Part shown: piece by piece, positions 1-64,000 of the stretch | Layout of the letters: each line of letters opens with the position of its first letter | How positions within the stretch are numbered: position 1 is the stretch's first letter | Source of the DNA: Salipiger pallidus | GTDB taxonomy: Bacteria; Pseudomonadota; Alphaproteobacteria; Rhodobacterales; Rhodobacteraceae | Direction of reading: 5' to 3' | NCBI RefSeq assembly: GCF_014643635.1 | Contig: NZ_BMJV01000003.1 | Coordinates: 372,001 to 436,000, forward strand | DNA: 64,000 bases | Notes under the pieces: model-generated | Databases searched by the model: none | Told to the model about the DNA's origin: nothing | The model's input: the letters and a program-made list of their open reading frames with translations, nothing else | Translations under genes and position numbers: made by a program

Positions 1-81
1 GGGCATTCTTGTGCAAGTGCCGGGAACCGCCAGCACGTAACGGGCGTTCGGACAAGGACCGTTTCCCAAAGGATTACCGTC

Positions 82-528
82 ATGACCGATGTACAGACGA
101 TCACTGCCAGCACCTCGCAGCTTGAGGCGCTTCAGGACCTGTTGTCGCGCAGCACCGACACCCATGCGTGGTATGAAGCCATGGCTGAAAGGGCCGAGCC
201 GCAATTCCGGCCGGTGGCTTTGAAATATCGCGGACTGCATTCCGAGCAATGCGACCGCATTGGTGCGATCATGGTGGCGCTTGGCGGTGATCCCGACCGC
301 ACAGAGGGCATCCGCACCGCCGTCAATCGCACCTCGGTGTCACTGCGCGCGGTGTTCGACGACATCGACCTCGACATGCTGTCGCGCATCGAAGAGGCCG
401 AGGCCGACGTGATCTCGGATTTCGATGCCTCGATCTCTGGCTTGCCGGAGTCGCGCTACCGCGAAGAGCTGATCGACATGAAAGCCGAGCTTCTCAAACT
501 TCTGGGCGAAGATCCGGCCATCGACTGA
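82..528 (+). CDS. PA2169-type four-helix-bundle protein (DUF2383)
   Basis: This 148-residue soluble protein resembles the PA2169/DUF2383 family, whose members fold as ferritin-like four-helix bundles. Its biochemical role is not known; some family members are linked to stress. The sequence is almost wholly helical in character, with no signal peptide or membrane segment. The early segment (around residues 15-60, with LEALQDLL and KYRGLHSEQCDRIG) and the acidic C-terminal helices fit the family length of about 145-150 residues. The ATG follows an AAGGAT-like ribosome site. The gene stands alone, since a strong hairpin terminator follows and the next gene converges on it. The family call rests on overall pattern rather than on a catalytic motif, so the function stays open. 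Confidence 0.7.
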   Translation: MTDVQTITASTSQLEALQDLLSRSTDTHAWYEAMAERAEPQFRPVALKYRGLHSEQCDRIGAIMVALGGDPDRTEGIRTAVNRTSVSLRAVFDDIDLDMLSRIEEAEADVISDFDASISGLPESRYREELIDMKAELLKLLGEDPAID

Positions 529-566
529 CCGTATCGCACCGCTGCAAAAGTCCCCCTGCAAATGCG

Positions 567-604
567 AAGCGCCATGGCTGATTTCCCGGCCATGGCGCTT
601 TTTC
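567..604 (+). terminator. Rho-independent terminator after the DUF2383 gene
   Basis: A perfect 12-bp inverted repeat (AAGCGCCATGGC / GCCATGGCGCTT) with a 10-nt loop is followed by a short T run. It lies 39 bases after the stop codon. The A tract on the other side means it may also stop the converging TRAP operon transcript. Confidence 0.85.
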
Positions 605-633
605 ATCGGGTCAGCTCATCGGGGCAGGGTGGT

Positions 634-1911
634 TCAGAAGCTGAACAGTGACCCCAGCCCGAGGCTGATCATCGGCACGTAGGTGATCAGCAGCAGCGCG
701 AGGATGATCGTCGCGATGGGCCAGACCAGCGCCGGGAAGATCTGCTGCACCGGGATCTTGGCCACGGCTGCGGCGGCAAAGAGGTTCACCCCCAGCGGCG
801 GCGTGAACATCCCCAGCGCCAGGTTCACCACGATGCCGATGCCGAAATGCACCGGGTCGATGCCGAAGGACAGCGCCACCGGTGTCAGGATCGGTGCCAG
901 CACGAGGATCGCGGCCGAGGTTTCGATGAACATGCCGACGACCAGAAGCAGCACGTTGATCGCCAGCAGGAAGGTCAGCGCCGACGAGAAGGTGTTCTGC
1001 GTCCAGTCACCCACCGCGTCGGGCAGGCCCGACAGGCTGATGAGGAAGCTGAACAGCGTCGCCGCGGCGATGATCAGCATGACGACGCCCGAAGACACCG
1101 CCGCCTCGCGGAAGAGCTTGGGCAGGTCGCTGATCTTCAGCTCGCGGTAGACCAGAAGACCCAGCACGAGGGCGTAGATCACCGACACGGCGGCGGCCTC
1201 GGTCGGGGTGAAGACACCGCCGTAGATGCCGCCGATGATGATGACCGGCATCATCAGGGCCCAGAACGCCTTGCGGAAGGCGGGGAAGAGGGGGGCGCGG
1301 TCGTCGCCGTCCCGGTCGCCCACGCCTTTCACGCGGCACCAGATCTGCACCATGATGACCAGCCCGCCCGAGATCAGAAGCCCCGGCACGAGGCCCGCAA
1401 GGAACAGCTGGGTGATCGAGGTTTCGGTGGACACCGCGTAAAGGATCAGCGGCACCGAGGGTGGGATGATCACGCCCAGTTCCGCCGACGCCGCCTGGAT
1501 GGCCGATGCCATGGGCACCGGGTAGCCATGGCGCACCATGGCCGGGATCAGGATCGAGCCGATGGCGAAGGTCGTTGCCACGGACGAGCCTGAGATCGCG
1601 GCGAAGATCATGCAGGTCAGCACGCAGGAGCTGGCGAGCCCGCCGCGCATGCCGCCGATCATGGATTTCACGAACTCCACCAGCCGGTGCGAGATGCCGC
1701 CATGGGTCATCAGAACGCCCGCGAGGATGAAGAACGGCACCGCCATCAGCGGGAAGCTGTCGAGGCCGGTGAACATCTTCTGCGGCACCACCAGAAGCGG
1801 CAGGTTCGAGAAGAACTGGATCGAGATCACCGAGGCCAGCCCGATGGAGATCGCCACCGGGACCGACAGGCCGAACAGGATAACGAGCGACAGGACAAGT
1901 GCGCTGTTCAT
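634..1911 (-). CDS. TRAP transporter large permease (DctM type)
   Basis: This 425-residue, very hydrophobic protein is the large membrane subunit of a tripartite ATP-independent periplasmic transporter, which moves organic acids inward using the sodium gradient. It shows the many membrane helices and the conserved internal stretches of the family, for example SGSSVATTFAIGSILIPAM and the region around GGIYGGVFTPTEAAA, and has the usual length. Its ATG overlaps the stop of the small permease gene by 4 bases, so the two are translationally coupled. It is the last gene of the apnO-like, dctP, dctQ, dctM unit. The neighbouring enzymes of sugar-acid breakdown suggest D-apionate or a related acid as the substrate, but the sequence itself does not show this. 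Confidence 0.93.
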   Translation of the reverse strand: MNSALVLSLVILFGLSVPVAISIGLASVISIQFFSNLPLLVVPQKMFTGLDSFPLMAVPFFILAGVLMTHGGISHRLVEFVKSMIGGMRGGLASSCVLTCMIFAAISGSSVATTFAIGSILIPAMVRHGYPVPMASAIQAASAELGVIIPPSVPLILYAVSTETSITQLFLAGLVPGLLISGGLVIMVQIWCRVKGVGDRDGDDRAPLFPAFRKAFWALMMPVIIIGGIYGGVFTPTEAAAVSVIYALVLGLLVYRELKISDLPKLFREAAVSSGVVMLIIAAATLFSFLISLSGLPDAVGDWTQNTFSSALTFLLAINVLLLVVGMFIETSAAILVLAPILTPVALSFGIDPVHFGIGIVVNLALGMFTPPLGVNLFAAAAVAKIPVQQIFPALVWPIATIILALLLITYVPMISLGLGSLFSF

Positions 1912-2384
1912 AGCTCACCCCTTTCTGCCTGGAGGTGGCGCAGCATCAGGCCGGGAACGGCCAGCAGCGCGCCGACGGGAATGGCGTAATAGAAGACCGA
2001 CATGGGCATATCCAGCATGGCGACCCGCTGGCTCGACACGCGGTCGGCCATGGCCAGCCCGTACCAGACAAGCACCCCGAGGAAGATCAGCGTCAGCAGT
2101 GTCACAAGGCGGATCACCCAGAGCTGGCCGCGCTCGGGCAGCAGGCTGCGCAGGAAGTCGATGGGGATCATCGCGCCCAGCTTGAACCCCGCCCCGGCGG
2201 CAAGGAACGTCGACCAGACGATCAGCCCGCGGGCCAGCACTTCGGACCACACGGCGGCATCGCCGAGGACAAAGCGGGTGACGACCTGGATGAAGACAAG
2301 GAGGGTGGCCGCGGCAAGCAGCAGCGCGGCAAGGTTGTGCGCAAGGGCGACGATCACGTCGCCGGCGCGGGTCAGGCGGTTCAT
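1908..2384 (-). CDS. TRAP transporter small permease (DctQ type)
   Basis: This 158-residue membrane protein has four hydrophobic stretches, as expected for the small DctQ subunit that couples the binding protein to the large permease. The segment RFVLGDAAVWSEVLARGLIVW is typical of the family, with a Trp-Ser-Glu element near the second helix. The start lies downstream of a strong hairpin that separates it from the binding-protein gene. The stop overlaps the dctM-type start by 4 bases. The DctQ family is poorly conserved, so the call also leans on the position between the P and M subunit genes. Confidence 0.9.
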   Translation of the reverse strand: MNRLTRAGDVIVALAHNLAALLLAAATLLVFIQVVTRFVLGDAAVWSEVLARGLIVWSTFLAAGAGFKLGAMIPIDFLRSLLPERGQLWVIRLVTLLTLIFLGVLVWYGLAMADRVSSQRVAMLDMPMSVFYYAIPVGALLAVPGLMLRHLQAERGEL

Positions 2385-2410
2385 TGGAAACGCTCCCGTC
2401 GATGAAAGTG

Positions 2411-2432
2411 AGGAGGGCGCGAACGCCCTCCT
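2411..2432 (-). promoter_or_regulatory. Intercistronic stem-loop between dctP- and dctQ-type genes
   Basis: On the minus strand AGGAGGGCG and CGCCCTCCT form a perfect 9-bp stem around a TTCG tetraloop, 20 bases after the binding-protein stop. No T run follows, so it is more likely an RNA-stabilising or partial-termination element. Such elements let binding-protein genes be expressed above their permeases. Confidence 0.7.
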
Positions 2433-2452
2433 TCGGCGGTGCTTGCGGGCGT

Positions 2453-3424
2453 TTACTGCTGCGCGGCGCGGATGCGCTCGATCAGCTCGGGGCTGTAGCG
2501 GTCGGCGTATTCGTCATACGCCGGCTGCACTGCCTCGGCCCATGCGGCCTTGTCGATGCTCTCGACGACCTGCATGCCGTTTTCCTTCATCTGCTCGACG
2601 CCGGCGGTCTCGTTGTTGGCAACGGTCTCGCGGGCGGCATCGGCTGCGGCCTGAGCGGCCTCGCGCACCCAGCCCTGTTCCTCTTCGGACAGCTGGTCCC
2701 AGTGGATCTGGCTCATCGCCACCACGGCGGGGGAATAGACGTGGCCCGTGAGGGTCACGAAGTCCTGCATTTCCCACATGTTGTTGGCGGTGATGATCGG
2801 AACCGGGTTTTCCTGCCCGTCGATGGTGCCCTGTTGCAGCGAGGTCAGAACCTCGGTCCAGCTCATCGGGGTCGGCGCGGCTCCGGTGGCCTGGAAGGCT
2901 GCGATGTGCACCTCGTTTTCCATGGTGCGCAGCTTGAGGCCTTCCATGTCCTCGGGCGTTTCGACCGGGTGGACCGAGTTGGTCACGTGGCGGAAGCCGT
3001 TTTCCGACCATGCAAGGCCGATGATTCCGTGGTCGGTGAATTCGGCAAGGATCTCCTGGCCGATTTCGCCGTCCAGCACCTCATGGGCGGACTCGTAGCT
3101 GTCGAACAGGAACGGGAAGTCGAGCGCGTAGACCTCGGGAACGAAGTTGCCGATCGGGCCGGTGGACGAGATGGTCAGCTCGATGGTGCCGATCTGCAGG
3201 CCCTCGATCACGTCGCGTTCGCCGCCAAGGGCGCCCGACGGCTTGAGCGCGACTTCGAGATCACCGCCCGACAGCTCTTCGAGGGTCGACTTGAAGGCCT
3301 TGCCCGCGTCGCCGTAATGCGAGTTGATCGGCGGAGTGAAGGCAAGGTTCAGCGTCTTTGCGCTCACGGGGGCCGCAATCGCCACCGACGCCATGAGTGC
3401 TGCAATCGTGGTAAACTTGGTCAT
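2453..3424 (-). CDS. TRAP transporter substrate-binding protein (DctP type)
   Basis: This 323-residue periplasmic binding protein begins with a clear Sec signal peptide (residues 1-22, ending PVSA). The mature part has DctP family features: the early PPINSHYGDAGKAF region, the ELTISSTGPIGNFVPEVYALDFPFLF stretch and WTEVLTSLQQGTIDGQENP. The Arg in LKLRTMENEVH lies where family members hold the substrate carboxylate. The gene follows the oxidoisomerase-like gene on the same strand and precedes the two permease genes. In context the ligand is probably a sugar acid such as D-apionate. The ligand cannot be read from sequence alone. Confidence 0.92.
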   Translation of the reverse strand: MTKFTTIAALMASVAIAAPVSAKTLNLAFTPPINSHYGDAGKAFKSTLEELSGGDLEVALKPSGALGGERDVIEGLQIGTIELTISSTGPIGNFVPEVYALDFPFLFDSYESAHEVLDGEIGQEILAEFTDHGIIGLAWSENGFRHVTNSVHPVETPEDMEGLKLRTMENEVHIAAFQATGAAPTPMSWTEVLTSLQQGTIDGQENPVPIITANNMWEMQDFVTLTGHVYSPAVVAMSQIHWDQLSEEEQGWVREAAQAAADAARETVANNETAGVEQMKENGMQVVESIDKAAWAEAVQPAYDEYADRYSPELIERIRAAQQ

Positions 3425-3504
3425 CCTGTTTCCTCCCTTGGATGATAAGCAACCGGCGGAGCATGCGCCCCGCCGAAATCTGGAGATCTGCGCTAAGCTA
3501 TGCC

Positions 3505-4332
3505 TCAGGTGATCCGGTGAATGGAGGCCTCGATTTCCTCGGGCTTGAAGACGTCCTTCCAGTCGTCCCGCATCAGGGCGGGCTTGCCGAACTCGATGGC
3601 CTTGTTGCAGGCGTCCGAGAACTGGCCGTCGATCTGGTCGAAGATCACCGCGCCAAGGATGTTCATGTGGCCCAGCAGGAAGTCGCGGGCACAGTCGTAA
3701 CTGACGCCGCGGGCGACAACCTCGTCCATGGCTTCGCGCATGACCACCAGCAGCGACGCGCAGACGGTTTCCGACAGGCCCGGCTCGAGCAGGGCCATCT
3801 GTTCCACGCTCACGCGGTAGGTGCGGGCAACGGGGGCGTAGATGGCGCGCGAAATGGCTTCGCCGATCTCGTAATGCTCTTCAGGGCCCTGCATCAGCGC
3901 GTTGACCACGCCCTGCTGTGCCGCGACGCCGCCGAAGTAGTCCTTGCGGCCCGCTTCGGTGTTTTCATCGTTGAAGATCGGCGGGTGGCAGGGGTGGGTG
4001 ACGAAATAGGTGATGTCCTCACGCTCGGGCAGGTGGCCGGCGAAGGGCGCTGCGGCGTCGAGGATGACGACCATGGTTCCGGGCTTCAGTTGCGGCACGA
4101 GGCCCTGGGCCACCTTGCCGATCACGGTGTCCGGCACCGCGAGGATCACGACATCGGCGGCGCCGATGGCGGCTTCGGGCGTCACCGCCTCGACACCGAC
4201 TTCCTTCTTGAGGCGTTCCTTGCCGACATCGCTGACTTCGACGTGGCGCACGTCGAAATCGGTTTTCGCAAGGTTCAGGGACAGGCGCACGCCCATCTTC
4301 CCGCCCGCGCCGAACAGGGCAACTGTGGTCAT
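3505..4332 (-). CDS. apnO: Probable D-apionate oxidoisomerase (6-phosphogluconate dehydrogenase-like)
   Basis: This 275-residue NAD-dependent enzyme starts with a Rossmann dinucleotide site (GAGGKMG, residues 8-14) and continues with the phosphogluconate-dehydrogenase C-terminal domain type found in the DUF1537 kinase neighbourhood. Family members next to DUF1537 kinases and RuBisCO-like proteins include D-apionate oxidoisomerase, which oxidises D-apionate and shifts a hydroxymethyl group to give 3-oxo-isoapionate. Here the gene is divergent from the kinase gene and heads the TRAP operon, which fits that role. The ATG at 4332 is chosen because the Rossmann motif follows at once and a TCGGGAGGAAA ribosome site precedes it. 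A related four-carbon acid sugar dehydrogenase is the main alternative. Confidence 0.72.
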   Translation of the reverse strand: MTTVALFGAGGKMGVRLSLNLAKTDFDVRHVEVSDVGKERLKKEVGVEAVTPEAAIGAADVVILAVPDTVIGKVAQGLVPQLKPGTMVVILDAAAPFAGHLPEREDITYFVTHPCHPPIFNDENTEAGRKDYFGGVAAQQGVVNALMQGPEEHYEIGEAISRAIYAPVARTYRVSVEQMALLEPGLSETVCASLLVVMREAMDEVVARGVSYDCARDFLLGHMNILGAVIFDQIDGQFSDACNKAIEFGKPALMRDDWKDVFKPEEIEASIHRIT

Positions 4333-4364
4333 CTGGTTTCCTCCCGACAGTCTCATCGTGTTAA

Positions 4365-4377
4365 CTGGTATAATCAG
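4365..4377. promoter_or_regulatory. Candidate GntR operator in the apnO/oiaK divergent promoter
   Basis: CTGGTATAATCAG is an imperfect palindrome that resembles the TTGGTATACCAA class of sites bound by FCD-type GntR regulators. It lies 33 bases before the apnO-like start and 95 before the kinase start. Related sequences occur at 13833 and 13858 in the other divergent promoter of the island. Binding is inferred. Confidence 0.45.
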
Positions 4378-4471
4378 ATACTCTTCATCTTGTTTTGTCA
4401 ATCGACCTTTGGCATTTCTGTTACAGGCCGCCCCCTGGCAGCCCATTGTTCGACGAGGAGGACTGACGCAA

Positions 4472-5842
4472 ATGACCACGCCCACAGACCGCATCAGCCC
4501 GCGCATCGCGTGGTATGGCGACGATTTCACCGGCTCTGCCGCCGTCATGGAGGTGCTGGCCTTTGCCGGGCTGCGCAGCGTGCTGTTCTCGGACATCCCC
4601 GATACCGCGCTGCTGCAACGGTTCGGCGATGTGGAAGCGGTGGGCCTTGCCAGCACCGCCCGCACCCATGACCCGGACTGGATGCGCGAGAACATGCCCG
4701 AGGGCCTGTCGTGGCTGACCGGGCTGGGGCCGGAGCTGCTGCACTACAAGGTCTGCTCGACTTTCGATTCCTCACCGACCTCGGGCAATATCGGCACCGC
4801 GATCGAAACCGCGCTGGCGGTTCGCCCCGCAACGGCGGTGCCCCTTGTCACCGCCGCGCCGCAGATGCGCCGCTACCAGAGCTTCGGGCATCTTTACGCG
4901 GGCACCTTCGACGGGGTCTACCGGCTTGACCGGCACCCGGTCATGTCCCGCCACCCGGTGACGCCGATGCAGGAGGCGGACCTTCTGCGCCACCTTGCCG
5001 AACAGACCGACCTGCCCTCGGCGCTGATCGACCTGGAACAGCTTTGGGCCGACGGCGGGCAGGGGGCGCTGGAGGCCGCGCTGGGTCAGGGCGCGTGCAT
5101 CCTGTCCATGGACAGCATGGAGCCGGTGTCCGAGGCCGCCGTGGGCCGCCTGATCTGGGAAAATCGCAACCGGCTGGGGCTGGCGGTTGGCTCGCAGGGG
5201 CTCGAATATGCGCTGGTGCGCCACTGGCAGCAGACCGGCGAGATCCCCGTGGCCAAGGCGCCGGGATCGGCGGGCAAGGTGGACCGAATCGCGGTGATCT
5301 CGGGGTCCGTTTCGCCCAGCACGGCGCAGCAGATTGCGTGGTCCAAAGCGCATGGATTTGAGGTCATCTCGTTTGACGCCACCGCCATCCTGTCACCCGA
5401 GGGCACCGAGGCCGAGATTGAAACCGCCACCCGCGCCGCCCTTGCTGCAACCGAACGTGGGGCAAGCTCTCTGGTCACCTCGGCGACCGGGCCAGACGAC
5501 GCCCGCGTGGCCGACTTCCGGCAGGCGCTGTCCGAAAGCAGCATGTCCGGCGAAGAGGCCAACGCCCGTATCGGGCAGGCCTTGGGCCGGGTGCTGGACG
5601 GCACGCTTGAGGGCAGCGGACTGCGGCGCGCAGTGATCTCGGGCGGGGATACTTCAGGGCACGGGATGCGGGCGCTAGGGCTTTCGGCGCTCGAAGCGCT
5701 GGCCCCGACGATCCCGGGCGCATCGCTGTGCACCGGGCATTCCACCGGCGTGCACGACGGGCTTCAGATCGCGCTTAAGGGCGGGCAGATGGGGTCCGAG
5801 GATTTCTTCGGCTGGATCCGCGACGGGGCAGGAGCGCGCTGA
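4472..5842 (+). CDS. oiaK: Probable 3-oxo-isoapionate kinase (DUF1537, four-carbon acid sugar kinase family)
   Basis: This 456-residue cytoplasmic protein belongs to the DUF1537 kinase family, which phosphorylates sugar acids such as threonate, erythronate and 3-oxo-isoapionate. The N-terminal WYGDDFTGSAAVMEVL (residues 14-29) is the family's conserved DDxTGS substrate-domain motif, and the glycine-rich segment VISGGDTSGHGMRALG near residue 390 belongs to the nucleotide-binding domain. The ATG is preceded by GAGGAGG. With an ApnO-like enzyme divergent to it and a RuBisCO-like protein in the same island, 3-oxo-isoapionate is the likeliest substrate, giving the 4-phosphate. The family is certain; the exact substrate is inferred from neighbours. 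Confidence 0.78.
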   Translation: MTTPTDRISPRIAWYGDDFTGSAAVMEVLAFAGLRSVLFSDIPDTALLQRFGDVEAVGLASTARTHDPDWMRENMPEGLSWLTGLGPELLHYKVCSTFDSSPTSGNIGTAIETALAVRPATAVPLVTAAPQMRRYQSFGHLYAGTFDGVYRLDRHPVMSRHPVTPMQEADLLRHLAEQTDLPSALIDLEQLWADGGQGALEAALGQGACILSMDSMEPVSEAAVGRLIWENRNRLGLAVGSQGLEYALVRHWQQTGEIPVAKAPGSAGKVDRIAVISGSVSPSTAQQIAWSKAHGFEVISFDATAILSPEGTEAEIETATRAALAATERGASSLVTSATGPDDARVADFRQALSESSMSGEEANARIGQALGRVLDGTLEGSGLRRAVISGGDTSGHGMRALGLSALEALAPTIPGASLCTGHSTGVHDGLQIALKGGQMGSEDFFGWIRDGAGAR

Positions 5843-5986
5843 AAGGGGCAGGGGGGCATGTTAGTGGCCGCTCTTGCAGCGGCGCCGCGAACGCTGCGCA
5901 TGATCGCCGGAGTAGGCTGAACGCATCGCTGAAGCAAATCGCCGGAGGGCGCTGTCATCGGCGCCCCCAGATAGGCGCGCAGGCCG

Positions 5987-6700
5987 CTATTCGAAGCTTT
6001 CGCGGGAGCGTTGCAGGTGCCGCCGCATTTCGTCCGCGGCACCTTCGGTGTCCCCGGCTTCGATGTGATCGGTGATCTTGGCATGTTCCGCCAGCGTCAC
6101 CTGTTCCGACCCCGACCGGTGCAGCAGGCTGATGTGATGCTCGAAGAGCCAGCCCAGCATCACGTCCGACAGCGCGGCGATGATCGGGTTGCCCGCCAGC
6201 GTCGCCAGCTTGCGGTGGAAATCCATGTCGGCGGCGATGAAGTCATGCGGATTGCCCAGTTGCGCCCGCTGCGCTTCGACAAGGCGGCGCAGTTCGGCCA
6301 CGTCCTCGGGGGTGGCGCGTTCGGTGGCGACGCGGACCAGGCCCACTTCGAACATCTGACGCGCTTCCTTGAGCTGCTCGAGCGACGCGGGCGTGGAGCT
6401 GAGGACAAGACGCGCCAGTTCGTCGCCCTGGTGCAGCACGGTGCTGGCGTCGATGGCGTTCACCCGGCTGCGTTCGCCGTGGTTAATGGTGATGAGCCCG
6501 CTGTTGTGCAGGCTTTGCAGCGCCTCGCGCACCGCAGGACGGCCAACGCCGAAGCGGTCCATCAGCGCCCGCTCGGAGGGCATGGTGTCACCGGGCTTCA
6601 GCTCGCCCTCGCGGATCATGTCATGCAGGCGCTCAAGCACCTGGTCGGACAGTTTGCGGCGAACGATCTTGCCCTCTCGGGCGGATGCCTGGCGGTTCAT
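5987..6700 (-). CDS. GntR family transcriptional regulator (FadR/FCD subfamily)
   Basis: This 237-residue protein has an N-terminal GntR winged helix (residues 12-75; LSDQVLERLHDMIREGELKPGD, PSERALMDRFGVGRPAVREAL) and a C-terminal FCD ligand domain (residues 95-230). The FCD metal and acid-binding residues are visible as DFHRKLATLAGN and the later His in LAEHAKITDHIEAGD. FCD regulators commonly sense sugar acids. The gene follows the lactonase gene on the same strand after a 61-base gap that holds a possible autoregulatory site. It is the obvious candidate regulator for the whole apiose-type island, either as a repressor relieved by an intermediate or otherwise. Confidence 0.9.
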   Translation of the reverse strand: MNRQASAREGKIVRRKLSDQVLERLHDMIREGELKPGDTMPSERALMDRFGVGRPAVREALQSLHNSGLITINHGERSRVNAIDASTVLHQGDELARLVLSSTPASLEQLKEARQMFEVGLVRVATERATPEDVAELRRLVEAQRAQLGNPHDFIAADMDFHRKLATLAGNPIIAALSDVMLGWLFEHHISLLHRSGSEQVTLAEHAKITDHIEAGDTEGAADEMRRHLQRSRESFE

Positions 6701-6734
6701 GCGGGGTCTCCCTGTCAGACATGTATTACAAGTG

Positions 6735-6750
6735 AACAAGTATACTGTTT
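6735..6750. promoter_or_regulatory. Candidate autoregulatory GntR site upstream of the FCD regulator
   Basis: AACAAGTATACTGTTT is an imperfect palindrome centred on GTATAC, 35 bases before the regulator start. It shares the GTAT core with the other candidate operators of the island. The region is AT-rich compared with its surroundings, as expected for a promoter or operator. Confidence 0.35.
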
Positions 6751-6761
6751 TGGTACAGAGA

Positions 6762-8447
6762 TCAAACCTCTCCGACATCCACGGAATAAGGAGCGAGGCC
6801 GTTCTGCTCCACCGGTTCAAGATTTGCGCGCAGCCGCCGACCGGCGACAGTCAGCGTGGCGATGCCGTCGCGGATGTCGGCCTGCTCGACGGGGTGTCCG
6901 GCCAGCCCCGAGAGCACCTTGAGCACTTCTGCCAGCGGGTAGGGTCCGTCCAAGCCGGTAATGCCGCGCGGGCCGAGCACGCAGGTCGGTGTCCAAACCG
7001 CGATCCCCGCAGATGCCAGCGCTGTGGCAAGGCCCAACACGTAGGCCGCGCCGAACGTGCCCCGGTGGCGGGGGTCGTCGTCGGTCATGCAAACGGTGCT
7101 GCCCTTGGGGTTTGGAATGGTGCGCGAGCCGTAGGGGTTCTGGCGCATGGCGATGGTTGCTGGGCCAATGCGGTACTCTCGCCCGTCCGCGATGGCCAGC
7201 GCAGAAGCGGTGATGTGGGGCACGGCTTGAAGCGTTTCCATCACCGCATGGTCATCCGCCGCGTGGACGATGGGGCAGAGCCCGTGGGTGATGAAATCGA
7301 GCCCCTTGGTCGGCGGGCGCTTGCGGTTCAGCTCGGTGAAAAGGCTGGCCATGCCGCCGCCCCGTGTCACGTTCGGGAAAGCCTGCGCGGCGGCGGCGTG
7401 AATCTCGGCCAGCGGCGGGCAGGCGGGCCAGTCCGACCCCGGCGGCGTCGATTGCCGGTCCACCGACGGGCAGGTGAAGACCGATGCAGGCGTGAACCCC
7501 GCTCCGGTCATGGCGTTTGCGTGGGCGTGCAGCTCCGGCCCCGGCGGGCCGTCGAAGCTGCCGATCAGTTCCAGATCGTAGATCATATCCGGCACCGCGT
7601 GCTGAAGCGCGGCGAAGGCAGCGAACTGGTCTGCCACCGCGCCATGGGTCGCATCCACGTGACACAGCAGCCGCTGCGGCGAGACCAGCGCCAGCGGCGA
7701 TGGGTCCTGCGCAAGCACTGTCGCCTCCTCGGGCGTGACCAGCAGGGCGGTCTCGGGGAAGGTCGGGGCGACAACCCGGGGGCGCGGCGATGGCACGGCG
7801 GGGGCCTCGGCATGGCTCCAGCCCAGCGTGACCTCCTGCGGCGGATAGGTGCCCTGCGGCAGGGCGTAGGGCCACGGCAGGTCGAGCGAGCGGTTGTAGG
7901 TCTTGAAGGACGCATCGCCCCATTGCCGCTGGTCTTCCATCTCGAACGTGTCGCCCGACAGCGCGCAGGAGATGGCAAGGCCATTCGCCACGTAATCCAG
8001 TCGCACGATGTCCTCGAAGGGCCGCCACGGGTCGATGAGCGTGGGGAAGGGTTTGTCCTGCGTTTGCCCGTCCGGGTGTGTGACCGTGGCGGGGGCCCCG
8101 GCGACGCCCTCGATGGGGTGCAGCAGGGTAAACCCCGCGCGGTTCGTCTCGAACGGGGCGTCCGCGGTGCCGGTGGCGCGCAGGGTCAGCGCCGAGCCGG
8201 TCAGCGACAGCGCCACCGTGACCGACAGCGTGGCGCCATCGGTGCGGAAAGTGAGCGGGATGAGCAGGCCGATGCCCTCTCCGCCGGTCTCCTGCACCTC
8301 GCCCACCTCGGCGGGGATGGTGCCCCAGTCGCGGTCGCGTACGAGGAAGGCGACCTGGCGGATGATCTCGGTCTCGCCCAGCCGCAAATACCGCAGCGCG
8401 CCACCATCGAGGGTGAAGCTCAGATCGCCAAGGCTGTAGCGGCTCAC
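6762..8447 (-). CDS. apnL: Probable D-apionate lactonase
   Basis: This 561-residue protein without signal peptide matches the general look of the ApnL group: an N-terminal beta-rich part (RYLRLGETEIIRQ, LVRDRDWGTIPAEVGE) followed by a TIM-barrel-like part. In the published D-apiose route the lactonase opens apionolactone made by apiose dehydrogenase. I recognise the gene partly by its opening motif and partly because it is directly coupled to an ApsD-like dehydrogenase. A GTG at 8447 is chosen because it overlaps the upstream stop as GTGA; other in-frame starts lie far inside the previous gene. A hydrolase of another sugar lactone is possible. Confidence 0.62.
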   Translation of the reverse strand: MSRYSLGDLSFTLDGGALRYLRLGETEIIRQVAFLVRDRDWGTIPAEVGEVQETGGEGIGLLIPLTFRTDGATLSVTVALSLTGSALTLRATGTADAPFETNRAGFTLLHPIEGVAGAPATVTHPDGQTQDKPFPTLIDPWRPFEDIVRLDYVANGLAISCALSGDTFEMEDQRQWGDASFKTYNRSLDLPWPYALPQGTYPPQEVTLGWSHAEAPAVPSPRPRVVAPTFPETALLVTPEEATVLAQDPSPLALVSPQRLLCHVDATHGAVADQFAAFAALQHAVPDMIYDLELIGSFDGPPGPELHAHANAMTGAGFTPASVFTCPSVDRQSTPPGSDWPACPPLAEIHAAAAQAFPNVTRGGGMASLFTELNRKRPPTKGLDFITHGLCPIVHAADDHAVMETLQAVPHITASALAIADGREYRIGPATIAMRQNPYGSRTIPNPKGSTVCMTDDDPRHRGTFGAAYVLGLATALASAGIAVWTPTCVLGPRGITGLDGPYPLAEVLKVLSGLAGHPVEQADIRDGIATLTVAGRRLRANLEPVEQNGLAPYSVDVGEV

Positions 8448-9466
8448 AGCTCGGACAGCGCGACGGTGCGCCCCTCCTTCGCTGACAGGTAAGCCGCCTC
8501 GACCAGTGCGAATGTCTTGAGGTTGTCCGCCGCCTCCGTTTCGGGGGCGCGGCCCGCCGTGATGGCCTCCACGAAGTGCTTCTGGATCAGCGCCACGCTT
8601 TCCTGAATGTTGTGCCAGGGCGCTTCGGCCCATGGCAACCTCGGCGGTGACACATCGTCGGTCCGGCTTTCGCCGCCGGCCTGCACCGTCAGCCTGTACC
8701 CGGCATCAAGGCGCAGGGTGCCGTCGGTGCCGTCGATCTCGAGCAGCGTTTCCGGGAAAGTCTCGGGCTGGCGTCTGGTTGCGTAAGAGCAATCCACCAC
8801 GGAGGTCACGCCGCCCTCGTGGGCGAGCAGCATGGTGGCCACGTCCTCGCCCTTGATGGCGGGGTTGATGCGGGTGGTGGTGGCGGTGATCCGCGCCACG
8901 TCCCCGAAGAGCGCGCGCGAGATGTCGAGGATATGGATGCCGAGATCCTCGATGATGAAACGCTCGCCGGTGGCAAGGTAGGGCTGCCCCGAAAACACGT
9001 CATAGCCTGACCGGAAGCTCACCCGGCCAAAGAACGGCGTGCCGATGGCGCCGCCGCGCAGCAGCTCGATGACGCGGCGCACGGCGGATTGCCAGCGGAA
9101 GTTCTCGTGGATCATGAGCACCTTGCCGGTGGCGGCCACGGCATCAGTCATGGCGCGGGCATCGGCAAGGGTGGGGGCAAAGGGCTTCTGGCAGATGACA
9201 TGCACGCCGTGGCGGGCGGCCATTTCCACCAATGCGCGGTGGCTGCCCACGGTGGTGGCGATGTCGACGAAATCGAAACCGCCTTTCGCGAACATCTCTT
9301 CGGCATCCGCGTGGCGGCGGTCGATGCCGAACGCGTCCCCGGCTTCGGCCAGCCGGGCGGGATCGCTGTCGCAGATCGCGACGATCTCGGCATCGGGCAG
9401 GTCCGCCCATCCGTGCAGCTGGTTGCGAGCAAAGAACCCGCAACCGATGAGTGCGCCTTTCAGCAT
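8444..9466 (-). CDS. apsD: Gfo/Idh/MocA family oxidoreductase, probable D-apiose dehydrogenase
   Basis: This 340-residue NAD(P)-dependent dehydrogenase has the Gfo/Idh/MocA layout: an N-terminal Rossmann site (ALIGCGFFARNQ, residues 5-16), the family QKP motif (VICQKPFAPT, around residue 95) and a mixed alpha/beta C-terminal domain with the EDLGIHILDISRALFG catalytic stretch. In this setting, between an apiose-type ABC permease and a lactonase, it probably oxidises D-apiose to apionolactone. It starts 7 bases after the permease stop and is coupled to the lactonase gene. The family is certain and the substrate is inferred from neighbours. Confidence 0.75.
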   Translation of the reverse strand: MLKGALIGCGFFARNQLHGWADLPDAEIVAICDSDPARLAEAGDAFGIDRRHADAEEMFAKGGFDFVDIATTVGSHRALVEMAARHGVHVICQKPFAPTLADARAMTDAVAATGKVLMIHENFRWQSAVRRVIELLRGGAIGTPFFGRVSFRSGYDVFSGQPYLATGERFIIEDLGIHILDISRALFGDVARITATTTRINPAIKGEDVATMLLAHEGGVTSVVDCSYATRRQPETFPETLLEIDGTDGTLRLDAGYRLTVQAGGESRTDDVSPPRLPWAEAPWHNIQESVALIQKHFVEAITAGRAPETEAADNLKTFALVEAAYLSAKEGRTVALSEL

Positions 9467-9473
9467 GTCTGCC

Positions 9474-10538
9474 TCACTTTCCCACCATGGCCTGCGATTG
9501 CAGGGTGACGCGGGCCTGTACCTTTTGTTGCGCCTGGTCGATGACCACGGCGGCGACGATGACAAGGCCCTTGATGACCGTCTGCCAGAAGGCCGAGACG
9601 CCCATCATCACCAGCCCGTCCGACAGCACGCCGATCACGAAGGCCCCGACGATGGTGCCGCCGATGCGGCCCCGCCCGCCGGACATGGAGGTGCCGCCAA
9701 GCACGGCCGCCGCGATGGCGTTCAGTTCGAAAGTGTCGCCCGTGGCAGGGTGGGCTGCAACCAGTTGCGACGAGATGATGATGCCAACCAGTGCCGCGCA
9801 GAAGCCCGAGAACATGTAGACGAAGAACTTAACGCGGGTGACCTTGACCCCCGACAGCCCCGCCGCCCGTTCGTTGCCGCCCACTGCATAGATGAACCGG
9901 CCCAGCGGCGTGCGCTTGGCGATGTAGGCGGCCACAAGCCCCACCACGATCAGCATCCAGATCGAGATCGGCACCCCCAGAAGGCTGCCAGAGCCGATCA
10001 TCCGGTAGGTGTCTGAGCCGTATTCCGCGTTGCCGGTGAGGTTGGGGAAGGTCTCGCCCTCGCTCGACAGCAGGGCGGCGCCGCGCGCGATGTAAAGCGT
10101 GCCAAGGGTGGCGATGAAGGGCGCGACGTTCAGCTTGGTTATCAGGAAGCCGTTCAGCGCCCCGATGGCTATGCCGACAAGGCAGACGATGAGGCAGATC
10201 TCGAGCGTGTTGAACTGGATCGACCAGCCAAGCCCTATGTCGATCCCGTTGAGGAGCAGGAAGCCCGCCACCATGCCGCAGAGCCCGACGATGGAGCCCA
10301 CCGACAGGTCGATCCCGCCCGAGACGATGACGAAGGTCATGCCGATGGCAAGGAAGGCGTTGAGCGCGACGTGTTTCGACATGATAACCATGTTCGCCGC
10401 CGACAGGAAGTTCGGCGCGAAGATCGCGAAATAGGTGAAGACGAGGATCAGCGCGATGAAGGTCCGGGCCTTCATCAGCATCAGAAGCGCGCTGGTGGTG
10501 CCGGATTGCGCCGGTCCGGATGCGGTCATGTCGGTCAT
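9474..10538 (-). CDS. ABC sugar transporter permease (RbsC type)
   Basis: This 354-residue integral membrane protein is the permease of a ribose-type (CUT2) ABC importer. It has about ten hydrophobic segments and the family signatures AIGMTFVIVSGGIDLSVGSIVG and AAAVLGGTSMSGGRGRIGGT, the latter being the cytoplasmic loop that meets the ATPase. The start shares one base with the ATPase stop (TGATG). CUT2 systems use one permease gene as a homodimer, which fits the single permease here. The cargo is probably D-apiose given the downstream dehydrogenase and lactonase. Confidence 0.93.
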   Translation of the reverse strand: MTDMTASGPAQSGTTSALLMLMKARTFIALILVFTYFAIFAPNFLSAANMVIMSKHVALNAFLAIGMTFVIVSGGIDLSVGSIVGLCGMVAGFLLLNGIDIGLGWSIQFNTLEICLIVCLVGIAIGALNGFLITKLNVAPFIATLGTLYIARGAALLSSEGETFPNLTGNAEYGSDTYRMIGSGSLLGVPISIWMLIVVGLVAAYIAKRTPLGRFIYAVGGNERAAGLSGVKVTRVKFFVYMFSGFCAALVGIIISSQLVAAHPATGDTFELNAIAAAVLGGTSMSGGRGRIGGTIVGAFVIGVLSDGLVMMGVSAFWQTVIKGLVIVAAVVIDQAQQKVQARVTLQSQAMVGK

Positions 10539-12115
10539 CAGGCGGGTTCCTTCTGGGAGGCGCTTTCGGAGCCGTGCAGGTCAGGGGCGTGGCCCACCGA
10601 GCTTGCGGTCACGAGCGCGGTGTCGGTCGCGGTGTCGCGGGTGAATTCGCCGGTGATCCGGCCATTGGACATGACAAGGATGCGGTCCGACAGGCCCAGC
10701 ACCTCCTCGAGGTCCGAGGTGACAAAGACGATGCCTAGTCCCTCGGCGGCCAGCTGGCGCATGACGCGGAAGACTTCGGCCTTGGCGCCGATGTCGATGC
10801 CGCGCGACGGCTCGTCCATCAGTAGCACCTTGGGATTCGTCATCAGCGCCTTCGAGATCACCACCTTTTGCTGGTTGCCGCCCGACAGGGACGACACCGG
10901 GTTCTCGGGCGAGGCGATCTTGATCACCATGCGTTTCACGAAGTCCTTCACGCGGGACCGTTCCTTGCCGAGGTCCATGTGAACGCCGCCCCTTGTGACA
11001 TCGCCCAGCGATGACAGGGTCATGTTCTCGCGGATCGACAGGTCCTGCACGAGGCCGTCATGCTTGCGGTCCTCGGGGATGAGCGCCAGGCCATGGGCGA
11101 TGCGATCTGCCACGCTGGCGCGGCCCATGGGCTTGCCGTCCACCTCCACGAGACCGGCGGCGTGGGAATGGCGGCCCATGATCGCCTCGACCAGTTCGGT
11201 GCGTCCCGCGCCCATCAGGCCGTAGATCCCGAGGATCTCGCCCTGCCGCAGGCTGAAGGACACGCCGTTCACCACGAAACCGCCCGCGCCGTCAGCCATG
11301 CGCATGTCGGTGACCTTCAGCACCTGGCCGCCGTAGGGGTGGTCGATCTCCTTGGGAAATTCCTTGCTGCTGTCGCCGATCATGGCGCGGACGATCCACG
11401 CGATGTCGACGCCCTCCATCGACCGCGCCCCGGTGATCGCGCCGTCGCGCAGCACGGTGATGTAATCGCCCACGCGGATGAGTTCCTCCATCCGGTGCGA
11501 GATGTAGACGATGCCGACGCCTTCGGCCTTCAGCTCGTCGATGACGCGGAACAGGATTTCGACCTCTGCCGCCGACAGGGCCGAGGTCGGCTCGTCGAGG
11601 ATGAGGATGCGGGCATCGCGGGCAAGGCTCTTGGCGATTTCGACGATCTGCTGCTGCCCGACCTTGAGATCGCCCACCAGCGTGTCCGGGTCGATGTCAT
11701 GCTCCAGCCGCCGCATGAGTTCGGCGGTCAGGCGGCGCTGCTCGGCGGCATCGATGTCGATGCCGCCCCGGGTCTTTTCGTGCGCCATGAAGATGTTGTC
11801 CGCCACCGAAAGGTTCGGGAACAAATTCAGCTCCTGGAAGATCATCCCGATGCCGTGCTTTTCGGCCTCGTCGGTGGAGGTCAGGTGAACCTCGCGCCCC
11901 TCCATCTCGATCCGGCCCGAGGTCAGCTGTTCGACCCCGGCGATGACCTTCATCATGGTGGATTTGCCAGCGCCGTTTTCGCCCACCAGCACGTTGACCG
12001 CGCCCATGTGCAGGTCGAAGTCCACCTCCTTGAGTGCCACGGTACCGGGATAGACTTTGGTGCCGCCGCGGATCGACAGGCCAATGGGGTGGGAGGCTGC
12101 GGGATGCGCGCTCAT
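10538..12115 (-). CDS. ABC sugar transporter ATP-binding protein (RbsA type, double cassette)
   Basis: This 525-residue protein carries two ABC cassettes in tandem, as CUT2 sugar importers do. The first has an intact Walker A (GENGAGKST, near residue 45), a switch region and LILDEPTSAL. The second, from about residue 265, has the degenerate Walker A (GLMGAGRTEL), the signature LSGGNQQKV and LLMDEPSRGID typical of the family. The start overlaps the DUF2291 stop by 4 bases. It would energise uptake of the sugar caught by the binding protein encoded upstream. Confidence 0.95.
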   Translation of the reverse strand: MSAHPAASHPIGLSIRGGTKVYPGTVALKEVDFDLHMGAVNVLVGENGAGKSTMMKVIAGVEQLTSGRIEMEGREVHLTSTDEAEKHGIGMIFQELNLFPNLSVADNIFMAHEKTRGGIDIDAAEQRRLTAELMRRLEHDIDPDTLVGDLKVGQQQIVEIAKSLARDARILILDEPTSALSAAEVEILFRVIDELKAEGVGIVYISHRMEELIRVGDYITVLRDGAITGARSMEGVDIAWIVRAMIGDSSKEFPKEIDHPYGGQVLKVTDMRMADGAGGFVVNGVSFSLRQGEILGIYGLMGAGRTELVEAIMGRHSHAAGLVEVDGKPMGRASVADRIAHGLALIPEDRKHDGLVQDLSIRENMTLSSLGDVTRGGVHMDLGKERSRVKDFVKRMVIKIASPENPVSSLSGGNQQKVVISKALMTNPKVLLMDEPSRGIDIGAKAEVFRVMRQLAAEGLGIVFVTSDLEEVLGLSDRILVMSNGRITGEFTRDTATDTALVTASSVGHAPDLHGSESASQKEPA

Positions 12116-12747
12116 GGGCGCACCTCGAGCGATGTGGGCACCGCCATGGGCGTCTCGGCGCTGCTGTTGAGGCCGAAGACCCCGGTGAAGGCAACGGTGC
12201 TGCCGGTCAGGTCGCCTGACAATTCAGGCAGGTTCGCGGTGGCACGGTCATTGAGCGCGCGGCCCAGCTTGGCAAATTCGATCTGGTCGCGGAAATCGGT
12301 GAAGCTGACGAAGGGCAGGGCGTCGCGCAACGCGGTGCCGCGCACCACCGGTCCAAGCTGCAGCGCGATGTCGGCGCTGCCGTCGCCGTCCATGTCCAGC
12401 TCCATGCGCCGGGCGCGGCTGTCCAGGTTGGCCTCGACCACCTGGCCTTCGCCCTGCATGAAGAAGAACCACGGGCCGTTGTCGCTGGGGCGCAGGCCCT
12501 CGGCCTCTCCGGCGGGCTGAAGGCCCTCTTCCAGCGCTGCGCTGAACGCGGGCCAGGTGGTGCGGTTGTCCTCGGCGGCGGGCAGGACGCGCGCGTCCCA
12601 GTTCTCGTCGACCCAGGCGGCCATGCGGTCTTCGTCGCTCATGTTGGCGGCGGCCACCTCTTCGGGGTCGGGGTTCGGCACGATCTTGCAGGCGGCAAGA
12701 GGCAGGGCGGCACAAAGCAGTGCCGCAGTCATGGAAGCTGCGCGCAT
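12112..12747 (-). CDS. DUF2291 family lipoprotein
   Basis: This 211-residue protein starts with a lipoprotein signal (lipobox LAAC, Cys20) and then matches the DUF2291 pattern, including KIVPNPDPEE after the Cys and the Asn-Asp-rich middle. DUF2291 proteins are found almost only inside ribose-type ABC sugar operons, but their job is unknown. An accessory role at the membrane or in the periplasm with the binding protein is a reasonable guess. Here the gene sits between the binding protein and the ATPase and is coupled to the latter. A stem-loop precedes it. Confidence 0.82.
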   Translation of the reverse strand: MRAASMTAALLCAALPLAACKIVPNPDPEEVAAANMSDEDRMAAWVDENWDARVLPAAEDNRTTWPAFSAALEEGLQPAGEAEGLRPSDNGPWFFFMQGEGQVVEANLDSRARRMELDMDGDGSADIALQLGPVVRGTALRDALPFVSFTDFRDQIEFAKLGRALNDRATANLPELSGDLTGSTVAFTGVFGLNSSAETPMAVPTSLEVRP

Positions 12748-12773
12748 GTCGGTCTCGTCTGGCTTGGAATGGT

Positions 12774-12799
12774 GCGGCCCGCCACCCTTGGCAGGCCGC
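12774..12799 (-). promoter_or_regulatory. Stem-loop between the ABC binding-protein gene and the rest of the operon
   Basis: GCGGCCTGCC and GGCGGGCCGC on the minus strand pair over 10 bp with one wobble around a 6-nt loop. It lies 15 bases after the binding-protein stop and lacks a T run. This suits an mRNA-stabilising or attenuating element that raises binding-protein output over the permease genes. Confidence 0.65.
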
Positions 12800-12813
12800 G
12801 AAAGGCTGTCGGA

Positions 12814-13776
<963 letters not shown>

Positions 13777-13832
13777 TCAGATCAGCACGGCACCCACCAC
13801 GGTGCCGCCTCCACGCTGATGTCCGTAAAGGT

Positions 13833-13848
13833 TGTGGTATGATTTACA
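13833..13848. promoter_or_regulatory. Candidate GntR operator 1 upstream of the RuBisCO-like gene
   Basis: TGTGGTATGATTTACA carries the GGTATRAT core also seen at 4365. It lies in the 136-base divergent region between the ABC binding-protein gene and the RuBisCO-like gene, 69 bases before the former. Its GGTAT is 24 bases from that of the second copy. Confidence 0.42.
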
Positions 13849-13857
13849 CATTGTCAA

Positions 13858-13870
13858 CAGGTATGATGAG
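13858..13870. promoter_or_regulatory. Candidate GntR operator 2 upstream of the RuBisCO-like gene
   Basis: CAGGTATGATGAG repeats the GGTATGAT core of the neighbouring site in the same orientation. It ends 30 bases before the RuBisCO-like start and 8 bases before a run (TTGAACC) that leads into the ribosome site. Function as an operator is inferred. Confidence 0.42.
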
Positions 13871-13900
13871 CACTACAGATTGAACCAAGGAGGACCGCCA

Positions 13901-15169
13901 ATGAGCCAGCAGCCGATGATCCGCGTCACCTACCGCATCGAGACGCCCGGAGACCCCGAGGCGCTTGCGGCCAAGATCGCGTCCGACCAGTCCACCGGCA
14001 CCTTCACCGAGCTTCCGGGCGAGACCGAGGCCCTGCGCGCCCGCTTTGCAGCAAGGGTCGAAAAGGTCGTGCGGCTGGACGATTCCCCGGTGCCGGGCTT
14101 TCCCACGGACGAGGCCGGGCCGTTCCACCGCGCGGATGCGACCATCGCCTACCCGCTGGAGGCCATCGGCACCGACATCGCGGCGCTGATGACCGTTACC
14201 GTGGGCGGTGTCTACGCGGCGCGGGGGCTCTCCGGCGTTCGAGTGATGGATTTCGACCTGCCGCAGGAATGGGCCTGCCATCCCGGCCCGCAGTTCGGTA
14301 TCGACGGTTCGCGCCGTCTGATGGGCGTGGACAAGGGGCCGATGATCGCGTCGATCATCAAGCCGTCGCTGGGCCTGACCGCCGAAGAGACCGCCGAGGT
14401 GGTCCGCACCCTCTGCGAGGCGGGGGTGGATTTCATCAAGGACGACGAGAAGATGATGAACCCCGGCTATGCCCCTCTCGAGGCGCGGGCCGATGCCATC
14501 CTTCCGGTGATCGAGGATCATTACCAGAAGACCGGCAAGCGGGTGATGTACGCCTTCGGGATCTCGTCCGCGGATCCGGACGAGATGATGCGGCGCCATG
14601 ATTACGTGGCCGATCGCGGCGGGCTTGCGGCGGTGGTCAACATCAACTCCATCGGCCATGGCGGCATGAGCTACCTGCGCAAGCGGTCCAAGCTGTGCCT
14701 GCACGCGCATCGCAACGGCTGGGACATCCTCACGCGGCATCCGGCGCTGGGCATGGAATTCCGCGCCTACCAGAAGATCTGGCGCCTTCTGGGCGTCGAC
14801 CAGTTCCAGATCAACGGGCTTCAGGCCAAGTACTGGGAGCCGGACGAAAGCTTCGTGCGCAGCTTCCACGCGGTGCGCGAGCCGATCTTCTCGGAGGCCG
14901 ACCGGCCCCTGCCGGTGGTCTGCTCCGGCCAGTGGGGCGGGCAGGCGGTCGAGACCTACAACCGCACCGGCAAGACGCTGGATCTCATGTATCTTGGCGG
15001 CGGCGGCATCCACGGCCACCCAATGGGTCCGGGTGCGGGCGTGCGCGCCATCCGGCAGGCTTGGGACGCGGCCGAGGCCGGGCTGACCCTTGGCCAGATG
15101 GCCGCCGATCACCCCGAGCTGGACGCGGCGCTGAAGAAGTGGGGCACGCCCGAGATGCTCGGGGCCTGA
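13901..15169 (+). CDS. RuBisCO-like protein, probable 3-oxo-isoapionate-4-phosphate decarboxylase or transcarboxylase/hydrolase
   Basis: This 422-residue protein is a form IV RuBisCO-like protein. It keeps the Lys that binds the carbonyl end of the substrate (SIIKPSLGL, Lys154) and the metal-site segment GVDFIKDDEK with the carbamylated Lys at 180 and the two Asp and Glu ligands. The phosphate-binding loops near the C-terminus are seen as LYLGGGGIHGHPMGPGAG-like sequence. In D-apionate catabolism such proteins act on 3-oxo-isoapionate 4-phosphate, either removing CO2 (OiaX) or cleaving it to 3-phosphoglycerate and glycolate (OiaT). Which one this is cannot be decided by eye. The ATG follows AAGGAGG. 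Confidence 0.82.
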   Translation: MSQQPMIRVTYRIETPGDPEALAAKIASDQSTGTFTELPGETEALRARFAARVEKVVRLDDSPVPGFPTDEAGPFHRADATIAYPLEAIGTDIAALMTVTVGGVYAARGLSGVRVMDFDLPQEWACHPGPQFGIDGSRRLMGVDKGPMIASIIKPSLGLTAEETAEVVRTLCEAGVDFIKDDEKMMNPGYAPLEARADAILPVIEDHYQKTGKRVMYAFGISSADPDEMMRRHDYVADRGGLAAVVNINSIGHGGMSYLRKRSKLCLHAHRNGWDILTRHPALGMEFRAYQKIWRLLGVDQFQINGLQAKYWEPDESFVRSFHAVREPIFSEADRPLPVVCSGQWGGQAVETYNRTGKTLDLMYLGGGGIHGHPMGPGAGVRAIRQAWDAAEAGLTLGQMAADHPELDAALKKWGTPEMLGA

Positions 15170-15524
15170 GCCTCGGGGTGTCCTCAGTGCGGGAGAGCCT
15201 GCGTGCGCAAGCGACATGGCCTCCTGCCTGAGCCTCTTCAGGTATTGCCGGGCGTGTAAGGCCTTGGGGCCAGCACGAACCTACCCTGCCGACCGTCGGT
15301 CACGCCGCCGAAACAGGCGCTTGTTAAAACCCGCGCCTTCCGCAACCGACTTGCCTCACCGTGGGTGGAGACAAAGGCGCGCGCCGAGCCACTTTTCGGA
15401 CGATGCCATTGGTTTCTATGCCTGCCCGCGTGTGAGCGCGAGTCGCGATCCCACGGCTTGTATGTTCGCCGGGCAGAGCTTCCGGTTGCCGATGCGCGGG
15501 GCAACCGGAGAGTGGCCCGTTTAA
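15170..15524. other. Intergenic region without a supported gene
   Basis: These 355 bases lie between the RuBisCO-like gene and the converging PLP-enzyme gene. A plus-strand frame stays open for more than 80 codons after the TAA at 15259 but has no start codon, no ribosome site and no codon bias like the neighbours. It could be a decayed gene or a dispersed intergenic element. A hairpin at 15481-15509 is the only clear structure. Confidence 0.5.
15481..15509 (-). terminator. Possible terminator hairpin after the PLP-enzyme gene
   Basis: TCCGGTTGCC and GGCAACCGGA form a perfect 10-bp stem around a 9-nt loop, 15 bases past the stop of the minus-strand gene. No T run follows, so it may work as an RNA 3' end protector rather than a classic terminator. 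Confidence 0.45.
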
Positions 15525-16652
15525 CTACCAGCCGCTCATGATCGGCCAGTCCTCGGTGACCTTTTCCCCGTCCAGCACGGCGAAGGACCGGTGCATCGCC
15601 ACCGTGGCGCAGGCGTGGTTGGGGTAGATGCGCAGCCTCGTTCCTATGGGCAACTCTGGCAGGGGCGCATCGCTGCCGGGGCGGATGGACAGCTGGCCGT
15701 GTTCCTGGCTGGTGGCCGTCACCAGCAGGTCCGGGATCGGTGTGCCATCCAGCATCGCCACCACGCCGAAGCCCTGATCCACCGGCATCGATGCGGTGCC
15801 GTGGTCCTTGGAAAGCGCCATGTAGCCCGCATCGGTGAGGATGACGCCCCGGTCCGGCTGGTGGCCGATCACGGTGCAGACCACGGTGGCGGCGATGTCC
15901 CCGATGCCGCCGACACCGCAGTTCACCATCATCAGGTCCATGAGGGTGTAGACCCCCGCGCGCACCTCGGTCACGCCGCCGAGGTCGGTGGTGAAATGCG
16001 CCGACGGGGTCGACCCGATGCTGACAACCGGGCAGGGCAGACCATCGGCGCGCAGCCGCTCGGCGGCGGTGACGGCGGCAAAGCGTTCCTCGGCGGCCAT
16101 CTGGCGCTGATCCTCGGGGGTAAAGTAGCCGTAGCTGCCACCCCCGTGGGTCAGCACGCCGCGCAGCTCGGCCCCGCTGTCTAGGATGCGCCCTATGATG
16201 GTCAGCGCCGGATCGCCCGACCGGATGCCCGCCCGCTTGCCGTCGCAGTCGATCTCGATCAGCGCGGGAATGGCGGCGCCGGCGGTGCGCGACGCCTCGG
16301 CCACCGCAAGCGCCTGCGCCGGGCTGTCGAGGATCACGGCGATGTCAACGCCGCGCGCCCGCAGCGCTGCCACGCGGGGCAGCTTGGCCGGGGCGATGCC
16401 CACCGCGTAGATCAGGTCGGTGCAGCCCGCATCGGCAAAGGCCTCGGCCTCCTGCAGGGTCGACACGGTGGCGGGATTGGTCATCTCGCCAAGGATGCGC
16501 CGCGCGGCGGGCACGGATTTCACCGTCTTGAGATGCGGGCGCAGCCGCGGGCCAAGCGCCTCCACCCGGGCGCGCATCCGCGCGGCATTGGCATCGAGGC
16601 GGGTGGGATCGAGGGCAAGGAAAGGCGTGTCCCGGTCGGAAAGGCTGGTCAT
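15525..16652 (-). CDS. D-threonine aldolase-like PLP enzyme (DSD1 / alanine racemase N-terminal fold)
   Basis: This 375-residue cytoplasmic enzyme has the alanine-racemase-type barrel that binds pyridoxal phosphate, with the Lys in RPHLKTVKSV (about residue 38), and a C-terminal D-serine-dehydratase-like domain carrying the family metal site (PNHACATVAMHR near the end). Family members cleave D-threonine or other D-3-hydroxy amino acids to an aldehyde and glycine, or deaminate D-serine. The ATG at 16652 follows AGAAGGACCGCCG; in-frame sequence upstream belongs to the intergenic region. It is divergent from eutBC, which may point to a shared amino-compound pathway. The substrate is not evident. 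Confidence 0.82.
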   Translation of the reverse strand: MTSLSDRDTPFLALDPTRLDANAARMRARVEALGPRLRPHLKTVKSVPAARRILGEMTNPATVSTLQEAEAFADAGCTDLIYAVGIAPAKLPRVAALRARGVDIAVILDSPAQALAVAEASRTAGAAIPALIEIDCDGKRAGIRSGDPALTIIGRILDSGAELRGVLTHGGGSYGYFTPEDQRQMAAEERFAAVTAAERLRADGLPCPVVSIGSTPSAHFTTDLGGVTEVRAGVYTLMDLMMVNCGVGGIGDIAATVVCTVIGHQPDRGVILTDAGYMALSKDHGTASMPVDQGFGVVAMLDGTPIPDLLVTATSQEHGQLSIRPGSDAPLPELPIGTRLRIYPNHACATVAMHRSFAVLDGEKVTEDWPIMSGW

Positions 16653-16869
16653 CGGCGGTCCTTCTGGTCTGGTGTCGCGGGCAAGCAGGGTCCGGTTGCA
16701 TACGAACGGCATATTCCTTGCGCATCCTTTGGGCTTCAAGTGGTGAACGTTGTCGGGCAGGCGGGCTGCGAGTTGATCCCGGCGACAAGTCCCCCCACAG
16801 TCGGGCAACGCCTTGAAACCGTGCAGCCGGCCCATGCCGCCGCACGTGCCCCGGAAAGGAGAGGCCCAC

Positions 16870-18267
16870 ATGCCCGGATTTTCCCACAGCATCGGCGGGG
16901 AGACCTTCCGCTTTGCCGACCTGCGCACGCTTATGGCGCGCGCCACGCCCCTGCGCTCGGGTGACGAGCTTGCCGGCATCGCCGCCGCCACCGACGTGGA
17001 GCGGGTCGCCGCACAGCTTGCCCTTGCGGATCTGCCGCTGAAGCATTTCCTGACCGACGCGGTCATCCCCTACGAGGCCGATGATGTCACGCGGCTGATC
17101 CTCGATGGCCATGATGCGGCGTCGTTTGCGCCGGTGTCGCACATGACCGTGGGGGCCTTCCGCGACTGGCTGGTGTCGGATGCCGCCACCTCCGAGGCGC
17201 TGTCGGCGCTGGCCCCCGGCCTCACCCCCGAGATGGTGGCCGCGGTGTCCAAGATCTGCCGGATCCAGGACCTCATCCTCGTGGCGCGCAAGTGCCGGGT
17301 GGTGACGAGGTTCCGCAACACCATCGGCCTGCCGGGGCGGCTTGCGACGCGGTTGCAGCCGAACCACCCCACCGACGACGTGAAGGGCGTGGCGGCCTCG
17401 GTCTTCGACGGGCTGATGTACGGATCGGGGGATGCGGTGATCGGCATCAACCCCGCGTCCGACAACACGGGCGCGGTGACCAAGCTGCTGCACATGCTGG
17501 ACGAGCTCATCACCGAAGGCGGCATTCCCACGCAATCATGCGTTCTGTCCCACGTCACCACCTCGATCGAGGTGATCGAGGCGGGCGCGCCGGTGGACCT
17601 GACTTTCCAGTCCATTGCCGGGACCGAGGCGGCGAACCGATCCTTCGGCGTAACGCAGGACATCCTGCAACAGGGCCTCGAGGCGACGCGCAGCCTGAAG
17701 CGCGGCACCGTGGGCGACAACGTCATGTATTTCGAGACCGGGCAGGGATCGTGCCTGTCGGCGGATGCGCATCACGGCGTCGACCAGCAGACGCTGGAGG
17801 CGCGGGCCTACGGCGTGGCGCGGCTGTATCAGCCGCTGCTGGTCAACACGGTGGTGGGCTTTATCGGGCCGGAGTACCTTTACGACGGGCGGCAGGTGAT
17901 CCGCGCCGGTCTCGAGGATCACTTCTGCGGCAAGCTGCTGGGCGTGCCCATGGGGTGCGACGTGTGCTACACCAACCACATGGAGGCGGACCAGAACGAC
18001 ATGGACCAGCTTCTGACCCTGCTGGGCACGGCGGGGGTGTCCTACATCATGGGCATTCCGGGATCGGATGACGTGATGCTGAACTACCAGACTACGTCCT
18101 TTCACGATGCGCTCTACCTGCGCCGCGTCCTCGGCCTGCGCCCCGCGCCCGAGTTCGAGGCATGGCTGGATGAGACCGGCATCCTTGCCTCGGACGGCTC
18201 GTTCACCCCGAACCCGACCCCGCCCGCACTGTTCAAGACCTCGCTGCCGCAGATGGAGCATTCATGA
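16870..18267 (+). CDS. eutB: Ethanolamine ammonia-lyase large subunit
   Basis: This 465-residue subunit forms the catalytic barrel of the adenosylcobalamin-dependent enzyme that turns ethanolamine into acetaldehyde and ammonia. The sequence is strongly EutB-like along its length, for example DLILVARKCRVVTRFRNTIG, the DAVIGINPASDN substrate loop, TQSCVLSHVTTSIEVIE and GCDVCYTNHMEADQNDMD. The ATG follows GGAAAGGAG. The gene overlaps eutC by 4 bases. None of the usual companions (eutA reactivase, eutE, permease, microcompartment shell, eutR) is near, so this is a minimal eutBC unit. The enzyme may rely on imported or locally made ethanolamine from lipids. Confidence 0.97.
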   Translation: MPGFSHSIGGETFRFADLRTLMARATPLRSGDELAGIAAATDVERVAAQLALADLPLKHFLTDAVIPYEADDVTRLILDGHDAASFAPVSHMTVGAFRDWLVSDAATSEALSALAPGLTPEMVAAVSKICRIQDLILVARKCRVVTRFRNTIGLPGRLATRLQPNHPTDDVKGVAASVFDGLMYGSGDAVIGINPASDNTGAVTKLLHMLDELITEGGIPTQSCVLSHVTTSIEVIEAGAPVDLTFQSIAGTEAANRSFGVTQDILQQGLEATRSLKRGTVGDNVMYFETGQGSCLSADAHHGVDQQTLEARAYGVARLYQPLLVNTVVGFIGPEYLYDGRQVIRAGLEDHFCGKLLGVPMGCDVCYTNHMEADQNDMDQLLTLLGTAGVSYIMGIPGSDDVMLNYQTTSFHDALYLRRVLGLRPAPEFEAWLDETGILASDGSFTPNPTPPALFKTSLPQMEHS

Positions 18268-19049
18268 CAGACGAAACCCGGGACTTGTGGAACACCCTGC
18301 GCCGCCACACCAGCGCGCGCATCGCGCTGGGCCGGGCAGGGGTGTCGCTGCCAAGTGCGCGGCAGCTGGAATTCCAGGCCGCCCATGCCGCCGCCCGCAC
18401 CGCCGTGCATTCCGAGCTGGACGAGACTGCCCTGCGCGCCGAACTCGCGGGGCTGGGCCTTGACCTTCTGTCGGTGCGCAGCCGCGTGGCGGACCGGTCG
18501 GAATACCTACGCCGCCCGGACCTTGGCCGGCGCCTGAGCGACGCCGATGCCGAGGCACTGGATGGGCGCGCGGCTCCTGCGGACGTGGCCATCATCATCG
18601 CCGACGGGCTGTCGGCGCTGGCGGTGCAGGACAACGTGGCCCCCTTCCTGCGCGCCTTTCTGCCCCATCTCCAGCGAGAAGGGCTGAGCCTTGCGCCCAC
18701 CGTCATCGCGCACCAGGCGCGGGTGGCCATCGGGGACGATATCGCCCAACGGCTGGGGGCGGCTTGCGTCGTCGTTCTGGTGGGGGAGCGGCCGGGCCTG
18801 TCAGCGGCGGACAGCCTTGGACTTTACCTGACCTACGGGGCAAGGCGCGGCAGCACCGACGCGGACCGCAACTGCATCTCCAACATTCGTACCGGCGGGC
18901 TGACCTTTCCCGAAGCGGCATACAGAGCCGGGTACCTCGTGCAGGAGGCGTTCCGCCGGCAGCTTTCGGGGGTCATGCTCAAGGACAACTCGGTGTCCGC
19001 GCCCGAGCTTGAAGACAGTGCCGGAGCAGAGCGCATTTCGGGTGAATGA
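18264..19049 (+). CDS. eutC: Ethanolamine ammonia-lyase small subunit
   Basis: This 261-residue subunit caps the EutB barrel and helps bind the cobalamin cofactor. Diagnostic stretches are TSARIALGRAGVSLPSARQLEFQ-type sequence near residues 14-36, VADRSEYLRRPDLGRRL, IIADGLSALAVQ and the C-terminal NCISNIRTGGLTFPEAAYRAGYLV. The start overlaps the eutB stop as ATGA, which should secure equal amounts of the two subunits. Its length is close to the family norm. The next gene on this strand begins 125 bases later and probably has its own promoter. Confidence 0.97.
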   Translation: MTDETRDLWNTLRRHTSARIALGRAGVSLPSARQLEFQAAHAAARTAVHSELDETALRAELAGLGLDLLSVRSRVADRSEYLRRPDLGRRLSDADAEALDGRAAPADVAIIIADGLSALAVQDNVAPFLRAFLPHLQREGLSLAPTVIAHQARVAIGDDIAQRLGAACVVVLVGERPGLSAADSLGLYLTYGARRGSTDADRNCISNIRTGGLTFPEAAYRAGYLVQEAFRRQLSGVMLKDNSVSAPELEDSAGAERISGE

Positions 19050-19174
19050 ATTCGCGGCAAGGGCGTGACGCCGGGCCGGAGTAGCCTAAGTTATATTCCG
19101 GAACCTGAAACTTTTGCTGCGCATGCTCCGTCTCTTCAGTCGGAAGACGCAACAGGAAGAGGCAAGATCGCAAG

Positions 19175-20473
19175 ATGCAGCACTGCAAGACTGCCGTCAT
19201 CGGCAGCGGAATCTCCGGCCTCGCGGCCGCATGGCTGCTGTCGGGCCATCACGATGTCACGATTTTCGAAGCAGAGGACCGGCCCGGCGGTCACGCACGC
19301 ACCAAGGTCGTGGATGGCTGCGCTGTGGATACCGGCTTCATCGTGTGCAACCGCAAGACCTATCCGCTGTTCATTCCCATGCTCGAACACCTCGGGGTGG
19401 AGCTTGCCCCCAGCGACATGAGCTTTGCCGCCAGCTTCGGGGCCGGGGCGCTGGAATACGGCACGACGCGCAACCTCGACATGTTCGCGCAGCGCAGCCT
19501 GCTGGCGAGCCCGAGCCACTGGCGCATGATCCGCGACATCATGAAGTTCTTCCGGGGCGCGCCCGCCCACGCCATGTCCAATGCCTCGATTGGCGACGTG
19601 ATGAAGCAGATGGGGCTGGGACGCGAGTTTGCCGAACGCTTCCTGATGCCGATCTCCGGGGCGATCTGGTCCACCCCGACGCGTGACATGCTGGATTTTC
19701 CCGCCCGCAGCTTCGTGACCTTCTTCGAGAACCATGGCCTGCTGACCGTGGACGACCAGCCCGACTGGCTGACCGTGCGCGGCGGCTCGGCCCGCTACGT
19801 TGAGGCGATCCTGGCGGCGACGACGGCCGACCTGCGCCTGTCCTGCCCGGTGCGCAAGGTGGAACGCGGCGGCGATGGTGCCACCGTCCACAGCGCCGCC
19901 GGGTCCGAGCGGTTCGACCGGGTCATCATGGCCACCCACGCGCCGGTCACCACCCGCCTGCTGGACCGTATGGACGCAGAAGAACGGTCGATCCTTGGCT
20001 GTTTCCGCACGGAGGCCAACCGCATGGTGCTGCATTCCGATCCGCGCGCCATGCCCAGACGGCGCAGCATCTGGTCCTCGTGGAATTACGTCACCGCCGA
20101 GCAGCCGGGCCTGCACGACCGGCCCATCAGTCTGACCTACTGGATGAACAAGCTGCAGCCGCTGGACACTGACCGGGACATGTTCGTGACCCTCAACCCC
20201 GAGGGCGAGCTCGACAACGTCCACGACGAGGCGATCCTGCATCACCCGCAATTCGACGACGAGGCACAGTTCGCGCAAAGCCATATCTCGGGGATCCAGG
20301 GGCGCGGAGGCATCTATTACGCCGGGGCCTGGACGCGCTACGGCTTCCACGAAGACGGCGTGCTCTCCGCTCTGCGGGTGGCGCAGCGCATGGGCATCGA
20401 CTGGCCGCTGGGACGCGATCCATGGGCGCGGGAGCAGGATGCGCCGATCGAGGCGCTTCAGGCGGCGGAATGA
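19175..20473 (+). CDS. FAD-dependent oxidoreductase, UfaD-like fatty-acid desaturase candidate
   Basis: This 432-residue flavoprotein has an N-terminal FAD site (AVIGSGISGLAAAW, residues 7-20, then FEAEDRPGGHARTK) of the amine-oxidase/phytoene-desaturase type and a C-terminal FAD-contact region (GIYYAGAWTRYGFHEDG). Together with the DUF1365 and cyclopropane-synthase-like genes that follow, it matches the Rhodobacter set that makes furan fatty acids, in which UfaD introduces a second double bond into a methylated lipid chain. The gene heads a four-gene operon with overlapping ends. The link to UfaD is by family and neighbourhood; other redox roles on lipids are possible. Confidence 0.78.
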   Translation: MQHCKTAVIGSGISGLAAAWLLSGHHDVTIFEAEDRPGGHARTKVVDGCAVDTGFIVCNRKTYPLFIPMLEHLGVELAPSDMSFAASFGAGALEYGTTRNLDMFAQRSLLASPSHWRMIRDIMKFFRGAPAHAMSNASIGDVMKQMGLGREFAERFLMPISGAIWSTPTRDMLDFPARSFVTFFENHGLLTVDDQPDWLTVRGGSARYVEAILAATTADLRLSCPVRKVERGGDGATVHSAAGSERFDRVIMATHAPVTTRLLDRMDAEERSILGCFRTEANRMVLHSDPRAMPRRRSIWSSWNYVTAEQPGLHDRPISLTYWMNKLQPLDTDRDMFVTLNPEGELDNVHDEAILHHPQFDDEAQFAQSHISGIQGRGGIYYAGAWTRYGFHEDGVLSALRVAQRMGIDWPLGRDPWAREQDAPIEALQAAE

Positions 20474-21252
20474 CCGACCTCTGGGATGGCGCACTGATCT
20501 CGGGGCGGGTCTGGCACGCTCGCCGTGGCGCGGTGTCCCGCGACTTTCGCTACGAGGTCACATCGCTTGCCCTGCCGTTGGCTGCCTTCGAAGAGGGCGC
20601 GCTGTGCTTGCGTCCCGACACGGGGCGGATCTGGCAGGTGCGGCAGCGCGATTTCGGGGACGGCACCGGGTTTCGCAGCTTCATCGCGGGGCTTCTGGAC
20701 CCGCTCGGGCTGGCCCATTGCGACGTGGTGCTCGTCACTACGCCGCGCACAAGCGGCTACGGCTTCAACCCCGTGAGCTTCTGGCTTGCGCGGGACGAGG
20801 GCGGCCTGAGGGCGGTGCTGGCTGAGGTGTCGAACACGTTTGGCGAACGGCATCTCTACCTTGTCCACCATCCTGATTGCCGCCCCATTGACCGGTCTGA
20901 CCGCATCGCGGGACAGAAGCTGTTCCATGTCTCGCCCTTCCTGCCGCGCAATGGCCATTACGTGTTCCGCTTCGACGCGGGGACGGGGCGCTTCGGGGCA
21001 TGGGTCGACTGGATCGGCGAGGACGGCAGCACGAAGCTGCAAACCGCCCAGAGCGGCCCCGCGCGGGCGCTCGATGCTGCCTCCCTGAGGCGCGCACGCT
21101 GGCGTCATCCGCTGCAATCGCAGCGGGTCATGGCGCTGATCCACTGGCAGGCGCTGAAGCTTGCCCTGAGACGGGTTCGATTTATTTCGAAGCCTGAGCA
21201 ACTTGCCCGGAAGAAATCCGAGGCCACCGACAAGGTACCCCGCGATGTTTGA
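20470..21252 (+). CDS. DUF1365 protein, UfaO-like candidate in furan fatty acid formation
   Basis: This 260-residue protein belongs to DUF1365, always met beside the FAD oxidoreductase and the cyclopropane-synthase-like enzyme. The family marks are SGRVWHARRGAVSRDFRYEV at the N-terminus, TPRTSGYGFNPVSFWLARD (about residues 92-110) and EVSNTFGERHLYLV. In Rhodobacter a protein of this neighbourhood, UfaO, is needed for the oxygen-dependent closure of the furan ring on phospholipid chains; I assign that role here only tentatively. The ATG overlaps the previous stop by 4 bases. Confidence 0.8.
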   Translation: MTDLWDGALISGRVWHARRGAVSRDFRYEVTSLALPLAAFEEGALCLRPDTGRIWQVRQRDFGDGTGFRSFIAGLLDPLGLAHCDVVLVTTPRTSGYGFNPVSFWLARDEGGLRAVLAEVSNTFGERHLYLVHHPDCRPIDRSDRIAGQKLFHVSPFLPRNGHYVFRFDAGTGRFGAWVDWIGEDGSTKLQTAQSGPARALDAASLRRARWRHPLQSQRVMALIHWQALKLALRRVRFISKPEQLARKKSEATDKVPRDV

Positions 21253-22417
21253 ACGCCAGATCGAAAGCCGTCTTCTCGGCTGTCTCGACAAGATCGAGCA
21301 CGGCACGCTCACCCTGACCACCCCGGACGGCAAGACCCGGGTGTTCGGAGGGCGCCAGCCGGGCATCGACGCCGACCTTACCATCGCCGATTGGCGCGCC
21401 GGTCCTGCAGTCGCTGCCAAGGGAGATATCGGTCTGACCGAAGCCTACCGCGATGGCTGGGTCGACAGCACCGACCTTGCCGCCTTCCTGACCTTCGGAC
21501 TGCAGAACGAGGACGCGCTTGAGCCCTTCCTCTACGGGCACCCGATCCAGGCGCTGATGGTGCGAGCGCTGTACCTGTTCAACCGCAACACCAAGGCGGG
21601 CTCGCGGCGCAACATCTCGGCGCATTACGATCTGGGGAACGACTTTTACAAGCTCTGGCTTGACGAGACGATGACCTATTCCTCGGCGCTCTATCGGCCC
21701 GAGGATGCCAGCGCCGCAGATCCGCTGGTGCCCGCACAGCACCGCAAGTACGATCGCATCCTTGAAGGACTGGGCCGGTCGTCGGGCAACGTGCTGGAGA
21801 TCGGCTGTGGCTGGGGCGGTTTTGCCGAACGGGCCCTGACGCATGGCGATTTTGCCACCAAGGGGCTGACCCTGTCGCGCGAACAAGCGCAGTTCGCCCG
21901 TGAACGGCTTGGGCGCGATGCGGATATCGCCATCCAGGATTACCGCGATGAATACGGCCGCTTTGACAGCGTCGTGTCCATCGAGATGTTCGAGGCCGTG
22001 GGCGAACGCTACTGGCCCACCTATTTCGGCAAGCTCAAGCATGTGCTGGCGGACAAGGGCCGGGCGATGGTGCAGACTATCACCATGGCCGACCGGTATT
22101 TCGACCGCTACCGTGTCAGCGGTGACATGATCCGCAGCTTCGTGTTTCCTGGGGGCATGCTGCCGTCGCCCAACGCCTTCCGCGACCTTGCCGAGTCCGC
22201 TGGCCTGCAGGTCGAGGACAGTTTCTCCTTTGGCAAGGATTACGCCCGCACCCTGCGAGATTGGCAGGCCCGCTTCGAAGCACGCCTGCCCGAAGTTCGG
22301 GCGCAGGGATTCGATGAAAACTTCATCCGCATCTGGCGCTTTTACCTTGCGGCCTGCACCGCCGCATTCGAGGTCGGACGCACGGATGTCTACCAGTATC
22401 GGCTTTCCCATGCCTGA
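21245..22417 (+). CDS. Cyclopropane-fatty-acid-synthase-like SAM methyltransferase, UfaM-like candidate
   Basis: This 390-residue enzyme has the CFA synthase fold, with the SAM motif VLEIGCGWGGFAERA (residues 183-197) and the lipid-side motif HYDLGNDFYKLWLD (127-140). It probably methylates an unsaturated acyl chain inside a phospholipid. Residues that hold bicarbonate in E. coli CFA synthase differ: the YSCA Cys is Ser147 here, and the His after MFE is Ala. This suggests a product other than a cyclopropane, as with UfaM, which makes a methyl-branched alkene. The start overlaps the DUF1365 gene by 8 bases. The naming as UfaM is inferred. Confidence 0.85.
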   Translation: MFERQIESRLLGCLDKIEHGTLTLTTPDGKTRVFGGRQPGIDADLTIADWRAGPAVAAKGDIGLTEAYRDGWVDSTDLAAFLTFGLQNEDALEPFLYGHPIQALMVRALYLFNRNTKAGSRRNISAHYDLGNDFYKLWLDETMTYSSALYRPEDASAADPLVPAQHRKYDRILEGLGRSSGNVLEIGCGWGGFAERALTHGDFATKGLTLSREQAQFARERLGRDADIAIQDYRDEYGRFDSVVSIEMFEAVGERYWPTYFGKLKHVLADKGRAMVQTITMADRYFDRYRVSGDMIRSFVFPGGMLPSPNAFRDLAESAGLQVEDSFSFGKDYARTLRDWQARFEARLPEVRAQGFDENFIRIWRFYLAACTAAFEVGRTDVYQYRLSHA

Positions 22418-23156
22418 CACCCAACGCATCTGGATCATGGGCGCCTCGACCGGCATCGGCGCGGCGCTTGCCACGGAATACGCCCGGCGCGGGGCGCGGC
22501 TGGTGATCTCGGCCCGTTCCGAGGATCAGCTTCGCGCGCTGGCCAGCGACATCGAGGCCGCCGGCGGCAGTGCCGAGGTCGTGATGGCCGACGTCTCGGA
22601 CGAGGCAAGCCTTGCGGCGGCGGCAGACACCATCCGCGCGGGCGGCCCGCTCGACAAGGCGATCACGCTGGCGGCGCTTTACGATCCCGGCAAGGTGATG
22701 GAGATCGATGCCGAAAAGGCCGCCAAGCTGGTGACCGTGAATCTTACCGGAACGTTCCTCTTTGCCCGCGCCGCCGCGCCGCTGCTGCGCGATGGCGGGG
22801 ATCTTGTTCTTACCGGGTCGGTGGCGGGCTATGTCGGCCTGCCCAAGGGGCAGATGTATTCCGCGTCCAAGGCGGGGGTCATCAACCTCGTGGAAAGTCT
22901 GCGGGTCGAACTGGCGCCGCGCGTGGTGGTCAAGATGATCAGCCCCGGCTTCGTCGACACCCGCCTGACCGAGAAGAACGATTTCCAGATGCCTGGCCTT
23001 CTGCAGCCCGAAGACGCCGCGACGCGCATCGCGGATGGGCTGGACGGGAAGCGGTTCGAGGTGCATTTCCCGCGCCGCCTGACATGGCCGCTGAAGCTGC
23101 TGCGAGCCTTGCCCTACGGCATCGCCTTCCGGCTGACGAAGCGGCTGAACCAGTAG
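22410..23156 (+). CDS. Short-chain dehydrogenase/reductase
   Basis: This 248-residue enzyme is a classical SDR with the nucleotide site GASTGIG (residues 11-17), the catalytic Ser137 (TGSVAG) and the YSASK motif (Tyr150, Lys154). It starts 8 bases before the methyltransferase stop and ends the four-gene lipid operon. A part in handling a lipid keto or hydroxy group is likely from context, but the substrate is unknown. The C-terminal part keeps the hydrophobic LPYGIAFRLTKRL segment seen in membrane-associated members, so it may act at the membrane surface. Confidence 0.88.
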   Translation: MPDTQRIWIMGASTGIGAALATEYARRGARLVISARSEDQLRALASDIEAAGGSAEVVMADVSDEASLAAAADTIRAGGPLDKAITLAALYDPGKVMEIDAEKAAKLVTVNLTGTFLFARAAAPLLRDGGDLVLTGSVAGYVGLPKGQMYSASKAGVINLVESLRVELAPRVVVKMISPGFVDTRLTEKNDFQMPGLLQPEDAATRIADGLDGKRFEVHFPRRLTWPLKLLRALPYGIAFRLTKRLNQ

Positions 23157-23179
23157 GTCCAGCCGCCGCGTTGTCCGCC

Positions 23180-23575
23180 TCAGCCGTGGATCCATCGCGT
23201 GATGGTGAGGCCCGCCCAGGCCGATCCACCGGTCAGAACGGTGCCCCAGATGCAGTCCACGATCACCTGGTTCCACGTCCAGACTCGCAGGGTCGACAGG
23301 TTGGTGAACTCGTAGGTGCCATAGCACATGAGCCCCAAAAGTGCGCCCGCGAGCAGTGCCCGGGTGGCATTGCCCTCGGCCATGGCGGGGACGGAGACGA
23401 AATAGAGAAGGCCCGCGATGTAGAAGCAGTAGAACATCGCCGCAGGGCCAAGCTTCAGCTCGAGCAGATCGCCGACGCTACGTTCGAAGACGGGTTTCAC
23501 GATGAAGCTGATGCCTATCATGTCGACCACGAGGAAGATGATCAGCGTCGAGGCATAGAGGGTGAAGAGTTGCAT
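23180..23575 (-). CDS. DUF2177 family membrane protein
   Basis: This 131-residue protein has four hydrophobic segments and the DUF2177 marks DMIGISFIVKPVFE, MCYGTYEFTNLSTLRVW and CIWGTVLTGG. The function is unknown; the family often lies beside lipid-modifying and photolyase genes, as here. The ATG at 23575 is chosen over one 24 bases upstream because AAAGGATC lies at the right distance before it. The gene converges on the SDR and is divergent from the DUF2256/photolyase pair. Confidence 0.85.
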   Translation of the reverse strand: MQLFTLYASTLIIFLVVDMIGISFIVKPVFERSVGDLLELKLGPAAMFYCFYIAGLLYFVSVPAMAEGNATRALLAGALLGLMCYGTYEFTNLSTLRVWTWNQVIVDCIWGTVLTGGSAWAGLTITRWIHG

Positions 23576-23668
23576 GGCATGATCCTTTGTCCGTTTCACG
23601 GGAACATGGCGCGATTGCGCCTGGTTTCACCTGACGATTTCGAAAGACAGCCTTTCAGGAGCGCCGCG

Positions 23669-23827
23669 ATGCCCCGCATGGTCCGCAAAGCCGATCTTCC
23701 CACGAAACCATGCGCCTGCTGCGGCCGCCCCTTCGCGTGGCGCCGCAAGTGGGCGAAGGACTGGGACGCGGTGAAATACTGCTCGGACCGATGCCGCGGG
23801 GCGGCCCGCCGGAAGGAGGCGACATGA
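23669..23827 (+). CDS. DUF2256 zinc-ribbon-like small protein
   Basis: This 52-residue protein carries the DUF2256 pattern: KPCACCGRPFAWRRKW (residues 14-29) and YCSDRCRG (39-46). The four Cys in two pairs suggest one bound metal. Proteins of this family are commonly encoded next to photolyase/cryptochrome genes, and here the stop overlaps the photolyase start by 4 bases. The role is unknown. The ATG at 23669 follows AGGAG; a longer in-frame reading upstream lacks a good ribosome site. Confidence 0.85.
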   Translation: MPRMVRKADLPTKPCACCGRPFAWRRKWAKDWDAVKYCSDRCRGAARRKEAT

Positions 23828-25356
23828 CCCGCAATCTGTGCTTCGTGCTGGGGGACCAGCTGACCCGGGATCTGTCGTCGCTGCAGCGCCTGATCCCGGA
23901 GCGCGACGTGGTGCTCATGGTTGAGGTGGGGGACGAAACCACCTACGTGCGCCACCACCCGCAGAAGATCGCCTTTATCCTGTCGGCCATGCGCCATTTC
24001 GCCGAAGACCTACGCGAGCGCGGCATCACGGTCGACTACGTCAAGCTTGACGACGAGGACAACACCCACAGCTTCAGCGGCGAGCTGGCCCGCGCTGTGA
24101 AACGCCATGATCCCGAGCGGATCCTCGTGACCGAGCCGGGGGAATGGCGGGTCTGGCAGATGATGGGCGACTGGGAAACGGATCTCGACCTGCCGGTGGA
24201 TATCCTTGACGATGACCGCTTCTACTGCTCGCGCGACCGCTTTGCCGAGCTGGTGGAGGACCGCAAGACCGGCCGGATGGAGTATTTCTACCGCGAAATG
24301 CGGCGGGAGACCGGCCTGCTCATGGAAGACGGCGAGCCCGCCGGGGGCGCGTGGAACTTCGACAAGGAGAACCGCAAATCCCTTCCCAAGGGATTTGCCC
24401 CGCCCCACCGCATGCGCTTTCGCCCCGACGAGATCACGCAGGAGATGCTGGAACTGGTCGCCGCGCGGTTCGACAACCACTTTGGAGACCTTGAGGGCTT
24501 CGGCTGGGCAGTCACCCGCGACGAGGCCCTGCGCGCCCTGCGCCATTTCATCAAGGAGTGCCTGCCCAGTTTTGGCGACTATCAGGACGCCATGAAGACC
24601 GGCGAGGATTTCCTGCTGCACGGGCTTATCTCGCCCTATCTCAACGCTGGCCTGCTCACCGCGTCCGAGGTCTGCGACAAGGCCGCCGCCGCATGGAAGG
24701 ACGGGGATGCGCCGCTCAACGCGGTCGAGGGGTTCGTCCGCCAGATCCTTGGCTGGCGGGAATACGTGCGCGGCATCTACTGGACCGAGATGCCCGAATA
24801 CGTCGAGGGCAACTACCTGAACGCGAAACGCGACCTGCCCGCCATGTACTGGGGCGCCGAGACCGACATGCGCTGCATGGCCGAATGCATCGGCACCACG
24901 CAGCGACACGCCTATGCCCACCACATCCAGCGCCTCATGGTCACCGGCAACTTCGCCTTGCTTGCCGGGGTGGCACCGAAACAGATCGAGCAGTGGTATC
25001 TGGAAGTCTACGCCGATGCCTACGAATGGGTCGAGTTGCCCAACGTGCATGGCATGGTGATGCACGCCGATGGCGGGCGGCTGGGGTCCAAGCCCTATGC
25101 GGCCTCGGGCGCCTACATCAACCGCATGTCGGATTACTGCGCCAACTGTTCCTACGATCTGAAGCAGAAGACAGGGAAAGAGGCCTGCCCGTTCAACTAC
25201 CTCTACTGGAACTTCCTGATCGAGAACGAGGGCAAGCTGGGCAACAACCAGCGCATGGGCCTCATCTACGGCAACCTGCGCCGCAAGTCCGAGGAGGAAA
25301 AGGCCGAGATCACCCGCTCGGCCCGGGCCTTCCTCGACGGGGGCAGCTGGGACTGA
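23824..25356 (+). CDS. Iron-sulfur bacterial cryptochrome/photolyase (FeS-BCP, PhrB/CryB type)
   Basis: This 510-residue flavoprotein belongs to the group of (6-4) photolyases and cryptochromes that carry a [4Fe-4S] cluster, FAD and a lumazine antenna. The four cluster Cys are at 351, 439, 442 and 455, one residue off the positions 350, 438, 441 and 454 known for Agrobacterium PhrB. The N-terminal LVFGDQL-like motif appears as CFVLGDQLTRDLSSL. It probably repairs UV lesions or senses blue light. The start overlaps the DUF2256 stop (ATGA), so both are made together. Confidence 0.95.
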   Translation: MTRNLCFVLGDQLTRDLSSLQRLIPERDVVLMVEVGDETTYVRHHPQKIAFILSAMRHFAEDLRERGITVDYVKLDDEDNTHSFSGELARAVKRHDPERILVTEPGEWRVWQMMGDWETDLDLPVDILDDDRFYCSRDRFAELVEDRKTGRMEYFYREMRRETGLLMEDGEPAGGAWNFDKENRKSLPKGFAPPHRMRFRPDEITQEMLELVAARFDNHFGDLEGFGWAVTRDEALRALRHFIKECLPSFGDYQDAMKTGEDFLLHGLISPYLNAGLLTASEVCDKAAAAWKDGDAPLNAVEGFVRQILGWREYVRGIYWTEMPEYVEGNYLNAKRDLPAMYWGAETDMRCMAECIGTTQRHAYAHHIQRLMVTGNFALLAGVAPKQIEQWYLEVYADAYEWVELPNVHGMVMHADGGRLGSKPYAASGAYINRMSDYCANCSYDLKQKTGKEACPFNYLYWNFLIENEGKLGNNQRMGLIYGNLRRKSEEEKAEITRSARAFLDGGSWD

Positions 25357-25593
25357 GCCCATCTGAAACAGCCGTGACCAAGCCGTGCGCCAGCCGTTGG
25401 GACGCCGCATGGACAGCACGTGGCTCAGGATCCTCATTACCAGCGCCTGGGAGGGCAGCTTTGCCACCGCCGGGCGCAAGCTGTAGCTGTCGTGAACGGC
25501 GGTCTCCCGGGCCATCAGGGCTCGGGGCGCGGCACAATGTGCCGTCGCGCACGCGCAGCTAAATCGACTTCCTGAGTGAACGCCCTGACGAGA
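25357..25593. other. Intergenic region, nothing recognised
   Basis: These 237 bases separate the photolyase gene from the converging deformylase operon. Short frames exist on both strands but none has a ribosome site and family features together. No clear terminator with a T run is visible. Confidence 0.4.
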
Positions 25594-26088
25594 TCAGCGC
25601 TGCTTCTTCGCCCGCTTGATCAACATGTCCCGTTTCACCTTGCTGAGGTGATCGAAATACATCCTGCCGTTCAGGTGATCCACCTGGTGCTGCACCGAGG
25701 TCGCCCAAAGCCCGACGAAATCGCGTTCCTCCGTCTCGCCCGCTTCGTTCATGAAGCGCACGGTGACGGCGCGGGGGCGCTCGATGGTGGCCCAGACGCC
25801 GGGAAGGTTGGGGCTTGCCTCGTCGTGGCTGCGCATCTTCACCGAGGCATGCAGGATCTCGGGGTTGGCCATGCGTACGGCCTGTCCACGGTCCTCGGAG
25901 GCATCCACGACCGCGAGCCGCAGCATGACGCCGATCTGCGGCGCACCGAGGCCGACGCCGGGCATCGCCTCCATCGTGTCGATCATGTCCTGCCAGTGGG
26001 CGCGGATGTCGTCGGTGATGGTCTCGACCGGGGCGGCAGCGGTGCGCAGGCGCTTGTCGGGCCATGGGATGCAGGGGCGGGCGGTCAT
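25594..26088 (-). CDS. Degenerate peptide deformylase-like protein
   Basis: This 164-residue protein has the deformylase fold signature GVGLGAPQ (residues 44-51) but lacks key active-site residues. The EGCLS motif that supplies the metal-binding Cys reads EASPNLPG (90-97), and the HEXXH motif reads HQVDH (134-138), with Gln in place of the catalytic Glu. It should therefore be inactive as a deformylase, or do something else, such as bind formyl-peptides or ribosomes. It is the last gene of a three-deformylase operon and overlaps the second by 4 bases. The reading frame is intact, so it is a maintained protein rather than a pseudogene. Confidence 0.85.
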   Translation of the reverse strand: MTARPCIPWPDKRLRTAAAPVETITDDIRAHWQDMIDTMEAMPGVGLGAPQIGVMLRLAVVDASEDRGQAVRMANPEILHASVKMRSHDEASPNLPGVWATIERPRAVTVRFMNEAGETEERDFVGLWATSVQHQVDHLNGRMYFDHLSKVKRDMLIKRAKKQR

Positions 26089-26582
26089 GACTGGCGCTCG
26101 TACGCGTGCATGAGGTCAGCGGCATCCTCGGGCGGCATCCGGTCGAAATGCACGAGGCCGTCGAGGTGGTCGTATTCGTGCTGCGCCACCCGCGCCTCGG
26201 CGCCTTCAAACCGGCGCTCCACGCGGTTGCCCTGCAGATCCGTGAACACCATGGTCACGGTCTCGGGGCGGGTCACCGGTGCGGTGACGCCGGGGATCGA
26301 AAGGCAGCCCTCGTCCATGCGACTGGTTTCCTCGGATACGTCGAGGATCTGCGGATTGATGACCGCAAGCGGGGCCATGTCTCCGTCCTTCCAGCCCGCG
26401 TCCATGACGAAGACCCGGACCAGCGAGCCCACCTGCGGCGCGGCAAGGCCGCGGCCGGGGGCATCGTACATGGTTTCGAACAGGTCGGTCACGAGCGCCT
26501 CGACCGAGGCGGGGTCGTCTACCTCGGCGCAAGGCTGCTTGAGCCTCGTGTCGGGCCACTTGAGGATGTCGCGAAGGGCCAT
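26085..26582 (-). CDS. def: Peptide deformylase, second paralogue
   Basis: This 165-residue protein keeps the metal and catalytic residues of peptide deformylase: GRGLAAPQ (43-50), EGCLSIPG with Cys93, and HEYDH (135-139). It should remove the formyl group from new proteins at the ribosome. An Arg replaces the usual Ile or Val in the first motif, which may change the pocket. It sits between the canonical def and the degenerate paralogue and shares one base with the former (TGATG) and four with the latter. Confidence 0.92.
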   Translation of the reverse strand: MALRDILKWPDTRLKQPCAEVDDPASVEALVTDLFETMYDAPGRGLAAPQVGSLVRVFVMDAGWKDGDMAPLAVINPQILDVSEETSRMDEGCLSIPGVTAPVTRPETVTMVFTDLQGNRVERRFEGAEARVAQHEYDHLDGLVHFDRMPPEDAADLMHAYERQS

Positions 26583-27103
26583 CAGCCGCGCGCCCGGTCG
26601 CGTTTGAGCTTGACCATCTTGCGGGTGATCATCTGGCGTTTCAGCGGCTTGAGGTAGTCGATGAAAAGCTTGCCATCGAGGTGGTCGATCTCATGCTGCA
26701 CGCAGGTCGCCCAGAGGCCGTCGAACTCTTCTTTCTGAAGGGTACCGTCCGTATCGAGCCACTCGACCTCGACCATCTTCGGGCGTTCCACGTCGGCATA
26801 CTGATCCGGGATCGACAGGCAGCCTTCCTCGTAGACATTCCGTTCATCCGAGGACGCTATGACACGCGGGTTGAACATCACCAGCGGGCGCGGATCCTCA
26901 CCGTTGTCCGGCTTGGCACAGTCGAGCACAATCAGCCGCGACATGACGCCGATCTGTGGCGCGGCCAGCCCGATGCCCGGGGCATCGTACATGGTTTCGA
27001 GCATGTCCGAGGCAAGCGTGCGCAGATCGTCCGACATATCGGGGACGGGGTCGCACAGCTTTTTCAGCCGGGGGTCGGGGTGGATGAGGATCGGGCGTTT
27101 CAT
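26582..27103 (-). CDS. def: Peptide deformylase, canonical
   Basis: This 173-residue metalloenzyme removes the N-formyl group from nascent proteins. All three motifs are perfect: GIGLAAPQ (43-50), EGCLSIPD with Cys95, and HEIDH (137-141). The start at ATG 27103 gives the standard MKRPILIHPDPRLKK-type N-terminus; a GTG 9 bases upstream is possible. It is the first gene of the operon and is divergent from the MalY-type gene. Usually def is beside fmt; no fmt gene follows within the window. Confidence 0.95.
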   Translation of the reverse strand: MKRPILIHPDPRLKKLCDPVPDMSDDLRTLASDMLETMYDAPGIGLAAPQIGVMSRLIVLDCAKPDNGEDPRPLVMFNPRVIASSDERNVYEEGCLSIPDQYADVERPKMVEVEWLDTDGTLQKEEFDGLWATCVQHEIDHLDGKLFIDYLKPLKRQMITRKMVKLKRDRARG

Positions 27104-27223
27104 GGGCTTCACTTAGGCAAATCCACGTGATTTCGCAAGCGTCGGGGGTTGCACCTGACGACCGTGGCGCTAGCGTTCGCAGACCAACGGCCCAGACCGC
27201 ATATTTCCAAGGAACATCAACGC

Positions 27224-28399
27224 ATGACCAGCCGCTTCGACGAGGTGATCGACCGCCGGGGAACCCATTCCGCCAAGTGGGACTTGATGGAGCCGATCTA
27301 CGGCGTGTCCCCCGATGACGGGCTTGCCATGTGGGTGGCCGACATGGAATTCCGCCCGCCTGAGGCGGTTCAGGCGGCGGTTCAGGCGATGGCTGACCAC
27401 GGGGTCTACGGCTATTACGGCGACGATACCGCCTACCTCGACGCGATCCGCTGGTGGATGTCGAACCGGCACGGCTGGGATATCGAACGTCACTGGATCA
27501 TGACCACCCATGGCCTCGTCAACGGCATCGGCCTGGCGCTTCAGGCCTATTCGAAGCCGGGCGATGGCATCGTGCTGTTCACGCCCGTGTACCATGCCTT
27601 CCATCGGGTCATCAAATCCGCCGGGCGCACGGTGGTGGAATGCCCGCTGGTGGAGAAGGACGGCCGCTACGAGATGGATTTCGGCGCTTACGATGCGCTG
27701 ATGACCGGCTCGGAGTCGGTGGTGATCCTGTGCTCGCCCCACAATCCCGGCGGCCGGGTCTGGAGCCCGGACGAGCTGCGCGGCGTGGCGGAGTTCGCCA
27801 AACGGCATGACCTGGTGCTGATCTCGGACGAGATTCACCATGACATCGTCCTGCCGGGGTACAAGCACACGCCCATGGCGCTGATCGAGGGCATCACCGA
27901 CCGGCTGGTGATGATGTCGGCCACCACCAAGACCTTCAACATCGCGGGCGCCCACACGGGCAACGTCATCATCGAGGACGAGGCCCTGCGCACGAAGTTC
28001 GTAGACGTGATGGCGGGCCTTGGCATGTCGCCCAACAGCTTCGGCCTCAACATGGCGACGGCGGCCTATTCACCCGAGGGCGCGGCCTGGGTCGACGAGA
28101 TGACCGCCTATATCGACGGCAACCGCAAGATGTTCGAGGCGGCGATCAATGGGATCCCGGGGCTGTCGTGCATGACGCTCGAGGCGACCTATCTTGCTTG
28201 GGTGGATTACTCGGGCACCGGCATGGACGAGGCCGAGATCCTGCGGCGCATCGAGGGCGAGGCGAAGATCGCCCCGAACTACGGCCCGGCGTTCGGCAGG
28301 GGTGGCGAATCCTGCATGCGGTTCAACATCGCCATGCCACGGGCGAGCATCGTCGAGGCCTGCGAGCGGCTGACAGCGGCCTTTGCCGACCTTCAGTGA
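27224..28399 (+). CDS. MalY/PatB family aminotransferase (C-S lyase)
   Basis: This 391-residue PLP enzyme is of the fold-type I MalY/PatB group, many of which cleave cystathionine or other Cys conjugates. Visible marks are the N-terminal RRGTHSAKWD and ADMEF segments, CSPHNPGGRVW (PLP and carboxylate contacts), DEIHHDIVLPG with the PLP-binding Asp, and the Schiff-base Lys236 in SATTKTFNIAG. The ATG follows a short CAAGGAAC site. The usual role would be beta-lyase activity in sulfur amino acid metabolism; the substrate is not fixed by sequence. Confidence 0.9.
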   Translation: MTSRFDEVIDRRGTHSAKWDLMEPIYGVSPDDGLAMWVADMEFRPPEAVQAAVQAMADHGVYGYYGDDTAYLDAIRWWMSNRHGWDIERHWIMTTHGLVNGIGLALQAYSKPGDGIVLFTPVYHAFHRVIKSAGRTVVECPLVEKDGRYEMDFGAYDALMTGSESVVILCSPHNPGGRVWSPDELRGVAEFAKRHDLVLISDEIHHDIVLPGYKHTPMALIEGITDRLVMMSATTKTFNIAGAHTGNVIIEDEALRTKFVDVMAGLGMSPNSFGLNMATAAYSPEGAAWVDEMTAYIDGNRKMFEAAINGIPGLSCMTLEATYLAWVDYSGTGMDEAEILRRIEGEAKIAPNYGPAFGRGGESCMRFNIAMPRASIVEACERLTAAFADLQ

Positions 28400-28563
28400 G
28401 GCGTTGAGACGGGGCAGGGGCTCCGGCGTTGCCGGTATCTACAGAGCCCCCTTGCGCTGGCGTTGCCAGCGGCGCGGCATCGCACCTGTCGTCCCGGCGG
28501 TCTGCAGGTTTGAGAGGCGGCAGGGGGCGCTGCACCCTCTTGGCCTGCGGCCAATTCACCCCC

Positions 28564-28586
28564 GGCGTATTTTTAAAGAGAAGAAG
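28564..28586 (+). repeat. Short dispersed intergenic element, copy 1
   Basis: GGCGTATTTTTAAAGAGAAG and the next bases form the core of an intergenic sequence that recurs at 62473-62496 in this window. Both copies follow a GC-rich stretch and sit close to the 3' end of a minus-strand gene. I recall such sequences as frequent in Rhodobacterales genomes, where their role is unknown. Confidence 0.5.
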
Positions 28587-28617
28587 CGGCGAGCTGCGCA
28601 CTGTCCTGAGAGGGGCA

Positions 28618-29259
28618 TTATCGGCGGGGAGGGCGGCTCTTGTAGGTGGGCAGGCGCCAGTTGGTGCCGATGGCACAGCCACGCAGCACGAAGGTGAGGA
28701 TCGCCGCGATGAGCGCGGCGCGGTCCGCCAGCATTCCCGTGCCATGGGCCGCCAGCAGCGTGATCGCGCCGCCAAGGGCACAGGTGGCATAGGGTTCGCC
28801 CTGCTTGAGCAGAAGGGGTACCTCGTTGGCGACGACGTCGCGCATGAGGCCCCCAAGGCAGCCGGTCATCACCCCCATCACCAGAACGATCGGCCAGCTT
28901 TGGCCGCTGTCCATGGCGATGCCCGCCCCCGCTGCCACGGCGAAGGCCAGCGCCGCGGCGTCGAGCCAGACGATGGCGCGGGCGCGGCTTTCCAGCAGGT
29001 GGGCGGTGAAGAACACCAGAACCGCCGCCGTGCAGGCCAGGCCCAGGTAGGCGGGATCCGAGATCCACAGGACCTCGCGATCCAGCAGCAAATCGCGCAT
29101 GGTGCCTCCGCCGAGCGCCGTGAGGCAGGCAAGGAAGGCAAAGCCGACGATGTCGAGCTGGGCACGGCTGGCCACCAGCGCCCCCGTCAGGGCGAAGACG
29201 AAGACCGAGGCGTAATCGAGCGCCTCCAGTGGGGAGATCATCAGCGCGTCCAGCGTCAT
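28618..29259 (-). CDS. Trimeric intracellular cation channel family protein (UPF0126/YicG type)
   Basis: This 213-residue membrane protein has about seven hydrophobic segments arranged as two repeats, each with a glycine-rich motif: GGGTMRDLLL (about 50-59) and GGLMRDVV (about 140-147). These are the hallmarks of bacterial TRIC-type channels, which carry potassium and other monovalent cations. The gene lies 13 bases after rnhA on the same strand, so the two may be cotranscribed. Some members were named as glycine transporters, which is an alternative role. Confidence 0.92.
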   Translation of the reverse strand: MTLDALMISPLEALDYASVFVFALTGALVASRAQLDIVGFAFLACLTALGGGTMRDLLLDREVLWISDPAYLGLACTAAVLVFFTAHLLESRARAIVWLDAAALAFAVAAGAGIAMDSGQSWPIVLVMGVMTGCLGGLMRDVVANEVPLLLKQGEPYATCALGGAITLLAAHGTGMLADRAALIAAILTFVLRGCAIGTNWRLPTYKSRPPRR

Positions 29260-29272
29260 CCCCGGCGCGCCC

Positions 29273-29734
29273 TTACTTGCCGCCGGGCTTGAAGGGCGCC
29301 ATGCCGGCGCGGGCCAGCTCGTCCGCGCGTTCGTTTTCCGGGTGGCCGGCGTGGCCCTTGACCCATTTCCACGTCACGTCGTGGCGTTTTTGCGCCTCGT
29401 CGAGACGCTGCCAGAGCTCGGCGTTCTTCACCGGCTTCTTGGCGGCGGTCTTCCAGCCATTGCGTTTCCAGCCGTGGATCCAGCCGGTGACGCCGTTCTT
29501 CACGTAGGCGCTGTCCGTCACCACGGTGATCTTGCTGTCGCGGGTCAGCGATTCCAGCGCCGAGATGGCGGCCATGAGCTCCATCCGGTTGTTTGTGGTC
29601 TCGGCCTCGCCGCCCTTGAGCTCGCGCTCCTTGCGGACGGTGTCGCCATCCATGGCGCGCATGAGAACACCCCAGCCGCCGGGGCCGGGATTTCCGGAGC
29701 AAGCTCCGTCGGTGTAAGCGTAGAGTTCGGTCAT
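29273..29734 (-). CDS. rnhA: Ribonuclease HI
   Basis: This 153-residue enzyme cuts the RNA strand of RNA/DNA hybrids. Its acidic catalytic residues are visible in [14 protein letters not shown] (Asp9), TNNRMELMA (Glu), VVTDSAYV (Asp) and the later Asp in NERADELA, together with the basic handle around [20 protein letters not shown]. The length matches E. coli RNase HI. The start gives [12 protein letters not shown], close to the motif as usual. It precedes the TRIC-type gene on the same strand. Confidence 0.97.
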
Positions 29735-29804
29735 GGAAGGGCGCTTAGCCAGTGCGGGCGGGGGCCGTCAAGCGGATGCGGGTGCAGGGGGCGAAAGAGA
29801 GCGC

Positions 29805-30257
29805 TCAGAGCACGACCCCGACCATCAGGCAAAGCACCACCGCGGCAGTCATAGGCACCCGCAGGCGCAGCCACCACGCGGGCGCAAGGCCCCAGCGCCA
29901 GAACTGCCAGTCTAGCGCCAGCAGCCCGAGGTAGCCGAAAACGAGGTTCATGCCCGCCGACACCGGCCCACCGCCCGCCATCAGGTAGCCCCAGAGCGCC
30001 GGGATCACCGACAGGGCGTAACAGTAGGGTGCCAGAGCGGCGGGTGCGCGGGTGGCAAAGCCCCAGAGCACGCCGGACATGAACCCAAGGATCATCACGC
30101 CGTAGGACAACTGCAGGTAGGGGCCGACGAAGCGACCACCCAGCAGGTCCAGCATGAGCGCATAGGCGCTGTCATTGAGCAGTGTCATCGCGCTGACCAC
30201 GAAGGGGATCAGCCCGGCGAGGGCCAGCAGCAGCGGCGTGCGGGGAATGCCGCCCAT
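29805..30257 (-). CDS. DUF3429 family membrane protein
   Basis: This 150-residue protein has five hydrophobic segments and the DUF3429 pattern LLALAGLIPFV, LQLSYGVMILGFMSGVLWGFA and a Trp-rich C-terminus (LDWQFWRWGLAPAWWLRLR). No function is known for the family. The ATG at 30257 starts one base before the end of the LysE-type gene stop codon region, so translation is likely coupled with it. It closes the ispH, lysE-type, DUF3429 unit. Confidence 0.82.
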   Translation of the reverse strand: MGGIPRTPLLLALAGLIPFVVSAMTLLNDSAYALMLDLLGGRFVGPYLQLSYGVMILGFMSGVLWGFATRAPAALAPYCYALSVIPALWGYLMAGGGPVSAGMNLVFGYLGLLALDWQFWRWGLAPAWWLRLRVPMTAAVVLCLMVGVVL

Positions 30258-30258
30258 C

Positions 30259-30882
30259 TCAGGCGCGTTCCAGTGCGAGGCGCCCGGCGAGGGCCGCGAA
30301 GATCGCTGCAAAGGAGCGGTTCAGCCAGTGCATCGCCCGCTCGCTCGACAGCAGGCAGTCTCGGGCATGGGCGGCAAACAGGCCGTAGACCACGAAGACC
30401 GCGAAGGTGAGCGCCATGAAGATCGCCCCCAGCAGCACCATCTCGGCGCTCGCGGTGGCAGCGGTGCCGCTCAGGAACGGCGGCAGCAGCGCAAGGAAGA
30501 ACAGCGACAGCTTGGGGTTCAGCACGTTGAGAAGCGCGCCGCGGGTCGCGATGCGCGGGCCGCTCTCGGTGCGGGCATTGGCCGACACCGCGAGCGTGCC
30601 GGTCGACCGCAGCGCCTGAACGGCCAGCCACAGCAGGTAGGCGACCCCGGCCATCTTGACCGTGGTGAAGAGCACCGCCGAGGTGTGCAGCAAGGCCGCA
30701 AGCCCAAGGATCGCTGCCGCGAGGTGGGGCACGATGCCGAAGGTGCAGCCCATGGCCGCCCAGAGCGATGCGCGCCGCCCCCGTCCAAGGCCCACGGCAA
30801 GCGTGTAAACCACGCCTGCACCGGGGGCGAGCACGACCACCAGCGCGGTCAGCAAGAACTGGGCGGAGATCACGTCGGTCAT
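30259..30882 (-). CDS. LysE/RhtB family amino acid exporter
   Basis: This 207-residue inner-membrane protein has six hydrophobic segments and the RhtB pattern: the N-terminal [20 protein letters not shown], the central [16 protein letters not shown] and a C-terminal helix ending the sixth segment. The family exports amino acids such as homoserine, threonine or lysine. The start overlaps the ispH stop by 4 bases, which is a positional rather than a functional link. The substrate cannot be deduced. Confidence 0.9.
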
Positions 30883-31829
30883 GCGGGAATCCTCAGCACG
30901 CGGGGCACCTTGAACTCCACGTTCTCCTGTGCCGTTTCAACCAGCTTTACCGTCACGTCCCAGCGGGCGCGGAAGGCGTCGATCACCTCGTCGATCAGCA
31001 CCTCGGGGGCCGATGCACCGGCGGTCACTCCGATCGAGGCGATGCCCTCGAGGGCGCGCCAGTCAATGTTCTCGGCGCGCATGACAAGCTGGCTGTAAGG
31101 GCAGCCGGCCTTGCGCGCGACCTCGACGAGGCGGCGTGAATTGGACGAGTTGGGCGCACCGACCACCAGCAGGGCGTCGCAGTCTGGGGCAATGGCCTTG
31201 ACCGCTTCCTGACGGTTGGTGGTGGCGTAGCAGATGTCTTCCTTGTGCGGGCCGACGATGGCCGGAAAGCGGTCGCGCAGCGCGGCGACGATGTCGATGG
31301 TGTCGTCGACCGACAGGGTGGTCTGGGTGACGAAGGCCAGCTGCTGGGGATCGCGGACCTCGACATGGGCGACATCCTCAACGGTTTCCACCAGCAGGAC
31401 CTCGCCCTCGGGCAGCTGGCCCATGGTGCCGATGGTCTCGGGGTGGCCGGCGTGGCCGATCATGATCATCTGCAGGCCGTTCTCGTGGTGGCGGGCGGCC
31501 TCGATATGGACCTTGGACACCAGCGGGCAGGTGGCGTCAACGTAGACCATCTCGCGGCGGGCCGCCTCGGCGGGGATCGCCTTGGGCACGCCATGGGCCG
31601 AGAAAATGACCGGGCGATCCACGGGGCAGTCGTCGAGTTCCTCGACGAACACGGCGCCCTGGTCGCGCAGACTGTCGACCACGAACTTGTTGTGCACGAT
31701 CTCGTGCCGGACATAGACCGGCGCGCCCCATTTCTGGAGCGCCATCTCGACGATCTTGATGGCCCGGTCAACGCCCGCGCAGAAGCCGCGCGGCGCTGCA
31801 AGGTAGAGGGTGAGGGGCGGCTTGGTCAT
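30879..31829 (-). CDS. ispH: 4-hydroxy-3-methylbut-2-enyl diphosphate reductase
   Basis: This 316-residue iron-sulfur enzyme makes isopentenyl and dimethylallyl diphosphate in the last step of the MEP pathway. The three cluster Cys appear in [22 protein letters not shown] and [10 protein letters not shown], with substrate residues in GHAGHPE and [11 protein letters not shown]. The ATG at 31829 is favoured because AGGAG precedes it by 8 bases; an ATG 15 bases upstream has a worse site. The gene heads a unit with the exporter and DUF3429 genes. Confidence 0.97.
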
Positions 31830-31914
31830 GTCGGTCTCCTGCATGTCTCCAGACCTAGGCGCAAATGCCGCGCGAATCCAGAGCAGCGATGGCAGCTTGG
31901 GGCACTGGCGGCGT

Positions 31915-32361
31915 TCAGGCGCCGCTGGTGGCGCGGGCGGTGATCCAGGCCAGCACGATGTACCGGCCGGTCTTGGCAACGGTGACGAGCGACAGGAACA
32001 ACAGCCAGTGGGTGCGCATCACCCCGGCGATCACGGTGAAGGCATCGCCAAGCGGTGCCCAGCTGAGCAGCAGCGTCCAGACGCCCCAGCGTGCGTAAAC
32101 ACGCTGCGCCCGCTCCAGCTGCCGTTCGCTCACGGGGAACCAGCGGCGGCGGCGGAAACGCTCGAGGCCACGGCCCATCCAGTAGTTCACCACCGCGCCA
32201 AGCGTGTTGCCGATGCTCGCCACAATGATGATCAGCACAAGCGGCGCGGTGTTCCCCAGCTGCATGCCGACAAAGACCAGTTCGGACTGGAACGGCAGGA
32301 TCGTCGCCGCCCCGAAGGCCGCAAGAAACAGGCCGCCAAGCGCGGCAGCTTCGGTCAGCAT
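31915..32361 (-). CDS. YqaA family (VTT domain) membrane protein
   Basis: This 148-residue membrane protein belongs to the small YqaA branch of the VTT/DedA-like family, which is tied to lipid or small-molecule transport across membranes. Typical stretches are [30 protein letters not shown] and [22 protein letters not shown], with a C-terminal hydrophobic helix. The actual cargo is unknown. It sits between the NYN-domain gene and ispH on the same strand, with small gaps on each side. Confidence 0.87.
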
Positions 32362-32406
32362 GTCGGCGGAGCCTCATGCCCGATGCGCCCTTTCGGCCGG
32401 GCGATC

Positions 32407-32982
32407 TCAGTTGCCTCCCGAGGCGACCTCGAAGTTGCGCTCGGCCTGCGGTTCCCGGGGCGGGCGGCCGATGACGTCGCGCAGCTCGTCGAGTTCGATG
32501 AAGTTGTCGGCCTGGCGGCGCAGCTCATCGGCAATCATCGGCGGCTGGCTGCGGATCGTCGAGACCACAGAAACGCGCACGCCCTGACGTTGCAGGGAGG
32601 CCACCAGCGGGCGGAAGTCGCCGTCGCCCGAGAACAGCACGATGTGGTCGACGCGGGGCGCCAGCTCCATGGCATCGACGGTCAGTTCGATGTCCATGTT
32701 GCCCTTCACCTTCCGGCGGCCCTGGCTGTCGGTGTATTCCTTGGCGGGCTTGGTCACCATGGAGAAGCCGTTGTAGTGCAGCCAGTCCACCAGTGGGCGG
32801 ATCGGCGAGTATTCATCGTTTTCCAGAAGGGCCGTGTAATAGAACGCGCGCACCATCTTGCCGCGGCGCACGAATTCCTGTCGCAAGAGCTTGTAATCGA
32901 TGTCGAACCCCAGCGCTTTGGCAGCGGCGTACAGGTTCGATCCATCGATGAACAGCGCAAGCCGTTCGTCCTTGTAGAACAT
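32407..32982 (-). CDS. NYN domain protein (LabA/DUF88 type, PIN-like nuclease fold)
   Basis: This 191-residue protein has a NYN domain: LALFIDGSNLYAAAKALG (residues 8-25) with the first acidic residue, KGNMDIELTVDAME and VLFSGDGDFRPLVASLQRQG with further Asp residues. The PIN-like fold and the conserved acids suggest a metal-dependent RNase, but targets are unknown. The ATG at 32982 follows AAAGGAC; a TTG 18 bases upstream overlaps that ribosome site. It is divergent from folK over 136 relatively AT-rich bases that likely hold both promoters. Confidence 0.9.
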   Translation of the reverse strand: MFYKDERLALFIDGSNLYAAAKALGFDIDYKLLRQEFVRRGKMVRAFYYTALLENDEYSPIRPLVDWLHYNGFSMVTKPAKEYTDSQGRRKVKGNMDIELTVDAMELAPRVDHIVLFSGDGDFRPLVASLQRQGVRVSVVSTIRSQPPMIADELRRQADNFIELDELRDVIGRPPREPQAERNFEVASGGN

Positions 32983-33118
32983 CAAAAGTCCTTTCGGCAA
33001 AAAAGCGCGCCAGAGTAATCCGTGAGTGAAATTGGATAGCGCAACTGTACTGTGGTGATTAAAGTACTGATCCGCGGGTTAGCAAGCCGCCAAACATACC
33101 CGGAAGGATAGCCCGAGC

Positions 33119-33685
33119 GTGCCAAACGGACAAGAAATCTTGATTGCCCTTGGCGCAAACCTGTCGTCTCCCGCGGGAGACCCTGCAGTGACACTGGATA
33201 AAGCGTTACAAGAACTGGGCAGTTATGGCATTCGGGTGCGTCATACCAGCCCGTTTTATGCAACTTCGTGCTTCCCCGCCGGCGCAGGCCCCGACTACGT
33301 CAATGCCTGCGCGGCAGCGGAATGCGATCTTGCCCCTGTCGAGATCCTCGAGGCGCTGCACCGGGTCGAGGCCTTGTTTTCAAGGCAGAGGGACCAGCGC
33401 TGGGGGGCGCGGAGTCTTGATCTCGACCTGATCGCCATCGGCGACATGGTCCTGCCGGATGCGTCCACGCAGGCGGCCTGGCGTGCGCTACCCCCGGACC
33501 GTCAGACGGCCGAGGCCCCGGACCAGCTGATCGTGCCGCATCCAAGGATGCAGGACCGCGCCTTCGTGCTGGTGCCGCTTTGTGACGTTGCGTCGGATTG
33601 GCGCCATCCCCTGCTGGCGCTCAGCGCACAGGAGCTTTGTGACGCGTTGCCGCCCGAAGCGCGGGCAGAGGTGGTGCCTCTTTAG
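33119..33685 (+). CDS. folK: 2-amino-4-hydroxy-6-hydroxymethyldihydropteridine diphosphokinase
   Basis: This 188-residue enzyme transfers pyrophosphate from ATP to the pterin in folate synthesis. It has the HPPK motifs ALGANLSS near residue 10, the DYVNACAAAEC stretch, RWGARSLDLDLIAIGD with its metal-binding Asp pair, and VPHPRMQDRAFVLVPL. The start is a GTG at 33119 with AAGGA upstream; no ATG fits the family N-terminus. folP and folB, often linked with it, are not near. Confidence 0.95.
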   Translation: MPNGQEILIALGANLSSPAGDPAVTLDKALQELGSYGIRVRHTSPFYATSCFPAGAGPDYVNACAAAECDLAPVEILEALHRVEALFSRQRDQRWGARSLDLDLIAIGDMVLPDASTQAAWRALPPDRQTAEAPDQLIVPHPRMQDRAFVLVPLCDVASDWRHPLLALSAQELCDALPPEARAEVVPL

Positions 33686-33761
33686 GCGAATCGTCCTTGT
33701 ATTTCGCCTTTGACCGCGTTAAATCATGCCTTTCTGACGGCAACCGATAGGTGATACGCAC

Positions 33762-34115
33762 ATGGCCCGCGTGACGGTAGAAGATTGCGTCGACAAGGTT
33801 CCCAACCGCTTCGAACTGGTGATGCTTGCAGCACACCGGGCTCGCGAAGTGGCTTCGGGCAGTGCGATCACGGTGGATCGCGACAACGACAAGAACCCCG
33901 TCGTCGCCCTGCGCGAAATCGCAGAGGAAACCCAGTCGGCTGACGAGCTCCGCGAGCGTCTGATCGAGAGCCACCAGACCCAGATTGAGGTCGACGAGCC
34001 CGAAGACGACAGCATGGCCCTTCTCATGGGGGCCGAGCAGGACAAGCCGGTCGAAGACGACATGTCCGAGGAAAAACTGCTTCGCGCGCTCATGGAGGCG
34101 CAAGGCGAAAGCTGA
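33762..34115 (+). CDS. rpoZ: RNA polymerase omega subunit
   Basis: This 117-residue protein is the small subunit that helps assemble RNA polymerase and forms part of a ppGpp site in proteobacteria. The N-terminal [20 protein letters not shown] and the [10 protein letters not shown] helix are diagnostic. The acidic C-terminal tail, rich in Asp and Glu, is longer than in E. coli (91 residues), as is usual in alphaproteobacteria. It is followed 51 bases later by the Rsh gene, the same order as rpoZ-spoT in many proteobacteria, which joins omega with the enzyme that makes ppGpp. Confidence 0.97.
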
Positions 34116-34117
34116 GG

Positions 34118-34139
34118 CCCGGTTTCTTTGCGGACCGGG
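34118..34139 (+). promoter_or_regulatory. Small stem-loop between rpoZ and rsh
   Basis: CCCGGT and ACCGGG pair around a 10-nt loop just after the rpoZ stop. There is no T run, so it is not a convincing terminator. It may tune mRNA stability or read-through between the genes. Confidence 0.35.
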
Positions 34140-34166
34140 AAGACTGCCAGGTAAGGATGGGCGCCG

Positions 34167-36305
34167 ATGATCGCGGCTGAAGACCTGATTGCGCTGGTCC
34201 GCAACTACAATCCTCACACCAACGAAGAACTCATCCGCGCGGCCTACGAGTTTGGCCGCGCGATGCATGACGGGCAGATGCGCCATTCCGGCGAGCCCTA
34301 CTTTACGCACCCTGTCGCCGTCGCTGCCATCCTCACGGAACAGCAGCTGGACGATGCCACGATCATCACCGCCCTACTGCATGACACGATCGAGGACACC
34401 CGCGCCTCGTGGCAGGACATCGCCGAACGCTTCGGGCGCGACGTGGCCGACCTCGTGGACGGGGTGACGAAGCTGACCAACCTTCAGCTGTCGAGCTCCG
34501 AGACCAAGCAGGCCGAGAACTTCCGCAAGCTGTTCATGGCCATGTCCAAGGACCTGCGGGTGATCCTCGTGAAGCTGGCCGACCGTCTGCACAACATGCG
34601 GACGATCAAGGCGATGCGCCCGGAAAAGCAGGTGCAGAAGGCGCGCGAGACCATGGACATCTACGCCCCCCTCGCGGGGCGGATGGGCATGCAGTGGATG
34701 CGTGAGGAACTCGAGGATCTGGCCTTCCGCGTGCTGAACCCCGAGGGGCGCGCCAGCATCATCCGCCGCTTCATCACGCTTCAGAAGGAAGCGGGCGACG
34801 TGATCCACCGGATTACCGGCGACATGCGTCACGAATTCGAGGTGGCAGGCATCGATGCCGAGGTCTTCGGCCGCGCCAAAAAGCCCTATTCGATCTGGCG
34901 CAAGATGCAGGAGAAGGGCCTTGGCTTTTCCCGGCTGTCGGACATCTACGGTTTCCGCGTGATCACCCGCAACGATATGGACTGCTACCGCGCTCTCGGC
35001 GTGATCCACCAGCGCTGGAAGTCGGTGCCGGGGCGGTTCAAGGATTACGTCAGCCAGCCGAAATCCAACGGTTACCGCAGCATCCACACCACCGTGTCGG
35101 GCCGCGATGGCAAGCGCGTCGAGGTCCAGATCCGCACCCGCCAGATGCACGAGGTCGCCGAAACCGGCGTGGCCGCGCACTGGTCCTATCGCGACGGGCA
35201 GCGGGCGGAGAACCCGTTTGCCGTCGATCCCGCGCGCTGGATCGCCTCCCTGACCGAGCAATTTGACGGCGAGGACGACCACGAGGATTTCCTCGAGGCC
35301 GTAAAACTCGAGATGTATTCGGACAAGGTGTTCTGCTTCACGCCCAAGGGCGACGTGGTGAAGTTGCCGCGCGGGGCGACGCCGCTGGATTACGCCTATG
35401 CCATCCACACCCGCATCGGATCGGGCTGCGTAGGGGCCAAGGTCGACGGGCTGAGGGTGCCGCTCTGGACCCGGCTCAAGAACGGTCAGTCGGTCGAGAT
35501 CATCACCGCTGAAGGCCAGACCCCGCAGGCCACATGGCTCGACATCGCGACCACGGGCAAGGCCCGCACCGCCATCCGCCGCGCCTTGCGCGAGGCCGGG
35601 CGCGAGCGGTTCATCCGGCTGGGCGTCGAACTGGCGCGGTCGGCTTTCGAGCACGTGGGCAAGAAGTCCACCGACAAAGTGCTGGAGCGGGCCGCGCGCA
35701 CCCTACGGCTCGAGGATGCGGACGAATTGCTGGCCCGACTGGGCAGCGCCGAGCTGACCTCGCGCGAAGTTGTTCACGCGGTCTACCCGGATCTCACGGT
35801 CAGTGACGAGAACGCCGTGGACAGCCATCGCGCGGTGATCGGCCTCGAGCCGGGGGTGGGGTTCACCCGCGCCCGTTGCTGTCAGCCGCTGCCCGGAGAG
35901 CGCATTGTCGGCATCACCCAGCGTGGCAAGGGCGTATTCGTCCACGCCATAGACTGCGAGTCGCTTGCCGCCTTCGAGGATCAGCCCGACCGCTGGGTTG
36001 ATCTTCGCTGGGCCGAGGGCAATCATCCGGCAGCCTACGCGGTCAGCCTCGAGTTGACGATCGGACATGCCGCAGGCGTGCTTGGTCGGGTTTGCACCTT
36101 GATCGGAGAGCGTCTGGCCAATATCTCGGATCTCGAGTTCGTGGATCGTAAACCAGATTTCTTTAGACTGCGGATGGACGTGGAACTGCGGGATGCGGAG
36201 CACCTCCATTCAGTGATCTCCGCACTCGAAGCGGAAAGCGATGTGGCCTCGGTCCATCGCCGCCGCGATGCGACCCTGTCGGCGGTGCCTACCGCAGCGG
36301 AATAG
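34167..36305 (+). CDS. rsh: Bifunctional (p)ppGpp synthetase/hydrolase (RelA/SpoT homologue)
   Basis: This 712-residue protein sets the level of the starvation signal (p)ppGpp. Domains in order are the HD hydrolase (about 25-180, with ALLHDTIEDT intact), the synthetase (about 230-350, with KPYSIWRKMQ, GRFKDYVSQPKSNGYRSIHT and VEVQIRT), TGS (about 385-450, CFTPKGDVVKLPRGATPLDYAYAIHT), a helical region with a conserved-Cys segment (FTRARCCQPLPGERIVGI) and a C-terminal ACT domain. Both active sites look intact, so it is probably bifunctional. It follows rpoZ and is likely cotranscribed with it. Confidence 0.96.
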   Translation: MIAAEDLIALVRNYNPHTNEELIRAAYEFGRAMHDGQMRHSGEPYFTHPVAVAAILTEQQLDDATIITALLHDTIEDTRASWQDIAERFGRDVADLVDGVTKLTNLQLSSSETKQAENFRKLFMAMSKDLRVILVKLADRLHNMRTIKAMRPEKQVQKARETMDIYAPLAGRMGMQWMREELEDLAFRVLNPEGRASIIRRFITLQKEAGDVIHRITGDMRHEFEVAGIDAEVFGRAKKPYSIWRKMQEKGLGFSRLSDIYGFRVITRNDMDCYRALGVIHQRWKSVPGRFKDYVSQPKSNGYRSIHTTVSGRDGKRVEVQIRTRQMHEVAETGVAAHWSYRDGQRAENPFAVDPARWIASLTEQFDGEDDHEDFLEAVKLEMYSDKVFCFTPKGDVVKLPRGATPLDYAYAIHTRIGSGCVGAKVDGLRVPLWTRLKNGQSVEIITAEGQTPQATWLDIATTGKARTAIRRALREAGRERFIRLGVELARSAFEHVGKKSTDKVLERAARTLRLEDADELLARLGSAELTSREVVHAVYPDLTVSDENAVDSHRAVIGLEPGVGFTRARCCQPLPGERIVGITQRGKGVFVHAIDCESLAAFEDQPDRWVDLRWAEGNHPAAYAVSLELTIGHAAGVLGRVCTLIGERLANISDLEFVDRKPDFFRLRMDVELRDAEHLHSVISALEAESDVASVHRRRDATLSAVPTAAE

Positions 36306-36425
36306 GGGCGCCGCGCAGAAGACCCCGGGCCGCCCATGCAGGGTGGCAGCGCAGCTGAGGTGACCGCAGGGTCGCAGAATGAACACAGCGGCGCCTTGCG
36401 TCGCAGAACGGACGGATAAGGGCCC

Positions 36426-37100
36426 TTGGTTTTCAAGCGCCGCGACAAGCGACCTTTCTGGCGTATCGTGCTGGAATTCTTCTGGCCGCGCGGCGGCTGG
36501 GCTCGCGCGGCGCGTTATGTTCAGCACCGTCTTCATCGCCTGCCCGACCCGCCGGAAAAGATCGCCCGTGGCGTCTTTGCTGGGGTGTTCACCACCTTCA
36601 CGCCGTTTTACGGGCTGCATTTTGTCGTGGCTGCCGCGGTGGCCTGGATGGTCCGGGGCAACGTGATCGCAGCGCTGCTGGGGACGTTCTTCGGCAACCC
36701 GCTGACCTATGTGCCGATCGGCATCGCCAGCCTGCGCACCGGCTACTGGCTTCTCGACATCGATCGCAGCGCGCCGCATCACCGCAACCTGCTGGAAAGC
36801 TTTGCCTACGCGGGCGGCGATCTGAAGGACAACGTGCTGGCGTGGTTTACCGGGGAACCGACCAACTGGTCTCATTTGAACGCCTTTTATCACACGGTAT
36901 TCTATCCCTACATGATCGGGGGCATCCTGCCGGGCATCATCACGGCGCTGGTGTGCTACTACCTGACCGTGCCGGTGATCCGGGCCTACCAGAACCACCG
37001 CAAGGGCAAGCTCAAGGCCAAGCTGGCTGCGCTGGCGGCCAAGTCGGAGAAGCCCGGTGAGCAGGGGCCGGGCAAGGCGCCCCCCGAGCACAAGACCTGA
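36426..37100 (+). CDS. DUF2062 family membrane protein
   Basis: This 224-residue protein has the DUF2062 layout: a basic N-terminus (RRDKRPFWRIVLEFFWPRGGW), RGVFAGVFTTFTPFYGLHF, the glycine-proline stretch TFFGNPLTYVPIG and two or three membrane helices, ending in a Lys-rich tail. The function is unknown. The start appears to be TTG at 36426, since no ATG or GTG precedes the conserved N-terminus in frame with a ribosome site. It follows rsh by 120 bases, an order common in this bacterial group. Confidence 0.85.
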   Translation: MVFKRRDKRPFWRIVLEFFWPRGGWARAARYVQHRLHRLPDPPEKIARGVFAGVFTTFTPFYGLHFVVAAAVAWMVRGNVIAALLGTFFGNPLTYVPIGIASLRTGYWLLDIDRSAPHHRNLLESFAYAGGDLKDNVLAWFTGEPTNWSHLNAFYHTVFYPYMIGGILPGIITALVCYYLTVPVIRAYQNHRKGKLKAKLAALAAKSEKPGEQGPGKAPPEHKT

Positions 37101-37141
37101 GTTCCGCCCAAATGTGGGCACGGGAGGGGAGGCCCGTTCAC

Positions 37142-37996
37142 ATGCGCCTGTTTCTTCTGGTCTGCGTGACCATGTGCGCCTTCGCGGCCAATTCCCTGCT
37201 GAACCGTGCGGCGCTGACCTCGGGCGGGATCGACGCGGTGAGCTTTGCCACCCTTCGGCTCGTCGCGGGCGCTTTCATGCTGGGGGCCCTGGTGCTGCTG
37301 CGCCACGGGGGGCTGCGGCTTGGCGGGCGTGGGCGGCTGGCGGGCGTCGTGGGGCTCTTTCTCTACATGTATGGCTTTTCGCTGGCCTATGATGGGCTGC
37401 CGGCAGGGCTGGGCGCCCTTCTGCTCTTCGGAATGGTGCAGGTCACGATGTTCGTCGGCAGCCTCGTCATGGGTGAAACGATCCCCGCGCGCCGCTGGCT
37501 GGGCGCTGCGCTGGCCTTCGCGGGGCTGGCGTGGCTGCTCTGGCCCGGTGGTGAGGCCGCGCCAAGCCTACCCCATTCGGCGGCGATGCTGGCCGCGGGC
37601 CTTGGCTGGGGCGTCTATTCCCTTGCGGGGCGGCTGTCCGAGGTACCACTGACCTCGGCGGCGGCGACGATGGTCATTACCGCAGGACTGGGCCTTCTGG
37701 TGCAGCTGGGGGCGTGGCCCGTGGGGCTCGCACATGGCGGCTGGGGCGGCGAAGCCATCGCGCTGGCGGTGATCTCGGGGGCGGTGACATCGGGGCTGGG
37801 CTACGCGCTGTGGTACACGGTTCTGCCGCGCATCCCCGGCAGCATCGCGGCGGTGGCGCAGCTGACCGTTCCGGTGCTTGCCATGGCCGGGGGAATCGCA
37901 CTGCTGGGTGAAAGCCTCAGCCCGCGATTCGCCGTATCGGCGGCGCTGGTGCTGGGCGGGGTGGGGCTGTCGGTGCTGCCGAAGCGCCGCGCCTAG
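37142..37996 (+). CDS. DMT superfamily (EamA domain) transporter
   Basis: This 284-residue protein has ten hydrophobic segments in two EamA repeats, as in drug/metabolite exporters. The first repeat holds LNRAALTSGGIDAVSFATLRL and the second LGYALWYTVLPRIPGSIAAV, followed by the typical GESLSPRFAVSAALVLGGV end. Substrates of such exporters range widely, so none is assigned. The ATG at 37142 follows GGGAGGGGAGG. It may be read through from the DUF2062 gene, 41 bases upstream. Confidence 0.88.
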   Translation: MRLFLLVCVTMCAFAANSLLNRAALTSGGIDAVSFATLRLVAGAFMLGALVLLRHGGLRLGGRGRLAGVVGLFLYMYGFSLAYDGLPAGLGALLLFGMVQVTMFVGSLVMGETIPARRWLGAALAFAGLAWLLWPGGEAAPSLPHSAAMLAAGLGWGVYSLAGRLSEVPLTSAAATMVITAGLGLLVQLGAWPVGLAHGGWGGEAIALAVISGAVTSGLGYALWYTVLPRIPGSIAAVAQLTVPVLAMAGGIALLGESLSPRFAVSAALVLGGVGLSVLPKRRA

Positions 37997-38114
37997 CGGG
38001 GCGGGCCTGAAGTGTCCCCTTGATGCCTCTGGCTGGTCTGTCCTGCCCCGGCATCGTTTCGGCCCCGTCTGGCCCTGTCTGCCGGGCCAAGGCCATCTGG
38101 TCTTGGCGGTCGCC

Positions 38115-38537
38115 CTAGTTGTCGGGCGCGACCTTGCCGCGCAGGGCCTTGACCTCTCCGCGCTGCTTCTTGCCCGCGAGGCGGCGTTTCTTGGACCCGA
38201 GCGTGGGTTTGGTGGGGATGCGCCGTTTCGGCTTTTCCAGCGCCTTGGCGATCAGTTCGGCCAGCCTGTCGCGAGCGATTTCGCGGTTGCGGGCCTGGCT
38301 GCGAGTCTCGTCGACCTGCAGGATCACCGCGCCTTCCTTGGTCCAGCGCCGACCCGCAAGCTTGCGCAGGCGGCTCTTCACGGGTGGTGGCAGGTTCGGA
38401 GATCGTTCTGCCTCGAACCGCAATTCGACGGCGGACGAGACCTTGTTCACGTTCTGCCCACCCGGCCCGGAGGCGCGGATGAACTGTTCGGTGATTTCCC
38501 AGTCCTCGATGCTGATACTGTTGGTGATCTTCAACAT
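38115..38537 (-). CDS. arfB: Alternative ribosome-rescue factor ArfB (peptidyl-tRNA hydrolase)
   Basis: This 140-residue protein frees ribosomes stalled at the end of broken mRNAs by hydrolysing peptidyl-tRNA. It has the release-factor motif in ASGPGGQNVNKVSSAVELRF (GGQ at residues 26-28) and a C-terminal basic tail (KPKRRIPTKPTLGSKKRR) that enters the empty mRNA channel. The length matches E. coli ArfB (YaeJ). The 5' region contains a hairpin and, further up, a short frame with a very strong ribosome site. The preceding gene on the strand ends at a bidirectional terminator. Confidence 0.96.
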   Translation of the reverse strand: MLKITNSISIEDWEITEQFIRASGPGGQNVNKVSSAVELRFEAERSPNLPPPVKSRLRKLAGRRWTKEGAVILQVDETRSQARNREIARDRLAELIAKALEKPKRRIPTKPTLGSKKRRLAGKKQRGEVKALRGKVAPDN

Positions 38538-38579
38538 GGGCAGGGATGTAGTGCGAAAGGGGCGTCTTGGAAACTGAAA

Positions 38580-38607
38580 TGGGCCGCCCTGCCTGTGGGG
38601 CGACCCA
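38580..38607 (-). promoter_or_regulatory. Hairpin in the arfB leader, possible attenuator
   Basis: TGGGTCGCCC and GGGCGGCCCA on the minus strand pair over 10 bp with one wobble and are followed by TTTCAGTTTCC. It lies 42 bases before the arfB start and 69 bases after the short upstream frame. The T-rich tail is weak, so it may be a conditional or poor terminator. Confidence 0.5.
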
Positions 38608-38675
38608 TTCGAGACGTCAAGGAGGCGGGCCGGTTAGGCAATGCCAATCCTTTGGGAGTCATGCCAGGGACTGCC

Positions 38676-38732
38676 CTAGCAGGTCTTCCTCCGAACTGTT
38701 CCGACACCTCTCTCCAATGTGACTCTAGACAC
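38676..38732 (-). CDS. Putative 18-residue leader peptide upstream of arfB
   Basis: A GTG-started frame encodes MSRVTLERGVGTVRRKTC and ends with TAG. The reason to report it is its ribosome site: GAAAGGAGGTGATCC (38734-38748) precedes the GTG with 7 bases between GGAGG and the start, and it is complementary to the last 15 or so bases of typical alphaproteobacterial 16S rRNA. The peptide is basic, with a C-terminal Cys, and matches no family I know. It could be a leader peptide whose translation state controls the downstream hairpin and arfB, or a small independent protein. Expression is not shown by sequence alone. Confidence 0.45.
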   Translation of the reverse strand: MSRVTLERGVGTVRRKTC

Positions 38733-38733
38733 T

Positions 38734-38748
38734 GGATCACCTCCTTTC
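38734..38748 (-). promoter_or_regulatory. Unusually complete Shine-Dalgarno sequence
   Basis: The minus strand reads GAAAGGAGGTGATCC, complementary to about 15 bases at the 3' end of 16S rRNA. Most ribosome sites in this window match only 4-7 bases. It decides the GTG start at 38732. A copied 16S fragment is unlikely, since bases further upstream of the match do not look like 16S. Confidence 0.6.
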
Positions 38749-38756
38749 AGCTGTTG

Positions 38757-38807
38757 AAAAACGCATCTTCAGGTTGGCACGGAAACCCGCACCGTCAAAG
38801 CGTTTTT
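38757..38807. terminator. Bidirectional terminator after the queuosine precursor transporter gene
   Basis: AAAAACGC (38757-38764) and GCGTTTTT (38800-38807) form the arms, with a further GC-rich hairpin (around GGTGCGG/CCGTGCC) inside. T runs lie at the outer ends in both directions. The arm overlaps the stop codon of the minus-strand gene. Confidence 0.6.
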
Positions 38808-39455
38808 TTAGGCCTGTGCCGGGGCGCGCCGTGCAAGTGCCTTCGAAACGATCACGCGGAACGGGATCAGCGCGAGAAGAGCAAGCGAGAGCTTCACCAG
38901 CCAGTCCGCGATCCCCAGCGACACCCACAGCGGCACCATCGGGCCAGCGCCCAGCAGGGGCAGGGTTTCCGCGGCCCAGGACACGTCGTTGCCCGGTTCA
39001 ATGAAGGTCAACGCGCCCGAGAAGGCGATGGAGAAAAATATCGCCGTGTCGAGCGAGCTGCCCACCAGCGTCGAGGCCAGCGGCGCACGCCACCACGCGC
39101 CGCCGCGCAGGCGGTCGAACACCGCCACGTCCATCAGCTGCGCCACGAGGAAGGCAAGGCCCGATCCGATGGCCACACGCAGGGTGACGGCGGGGTAGGT
39201 GTAGCCGTCGCCCTGCAGCATCACCTGCGTGCCGATGAGCGAGCAGATCGCCCCGACCACAAAGCCCGCAAGCACCACCTTGCGCGCGGCCTGCACGCCG
39301 TAGAGGCGGTTCATCACGTCGGTGACGAGGAAGGCGAGCGGATAGGTGAAGGCGCCCCATGTCAGCCACTGGCCGAAGAGGATCTGCACGAGAATGTTCG
39401 AGGCCAGCACGATGGCGGCCATGGCAAGGATGCCGGGGATATGCTTGCGCGTCAT
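38808..39455 (-). CDS. Queuosine precursor transporter (YhhQ family)
   Basis: This 215-residue protein has six hydrophobic segments and YhhQ family marks: ILVQILFGQWLTWGAFTYPLAFLVTD near residues 22-47, MNRLYGVQAARKVV, and SSLDTAIFFSIAFSG with conserved Ser and Asp. YhhQ carries 7-cyano-7-deazaguanine or related precursors for queuosine in tRNA. The gene stands alone between a leader hairpin and a terminator. A preQ1 riboswitch is often found before such genes, but I could not fit one here. Confidence 0.92.
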   Translation of the reverse strand: MTRKHIPGILAMAAIVLASNILVQILFGQWLTWGAFTYPLAFLVTDVMNRLYGVQAARKVVLAGFVVGAICSLIGTQVMLQGDGYTYPAVTLRVAIGSGLAFLVAQLMDVAVFDRLRGGAWWRAPLASTLVGSSLDTAIFFSIAFSGALTFIEPGNDVSWAAETLPLLGAGPMVPLWVSLGIADWLVKLSLALLALIPFRVIVSKALARRAPAQA

Positions 39456-39495
39456 GATCTATGAACCCGTTTTGGCAAGGTGGCGGGGAACTTGT

Positions 39496-39512
39496 TCCAC
39501 CCGTCGGGTGGA
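39496..39512 (-). promoter_or_regulatory. Hairpin in the leader of the queuosine precursor transporter gene
   Basis: TCCACCC and GGGTGGA pair around a 3-nt loop, 41 bases before the ATG. It is the only structured piece of the 88-base gap to the next gene upstream. It may belong to a leader or be the 3' end of the upstream gene's transcript. Confidence 0.35.
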
Positions 39513-39543
39513 CCGTGGCGCCCATACGGGCAGATTGGGCCTG

Positions 39544-40458
39544 TTAGGGCCGTTCGGGATTCGGCGCAAGGGATTCCGGCACGACGTATTCCACCAGCTC
39601 CGTGCGCTGGATGGCGAAGAAGTTGTCGTCCGAGATCATCGTCAGCACGATTTGCCCGGCCCCGTCGCGCCAGACGCCGATGCCTTCGAGGTTGTCATGC
39701 CGCCATACCGGGCTTTCGAACAGGGTCTCTTCGGCGCCGAAGCCCGTCTCGGTCAGCTCGAAGCGCCGTACCCGGCTGCGGAAGCCAAAGCCGGTAAAGC
39801 CACGTTCGAGCAGGTAGAACATCCCATCCGGCCCGATGTCGGCCCCCACGGCAAGAAAGGTGCCGCGGCGTGGGATTGTCGCAAAATCATGCCAGCCCTC
39901 TGCGTCCATGCGCCAGACCGGGAAGGGCGTGGCAAGATCGCCGGACTGTTCGGGCAGGGTATAGAGCCGCCCTTCGTTGTCGATGGCCAGCGCCTCGAGC
40001 GAGGCGTTGATTTCAAGCCCGCTGAAGTCAGGATGGCGGGGCAATGGGATGGCGCGTTCGGGCGTTTCGAATTCCGCGACGCGGGCGTAGCCCTCGTAGG
40101 ACACAAAGATACGGCCATCATCGCTGATCGCCAGCCCTTCGGAATCGCCGGCGGCGCCCTTGGGCTGGATGCCCTTGGCGTTTTTCAAAGGGACGATGGG
40201 CGATGGATCGATCGCGGCGATACGACCGTTCTCGCGCCGGATCTCTCCGGTGACGAACCATGACCGGTCGCTGATCGCGGTGAAGCGTGCGCCATCCTCG
40301 GAAATGTCGAACCCGGAAAACCCGCCGAAAGCGGGATCGTCCCTGGTCCATGTGTAGCTGCCGACGTGATGCGCCTCGCCGCCGCTTGCGGCGGCAGCGA
40401 AGGCGAGGGTTCCGGCCAGCAGGGCGCTGGTTACGGCGCCGCGAGGACGGATGCGCAT
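39544..40458 (-). CDS. Phytase-like esterase domain protein, secreted
   Basis: This 304-residue protein has a Sec-type N-terminus (residues 1-28) and a beta-propeller of the phytase-like esterase family, with segments such as FGGFSGFDISEDGARFTAISDRS, AGDSEGLAISDDGRIFVSYE and SLEALAIDNEGRLYTLPEQ. Each carries the Glu-Gly-Leu or Glu-Ala-Leu pattern seen across the family. The enzyme activity is unproven for most members. The gene starts inside the 3' end of mepA, overlapping by 28 bases, so it is translated from the same message. It may act on phosphorylated or envelope compounds. Confidence 0.82.
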   Translation of the reverse strand: MRIRPRGAVTSALLAGTLAFAAAASGGEAHHVGSYTWTRDDPAFGGFSGFDISEDGARFTAISDRSWFVTGEIRRENGRIAAIDPSPIVPLKNAKGIQPKGAAGDSEGLAISDDGRIFVSYEGYARVAEFETPERAIPLPRHPDFSGLEINASLEALAIDNEGRLYTLPEQSGDLATPFPVWRMDAEGWHDFATIPRRGTFLAVGADIGPDGMFYLLERGFTGFGFRSRVRRFELTETGFGAEETLFESPVWRHDNLEGIGVWRDGAGQIVLTMISDDNFFAIQRTELVEYVVPESLAPNPERP

Positions 40459-41351
40459 TGTGCCGGCAGGTCTCCCATCACGAGGTCACGTTTGGGCTTG
40501 GGCGCCGGTGCGTTGGGATCCGGGGGCGGCGGGTTCAGGATGTTGTTCACCCAGGCCTGCGCATCGGCGCAGCCGTCGCCCGGGGGCGGCGGGGCCTGGT
40601 TGACGCAGCCGGTGGCGTCGGGAGGGCAGCTGAGCCGCACGTGGAAGTGGTAGTGGTGACCGTACCATGGCCGGATCTTGCGCAGCCACGACCGGTCGCC
40701 CGTCTCGTCGTTGCACATCTGAACCTTGGCGCCGGGGAAGATGAAAATTCGCGCCACCCGAGGATCGGAGGCGGCGGCCTTCAGCAGCTCGTGGTGCGAG
40801 CGGGTCCAGTTGTTGTTGGTGAAGGCGCCGGACTGGCGGCGCATGGAGATCGACGAGATGTTCTCTCGCGCGCTGCGGCTGAGGTTCATGTCCGTAGCCG
40901 GGCGCAGCCAGATGTCCGCATCGAGCCCGACTTGGTGGCTGGCATGCCCCGAGGTCATCGGGCCGCCGCGCGGCTGGCTCATGTCGCCCACGTAGATGCC
41001 GTTCCAGCCGGGCAGTTGCGCCGCCTTGCGGCTGAGGTCCTGCACGTAATCGACGGTGATCGGCAGCGCCCAGTTGCGGTTGCGTGACAGGCGCATGGCC
41101 TGCCAGGTGCTGCCGGTTTCGGGAAGCTGCACGGCCCCCGCGGCGCACCCCTTGGAATAGCTGCCATAGGCGGCGGGGGACTGGCCCGAGCCAACGCTTT
41201 GCGAACCGAACATCGCCTTGGCGCTTTTGGTGGAAATCGCGCCGGTGACGCGGGGAAGGTCTTCTTCGCTGACTGACGCTACGGGGCGGTCGCCGCCGCA
41301 GCCGGTCAATACCGCTGTCGCGAGGGCAAGGGCTGTGATGGTGCGGATCAT
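40431..41351 (-). CDS. mepA: Penicillin-insensitive murein endopeptidase
   Basis: This 306-residue LAS-type metallopeptidase cleaves D-alanyl-meso-diaminopimelyl crosslinks in peptidoglycan. The zinc ligands are in TSGHASHQVGLDADIWLRP and WYGHHYHFHVRLSCP. A lipobox (LTGC, Cys18) suggests a lipid-anchored form, unlike E. coli MepA, which has an ordinary signal peptide. The Pro-rich C-terminal part (around APPPPGDGC and NPPPPDPNAPAPKP) extends beyond the catalytic domain. It lies between an MFS gene (4-base overlap) and the phytase-like gene (28-base overlap). Confidence 0.95.
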   Translation of the reverse strand: MIRTITALALATAVLTGCGGDRPVASVSEEDLPRVTGAISTKSAKAMFGSQSVGSGQSPAAYGSYSKGCAAGAVQLPETGSTWQAMRLSRNRNWALPITVDYVQDLSRKAAQLPGWNGIYVGDMSQPRGGPMTSGHASHQVGLDADIWLRPATDMNLSRSARENISSISMRRQSGAFTNNNWTRSHHELLKAAASDPRVARIFIFPGAKVQMCNDETGDRSWLRKIRPWYGHHYHFHVRLSCPPDATGCVNQAPPPPGDGCADAQAWVNNILNPPPPDPNAPAPKPKRDLVMGDLPAQCASVLAAP

Positions 41352-42715
41352 GCTGCTCGGTCTCCGTCTGGTTGGACCCACGCTAGCAGAACGAGGCCGC
41401 CAAGGAAAAGGAAGATCACCGGAAGAAAGCCCAGCTGGTTGCTTTGCGTCCAGAGGGTGAAGAAAGTGATCAGTGCGGGGGCAAGGAAGGCCGTCGCCTT
41501 GCCGGTGAGGGCAAAGAGGCCGAACGCCTCGGCGGCGCGATCCGGGTCGGTGTGGCGCACCATCATCGACCGCGACGCGGAATAGAGCACACCGCCTGCG
41601 CCGCCGATCACCGCGCCGCAGAGGTAGAAGATGATGTCCGGCAGGGGCGATCCCTCGGGCAGGGGGATCCACAGGATGTGCTCACGCGACATGCCGATGA
41701 TGATCGTGCTCACCCCGATGAGTAGCCAGACGCAGGTGGTGATGACCGGCTTCGGGCCGATCCGCTTGTCCGCCATCCCGCCCAGCCATGACAGCAGCGC
41801 CGCGGCGATGGCGGCAATGATGCCGAAGATGCCGATCTGGGTGATCTCCCACCCCAGCACCAGCCGCGCATAGATCCCGCCATAGGCATAAAGCGCTCCC
41901 ATGCTGTCGCGGTAGAGCATCGAGGCGATAAGGAAGTTGCGATAGGACCGGCGGTGCGCAAGCTCGGCCAGTGCGGCCTTGAGGTCGCTCATCACCTGTC
42001 TCATGCGGACACGGGCGACAGGCGCGCTGCGTGGCTCGCGGTTCCAAAGGAAATACGGGATCAGGAAAACAGCCAGCCAGAGCGCGATGAACGGCCCGAC
42101 GAAACGCGTGCCCTCGCGCATTTCGGGGTCGAGGCCGAAGGCCGGGGCCAGGGCGATGAGGGTGGTGCCGCTGTCGTTCTCGGCAAAGAACAGCAGCATG
42201 ATGAACAGCGACACCACGCCGCCCCAGTAGCCGAAGGCCAGCGCCGAACCCGAGATCCGCCCCACCTCGCCCGGTGGCCCCAGCGCGGGGAGGGTGGCAT
42301 TGTTGAGGTTGAAAGCGCATTCTGACGCGGTGAAACCGACCCAGAACGCCACCAGCGCCAGCATCAGCCCGGTGCCGTCCGGCAGCAGCCCCCAGAGCAT
42401 CGCGGCGCAGATCACCGCGATGGCGGCAAAGGCGGCGATCCACGGCGTCTTGCGCCCCGAGGCATCGGCCCATGCCCCGAGCACCGGGGCCGACAGCGCG
42501 ATGAAGATCCCCGATACCGTCTGCGCCGAGGACCACAGCCCCTGCGCCTGCGCCTTGGCCGCATCCTCGGCCATGCCGGTACCGGCGAAGTAGTCCGCGG
42601 CGACGGCAGCAAAATAGGGCGAGAAGACGAAGGTCAGCCCCAGAGTGGCATAGGGCTGCTGCGCCCAGTCAAAGAACATCCAGCCCCAGATGCGCCGCTT
42701 TGAAACCTGTTCCAT
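41348..42715 (-). CDS. MFS transporter (UMF1/Atg22-like family)
   Basis: This 455-residue membrane protein has about twelve hydrophobic segments. Its opening, RRIWGWMFFDWAQQPYATLGLTFVFSPYF, is typical of the UMF1/YxiO group of the major facilitator superfamily, related to vacuolar amino acid effluxer Atg22. The central loop and IYARLVLGWEITQIG, GGMADKRIGPKP are further family features. The substrate is unknown. The ATG at 42715 is chosen because of the conserved N-terminus; longer forms add a poor segment. The stop overlaps the mepA start by 4 bases. Confidence 0.9.
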   Translation of the reverse strand: MEQVSKRRIWGWMFFDWAQQPYATLGLTFVFSPYFAAVAADYFAGTGMAEDAAKAQAQGLWSSAQTVSGIFIALSAPVLGAWADASGRKTPWIAAFAAIAVICAAMLWGLLPDGTGLMLALVAFWVGFTASECAFNLNNATLPALGPPGEVGRISGSALAFGYWGGVVSLFIMLLFFAENDSGTTLIALAPAFGLDPEMREGTRFVGPFIALWLAVFLIPYFLWNREPRSAPVARVRMRQVMSDLKAALAELAHRRSYRNFLIASMLYRDSMGALYAYGGIYARLVLGWEITQIGIFGIIAAIAAALLSWLGGMADKRIGPKPVITTCVWLLIGVSTIIIGMSREHILWIPLPEGSPLPDIIFYLCGAVIGGAGGVLYSASRSMMVRHTDPDRAAEAFGLFALTGKATAFLAPALITFFTLWTQSNQLGFLPVIFLFLGGLVLLAWVQPDGDRAA

Positions 42716-42974
42716 GCCGTCCCCGCTGTTTGCGGCGATAGAACAGCGCCGCGCGCGGGCGGGCAAGGGGGATGCATGAACTCCTGCGTCGGGCTGTTGC
42801 CCGGGAGCGCCGCATTTCGGCGCACTACGGGACCAGGGCTGCTCCCAATGGCGCCATGACCGAGCCTTGGTGGTGTCACAGCGTCGCCGTCAGGAACGCT
42901 CCCTTGCTCCTTGGGCGACCGTCAGTACCAGCGGGCTGCCGCCCGAACGACCGAAACCGTGGCGTCGAGCGGCA

Positions 42975-43508
42975 TCACCTCTCGGGCGGCCAGGGCCGTG
43001 CATCCTCGGCGGTGATCCACGTGCTGACCCAGTCGGGCAGGTCTGGCGGTGTTATGTCATGGCCCATCGCCTCCAGCACGTCCCGAGGCGGCACGATCCC
43101 CCCGGGGCCGGTGACGGCAGCGCGCAGGACGAGCTGGTTGGCGCATTCGCCGCCGCGCTTCCACATGGTCTGCTCGATATAGAGAAACCGCCGGTCCCAG
43201 CCGAGCATGCGGCTGCGCATCTCGATTGTCTCGAAGGGGCGGATGCGGCGGCGGTAGCGCACCACCGATCCCGCTACAGTCAGGCCCCAGCGTCTGTGCC
43301 TCAATGTGCCGATCAGCCCCGCGCGCCGCCCAAGCGGCACGCGCCCGAGGTCGAATAGCGTCAGGGTGCGCCCGTTGTTGAGCTCCATCCAAAGGTCGAT
43401 GTCCCACGGCCAGCAGGTGTGGCGCGACACGTGCACGTCATGCAGCCCCAACGCCGGGGCGTTGCGATATTTCCAGATCTCCTTGGCCATGCGGATGAAA
43501 GGGTACAT
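42975..43508 (-). CDS. Acyl-CoA thioesterase (hotdog fold)
   Basis: This 177-residue protein is of the 4-hydroxybenzoyl-CoA thioesterase-like type. The early MELNNGRTLTLFDLGRV stretch (about 41-57) matches the family region where a catalytic acid sits, with Asn-Asn-Gly at the loop, and the middle holds RYRRRIRPFETIEMRSRMLGWDRRFLYIEQ. Proteins of this kind hydrolyse acyl-CoAs of varied length. The ATG at 43508 follows AGGAG at 7 bases. The 259 bases downstream to the MFS gene hold no gene I can support. Confidence 0.85.
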   Translation of the reverse strand: MYPFIRMAKEIWKYRNAPALGLHDVHVSRHTCWPWDIDLWMELNNGRTLTLFDLGRVPLGRRAGLIGTLRHRRWGLTVAGSVVRYRRRIRPFETIEMRSRMLGWDRRFLYIEQTMWKRGGECANQLVLRAAVTGPGGIVPPRDVLEAMGHDITPPDLPDWVSTWITAEDARPWPPER

Positions 43509-43664
43509 GTGGGCTCCTGCTTTTGGGGCGACAGTGGCTTTGAGGCCGCGCCCGTCAACCACGACCTCGCGGCACACTTGTGCGCGGGGCGCGGGATGCC
43601 TACCTCTGGCTCAACCGGGCCGCAGGGGTCCACACATCGGTTCTGAACAGGAGATGACCGGCAC

Positions 43665-43949
43665 ATGATGGCAATCTACGGACCACTTCAGCTGATCCTG
43701 AGCGTGATCTTCTTTATCATGGTCGTGCACATCATCATGAGCTGGCTTATCAACTTCCAGATCCTCAACCTGCGCCAGCCCATCGTCGCGCAGATCTGGG
43801 AGGGCCTGAACCGCCTGCTCGAACCCATGTACCAGCCGATCCGCCGCATCCTGCCGGACACCCGTCCGCTGGACCTTGCTCCGCTGGTGGTGTTCATCAT
43901 CGTGATCTCGCTGCGCGACTTCATCCTGCCGACGATCTTCTTCGGCTGA
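43665..43949 (+). CDS. YggT family protein
   Basis: This 94-residue membrane protein has two hydrophobic segments separated by the YggT family loop with EGLNRLLEPMYQPIRRILPD and the PLDLAPLVVFIIV motif at the start of the second. YggT proteins have been linked with osmotic stress, division and cofactor assembly, but no firm role is known. Several start codons are possible (ATGATG); the first is taken. A perfect inverted repeat follows 48 bases after the stop, before recQ. Confidence 0.9.
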   Translation: MMAIYGPLQLILSVIFFIMVVHIIMSWLINFQILNLRQPIVAQIWEGLNRLLEPMYQPIRRILPDTRPLDLAPLVVFIIVISLRDFILPTIFFG

Positions 43950-43997
43950 TCTTTGCCGCGAGGGCGGGCTTGTTCACCGATTCTTAGTGTGAGACTG

Positions 43998-44024
43998 TTC
44001 GAACCAGAGCAGATCTGGTTCGAA
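43998..44024. promoter_or_regulatory. Perfect 11-bp inverted repeat between yggT and recQ
   Basis: TTCGAACCAGA and TCTGGTTCGAA are separated by 5 bases (GCAGA). It lies 20 bases before the recQ ATG. It could be the yggT terminator (only TTT follows) or a repressor site over the recQ promoter. Its GTTC spacing does not match the usual alphaproteobacterial LexA site. Confidence 0.6.
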
Positions 44025-44043
44025 TTTGCAGGATCACCGCCTT

Positions 44044-46098
44044 ATGCCACGTGACAATGCGCCCGCAGAGGCGCTGCTGAAAGAGGTCTTCGGCTTCGAT
44101 GCCTTCCGCCCCGGACAGGGCGAGATCGTCGATGCCGTGGCTCGCGGCGACAACGTGTTGGCGATCATGCCGACGGGCGGTGGCAAATCACTCTGCTTCC
44201 AGCTTCCGGCGCTGCTGCGCGACGGGGTCACGGTGGTGATCTCGCCGCTCATCGCGCTGATGCGCGATCAGGTGCGCGGCCTACGAGAGGCAGGAGTGGC
44301 CGCTGGGGCGCTGACCTCGGGCAATACCGCCGAGGAAACCGATGCCGTCTGGGACCGTCTGCACGATGGGTCTCTGAAATTGCTCTACATTGCGCCGGAA
44401 CGGCTGGCGAACCCGGGCACACAGCGGATGCTGGCGCAGGCCGGGGTCGCGCTCATTGCCGTGGACGAGGCGCATTGCGTGTCGCAGTGGGGCCATGATT
44501 TCCGTCCAGACTACCTGCGCATCGGAGAACTGCGGCGCGATCTGGGCGTGCCGCTGGCCGCCTTCACCGCCACCGCCGATCAGGAAACGCAGGGCGAGAT
44601 TGTTCAGCGCCTGTTCGACGGGGTGCAGCCGGAAACCTTCCTGCGCGGCTTCGACCGGCCCAACATCCACCTTGCCTTCAGCCCCAAGGACAGCCCCCGC
44701 GCGCAGATCCTGCGCTTTGCTGCCGCGCGCAAGGGGCGGTCAGGCATCGTCTACTGTGGCACCCGCAACAAGACCGAAAGCATCGCCTCCGCGTTGCGCC
44801 AGGAGGGGCACAGCGCCTGTCATTATCACGGCGGCATGGACGCGGACGACCGCCGTCATGTCGAGGAACGCTTTGCCACCGAGGACGGGCTGATCGTGGT
44901 CGCCACCGTCGCCTTCGGCATGGGCGTCGACAAGCCGGACATCCGCTGGGTCGCCCACGCCGACCTGCCCAAGAGCATCGAGGCCTATTACCAGGAGATC
45001 GGCCGCGCCGGGCGCGACGGCGCCCCCGCCGAGACCATGACCCTTTACGGCCCCGAGGACATCCGCCTGCGCCGCGCCCAGATCGACGAGGGCAACGCCC
45101 CGCCCGAACGGCGCGATGCCGACCACGGGCGGCTCAACGCGCTGCTGGGGCTGGCCGAGGCGCTTGGCTGTCGCCGCCAGCAGTTGCTGCGCTATTTCGG
45201 CGAAACCTCCGAGCCCTGCGGGAATTGCGATCTGTGCGACAAGCCCCCCAGCCTCTTCGACGGGACCGAAGCGGTGCGCAAGGCGCTCTCGGCGGCGCTG
45301 CGCACGGGCGAAAGTTTCGGGATGGGGCACCTCGTGGACATCCTCATAGGCAATGAGACCGACAAGGTGCGCCAGCGCGGACACGACAAGCTGCCCACCT
45401 TCGGCGTCGGGCGCGAGCTGAAACGCGGCCAGTGGCAGGCGGTGTTCCGTCAGATGATGGGCTTTGACCTCGTGCGCCCGGATGCGGACCGCCACGGCGC
45501 TCTGGTGATGACTGACGCCGCCGTGCCGATCCTCAAGGGCGAGGAGCAGATCACCCTGCGCCGCGACATGATCGACCGCGCCACCGACCGCCGCCCTCAG
45601 GTCAAGACGCTGGTCTCGGATGAGGACGAGCCGCTGCTGTCTGCGCTGAAAGCCAAGCGCCGGTCGCTGGCGGAGACCGCGTCGCTGCCGGCCTATATGA
45701 TCTTTCCCGACCGCACACTCATCGAGATGGCCGAAAAACGTCCCGAGAGTCTTGATGCGATGGCGCGCATCAATGGCGTCGGTGCAAAGAAGCTGGAACG
45801 CTACGGCACGGAGTTCCTGTCGGTCATTACCGGCGCCCGCGAAGAGGTGCATCCCACCCGCATGAAGCTGGCCGCACGCGGTGCGGGGGATGTCTACGAT
45901 GCGCTGATGCAGGCGCAGGCGGGGCTGGCGCGCGGGGTGGATGGCACGGAAAAGCCGCTGTCCTGCTCTGCCTCTCTGCTGGCCAAGGTGGCACAGATGC
46001 GCAGCGATCGTCCGGACGAGCTGGAGCGCCTGCTTGGAGAGCGCCGCTATGAGCGGTTCGGCCACGCGTTTCTGGACGTTCTCGCCTCGGCAGACTAA
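44044..46098 (+). CDS. recQ: ATP-dependent DNA helicase RecQ
   Basis: This 684-residue 3'-to-5' helicase works in recombination and replication repair. Domains are the DEAH helicase core (Walker A PTGGGKS near residue 44; VDEAHCVSQWGHDFRPDY near 140), the second core lobe with QEIGRAGRDG, the zinc region CGNCDLCDKPP, the winged helix (around 430-510) and an HRDC domain (about 530-610). The ATG at 44044 gives a family-like start; a TTG at 44026 is an alternative. The C-terminal end beyond HRDC is longer than in E. coli. An inverted repeat lies before it. Confidence 0.97.
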   Translation: MPRDNAPAEALLKEVFGFDAFRPGQGEIVDAVARGDNVLAIMPTGGGKSLCFQLPALLRDGVTVVISPLIALMRDQVRGLREAGVAAGALTSGNTAEETDAVWDRLHDGSLKLLYIAPERLANPGTQRMLAQAGVALIAVDEAHCVSQWGHDFRPDYLRIGELRRDLGVPLAAFTATADQETQGEIVQRLFDGVQPETFLRGFDRPNIHLAFSPKDSPRAQILRFAAARKGRSGIVYCGTRNKTESIASALRQEGHSACHYHGGMDADDRRHVEERFATEDGLIVVATVAFGMGVDKPDIRWVAHADLPKSIEAYYQEIGRAGRDGAPAETMTLYGPEDIRLRRAQIDEGNAPPERRDADHGRLNALLGLAEALGCRRQQLLRYFGETSEPCGNCDLCDKPPSLFDGTEAVRKALSAALRTGESFGMGHLVDILIGNETDKVRQRGHDKLPTFGVGRELKRGQWQAVFRQMMGFDLVRPDADRHGALVMTDAAVPILKGEEQITLRRDMIDRATDRRPQVKTLVSDEDEPLLSALKAKRRSLAETASLPAYMIFPDRTLIEMAEKRPESLDAMARINGVGAKKLERYGTEFLSVITGAREEVHPTRMKLAARGAGDVYDALMQAQAGLARGVDGTEKPLSCSASLLAKVAQMRSDRPDELERLLGERRYERFGHAFLDVLASAD

Positions 46099-46146
46099 GT
46101 CCCGTTCTGCGCCCCGTGCGGGGCGGCAGTCAGAAGGGGAATGCGG

Positions 46147-46917
46147 ATGCTCGTAGTGGTGTCTCCGGCCAAGAAGCTGGACTGGACGGAGCGGGACGTG
46201 GCGATGACCACCCCGCGCCTTGCGGAAGATGCGAATGCGCTGGCCGAAGTGGCGCGCGGGCTGAGCCAGGCCGAGCTCAAGAAGCTGATGCACCTGTCGG
46301 ATGATCTCGCCAAGCTCAACCGAGACCGGTTCCGCGATTTCTCTGATGAACCTGACGCGGATCTGCTGCGCCCCGCCGCGCTTGGGTTCGCGGGCGATAC
46401 ATACCAGGGCCTAGAGGCGGGATCGCTCGATGAGGACGAGATGGCCTATGCCCAGGATCACCTGCGCATCCTGTCGGGCCTTTACGGTGTGCTGCGCCCT
46501 ATGGATGGCTTCCAGCAATACCGGCTCGAAATGGGCTCGAAGCTGAAAACGGACGCGGGCAAGAATCTCTACGACTACTGGGGCGACCGCATCGCCAAGC
46601 TGCTGAAGGCCGATGCCGAAGCGGCGGGCACCGACGTTCTGGTGAACTGCGCCAGCCAGGAGTATTTCGGCGCCGTCGATACCGATGCCCTCGGGCTGCG
46701 GGTCATCACCCCGCAGTTCATGGAGAACAAGGACGGCACCCCCAAGATCGTCAGCTTCTACGCCAAGAAGGCGCGGGGCGCGATGGCGCGCTACATGGTG
46801 CAGCGCCGCCTGACCGATCCCGCATCGCTGCTCGAGTTCGACAGCGGCGGCTATGCCTATGACAAGGCGTCCTCGACTCCCGATAAGCCGGTGTTCATCC
46901 GCCCCTATGGTGGCTGA
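46147..46917 (+). CDS. yaaA: Peroxide stress protein YaaA
   Basis: This 256-residue protein belongs to the YaaA/DUF328 family, which in E. coli limits free iron and DNA damage during hydrogen peroxide stress and binds DNA. The start MLVVVSPAKKLDW and the segments RPMDGFQQYRLEMGSKL, NCASQEYF and the basic FYAKKARGAMARYM stretch are typical. The second ATG (46147) is preferred because AAGGGGA lies 6 bases before it, too near to the first ATG. The last 13 bases overlap the 3' end of the sensor kinase gene on the other strand. Confidence 0.94.
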   Translation: MLVVVSPAKKLDWTERDVAMTTPRLAEDANALAEVARGLSQAELKKLMHLSDDLAKLNRDRFRDFSDEPDADLLRPAALGFAGDTYQGLEAGSLDEDEMAYAQDHLRILSGLYGVLRPMDGFQQYRLEMGSKLKTDAGKNLYDYWGDRIAKLLKADAEAAGTDVLVNCASQEYFGAVDTDALGLRVITPQFMENKDGTPKIVSFYAKKARGAMARYMVQRRLTDPASLLEFDSGGYAYDKASSTPDKPVFIRPYGG

Positions 46918-49481
46918 TAGATCCGGTCCCACCAGCGGTCGAGCAGCCCCGACAGTTCGGATTTGCGCAACGGCTTGGTGAGGTAGTCATCCAGCCCCGC
47001 CTCGAGGATACCCTCGCGGTCGCCCGCCATGGCATGGGCGGTCACGGCGATGATCGGTACGCGGACCCCGTCGCGTTCAAGCTTGCGGATCTCGCGCGTG
47101 GCCTCCTTGCCGTCCATCCGGGGCATGGAGATGTCCATGAAGATGATGTCCGGCGTCTGCTTGCGAAACGCCTCGACCGCCTCGAGGCCGTTGTCGGCAA
47201 AACGCAGGCTCAGCGGGCGGTCGATCTTCTGCACCATCTTGCGGAACACCAGCTGGTTGGTGCGGTTGTCCTCGGCCAGAAGCACGTCAAGCTCGAGCCC
47301 GCGCTGCAGCAGGAGCGGAGGGACGGGGACGATCTCGTCGGCGGCGCGGTGACGGAAGGACGCCAGCGCCGGGGCCTTTTGCAACGGGCGGGCGTCTCGC
47401 GTGGCAATCGCTTGGATGGCGGCAAACAGAGCACGGCGTTGGGTGGGTTTCTGAAGCACCATGTCGATGTCGTCCGCACGGGCGCTGTCCGCCACGGATC
47501 CGGGTTCGGCGGTCAGCAGGATGATCGGCAGACCGGGCTGTATCCGCGACAGTTGCCAGGCCAGTTCGACCCCGCTGGCGTGCGGCAGATCCTGGTCGGT
47601 GATGACAAGATCCGGCGGCTCGTCCATCTGGTCCAGCGCCTCGTCGGCGGTCTTGCAGACGGTGACCCGCAGCTGCAGCCGCTCCAGCTGCTGCGCGATG
47701 ATCGCGGCGTTGAGCGCGTGGCCGTCCACCAGCATCACGTGCCCGATCCCCGGCGGCGCGGCAAGCGCCTCGGCCCGCGCCCCCTCGGGCAGGCCCAGCT
47801 CGATCCTCAGACCGAAACAGGAGCCGACGCCGGGGGTGGAGTCGACCCAGATATCACCAGCCATCATCTCGACCAGCCGCCGGGTGATGGCAAGGCCAAG
47901 GCCCGTGCCTTCGAACTGGCGGTTGCGGTCGTCCTCCGCCTGATTGAATTCACCGAACACATGCTCGATCTTGTCCGGAGCGATGCCGATGCCGGTGTCC
48001 TCGACCGCCATGTGGATCGAGGCGGCGCCATCTGTTCCAAAGGCCCCGGTGACCCGCACCAGCACATGCCCGTCATTGGTGAATTTCACTGCGTTGCCCA
48101 CGAGGTTGGTCAGGATCTGCCGCACCCGGCCCGGGTCGCCCACCATCTGCGTCGGCAGGAACAGGTCGTAATCCAACAGCAGCTCCAGCCCCTTTTCCCG
48201 CGCCGTGGGTTGAAGCAGCAGAAGCACCTCGTGCACCGCCCGTTCTAGGTCGAAGGGTTCGGGTTTCAGATGCAGCTTGTCGGCCTCGATCTTGGAATAG
48301 TCCAGGATGTCGTTGATGATGACCAGCAGAGCCTCCCCGGACGACCGGATGGTGTCCACGTAGAGCTTTTGCTCCTGCGTCAGCGTGCTGTCGCGCAGAA
48401 GGTCCGCCATGCCCACGACGCCGTTCATGGGGGTGCGGATCTCGTGGCTCATGTTGGCGAGGAAGGCGGACTTGGCGCGGCTGGCGATCTCGGCGCGCTG
48501 CTTGGCCTCGACCAGTTCGTCCTGGGTCTGCTTGATGTCGGTGATGTCGATGCGCAGCCCGACCCGGCCGCCATCGGACAGGGGCCGTTCGTAGATCCGC
48601 AGCCAGCGCCCGTCGTCGAGTTGTTGTTCCAGCTCGTTCTGGGCGCGGCGGTGGGCGGTCAGGCGCTCCTCGAGCCAGTCGTCCTCGCGGCCCACGGCTG
48701 CAGCATACTGGCCGTTTTCGAGCCCGTAGCGCAGGATATCCTCGAAGCTGTTGCCGGGCACGATGGCCGGGGCGCTGGCGCTGTAAAGCGCGCGGTAGGG
48801 CTCGTTGCACATGAACAGCCGGTCGTCCGCGTCGTAGATCACGAAACCGTCGGGCAGTTCCTCGATGGCGGACCACATGCGCATCAGTTCCGTGATGTCG
48901 ACGGACAGGGACACGATTCCGCCATCGGGCATGCGGCGGTCCTGCACCTTGATGAACTGCCCGGTCCACAGCCTCATGGTCACCGGCTCGATCACCTCGT
49001 CGGACCAGCGGGCCAGCATCTGCTGCTGCCACGCGCGCGGATCCTCGCCCTGCAGATCGACGATGCCTTCCTCCACCATCATCTCGAGCACGTGGCGGTA
49101 GCTGGCGCCGGGGCCGACGCTGTCGAGATTCTCGAACGGGGCGAGGAAAGCGGGGTTTGCCAGCTCCAGCATGCCGTCCGCGCTGAACATGGCAAAGCCG
49201 TCGCGCATGGTCTGCAGCGCCTTCCACAGCTGACCTTCCACCATTTCGATCTTTTCATTGGCAAGGCCCAGCTGGGATTTCACCAGCTGGTTCTCGGAGC
49301 GGATCTCGGTGATCTCGGCGCGGGTTTCGTGGATCTGGGAGCTGAGCGCGCGCGCATGCTTGTCGAGCTTGCGGTTGGCGGCAAACAGCTCGGCCTGCTT
49401 GAGTTCAAGCAGCCGTTCGGCGGCCAGCCGGGCCCGGCGTTCCTCTGCCAGCCGCGTGCTGAGACCCATTTCGAATCCCAT
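46905..49481 (-). CDS. Hybrid sensor histidine kinase with PAS and two receiver domains
   Basis: This 858-residue cytoplasmic kinase has a coiled coil (about residues 8-90), two PAS-like domains (about 95-200 and 205-320), HisKA with His346 in SHEIRTPMNG, HATPase (about 460-580, NAVKF and GTGLGLAI), a first receiver-like domain with Asp629 (ITDQDLP) and a second receiver with Asp783 (FMDISMPRMDG). No membrane segment is seen, so it senses an internal or membrane-near signal. The start at 49481 follows a GGAGGGAGCACAGGA site. It is divergent from the A2M gene, which could be among its targets, but no separate output regulator is encoded nearby. Confidence 0.93.
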   Translation of the reverse strand: MGFEMGLSTRLAEERRARLAAERLLELKQAELFAANRKLDKHARALSSQIHETRAEITEIRSENQLVKSQLGLANEKIEMVEGQLWKALQTMRDGFAMFSADGMLELANPAFLAPFENLDSVGPGASYRHVLEMMVEEGIVDLQGEDPRAWQQQMLARWSDEVIEPVTMRLWTGQFIKVQDRRMPDGGIVSLSVDITELMRMWSAIEELPDGFVIYDADDRLFMCNEPYRALYSASAPAIVPGNSFEDILRYGLENGQYAAAVGREDDWLEERLTAHRRAQNELEQQLDDGRWLRIYERPLSDGGRVGLRIDITDIKQTQDELVEAKQRAEIASRAKSAFLANMSHEIRTPMNGVVGMADLLRDSTLTQEQKLYVDTIRSSGEALLVIINDILDYSKIEADKLHLKPEPFDLERAVHEVLLLLQPTAREKGLELLLDYDLFLPTQMVGDPGRVRQILTNLVGNAVKFTNDGHVLVRVTGAFGTDGAASIHMAVEDTGIGIAPDKIEHVFGEFNQAEDDRNRQFEGTGLGLAITRRLVEMMAGDIWVDSTPGVGSCFGLRIELGLPEGARAEALAAPPGIGHVMLVDGHALNAAIIAQQLERLQLRVTVCKTADEALDQMDEPPDLVITDQDLPHASGVELAWQLSRIQPGLPIILLTAEPGSVADSARADDIDMVLQKPTQRRALFAAIQAIATRDARPLQKAPALASFRHRAADEIVPVPPLLLQRGLELDVLLAEDNRTNQLVFRKMVQKIDRPLSLRFADNGLEAVEAFRKQTPDIIFMDISMPRMDGKEATREIRKLERDGVRVPIIAVTAHAMAGDREGILEAGLDDYLTKPLRKSELSGLLDRWWDRIYQPP

Positions 49482-49616
49482 TCCTGTGCTCCCTCCTGTG
49501 TCGTGGAAGGATGGCTCCGGGTTGGTGTACATGGTCTTAAAGAAAAACGGGGAATCGTTGCCAAGACATGGGGCGGGGGTTCACCATGTCTTCATTGTAT
49601 CGGGGGAGGTTGGTGC

Positions 49617-52600
49617 ATGGTCCGGTTCAACATGAAACCAGTGATGGGGGCGCTGGCCGCGCTCTGCCTGCTTGGCTCCCAGCTTGCAGCGCAGGACGTG
49701 CTGCCGGACCGGCGGGTCGTTGTCACCCGGGACATGGATTTTTATGGCGGTGATCTGCAGCCGTTGTTCGATACGACGCTCAGGGCCTGCAGCAGCCTTT
49801 GCCTGAACGACGCCGCCTGCGGAGCCTTCACTTTCAACGCAGGGAAGGGGGCCTGTTTCCCGAAGTCCGGCGTGGCACAGCGCACGCCGTTCGCCGGTGC
49901 CATGTCTGGTGAGGTGATCGCAACGCCGCCCGACCGCGCGGCGCAGGCGGCACGGCGGCGGGACGAGATCGGTTTTGTCCGCGAAGACCTGCTGGCGGCG
50001 GCGCAGGAAGAGGCCGGTGCCATCGGCCTGCGCCATCCCGGTGGCGACTGGGATGTGCCGGAGCTTCTGGCCGCGGCCCGCTCGGCTGAGGCCCAGGGAA
50101 ATATCGCTGCCGCGCTCGACTGGACCGGCTCTGCCCTTGCGCAGGAGGATAGCACCGGGCTTTGGCTGACCTACGCGCGGCTGTCCCTTGCGCAGGCTGA
50201 TGCACCCAACCGGTCCGACCGTTACGATCTGCGCCGCCAGGCCATGGCAGCGGCTGTCAACGCCTACCTGCGTGCGGGGGACGTGCCGCAACGGTCTGCG
50301 GCGCTGCTGGACATGGCGCGCGCCTTCGAGGCGGTGGACGAGGGGCAGCTGATGATCCCCGCGCTGCGGCTGGCGCAGAATATCGCTCCAACCCCCGAGG
50401 CCGGGGCCCTGCTGGAGGATGCGCTGGGCAAGTACGGCTTCCGTATCACCGGGCACGAGGTCGACGCCGACAGTGCCGCGCCGCGCATCTGTGCCGAGTT
50501 TTCCGACCCGCTGCACCGTGCCGGGCAGGATTATGCTCCTTATGTCCGCCTGCCCGACGACCGGCTGGCGGTAACTTCGGATGACACCCGCGTGTGTGTC
50601 ACCGGCCTTGCTCACGGGATGCGGTATGATCTGGTTTTTCGCGCCGGTCTGCCGTCGGCCGAGGGCGAGACGCTGCAGCGGGACGTGCCGATCAGCGCCT
50701 ACGTGCGCGACCGCGCGCCGAAAGTGACCTTCCCGGGGCGGGCCTACGTGCTGCCCAAGGGGCCTGACGCGGGTCTGCCGGTCAAGACGGTGAACCTGTC
50801 GGAACTGGACCTGACCCTGCGCCGGGTGTCCGAGCGCAATCTTTTAAGGACCATGCAGGACAGCTACTTCGGCAAGCCCCTGTCGGCTTGGGAGGAACAG
50901 CAGCTTTCCGATGGGGTGGCGGAAGAGATCTGGACCGGCACCGGAGAGGTCGGCAACAGCCTCAACGCCGATGTCACCACGCGGCTGCCCATGGGCGAGG
51001 TGGTGGGCGATCTGCCCGCCGGGGTCTACGCGCTCACCGCCTCCGTTCCCGGTGACGAGGATGCCGCCCGCGCCACGCAATGGTTCATTCTCAGCGACAT
51101 AGGCTTGACGACCCTCGAGGGGGCGGATGGTCTGACGGTGTTCGCGCGAGGCCTGTCGGACGCCGGGCCGCTTGCGGGGCTCGAGGTCACGCTGCTGTCC
51201 CGGTCCAACAGGCCTCTTGGCACCGTGACGACCGACGCGCAGGGCGTCTCGCGGTTTCCCGCGGGTCTCACGCGCGGCACCGGCGGGGCCGAGCCTGCGC
51301 TGGTCACCGCCAGGAGGGGCGAAGCGGATATGGCCTTCCTGTCGCTCACCGATCCGGCGTTCGACCTGTCGGACCGGGGCGTTGCCGGACGCGATCCGGC
51401 GGGCCCTATCGACGCGTTCCTCACCACCGATCGGGGTGCCTACCGCGCTGGCGAGGTGGTGCATGCCACGGCGCTTCTGCGCGATGCGCAGGTGGCGGCG
51501 GTGGAGGTGCCGCTCACGGCAGTGCTCACCCGGCCCGATGGGGTGGAGCATGCGCGGATCGTGTCGTCACAAGGGGTGGCAGGTGGCCATGTCTTCGATC
51601 TGCCGCTGGCACCTTCGGTGCCGCGCGGGACATGGCGACTGGCAGTCTACGCCGATACCGGAGCCGACCCGCTCGCCAGCCGGACGCTGCTGGTCGAGGA
51701 TTTTATCCCAGAGCGGATCGACGTCCTCCTGTCCTTGCCGGACACCCCCATCCGCCAGGATGCACCGTCCCGGCTGACCCTCGAGGCGCGCTACCTTTTC
51801 GGTGCCCCGGCGGGCGACCTGACCATCGAAGGTGAGCTGACGCTGACACCCGAAACCACGATTGAGGGCGTTCCGAACTACAGCTTCGGTCGCCACGATG
51901 CCGGGACCACGCCGGAGACACGAAGCTTCGGGGCGGGCCTTCGAACCGATGCCGAAGGCAGCGCCGAGATCACCCTGCCACTGCCCGAGGGTGCGCCCGG
52001 GCAGCCGCAGACCGCCCGTGCCACGGTGCGCGTCATTGACGGCTCGGGGCGACCGGTGGAGCGGTCTATCACTCGCCCCGTAGCACCTGCCAGCGCGATG
52101 ATCGGCATCCGGCCCGAGTTCGACGGCACGATACCCGAAGGCTCGGAGGCGGGTTTCCTGCTGCAAGCCATAGGGCCGGACCTCGCCCCGGTGCCGATGG
52201 AGGTCAGCTGGACCCTGAACCGCATCGATATCCGTTACCAGTGGTACGAGATGAACGGCAACTGGAACTGGGAGCCAGTGACCAGCCGGAGTACCATCGC
52301 CTCCGGTCAGGTCGGCCTTGGAGACGCGCCGCGGCGCGTCGCGGCGGACGTTGACTGGGGCCGCCATGAGCTGGTGGTGGGACGGACGGACGGGGCCTAT
52401 GTCGCCTCTTCGGTCGGCTTCGATGCGGGCTGGTTCGCCCCGGCCTCGGCGCAGCCGACGCCGGACACGCTGGAGCTGACGCTGGACAAGCCGCTCTATG
52501 CGCCCGGCGACACCGCGCAGCTGCGCATCGTTCCGCGAGAGGCGGGGCAGGCGCTGGTGACGGTGCTGTCGGACCGGGTGATCTCGATGCAGGCGGTCGA

Positions 52601-55037
52601 GGTGCCGGCGGGCGAGACGCTGATCGAATTGCCGGTGACGGATGAGTGGGGCGCGGGGGCCTATGTCACCGCTCAGGTGATCCGCCCCACGGATCGCGCC
52701 GCTGGGCATGCCCCGGGTCGTAGCCTTGGACTGGCCCATGCGGCCATCGACCCCGGCGCGCGGCAGCTTGCGGTCAGTTTAGATGCGCCCGAGCAGAGCG
52801 CACCGCGCGGCCCTCTGTCTGCTGCGGTGCAGGTGGAGGGTGTTCCCGAAGGCGAAACCGCCTATGTGACCGTTGCCGCTGTGGACGTGGGGATCCTGAA
52901 CCTCACCGGGTTCGACAGCCCCGCCCCCTCGGGGTATTACTTCGGCCAGCAGCGGCTCGGGGTTGAGATCCGGGATATCTATGGCCGTCTCATCGACGGC
53001 AGCACCGGGGCCATGGGGCAGCTGCGCTCTGGAGGAGATGCGGGCGGCGCGGCGCGTCGGCAGGCGCCTCCACCGACCGAAGAGCTCGTTGCGTTCTTCT
53101 CTGGCCCGGTCACCGTGGGCCCGGACGGGCTGGCAGAGCTGTCATTCGACATGCCCGACTTCAACGGCACCGTGCGCCTGATGGCCGTGGCCTGGACCAG
53201 AAGCGCCGTGGGTGAGGCCGAAGCGGAGGTGCTGGTGCGCGATCCGGTGGTGATCTCGACGGCGCTGCCGCGCTTCCTCGCGCCCGGGGACGAAACGCGT
53301 CTGGCGCTCGAGCTGACCCATGCCTCGGGAGCCGCCGGTGCGATGGCGCTGGAGGTGTCCGGCGAGGGGCTCGGGCGCGGTCCGCGGGAGGTCATGCTGG
53401 ATGCAGGTGGGAAGGCTCGGATTTCGCTGCCGCTTGTCGCCGGAGATCCCGGGGATCACGAGATCACTGTGGCGCTGACGACCCCGGACGGCATCCGCCT
53501 GACAAAGCGGCTGATGCTGGGTGTTCGTGTGAACGATCCCGCCACCGGGCGAACCCGGCGGCTGACGCTGGCCCCCGGCCAGACCTTCACGCTGGACAGG
53601 GAAACGCTGGCGGGCCTGCGCCTGGAGGGTTCAGAGGTCATCATTTCGGCCGGGCCCCTGGCCCGGCTCGACGTGGCGGGGATGCTGTCTTCGCTGGACC
53701 GCTACCCCTATGGCTGCACTGAGCAGGTGACCAGCCAGACGCTGCCGCTGCTTTACCTGTCGCAGCTGGCTGAGCCGCTGGGTATTGGCAGTCCGGCGCA
53801 GCTGGACAGGCAGATCGGTCAGGCCATCGCCAAGGTGCTGACGCGGCAATCAGCGGGGGGCGGCTTTGGTCTCTGGCAGGCGGGGGACGGAAATCTTTGG
53901 CTGGATGCCTATGTCACAGATTTTCTGACCCGTGCCCGCGCGTCAGGACAGGAGGTGCCGCAAATGGCGATGGAGCGGGCGCTGGACAACCTACGCAACC
54001 GGCTTGCCTATGCCGCTGATTTCGATGACGGGGGCGAGGAGATCGCCTATGCGCTCATGGTGCTCGCGCACGAGGGCAAAGCGCTGGTGGGCGATCTGCG
54101 CTACTACGCTGACGAGCGTGCCGATGCCTTCGCCACGCCGCTGGCGCAGGCGCAACTAGGCGCGGCTCTGGCGCGTTACGGAGACCAGCCGCGTGCCGAC
54201 CGGATGTTCGCGAAGGCCGCTGCGTGGCTTGCCGCGGAGGCTGGCCCCGAGGCGCAGGTCTGGCGCGGCGATTTCGGCTCGCGCCTGCGCGATGCGGCTG
54301 GGGTCCTGTCGCTTGCCACCGAAGCGCGGAGCGATGCCGTGGACCGCGAGGCGCTGCTGACCCGGATCACCGCCGCCACGCGCCCACTGTCGACGCAGGA
54401 GCAAAGCTGGTCGCTCATGGCCGCCCATGCGCTGGTTCAAGATCCGGCGGTGCAGGGGCTGTCAGTGGATGGCGTGCAGGCGGGGGGGCCGTTCCTGCGG
54501 CGCATCCCCGGAGATGCTCTTACCCTCATGCGTCTCAAGAACGAGGGGACAATGCCTCTGCCGATCACCCTCACTACACTCGGGCAGCCCGAGGGTGGGA
54601 CCGAGGCAGGGGGCTACGGCTATGCGCTCGACCGGGCGTATTTCACCATGGAGGGCGAACCCGTGACCGACGCGATCCGGCAGGGCGACCGCATGGTGGT
54701 GGTCCTGACCGTGCGTCCCGCCGAGGATGGCGGCGCAAGGTTGATGATCGACGATGCGTTGCCTGCCGGGCTCGAGATCGACAACCCGAACCTCCTGCGG
54801 TCAGGCGATCTGCGCGGCCTGCCGTGGCTCGAGCCTACCGATGCCGTCCATGCAGAGTTCCGCGCCGAGCGTTTCCTCGCCGCGGTGGACCAGCAGGGGG
54901 CGGCGCCGATACGGCTGGCCTACGTGGTGCGGGCGGTCACGCCGGGCCGCTTCCACCACCCCGCCGCGCTGGTCGAGGACATGTACCGTCCGGAATACCG
55001 CGCCACTACCTCCTCCGGCACCATGGAGATCGAATGA
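49617..55037 (+). CDS. Alpha-2-macroglobulin family protein with PAN-like domain and thioester motif
   Basis: This 1806-residue periplasmic protein traps proteases. It has a signal peptide ending AQD near residue 25, a Cys-rich PAN/apple-like domain (about 45-95), a long helical linker and then A2M domains, including the MG2-type DAFLTTDRGAYRAGEVVHATALLRD and the thioester motif GCTEQ (Cys1367, Gln1370). The thioester would bond covalently to attacking proteases. There is no lipobox, so it is soluble. It is followed by a glycolipid-binding-domain gene and pbpC, giving the usual A2M plus PBP1C pairing in which cell-wall repair is coupled to protease defence. The ATG follows GGGGGAGG. Confidence 0.93.
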   Translation: MVRFNMKPVMGALAALCLLGSQLAAQDVLPDRRVVVTRDMDFYGGDLQPLFDTTLRACSSLCLNDAACGAFTFNAGKGACFPKSGVAQRTPFAGAMSGEVIATPPDRAAQAARRRDEIGFVREDLLAAAQEEAGAIGLRHPGGDWDVPELLAAARSAEAQGNIAAALDWTGSALAQEDSTGLWLTYARLSLAQADAPNRSDRYDLRRQAMAAAVNAYLRAGDVPQRSAALLDMARAFEAVDEGQLMIPALRLAQNIAPTPEAGALLEDALGKYGFRITGHEVDADSAAPRICAEFSDPLHRAGQDYAPYVRLPDDRLAVTSDDTRVCVTGLAHGMRYDLVFRAGLPSAEGETLQRDVPISAYVRDRAPKVTFPGRAYVLPKGPDAGLPVKTVNLSELDLTLRRVSERNLLRTMQDSYFGKPLSAWEEQQLSDGVAEEIWTGTGEVGNSLNADVTTRLPMGEVVGDLPAGVYALTASVPGDEDAARATQWFILSDIGLTTLEGADGLTVFARGLSDAGPLAGLEVTLLSRSNRPLGTVTTDAQGVSRFPAGLTRGTGGAEPALVTARRGEADMAFLSLTDPAFDLSDRGVAGRDPAGPIDAFLTTDRGAYRAGEVVHATALLRDAQVAAVEVPLTAVLTRPDGVEHARIVSSQGVAGGHVFDLPLAPSVPRGTWRLAVYADTGADPLASRTLLVEDFIPERIDVLLSLPDTPIRQDAPSRLTLEARYLFGAPAGDLTIEGELTLTPETTIEGVPNYSFGRHDAGTTPETRSFGAGLRTDAEGSAEITLPLPEGAPGQPQTARATVRVIDGSGRPVERSITRPVAPASAMIGIRPEFDGTIPEGSEAGFLLQAIGPDLAPVPMEVSWTLNRIDIRYQWYEMNGNWNWEPVTSRSTIASGQVGLGDAPRRVAADVDWGRHELVVGRTDGAYVASSVGFDAGWFAPASAQPTPDTLELTLDKPLYAPGDTAQLRIVPREAGQALVTVLSDRVISMQAVEVPAGETLIELPVTDEWGAGAYVTAQVIRPTDRAAGHAPGRSLGLAHAAIDPGARQLAVSLDAPEQSAPRGPLSAAVQVEGVPEGETAYVTVAAVDVGILNLTGFDSPAPSGYYFGQQRLGVEIRDIYGRLIDGSTGAMGQLRSGGDAGGAARRQAPPPTEELVAFFSGPVTVGPDGLAELSFDMPDFNGTVRLMAVAWTRSAVGEAEAEVLVRDPVVISTALPRFLAPGDETRLALELTHASGAAGAMALEVSGEGLGRGPREVMLDAGGKARISLPLVAGDPGDHEITVALTTPDGIRLTKRLMLGVRVNDPATGRTRRLTLAPGQTFTLDRETLAGLRLEGSEVIISAGPLARLDVAGMLSSLDRYPYGCTEQVTSQTLPLLYLSQLAEPLGIGSPAQLDRQIGQAIAKVLTRQSAGGGFGLWQAGDGNLWLDAYVTDFLTRARASGQEVPQMAMERALDNLRNRLAYAADFDDGGEEIAYALMVLAHEGKALVGDLRYYADERADAFATPLAQAQLGAALARYGDQPRADRMFAKAAAWLAAEAGPEAQVWRGDFGSRLRDAAGVLSLATEARSDAVDREALLTRITAATRPLSTQEQSWSLMAAHALVQDPAVQGLSVDGVQAGGPFLRRIPGDALTLMRLKNEGTMPLPITLTTLGQPEGGTEAGGYGYALDRAYFTMEGEPVTDAIRQGDRMVVVLTVRPAEDGGARLMIDDALPAGLEIDNPNLLRSGDLRGLPWLEPTDAVHAEFRAERFLAAVDQQGAAPIRLAYVVRAVTPGRFHHPAALVEDMYRPEYRATTSSGTMEIE

Positions 55038-55588
55038 CCGAGACCATAGCACAGATGCACTGGCGTGCCCTCGACCGCGAGGGCGAGGACAAGTGCCGGC
55101 TGGCCCATCTCGATGCCGGTTACATGCTCGTTGGCCATGCGCGGTTCCGCGAAAGTGACGGAGCATGGGCGGCGCTGGATTATGTGGTCCGCACCGATGC
55201 CGCCTGGCGCACGCTCAGCGCCGATGTCACCGGGACTGTCGGCGGGGCGGAGCTTGCGGTGAAGATCGTCCGCGGTGAAACCGGCTGGCGCCTCGGTGAC
55301 GAGATCCAGCCGCAGCTTTCCGGGTGCGAGGATGTGGATTTCTCGTTCACCCCGGCCACCAACCTGATGCCCCTGCGCCGCCTGCCGGACGTGGGACGGC
55401 TGACCACCCGCGCCGCGTGGCTGCGCCTGCCAAGCGGCGATCTGCGCCCGCTTGACCAGAGTTACACCCGGGAGCGGGGCGGGATCATCGCCTACACCGC
55501 CGAGCAGACCGCCTTCGCCACCCAGCTAGTGGTGAACGAGTGCGGCTTCATCACCACCTACCCGAACCTGTGGGAGGCGGATGCGTAG
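55034..55588 (+). CDS. Putative glycolipid-binding domain protein (DUF1089 type)
   Basis: This 184-residue protein matches the DUF1089/putative glycolipid-binding family, known for a 12-stranded barrel. It has no signal peptide. Visible family parts are IAQMHWRALDREGEDKCRLA, WRLGDEIQPQLSGCEDVDFSFTPATNLMPLRRL and the end FVVNECGFITTYPNLW-like sequence. Its role is unproven. It starts in a 4-base overlap with A2M and ends 8 bases into pbpC, so it is made together with both, an arrangement that suggests a part in envelope lipid or glycan handling. Confidence 0.85.
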   Translation: MTETIAQMHWRALDREGEDKCRLAHLDAGYMLVGHARFRESDGAWAALDYVVRTDAAWRTLSADVTGTVGGAELAVKIVRGETGWRLGDEIQPQLSGCEDVDFSFTPATNLMPLRRLPDVGRLTTRAAWLRLPSGDLRPLDQSYTRERGGIIAYTAEQTAFATQLVVNECGFITTYPNLWEADA

Positions 55589-57596
55589 CCTCCTTGCTCT
55601 CGTGCTGATGCTCTGGCTCGGGGCTCTGTGCCGCGACGGGATGGACGACTGGATCGCCCGGACAGAACTGCCAGTGCTGGTGCAGGAGACCGGAACCGAG
55701 GTCCGAGACCGCAGCGGCACGCTCCTGCGGGCCTACACGGTGGAGGACGGTCTCTGGCGGCTGGCCTTGCCCCCCGCCGGGGTCGATCCGCTGTTCATCG
55801 AGATGCTGGTGGCCTACGAGGACGGCCGCTTCCGGTCTCATGGGGGTGTCGATGTGCTGGCTGTGGCGCGGGCTGCGTGGCAGGGACTGAAGGCCGGGAG
55901 AATCGTCTCAGGGGCCTCGACCCTCACGATGCAGGTGGCACGGCTGCTCGAGGACGGCGCGACCGGCACGTGGGATGGAAAGCTGCGGCAGCTGCGGCTG
56001 GCGCTGGCGCTTGAACGGCGGCTGGACAAGGGGCAGATCCTGTCGCTCTACCTCGGGCTTGCGCCGTACGGTGGCAATATCGAGGGGCTGCGCGCCGCGT
56101 CCCTTGCATGGCTCGGGAAAGAGCCGCAGCGCCTGACCCCCGCAGAGGCTGCGTTCCTGGTGGCGCTGCCGCAGGCCCCCGAAAGCCGACGCCCAGACCG
56201 CCACCCCGGGGCGGCCCATGCTGCCCGTGACCGGGTGCTGGCCCATGCCGTGGCCGCCGGTGTGCTTGACGAAGACACCGCGCAGGCGGCCCTGCGAGAT
56301 CCATCTCCGCAGCGGCGCCTTCCCGTGCCGCAGCTTGCGCCGCACCTTTCGGACCGCGCCGCTGCGCTGGGGCCGGGGGTGCACCGGCTGACCGTGGATA
56401 GAGCCCTGCAGGCCTCGGTCGAGGCGCTGGCGCAGGACTACATGGCCGGCCGCGACCCTCGCCTTTCGGTGGCGATCCTCATTGCCGATCATCGCAGCGG
56501 CGAGGTGCTCGCCAGTGTCGGTTCGCCCGCCTACGATGCCACGAAGGGGCAAGGGTTCGTCGACATGACCCGGGCGCTGCGCTCTCCGGGGTCGACGCTG
56601 AAGCCGCTGGTGTACGGTCTTGCCTTTGACCGGGGGCTGGCCCACCCCGAAACCCTCATTGATGACAGCCCGGTGCAGTTCGGCAGCTACGCGCCGCAAA
56701 ATTTTGACGGGCAGTTCCGGGGCGAGCTGCGCGTGTCCCGTGCGCTGCAACTGTCGCTCAATATCCCCGTGGTGCGCCTGATGGACCGCATGGGCCCTGC
56801 GCACCTCATGGCGGCGCTGGACAGGGCTGGGCTGCACCCGGAGCTTCCGGGCGGGCAGGCTGGCCTTGCGGTCGGCCTCGGGGGAGTGGGGCTGACGCTT
56901 TGGGACATGGTGACCCTGTATGGCGGGCTTGCGAGCGGCGGCGCGGTGCAGCCCTTGCGCTGGCGGGCAGACGACGTGCCGGGCGCTCCGGTCCGTATCC
57001 TTCAGGCTCGGTCCGCCTGGCAGGTGGGGCATATCCTGGCCGGGGCGCAGCAGCCGCCGCAGGCAGGGAAACGGGGCCGGGTGGCGTGGAAAACCGGCAC
57101 CTCCTACGGCCACCGCGATGCATGGGCGCTGGGCTGGGACGGCGCCGTGGTGGCCGGGGTCTGGATCGGGCGGCCCGACGGCACGCCGGTGCCCGGTGCC
57201 TTCGGAGGAGACCTTGCCGCGCCGCTGTTGTTCGAGGTGCTGGGCCGTGCCGCGCCCCAAAGCACGCCGTTGCCACCGCCGCCTGCCGATGCACTGCTGC
57301 TGGGCAATGCCCAACTGCCCCAGCACTTGCGCCGCTTCGATCCACCTCAGGCTGCTCCGGCGCTGACGGTCACCTTCCCGCCCGACGGTGCAACGCTGGC
57401 GGCGGACCCCATGGGCGTGCCGGTAAAGCTGCGGGGCGGCACGCCACCCTTCACTCTGCTGGCGGACGGCCGCGTGGTCATGCGCGGCAGTCGCACGACC
57501 GAAATGCTTGCCCCGTTCAGCGGTCCGGGCTTCACCACCCTGTCGGTAATCGACGCAGACGGCCGGTCGGGCCGGGTGTCGGTGCAGCTGCGCTAG
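55581..57596 (+). CDS. pbpC: Penicillin-binding protein 1C
   Basis: This 671-residue bifunctional enzyme has a short N-terminal anchor, a glycosyltransferase 51 domain with the catalytic Glu80 (YEDGRFRSHGGVD) and GASTLTMQ (111-118), a transpeptidase domain with Ser338-X-X-Lys341 (SPGSTLKP), SLN and Lys504-Thr-Gly, and a C-terminal BiPBP_C domain (about 585-670). It polymerises and crosslinks peptidoglycan, and in this context works next to A2M. The start overlaps the preceding gene by 8 bases. The stop shares CTAG with the converging MscS-type gene. Confidence 0.96.
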   Translation: MRSLLALVLMLWLGALCRDGMDDWIARTELPVLVQETGTEVRDRSGTLLRAYTVEDGLWRLALPPAGVDPLFIEMLVAYEDGRFRSHGGVDVLAVARAAWQGLKAGRIVSGASTLTMQVARLLEDGATGTWDGKLRQLRLALALERRLDKGQILSLYLGLAPYGGNIEGLRAASLAWLGKEPQRLTPAEAAFLVALPQAPESRRPDRHPGAAHAARDRVLAHAVAAGVLDEDTAQAALRDPSPQRRLPVPQLAPHLSDRAAALGPGVHRLTVDRALQASVEALAQDYMAGRDPRLSVAILIADHRSGEVLASVGSPAYDATKGQGFVDMTRALRSPGSTLKPLVYGLAFDRGLAHPETLIDDSPVQFGSYAPQNFDGQFRGELRVSRALQLSLNIPVVRLMDRMGPAHLMAALDRAGLHPELPGGQAGLAVGLGGVGLTLWDMVTLYGGLASGGAVQPLRWRADDVPGAPVRILQARSAWQVGHILAGAQQPPQAGKRGRVAWKTGTSYGHRDAWALGWDGAVVAGVWIGRPDGTPVPGAFGGDLAAPLLFEVLGRAAPQSTPLPPPPADALLLGNAQLPQHLRRFDPPQAAPALTVTFPPDGATLAADPMGVPVKLRGGTPPFTLLADGRVVMRGSRTTEMLAPFSGPGFTTLSVIDADGRSGRVSVQLR

Positions 57597-58939
57597 GGGC
57601 GGTCTTCGGGGAAGGGGGGCAGGGTGTCGTTCAGAACCCTGACCTCGCGCTGGGGGAAGGGGATGGATAGGCCGTTTTCCTTGAAAGCGTCCCACAGCGC
57701 CAAGTAGACATTGCCGCGGATGTTGGTGAGCCCGCCTGTCGGGTCCGAGATCCAGAACCGCAGGATATAATCCACTGAACTGTCACCGAAGCCAACGATA
57801 TGACAGACCGGCGGGCGATCCGTCAGTACGCGGTTGACCGAGGACGCTGCCGCGATGGCGATGCGCCGCACCGCGTGGGGGTCGTCCTGGTAGGCGGTGC
57901 CGAAGTAGATATCGAGCCGCACGAACTCGTTGGAATGGGACCAGTTGACCACCTGCCCGGTGATCAGATCCTCGTTGGGGATGAGGTATTCCTTGCCGTC
58001 CCGCGTGGTGATCGACACGTAGCGCGCGCCAAGGGCGTTGATCCATCCGAAGGTCTCGCCCAGCGAGATGACGTCGCCGGGCTTGATCGACTTGTCGAGC
58101 AGGATGATGATCCCCGAAACGAGGTTCGACACAACCTTCTGAAGGCCGAAACCCAGCCCGACACCGATGGCCCCCGACAGCACCGCAAGCCCGGTAAGGT
58201 CCACTCCCACCAGCCTCAGAGCAAGGAAGAAGGCTGCCCCGTAAAGTGCCACCTGCATGAACTTCACGCCCAACACCTGCATCGAAGGGCTGATGTTTTC
58301 GTTGCGCTTCAGGCTGGCGGCACCGGCTCCCGACAGGAACCTTGCCAGCGCAACGAGCGCGATCAGCAGGACGATAGCCTGCACGATGAGCCAGAGTGAC
58401 AGCCGCGCCCCGCCAAGCTCGATGGCCATGCTTTCGAGCAGGTCTTGTGTTTCGTCCGCCAAGCCGACGATCGACAGTGTGACCCAGGCCCACGCCCCGT
58501 AACGTACAAGGCCGCGCAGGGCCGGATTCCTGATAAGCCGCGTGACAAGGGCTATGCCAAGCCACGTGGTCGCAAGCTTGGCGATGATGACGAGAAGATA
58601 GGTTCGGGACGGCCAGGTGAGCTGAAGCATCACCTCGATCAGCAACCATATCAGCGGCACAAAGAGGATCATCCGCAGCCGCCGCTGCACCACGACCAGA
58701 ACGCGCAGGCGCCAGGTTGGCCAGCCGTCACGGCGGCGCATCCAGTCCCGGAAGGGCGGAGTGAGCAGCCGGGATAACAGGTGCGCCAAGGTGAGGACCG
58801 CAAGCGCGATGCCGATCTGGTAGAAATTCCACGGCCGCAGGAAGCTCGCCATGAACCCATCCCACTGAGCGACGAGATCTAGCGCCGTGGCCTGCAGCTG
58901 TTCAAACGGCGTCGGGGCCGATGCGTCTTTGGGGTTCAT
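57593..58939 (-). CDS. MscS family mechanosensitive ion channel
   Basis: This 448-residue membrane protein has an extended N-terminal part with five or six helices and a C-terminal MscS core. The pore helix region is AVLSGAIGVGLGFGLQKVVSNLVSGIIIL, followed by the beta domain motif DVISLGETFGWINALGARYVSITTRDGKEYLIPNEDLI. It should open under osmotic downshock. The length is greater than E. coli MscS (286), which fits the larger MscM-like forms. It overlaps pbpC at the 3' end by 4 bases. Confidence 0.94.
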   Translation of the reverse strand: MNPKDASAPTPFEQLQATALDLVAQWDGFMASFLRPWNFYQIGIALAVLTLAHLLSRLLTPPFRDWMRRRDGWPTWRLRVLVVVQRRLRMILFVPLIWLLIEVMLQLTWPSRTYLLVIIAKLATTWLGIALVTRLIRNPALRGLVRYGAWAWVTLSIVGLADETQDLLESMAIELGGARLSLWLIVQAIVLLIALVALARFLSGAGAASLKRNENISPSMQVLGVKFMQVALYGAAFFLALRLVGVDLTGLAVLSGAIGVGLGFGLQKVVSNLVSGIIILLDKSIKPGDVISLGETFGWINALGARYVSITTRDGKEYLIPNEDLITGQVVNWSHSNEFVRLDIYFGTAYQDDPHAVRRIAIAAASSVNRVLTDRPPVCHIVGFGDSSVDYILRFWISDPTGGLTNIRGNVYLALWDAFKENGLSIPFPQREVRVLNDTLPPFPEDRP

Positions 58940-59011
58940 CGTGGTCCTGCATTGCTGTCCCGGTTATGGTTGCACCGGGACAGGCAGGTGGCAAGGGCTG
59001 GCAGTGGGCGC

Positions 59012-59194
59012 TCAGCGGTGCTTGACGATCCGGTTGCGCACGGGCAGGCGGCGTTGCACGGGGACATGAGCCTTGGCGGTGACGCGGGCCGGTTCCTGCC
59101 GCTTGCGATTGATCACAAGGGCGGCCAGCCCGAAAGCGGTGGCAAGGGCCCCTGCAAGCAGCGGCAGGGCGAGCGGATCATTGGTATTGAACAT
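59012..59194 (-). CDS. Small single-pass membrane protein
   Basis: This 60-residue protein has one hydrophobic helix (about residues 7-28, LALPLLAGALATAFGLAALVI) followed by a strongly basic tail (NRKRQEPAR, PVQRRLPVRNRIVKHR). No family was recognised. The ATG has TGGAGGC at 9 bases upstream, and the composition fits a positive-inside small membrane protein. It lies alone between the MscS-type gene and the leuC leader. Confidence is limited because the frame is short. Confidence 0.6.
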   Translation of the reverse strand: MFNTNDPLALPLLAGALATAFGLAALVINRKRQEPARVTAKAHVPVQRRLPVRNRIVKHR

Positions 59195-59454
59195 GGTTTC
59201 AGCCTCCAGTGTTGCATGGTCAAACCACCGGGGGCCTGCCCCGGTTCCGGCGCGGCCGCTCACGAAGGTGCGGGGAGTGACGGCACGGCGGTTTGGCGCC
59301 TGCCGCTCGCGTGCCGAAGGCCCGATGCTTGCCAGACCCGGAGCCGATCCCGGCCCGAGGCTTGCCTGCACTTCACTCGCATCCCTTGCCAGGGGCGTGC
59401 ACGACACTTGCCCGACACTTGATTGCGAGGCGGAGTCGCTGTATCTCCGCCGTC

Positions 59455-59541
59455 ATGACTCTGGTTTTCGACATCGTTGAACGCGTGCGGCTTCGCGAAC
59501 GCTTCCACGGCGCCACCTGCACGGTGCTCGCGCGGCTATAA
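59455..59541 (+). CDS. Possible leader peptide of leuC
   Basis: A 28-codon frame (start MTLVFDIVERVRL, end CTVLARL) ends 84 bases before leuC. Nine of 28 residues are Leu, Val or Ile, and the final Leu uses CTA, a rare codon in such GC-rich genomes. A hairpin sits just before its ATG and a stronger one after its stop. This is compatible with attenuation by branched-chain amino acids, but there is no Leu run of the classic kind, so the assignment is tentative. Confidence 0.3.
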   Translation: MTLVFDIVERVRLRERFHGATCTVLARL

Positions 59542-59565
59542 GCCTGCCTGTCTCACGCCCGCCCC

Positions 59566-59588
59566 GGCGCGGGCCCGTTGCCCGCGCC
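59566..59588 (+). promoter_or_regulatory. Strong GC hairpin before leuC
   Basis: GGCGCGGGC and GCCCGCGCC form a perfect 9-bp stem around a 5-nt loop, 37 bases before the leuC start. No T run follows directly. It may be an attenuator-like or RNA-protecting element together with the short frame before it. Confidence 0.45.
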
Positions 59589-59625
59589 CAGCCCAAGCCA
59601 AATTCCCCATTCCGGAGAGACACCC

Positions 59626-61040
<1,415 letters not shown>

Positions 61041-61044
<4 letters not shown>

Positions 61045-61385
61045 GGTCCCGCGTCAGTGCCATGCGCCTTGGCGTCTGCGGCCTGCTCCTTGCAGGCTGC
61101 GCGCCGGGGGTCGTGCAGAACCCGGATTATTTCTGGTTCACCGCGCGATCGGGCATGGCGATGGGCAATTACAACGCGTCCACCTTCTCGCAGGCCGAGG
61201 TGCGCTCAGTCGTCGCCTCGACCTGCAATGGGAGCCGCGTGGCCAGTTACTCCGAACAGGCTTCGCCTGAAGGCGCGATGATCTTCAGCGCGGCCTGTGC
61301 GGGTGGCACCAACGGCGCTGCGGGGCGTTATGAGACCGACAAGCTGGCGGACGGGTCCCTCAAGACCCGCTTCGTCCGGTACTGA
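61041..61385 (+). CDS. Small lipoprotein, unknown function
   Basis: This 114-residue protein starts with a lipoprotein signal (LLLAGC; Cys19 or 20 counting from the GTG start). The mature part has [21 protein letters not shown] and two later Cys that could pair. No family is recognised. The GTG at 61041 is chosen as it overlaps the leuC stop (GTGA); an ATG at 61062 lies after it and lacks a ribosome site. Its place between leuC and leuD is positional rather than functional as far as can be seen. Confidence 0.7.
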
Positions 61386-61390
61386 GGAGC

Positions 61391-61606
61391 TCAACTGTGC
61401 CGGGACAACTCGCTTTCGGATTTCAGGACCTCGTCTCCGTCGTCCTGCCTGATGCGGTAGGCCGGGTTGTCCTCGGACGCGTTGCGCGTGACCTCATTGC
61501 CCTTGAGCTTGAGGGTGATCTTGCGGGTGTAGCGCTTGACGACCTTGCCGCTGCCGGTGCCGTTTGCCCAGTTCCACTCGACCGTGGACCCTTCGCTGTA
61601 AGACAT
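61391..61606 (-). CDS. DUF2945 (hypervirulence-associated TUDOR-type) protein
   Basis: This 71-residue protein matches the DUF2945 pattern: GSTVEWNWANGTGSGKVVKRYTRKITLKLKGNEVTRN and AYRIRQDDGDEVLKSESEL. It has a small SH3/Tudor-like barrel, and its ligand is unknown. The ATG at 61606 follows AGGGAG. It is the only minus-strand gene between leuC and leuD, ending 5 bases from the lipoprotein stop. It therefore interrupts a single leuCD transcript on the antisense strand. Confidence 0.85.
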   Translation of the reverse strand: MSYSEGSTVEWNWANGTGSGKVVKRYTRKITLKLKGNEVTRNASEDNPAYRIRQDDGDEVLKSESELSRHS

Positions 61607-61692
61607 TGCTGAACTCCCTTGTTTCCTGATGGGAACGCGGCCGGATGCCCCCGGTTCCGCCATCCCCGAAGGTCAACCGACAGGATACCGAC

Positions 61693-62298
61693 ATGGAAAA
61701 ATTCGAGAAACTCACCGGGATCGCGGCGCCCATGCCGCTGGTCAACATCGACACCGACATGATCATCCCCAAGCAGTTCCTGAAGACGATCAAGCGCTCC
61801 GGCCTTGGCGTGCACGCCTTCGACGAGATGCGCTATCTCGATGACGGATCGGAAAACCCCGAGTTCGTTCTCAACCAGCCCGCCTACCGCGAGGCACAGA
61901 TCATCGTCGCGGGCGACAACTTCGGCTGCGGCTCGTCGCGGGAACACGCGCCGTGGGCGCTGGCGGATTTCGGCATCAAGGCGGTGATCTCCACCTCCTT
62001 TGCCGACATCTTCTACAACAACTGCTTCAAGAACGGCATGCTGCCCATCGTGCTGCCGCAGGAGGCCGTGGACGTGCTGATGAAGGACGCCGAGAAGGGC
62101 GCCAACGCCCGCATGATCGTCGACCTCGAGAACCAGAAGGTCGTCACCTCGGACGGCGAGGAATTCGCCTTCGAGATCGACAGCTTCAAGAAGCACTGCC
62201 TGATGGAGGGCCTCGACGACATCGGCCTGACCATGGAGAAGGTCGGTGCCATCGACACGTTCGAGGCCACCGCCGCCCAGAGCCGCCCCTGGGTCTGA
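61693..62298 (+). CDS. leuD: 3-isopropylmalate dehydratase small subunit
   Basis: This 201-residue subunit supplies the swivelling domain that completes the isopropylmalate isomerase active site. The start [30 protein letters not shown] and [21 protein letters not shown] are diagnostic, with the conserved Arg and Ser contacts. The length is normal. A good terminator follows 87 bases after the stop. It is separated from leuC by about 650 bases that hold a lipoprotein gene and an opposite-strand DUF2945 gene. Confidence 0.98.
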
Positions 62299-62384
62299 GG
62301 GGCCGGTCCCGTCGACGGGTGTGACCGGCGGGCACTGCCAATAGGCTCATCCGCTGGCCACCAGCGACATCGAGTGATGCAAGG

Positions 62385-62415
62385 AAGGCAGGGTCTGCGG
62401 GGCCCTGCCTTTTTT
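62385..62415 (+). terminator. Rho-independent terminator after leuD
   Basis: AAGGCAGGG and CCCTGCCTT form a perfect 9-bp stem around a 9-nt loop and are followed by six T residues. It lies about 90 bases after the leuD stop. Confidence 0.9.
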
Positions 62416-62472
62416 CATGCCTGCGCGCCTGCCCTGCCCGTGGTGCGTCTGGTGCACAGGGGCGCTTCCGGC

Positions 62473-62496
62473 GGGCGTATTTACGAAGAGAAGAAG
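62473..62496 (+). repeat. Short dispersed intergenic element, copy 2
   Basis: GGGCGTATTTACGAAGAGAA and the next bases match the core of the element at 28564-28586 (GCGTATTT, then AGAGAAGAAG). As there, it lies near the 3' end of a minus-strand gene and after a GC-rich stretch. Its role is unknown. Confidence 0.5.
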
Positions 62497-62589
62497 GGCA
62501 GGGGGCGTGCTCTTGTCCTTCTTCTCATTCCAAATCCGCAAATTCCTCGCCGGCCATCGCTCGACACGCCGGGCAGCGGGAAGGCGGTG

Positions 62590-63273
62590 TCAGATCGTGC
62601 GCGACAGGTCCATCTGCGGCACGTTGTCCGGCACGATGAGCGTGGCCTCAGTCTGGTCCAGCACCGTCTCGAGGCTCACCCCGGGGCCGGTCTCGAGCAG
62701 GTGCAGCCCGTCGTCCATGGGGCGCATCACCGCAAGCTCCGTGACGATGAGGTCCACGCGGCGCTGCGAGGTGAGCGGCAGGGTGCATTCCGGCACCACC
62801 TTGGACTGGCCTTTGGCGGTGTGGATCATCGCTACGATCACACTCTTCGCCCCGGTCACGAGGTCCATCGCACCGCCCATGCCAGGGACAAACTTTCCGG
62901 GGATCATCCAGTTGGCCAGATGCCCCTTCGCATCCACCTGCAGCCCGCCGAGAACCGTAAGATCGAGGTGGCCACCGCGGATCAGGCCGAAAGAAAAGGC
63001 CGAGTCGATGATCGAAGCGCCAGGCACCGCCGAGGTGAAGGTGCCGCCTGCATCGGTGAGGTGGCGGTCGGTCATGCCCTCGGGCGGGCGATGGCCAAGG
63101 CCCACGACACCATTCTCGGACTGGAAGAACACACCGAGGGCCGGGTCCAGATGATCCGACACCAGCGTGGGGATGCCGATGCCGAGGTTCACGAGCGTCC
63201 TCGGCCGGATCTCGAGAGCCACGCGGCGGGCGATGATTTCCTTGGGGTCCATGGTCATGACATCTTGCATCAT
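62590..63273 (-). CDS. 3-oxoacid CoA-transferase subunit B
   Basis: This 227-residue subunit carries the catalytic Glu of a family I CoA-transferase in QSENGVVGLG (Glu53). Further marks are NLGIGIPTLV, GGHLDLTVLGGLQVD and GMGGAMDLVTGAK. The enzyme swaps CoA between succinyl- or acetyl-CoA and an oxo acid such as acetoacetate; the exact pair is not set by sequence. The start overlaps the A subunit stop by 4 bases. No acetoacetyl-CoA thiolase or other ketone-body gene is within view. Confidence 0.93.
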   Translation of the reverse strand: MMQDVMTMDPKEIIARRVALEIRPRTLVNLGIGIPTLVSDHLDPALGVFFQSENGVVGLGHRPPEGMTDRHLTDAGGTFTSAVPGASIIDSAFSFGLIRGGHLDLTVLGGLQVDAKGHLANWMIPGKFVPGMGGAMDLVTGAKSVIVAMIHTAKGQSKVVPECTLPLTSQRRVDLIVTELAVMRPMDDGLHLLETGPGVSLETVLDQTEATLIVPDNVPQMDLSRTI

Positions 63274-63923
63274 GCGGTCCTCTTGATGATGTGGTCCACC
63301 AGGATGCCCGGCGTCTTCACGGCATCCGGGGGGATGACGCCCACGGGCACGATCTCTTCGGGTTCAGCGATGACCGTCTCTCCGGCCAGCGCCATGATAG
63401 GATTGAAGTTCGTGGCCGACAGCATGTAGGTCAGGTTGCCCACGTAATCGCAGCTGCGCGCCGCGATGAGCGCGAAATCCGCGCGCAGCGGCGGCTCCAG
63501 CAGGTAGGTCCTGCCCTCGACCTCCACGGTCTGCTTGCCCTCTGCCACGCGGGTGCCGAGCCCCGTGGGCGTCAGCACCCCGCCAAGGCCCATCCCGGCG
63601 GCGCGGATGCGTTCCACGAACGTGCCCTGCGGCACCAGTTCGACCTCGATCTCGCCGCGCTGCATGCGGGCCTGCAGGTCCGGATTTACTCCGATATGGC
63701 TGCCGATGAACTTGCGCACGCAGCCCGCGGCCACCAGCGGGCCGACCCCGGTGGCCGGGCGGGCGGCATCGTTGACGATCATCGTCAGATCCCGCTTGCC
63801 CGCCTTCGCGAGGGCATGGACAAGTCCGTCCGGACAGCCAACCCCCATGAATCCCGACAGCATGACGCGGGCGCCATCGGGGATCATCTCGACAGCTTCG
63901 TGCAGTGATAGTGCCAGGTGCAT
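63270..63923 (-). CDS. 3-oxoacid CoA-transferase subunit A
   Basis: This 217-residue subunit has the family I glycine-rich opening GARVMLSGFMGVGCPDGLVHAL (about 17-38) and the segments FIGSHIGVNP, VPQGTFVERIRAAGMGLGGVLTPTG and ARSCDYVGNLTY. It pairs with the B subunit to make the transferase. The ATG at 63923 follows AAGGAGGG; a start 21 bases upstream would include that ribosome site. The order A then B is usual for atoDA/scoAB type operons. Confidence 0.93.
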   Translation of the reverse strand: MHLALSLHEAVEMIPDGARVMLSGFMGVGCPDGLVHALAKAGKRDLTMIVNDAARPATGVGPLVAAGCVRKFIGSHIGVNPDLQARMQRGEIEVELVPQGTFVERIRAAGMGLGGVLTPTGLGTRVAEGKQTVEVEGRTYLLEPPLRADFALIAARSCDYVGNLTYMLSATNFNPIMALAGETVIAEPEEIVPVGVIPPDAVKTPGILVDHIIKRTA

Positions 63924-64000
63924 GGGGATTGCCCTCCTTCGCATGTGGCGAATGTCTGTGACCCCATGAAAGCCGATCCGAGTGCCCGGGCCATGCGCCA

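Follow-up and report, generated by a model that had tools for sequence, protein, structure and literature searches.

The breakdown of D-apiose is a pathway already published, and the OiaX branch of the D-apiose pathways of Carter et al. (2018) follows the logic ApsD-ApnL-ApnO-OiaK-OiaX, with OiaX being the NCBI name. Within the Rhodobacteraceae, strain LCG007, which carries the five enzymes, grows with D-apiose as its sole carbon source, according to passages of PMC11747546. The 64,000-nucleotide stretch from Salipiger pallidus analyzed here (the window) contained a block with this same logic, extending from the stop of dctM at position 634 to the stop of a RuBisCO-like gene at position 15169. 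TRAP and ABC importers, a dehydrogenase, a lactonase, an oxidoreductase, a kinase, a regulator, and the RuBisCO-like protein were all encoded within it (Table 1). The block is very probably an OiaX-type D-apiose/D-apionate island with two import routes, with isomerases supplied from an erythritol locus on another contig (C9) and with NanR-like control through ACWGGTATRATSAG. The direct observations are the genes present, their homology and conservation, the motif, and the co-occurrence of OiaX with DerI.

Table 1. Features of the putative D-apiose/D-apionate island, in window coordinates
Feature	Position	Strand	Evidence
dctM, TRAP large permease	634..1911	-	Pfam DctM 1e-118; TIGR00786 435.5 bits (cut-off 268.45, passed)
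dctQ, TRAP small permease	1908..2384	-	Pfam DctQ 5e-26
dctP, solute receptor of the TRAP system, predicted to bind D-apionate	2453..3424	-	Pfam DctP 9.9e-89; R145, R166, N206
apnO-like oxidoreductase, predicted D-apionate oxidoisomerase	3505..4332	-	Pfam PGDH_C 6.7e-69
Predicted operator, apnO/oiaK divergent promoter region	4364..4377	+	Exact ACWGGTATRATSAG, one of the genome's two
oiaK-like kinase, predicted 3-oxo-isoapionate kinase	4472..5842	+	NF042436 463.6 bits; SBD_N/NBD_C 1.1e-45/2.5e-32
NanR-like GntR/FCD regulator	5987..6700	-	NF003011 287.4 bits (cut-off 260, passed); Pfam GntR-FCD
apnL-like lactonase, GTG start	6762..8447	-	NF049900 575.3 bits (1.5e-172), below cut-off 750
apsD-like Gfo/Idh/MocA dehydrogenase, predicted D-apiose dehydrogenase	8444..9466	-	Pfam GFO_IDH_MocA 1.8e-22
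ABC permease	9474..10538	-	Pfam BPD_transp_2 2.9e-43
ABC ATPase	10538..12115	-	Pfam ABC_tran 6.3e-58, two stretches
DUF2291 lipoprotein	12112..12747	-	Pfam PF10054 1.5e-44
ABC solute receptor, predicted D-apiose	12814..13764	-	Solved-structure match 8.9e-145
Predicted operator, abcS/oiaX divergent promoter region	13857..13870	+	Exact ACWGGTATRATSAG
oiaX, RuBisCO-like, predicted 3-oxo-isoapionate-4-phosphate decarboxylase	13901..15169	+	NF042437 762.4 bits; RuBisCO_large 1.1e-71

Every gene type named in an earlier note on this DNA was found in its place by Pfam, NCBIfam, or structure matches, and its list omitted two genes, those for the GntR regulator and the DUF2291 protein. The gene grouping is not due to chance, since the neighbors recurred across 27 relatives with an OiaX-type gene. 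In the stretches fetched around that gene, the kinase and the regulator were each kept in 26 relatives, the oxidoreductase in 25, the dehydrogenase in 23, the lactonase in 20, the ABC receptor in 14, and the window-type TRAP receptor in 3. DUF2291 was present in all 14 relatives that kept the window-type ABC receptor in the fetched stretch. No tRNA genes were detected in the window (ARAGORN), and no site of the sigma-70 type was detected in a search for promoters.

We infer each substrate and each reaction of the following route, in which the order of reactions is reportedly that of the OiaX branch published by Carter and coworkers in Nat Chem Biol in 2018. D-Apiose would enter via the ABC importer and be oxidized by the Gfo/Idh enzyme, with the lactonase hydrolyzing the product to D-apionate; ready-made D-apionate would enter via the TRAP importer. 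The PGDH_C enzyme would convert D-apionate to 3-oxo-isoapionate by isomerization and oxidation, the DUF1537 kinase would phosphorylate this compound, and OiaX would decarboxylate the phosphorylated product to L-erythrulose 1-phosphate. A second triose-phosphate isomerase (TIM) encoded on C9, putatively LerI, and then DerI would yield D-erythrose 4-phosphate. The D-apiose/D-apionate route proposed earlier is supported by the OiaX match, by a kinase nearest to OiaK, and by an ABC receptor 78% identical to RHE_PF00037 of Rhizobium etli. Structure 5ibq is reported to hold D-apiose. The substrate of this ribose-type ABC importer is predicted, by homology, to be D-apiose.

The match of the RuBisCO-like protein to the OiaX model covered residues 7 to 415 and passed the NCBI curated cut-off of 700 bits. 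A branch with 100/100 support separated OiaX-like proteins (28 rows, including the window protein) from a group 39 to 48% identical (26 rows), in a tree whose groups were preset at 60% identity to the window protein and whose rows were without biochemically tested sequences. Seven members of the second group scored 422 to 469 bits against the OiaX model, under its cut-off; this was their sole match at E up to 1e-80, and no OiaT model appeared. On sequence, the window protein should be an OiaX decarboxylase giving L-erythrulose 1-phosphate, a reaction supported indirectly by the co-occurrence with DerI and by gene linkage. The earlier note had left OiaX or OiaT open, and of the two, OiaX is favored by the cut-off, the grouping, and the co-occurrence with DerI described below, the same three observations that make OiaT unlikely. 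As OiaT, the protein would act as a transcarboxylase/hydrolase forming 3-phosphoglycerate and glycolate, and isomerases would be unnecessary. The RuBisCO catalytic lysines and KDDE motif are indeed retained, although K154, K180, D182, and E183 were invariant across all 54 rows and so common to both groups, and a Pfam search of the island's frames found no isomerase genes. With the distribution of DerI also opposed to it, an OiaT function is very improbable.

The OiaX route stops, within the island, at a tetrulose phosphate, and both of the next isomerases are encoded on C9, so the description of the island as complete-looking did not hold. On C9 of the same genome, a TIM gene and derI lie side by side in an erythritol locus. 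DerI passed its model cut-off (NF051858, 252 versus 240 bits). The putative LerI matched solely triose-phosphate isomerase models (NF000722, 415.4 bits) and was assigned as LerI because its gene adjoins that of DerI; we take LerI and DerI to be EryH and EryI, respectively. Genes for an FGGY kinase, a DAO dehydrogenase, a TIM-barrel isomerase/racemase-type protein, and a sugar-binding-domain regulator were located 9 to 14 kb beyond this pair.

DerI-type genes occurred in 7 of 7 OiaX genomes and 24 of 387 others (Fisher P = 9.5e-9) in a family survey of about one genome per genus, which are not phylogenetically independent, so that the Fisher P values ignore kinship; the threshold of 223 bits used here was set after a gap between 223.7 and 171.2 bits was seen. 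At the strict cut-off, the counts were 5 of 7 and 17 of 387 (P = 6.7e-6). Genomes with the other RuBisCO-like group showed no enrichment (2/44, P = 0.56; 1/44 at the strict cut-off), which counters large genomes as the reason for the co-occurrence. In a second genome set, which overlaps the survey in the window genome only, 20 of 21 OiaX genomes had DerI at 223 bits or more; the exception was a metagenome-assembled genome (MAG; G400) with a match of 152 bits. Both counts run against an OiaT function, as does Acidisoma, in which derI lies among the OiaX genes in three loci, with lerI as well in one of them. In L050 and L052 the gene next after oiaX is derI, and in L047 oiaX is followed by lerI-derI. 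The island of L178 has as its neighbor an erythritol-type operon that includes derI-lerI. These counts suggest a genomic rule, that an OiaX-type RuBisCO-like protein is accompanied by DerI whereas the 39 to 48% group mostly is not, which would aid in telling the decarboxylase from other RuBisCO-like proteins during annotation.

Assignments of the remaining enzymes were graded. The kinase scored best, of three models, against OiaK, though below the cut-off of 700 bits; the runners-up were 3-oxo-tetronate kinase (164.7 bits) and D-threonate kinase (68 bits). ApnL was the only model matched by the lactonase, below its cut-off, and no Pfam match was found for that frame. The kinase is predicted to work like OiaK and the lactonase like ApnL, with both scores under the equivalog cut-offs. 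No ApsD- or ApnO-named model was among the NCBIfam matches of the dehydrogenase and oxidoreductase; these candidates were named from superfamily matches and conserved neighborhood, the NCBIfam matches of the oxidoreductase being weak. The apsD and apnL genes overlap by 4 bp. OiaX, ApnL, and an apiose-type ABC receptor are not known from threonate or erythronate routes, which counts against an island for either of those acids instead of apiose. Whether the enzymes cluster with threonate/erythronate enzymes was checked for the kinase, which stands apart from those kinases because its OiaK score is far above theirs (464 versus 165 and 68 bits). Although DUF1537 kinases and such TRAP receptors also serve four-carbon sugar acids (NCBIfam models; passages of PMC5812351), an island for threonate or erythronate is hardly credible.

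The first five solved structures in a fold search with the TRAP receptor were 4nq8, 4pdd, 4pdh, 4pak, and 4p9k, of which the first four are presumably receptors holding pantoate or erythronate. Chemically, D-apionate closely resembles each of these two ligands. R145, R166, and N206 of the receptor have the same spacing as R152, R173, and N213, which hold the carboxylate in 4P47; passages of PMC11668362 report these residues and support a pantoate/erythronate group in general, noting that copurified ligands may not be native. Four of the five loci with such TRAP genes in an island have the order apnO-dctPQM, namely the window, L044, L102, and, with a 44% relative, L117; in the fifth, a Fulvimarina MAG, they do not follow apnO. 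From its homology and position, D-apionate is our best guess for the TRAP substrate, and the cell likely imports both sugar and acid. A weak terminator-like hairpin lies in the apnO-dctP gap of the window.

Carriage of D-erythronate, pantoate, or another C4 to C6 sugar acid, with the TRAP genes placed here by operon capture, is unlikely but deserves serious weight. It would suit the nearest solved receptors, presumably of the pantoate/erythronate group, and the unlinked TRAP orthologues (63 to 65% identical), which sit among other genes. Three such loci (L099, L100, and L101) were fetched in search of the substrate, and five frames each at L099 and L101 were identified by Pfam as aldehyde dehydrogenases, a GntR regulator, Iso_dh, an amidase, an iron ADH, a 3-hydroxyisobutyrate-dehydrogenase-like protein, and an enolase-superfamily protein, and these frames named no substrate. 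Capture fits less well with the recurrence of apnO-dctPQM, once with the 44% relative, with a separate Fulvimarina TRAP operon that bears the island motif at one mismatch while three unlinked TRAPs lack it at up to three, and with the resemblance of D-apionate to both ligands.

Purely acid import leaves one pattern unexplained, since two genomes keep the dehydrogenase although TRAP is the only one of the two importers found in them: P. nototheniae (dehydrogenase, lactonase, and TRAP; closest ABC-receptor match, 48%) and the Fulvimarina MAG (dehydrogenase and TRAP; no ABC-receptor match at E 1e-60). TRAP might also carry D-apiose or D-apionolactone and so stand in for ABC import in certain strains, and in L045/L102 its genes lie between apnO and apsD in a genome with a closest ABC-receptor match of 48%. 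The retained carboxylate-binding residues argue against a sugar or lactone substrate, which is quite improbable.

The regulator passed the cut-off of a subfamily-type, NanR-like model. ACWGGTATRATSAG, found de novo, had exactly two exact matches in the 4.44-Mb genome, both in divergent promoter regions of the island, and the claim made for the motif is limited to these two; shuffled windows gave a mean of 0.03 matches at up to one mismatch. At that tolerance, the motif was found upstream of oiaK in 25 of 25 loci (window counted) and of apsD in 6 of 21, counts that lean in its favor because the pattern was written from words upstream of these same genes. Nine dctP upstream regions contained it in L038 only, and the best match in the apnO-dctP gap of the window had four mismatches. 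With two mismatches allowed, the genome had 28 matches, versus 14 for the reversed control. A single-mismatch site at C12:57077 was judged unrelated; the neighboring frames scanned encode a YkuD protein and LGT, and one further frame matched no family. The embedded NanR-like regulator is predicted to control both divergent promoters through ACWGGTATRATSAG, a pairing that we infer and that would define a testable regulon. Upstream of the regulator's own gene, the motif was found in 1 of 25 loci and missing in 24, an observation against that pairing.

The wider reading, that a D-apionate TRAP was recruited from the pantoate/erythronate group into an apiose regulon and that OiaX-type catabolism depends on the last two erythritol enzymes, is about evenly poised between holding and failing. 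Need for those two enzymes would imply that the pathways are paired both in their spread and in their action. Such a TRAP importer would let some alphaproteobacteria live on the acid in addition to the sugar, and the locus would supply a candidate D-apionate importer. The finding, if right, ties alphaproteobacteria, some from seawater and some from legume roots (record fields), to plant-wall apiose. Plant debris as a food source, suggested earlier, fits the higher plants and aquatic monocots named as apiose sources in literature passages, which leave algal debris, also suggested, unsupported.

Compared with the pathways of Carter et al. (2018), the window has TRAP beside ABC genes, isomerases on another contig, and a predicted shared operator; what may be new here is the TRAP arm, together with the operator and the sharing out of the route with erythritol catabolism. 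Erythritol catabolism in Brucella (EryA, EryB, EryC, EryH, and EryI; passages of PMC11508834) begins at erythritol via a kinase and a dehydrogenase and shares the last two isomerizations with the apiose route, its locus being on another contig here. LCG007 shares a five-enzyme gene cluster with the window, and the passages of PMC11747546 on that cluster mention no TRAP system. Plasmid pTPRO1 of Salipiger profundus (NZ_CP014797.1) has the window's order from the oxidoreductase gene to oiaX, DUF2291 and NanR included, but its oxidoreductase gene is adjoined by phosphonate genes rather than TRAP genes. Thioclava sp. SK-1 (L044) has both ABC and TRAP systems, with receptors 89% and 81% identical to those of the window, and carries apnO-dctPQM downstream of oiaX, whereas in the window these genes lie opposite oiaK.

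The region at window positions 634 to 15169, on contig C3 of the 4.44-Mb genome, is genuinely a D-apiose/D-apionate island, as an earlier note had claimed; it is of the OiaX type and well conserved. It contains thirteen genes, two of which (kinase and RuBisCO-like protein) lie on the plus strand, creating two divergent promoter regions, between oxidoreductase and kinase and between ABC receptor and RuBisCO-like genes. A GC-rich inverted repeat was observed between dctP and dctQ (2385-2452).

Genes of the island (window positions) and the erythritol-type locus on contig C9 of the same genome (G000)
Feature	Position	Strand	Content
dctM, dctQ, dctP		-	TRAP genes
PGDH_C-domain oxidoreductase	3505-4332	-	
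DUF1537 kinase	4472-5842	+	
GntR/FCD regulator		-	
ApnL-like lactonase		-	
Gfo/Idh/MocA dehydrogenase		-	
ABC permease, ATPase, DUF2291 lipoprotein, solute receptor		-	
RuBisCO-like protein	13901-15169	+	
Erythritol-type locus (L122)	G000:C9:4585-19999		second TIM, DerI, sugar-catabolic genes, ABC system

The RuBisCO-like protein was named OiaX by NCBIfam (762.4 bits; cut-off, 700). OiaK was the best model for the kinase (463.6 bits, below the cut-off of 700), compared with 164.7 bits for 3-oxo-tetronate kinase and 68 for D-threonate kinase, and ApnL was the sole match for the lactonase (575.3 bits, below the cut-off of 750). The dehydrogenase and the oxidoreductase lack a specific NCBIfam model and were assigned from superfamily and gene neighborhood. 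When 54 RuBisCO-like proteins, with groups fixed in advance at 60% identity to the window protein, were placed in a tree, a branch with 100/100 support separated the window protein and 27 OiaX-like proteins (62 to 84% identical) from 26 others (39 to 48%). Residues K154, K180, D182, E183, H270, and R271, the counterparts of the RuBisCO active-site lysine, the carbamylated lysine with two metal ligands, and the phosphate-side histidine-arginine pair, were kept in both groups.

Among relatives, 27 loci encoding an OiaX-type protein were compared, 21 of them drawn from the named collection and 6 from a family survey. The kinase and regulator were each kept in 26, the oxidoreductase in 25 (the L180 sequence stops short of its expected position), the dehydrogenase in 23, and the lactonase in 20, two of them at only 28% identity. 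The ABC receptor and DUF2291 gene were kept in 14; at L036, oiaX stands alone in the fetched stretch and the ABC block is on another contig. The window-type TRAP receptor was kept in three, and both importers occurred together in the window and one relative, Thioclava sp. SK-1. The TRAP system is a probable D-apionate importer; no description of an apionate importer was found in the literature searched, a weak negative given that subscription papers fell mostly outside coverage.

The island's distribution across the family is patchy: of 394 genomes, 7 have an OiaX above the cut-off, and G490, of the window's genus, is not one of them. Genes to the left of the island, as far as a DUF2383 gene (82-528), were kept in all five genomes fetched from the 15 other same-genus genomes carrying that gene, and no frame right of 634 was matched at ≥45% identity in the 9.6 to 13 kb past the DUF2383 gene, which places the left border at 529-633. 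In this gap, after the DUF2383 gene and where the five-genome synteny ends, a hairpin precedes a run of T. Adjoining the island, 15525-19049 encodes an alanine-racemase-like/D-serine-dehydratase-type protein and the ethanolamine ammonia-lyase subunits EutB and EutC. Plasmids also carry related genes (300 of 72,556 plasmid records matched at E values up to 1e-40, 69 of them <60% identical).

De novo analysis of the regions upstream of the kinase, oiaX, and ABC receptor genes gave enriched seven-letter words with GGTATGA and GTATGAT in common, from which the motif ACWGGTATRATSAG was composed. Its only exact matches genome-wide were at 4364-4377 and 13857-13870, and shuffled windows held a mean of 0.03 matches at up to one mismatch. 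At that tolerance it lay upstream of 25/25 kinase, 18/26 oiaX, and 13/16 ABC receptor genes, only 1/25 gntR and 6/21 apsD genes, and 1.2% of 3,000 random 160-base pieces from the same loci, which may themselves contain actual sites. Part of the oiaX shortfall arises because in some relatives oiaX uses the kinase promoter (L034, L035, and L045, where it lies downstream of the kinase). The regulator exceeded the NanR NCBIfam cut-off, and E. coli NanR recognizes GGTATA repeats; we infer that the regulator acts through the predicted ACWGGTATRATSAG operator. A different, palindrome-like sequence, ATATCGTATCGGATAT, is common to the dctP upstream regions of a Fulvimarina locus (L038) and three unlinked TRAP orthologues (L099, L100, and L101), and the Fulvimarina region carries the island motif as well.

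The earlier description of the island as complete-looking did not hold. The product of OiaX should be L-erythrulose 1-phosphate, whose onward use needs the isomerases LerI and DerI, and both are absent from the island. Of the genome's two TIM genes, the second adjoins its single RpiB-type gene on C9, and the RpiB-type protein exceeded the DerI cut-off (252 versus 240 bits). This part of C9 also encodes a class 1 fructose-bisphosphatase, a class II aldolase, and another ABC system like that of the island, including DUF2291 and a receptor that shares about 48% identity with the predicted apiose receptor. Farther along are an FGGY kinase, a DAO dehydrogenase, a xylose-isomerase-like TIM barrel, and a sugar-binding-domain regulator, which we take to be of the EryA, EryB, EryC, and EryD types. 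This stretch has the make-up of an erythritol locus; EryA, EryB, EryC, EryH, and EryI are named as erythritol enzymes in PMC11508834. The island's predicted dependence on erythritol isomerases for the steps after OiaX is worth a second look.

DerI-type genes (≥223 bits) were present in 7/7 OiaX genomes versus 24/387 other family genomes (Fisher test, P = 9.5e-9; at the curated cut-off, 5/7 versus 17/387, P = 6.7e-6) and in 2 of the 44 genomes that carry a member of the other RuBisCO-like group. In a second set, DerI was found in 20 of 21 OiaX genomes, the window's own included (the exception, G400, is a MAG), and none of three other-group genomes had it at ≥223 bits. The genes are also linked, in the order oiaX-lerI-derI-gntR-oiaK-apnO (Acidisoma L047) or oiaX-derI-oiaK-apnO (Acidisoma L050 and L052), and at L178 the island is adjoined by an FGGY kinase, a DAO dehydrogenase, derI, lerI, and a DeoR regulator. 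Short of an assay, this co-occurrence and linkage is the strongest evidence on the product of OiaX here.

Variant islands were also observed. On a Marivivens sp. LCG002 plasmid (L191, 1047-3307), a GSDH/sorbosone-dehydrogenase-type protein and an alpha/beta hydrolase adjoin apnO-oiaK-nanR-oiaX, and no ApsD or ApnL is annotated in the stretch. Apiose is perhaps oxidized in the periplasm there, which would give a reason for importing apionate. In the stretches fetched for L040, L041, and L047, genes for OiaX, kinase, oxidoreductase, and regulator are present and none for a sugar dehydrogenase, a lactonase, or an ABC receptor; these islands are possibly those of apionate-only users.

The D-apiose pathway was published by Carter et al. 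in 2018. A paper that cites this work reports 3-oxo-isoapionate-4-phosphate decarboxylation and transcarboxylation/hydrolysis for two RuBisCO-like proteins (PMC6302742), and another reports growth on D-apiose of a Rhodobacteraceae strain carrying the five enzymes (PMC11747546). As a pathway, the island is mostly ordinary; the features deserving a second look are its probable D-apionate TRAP importer, its predicted erythritol-isomerase dependence, and its predicted two-site operator.
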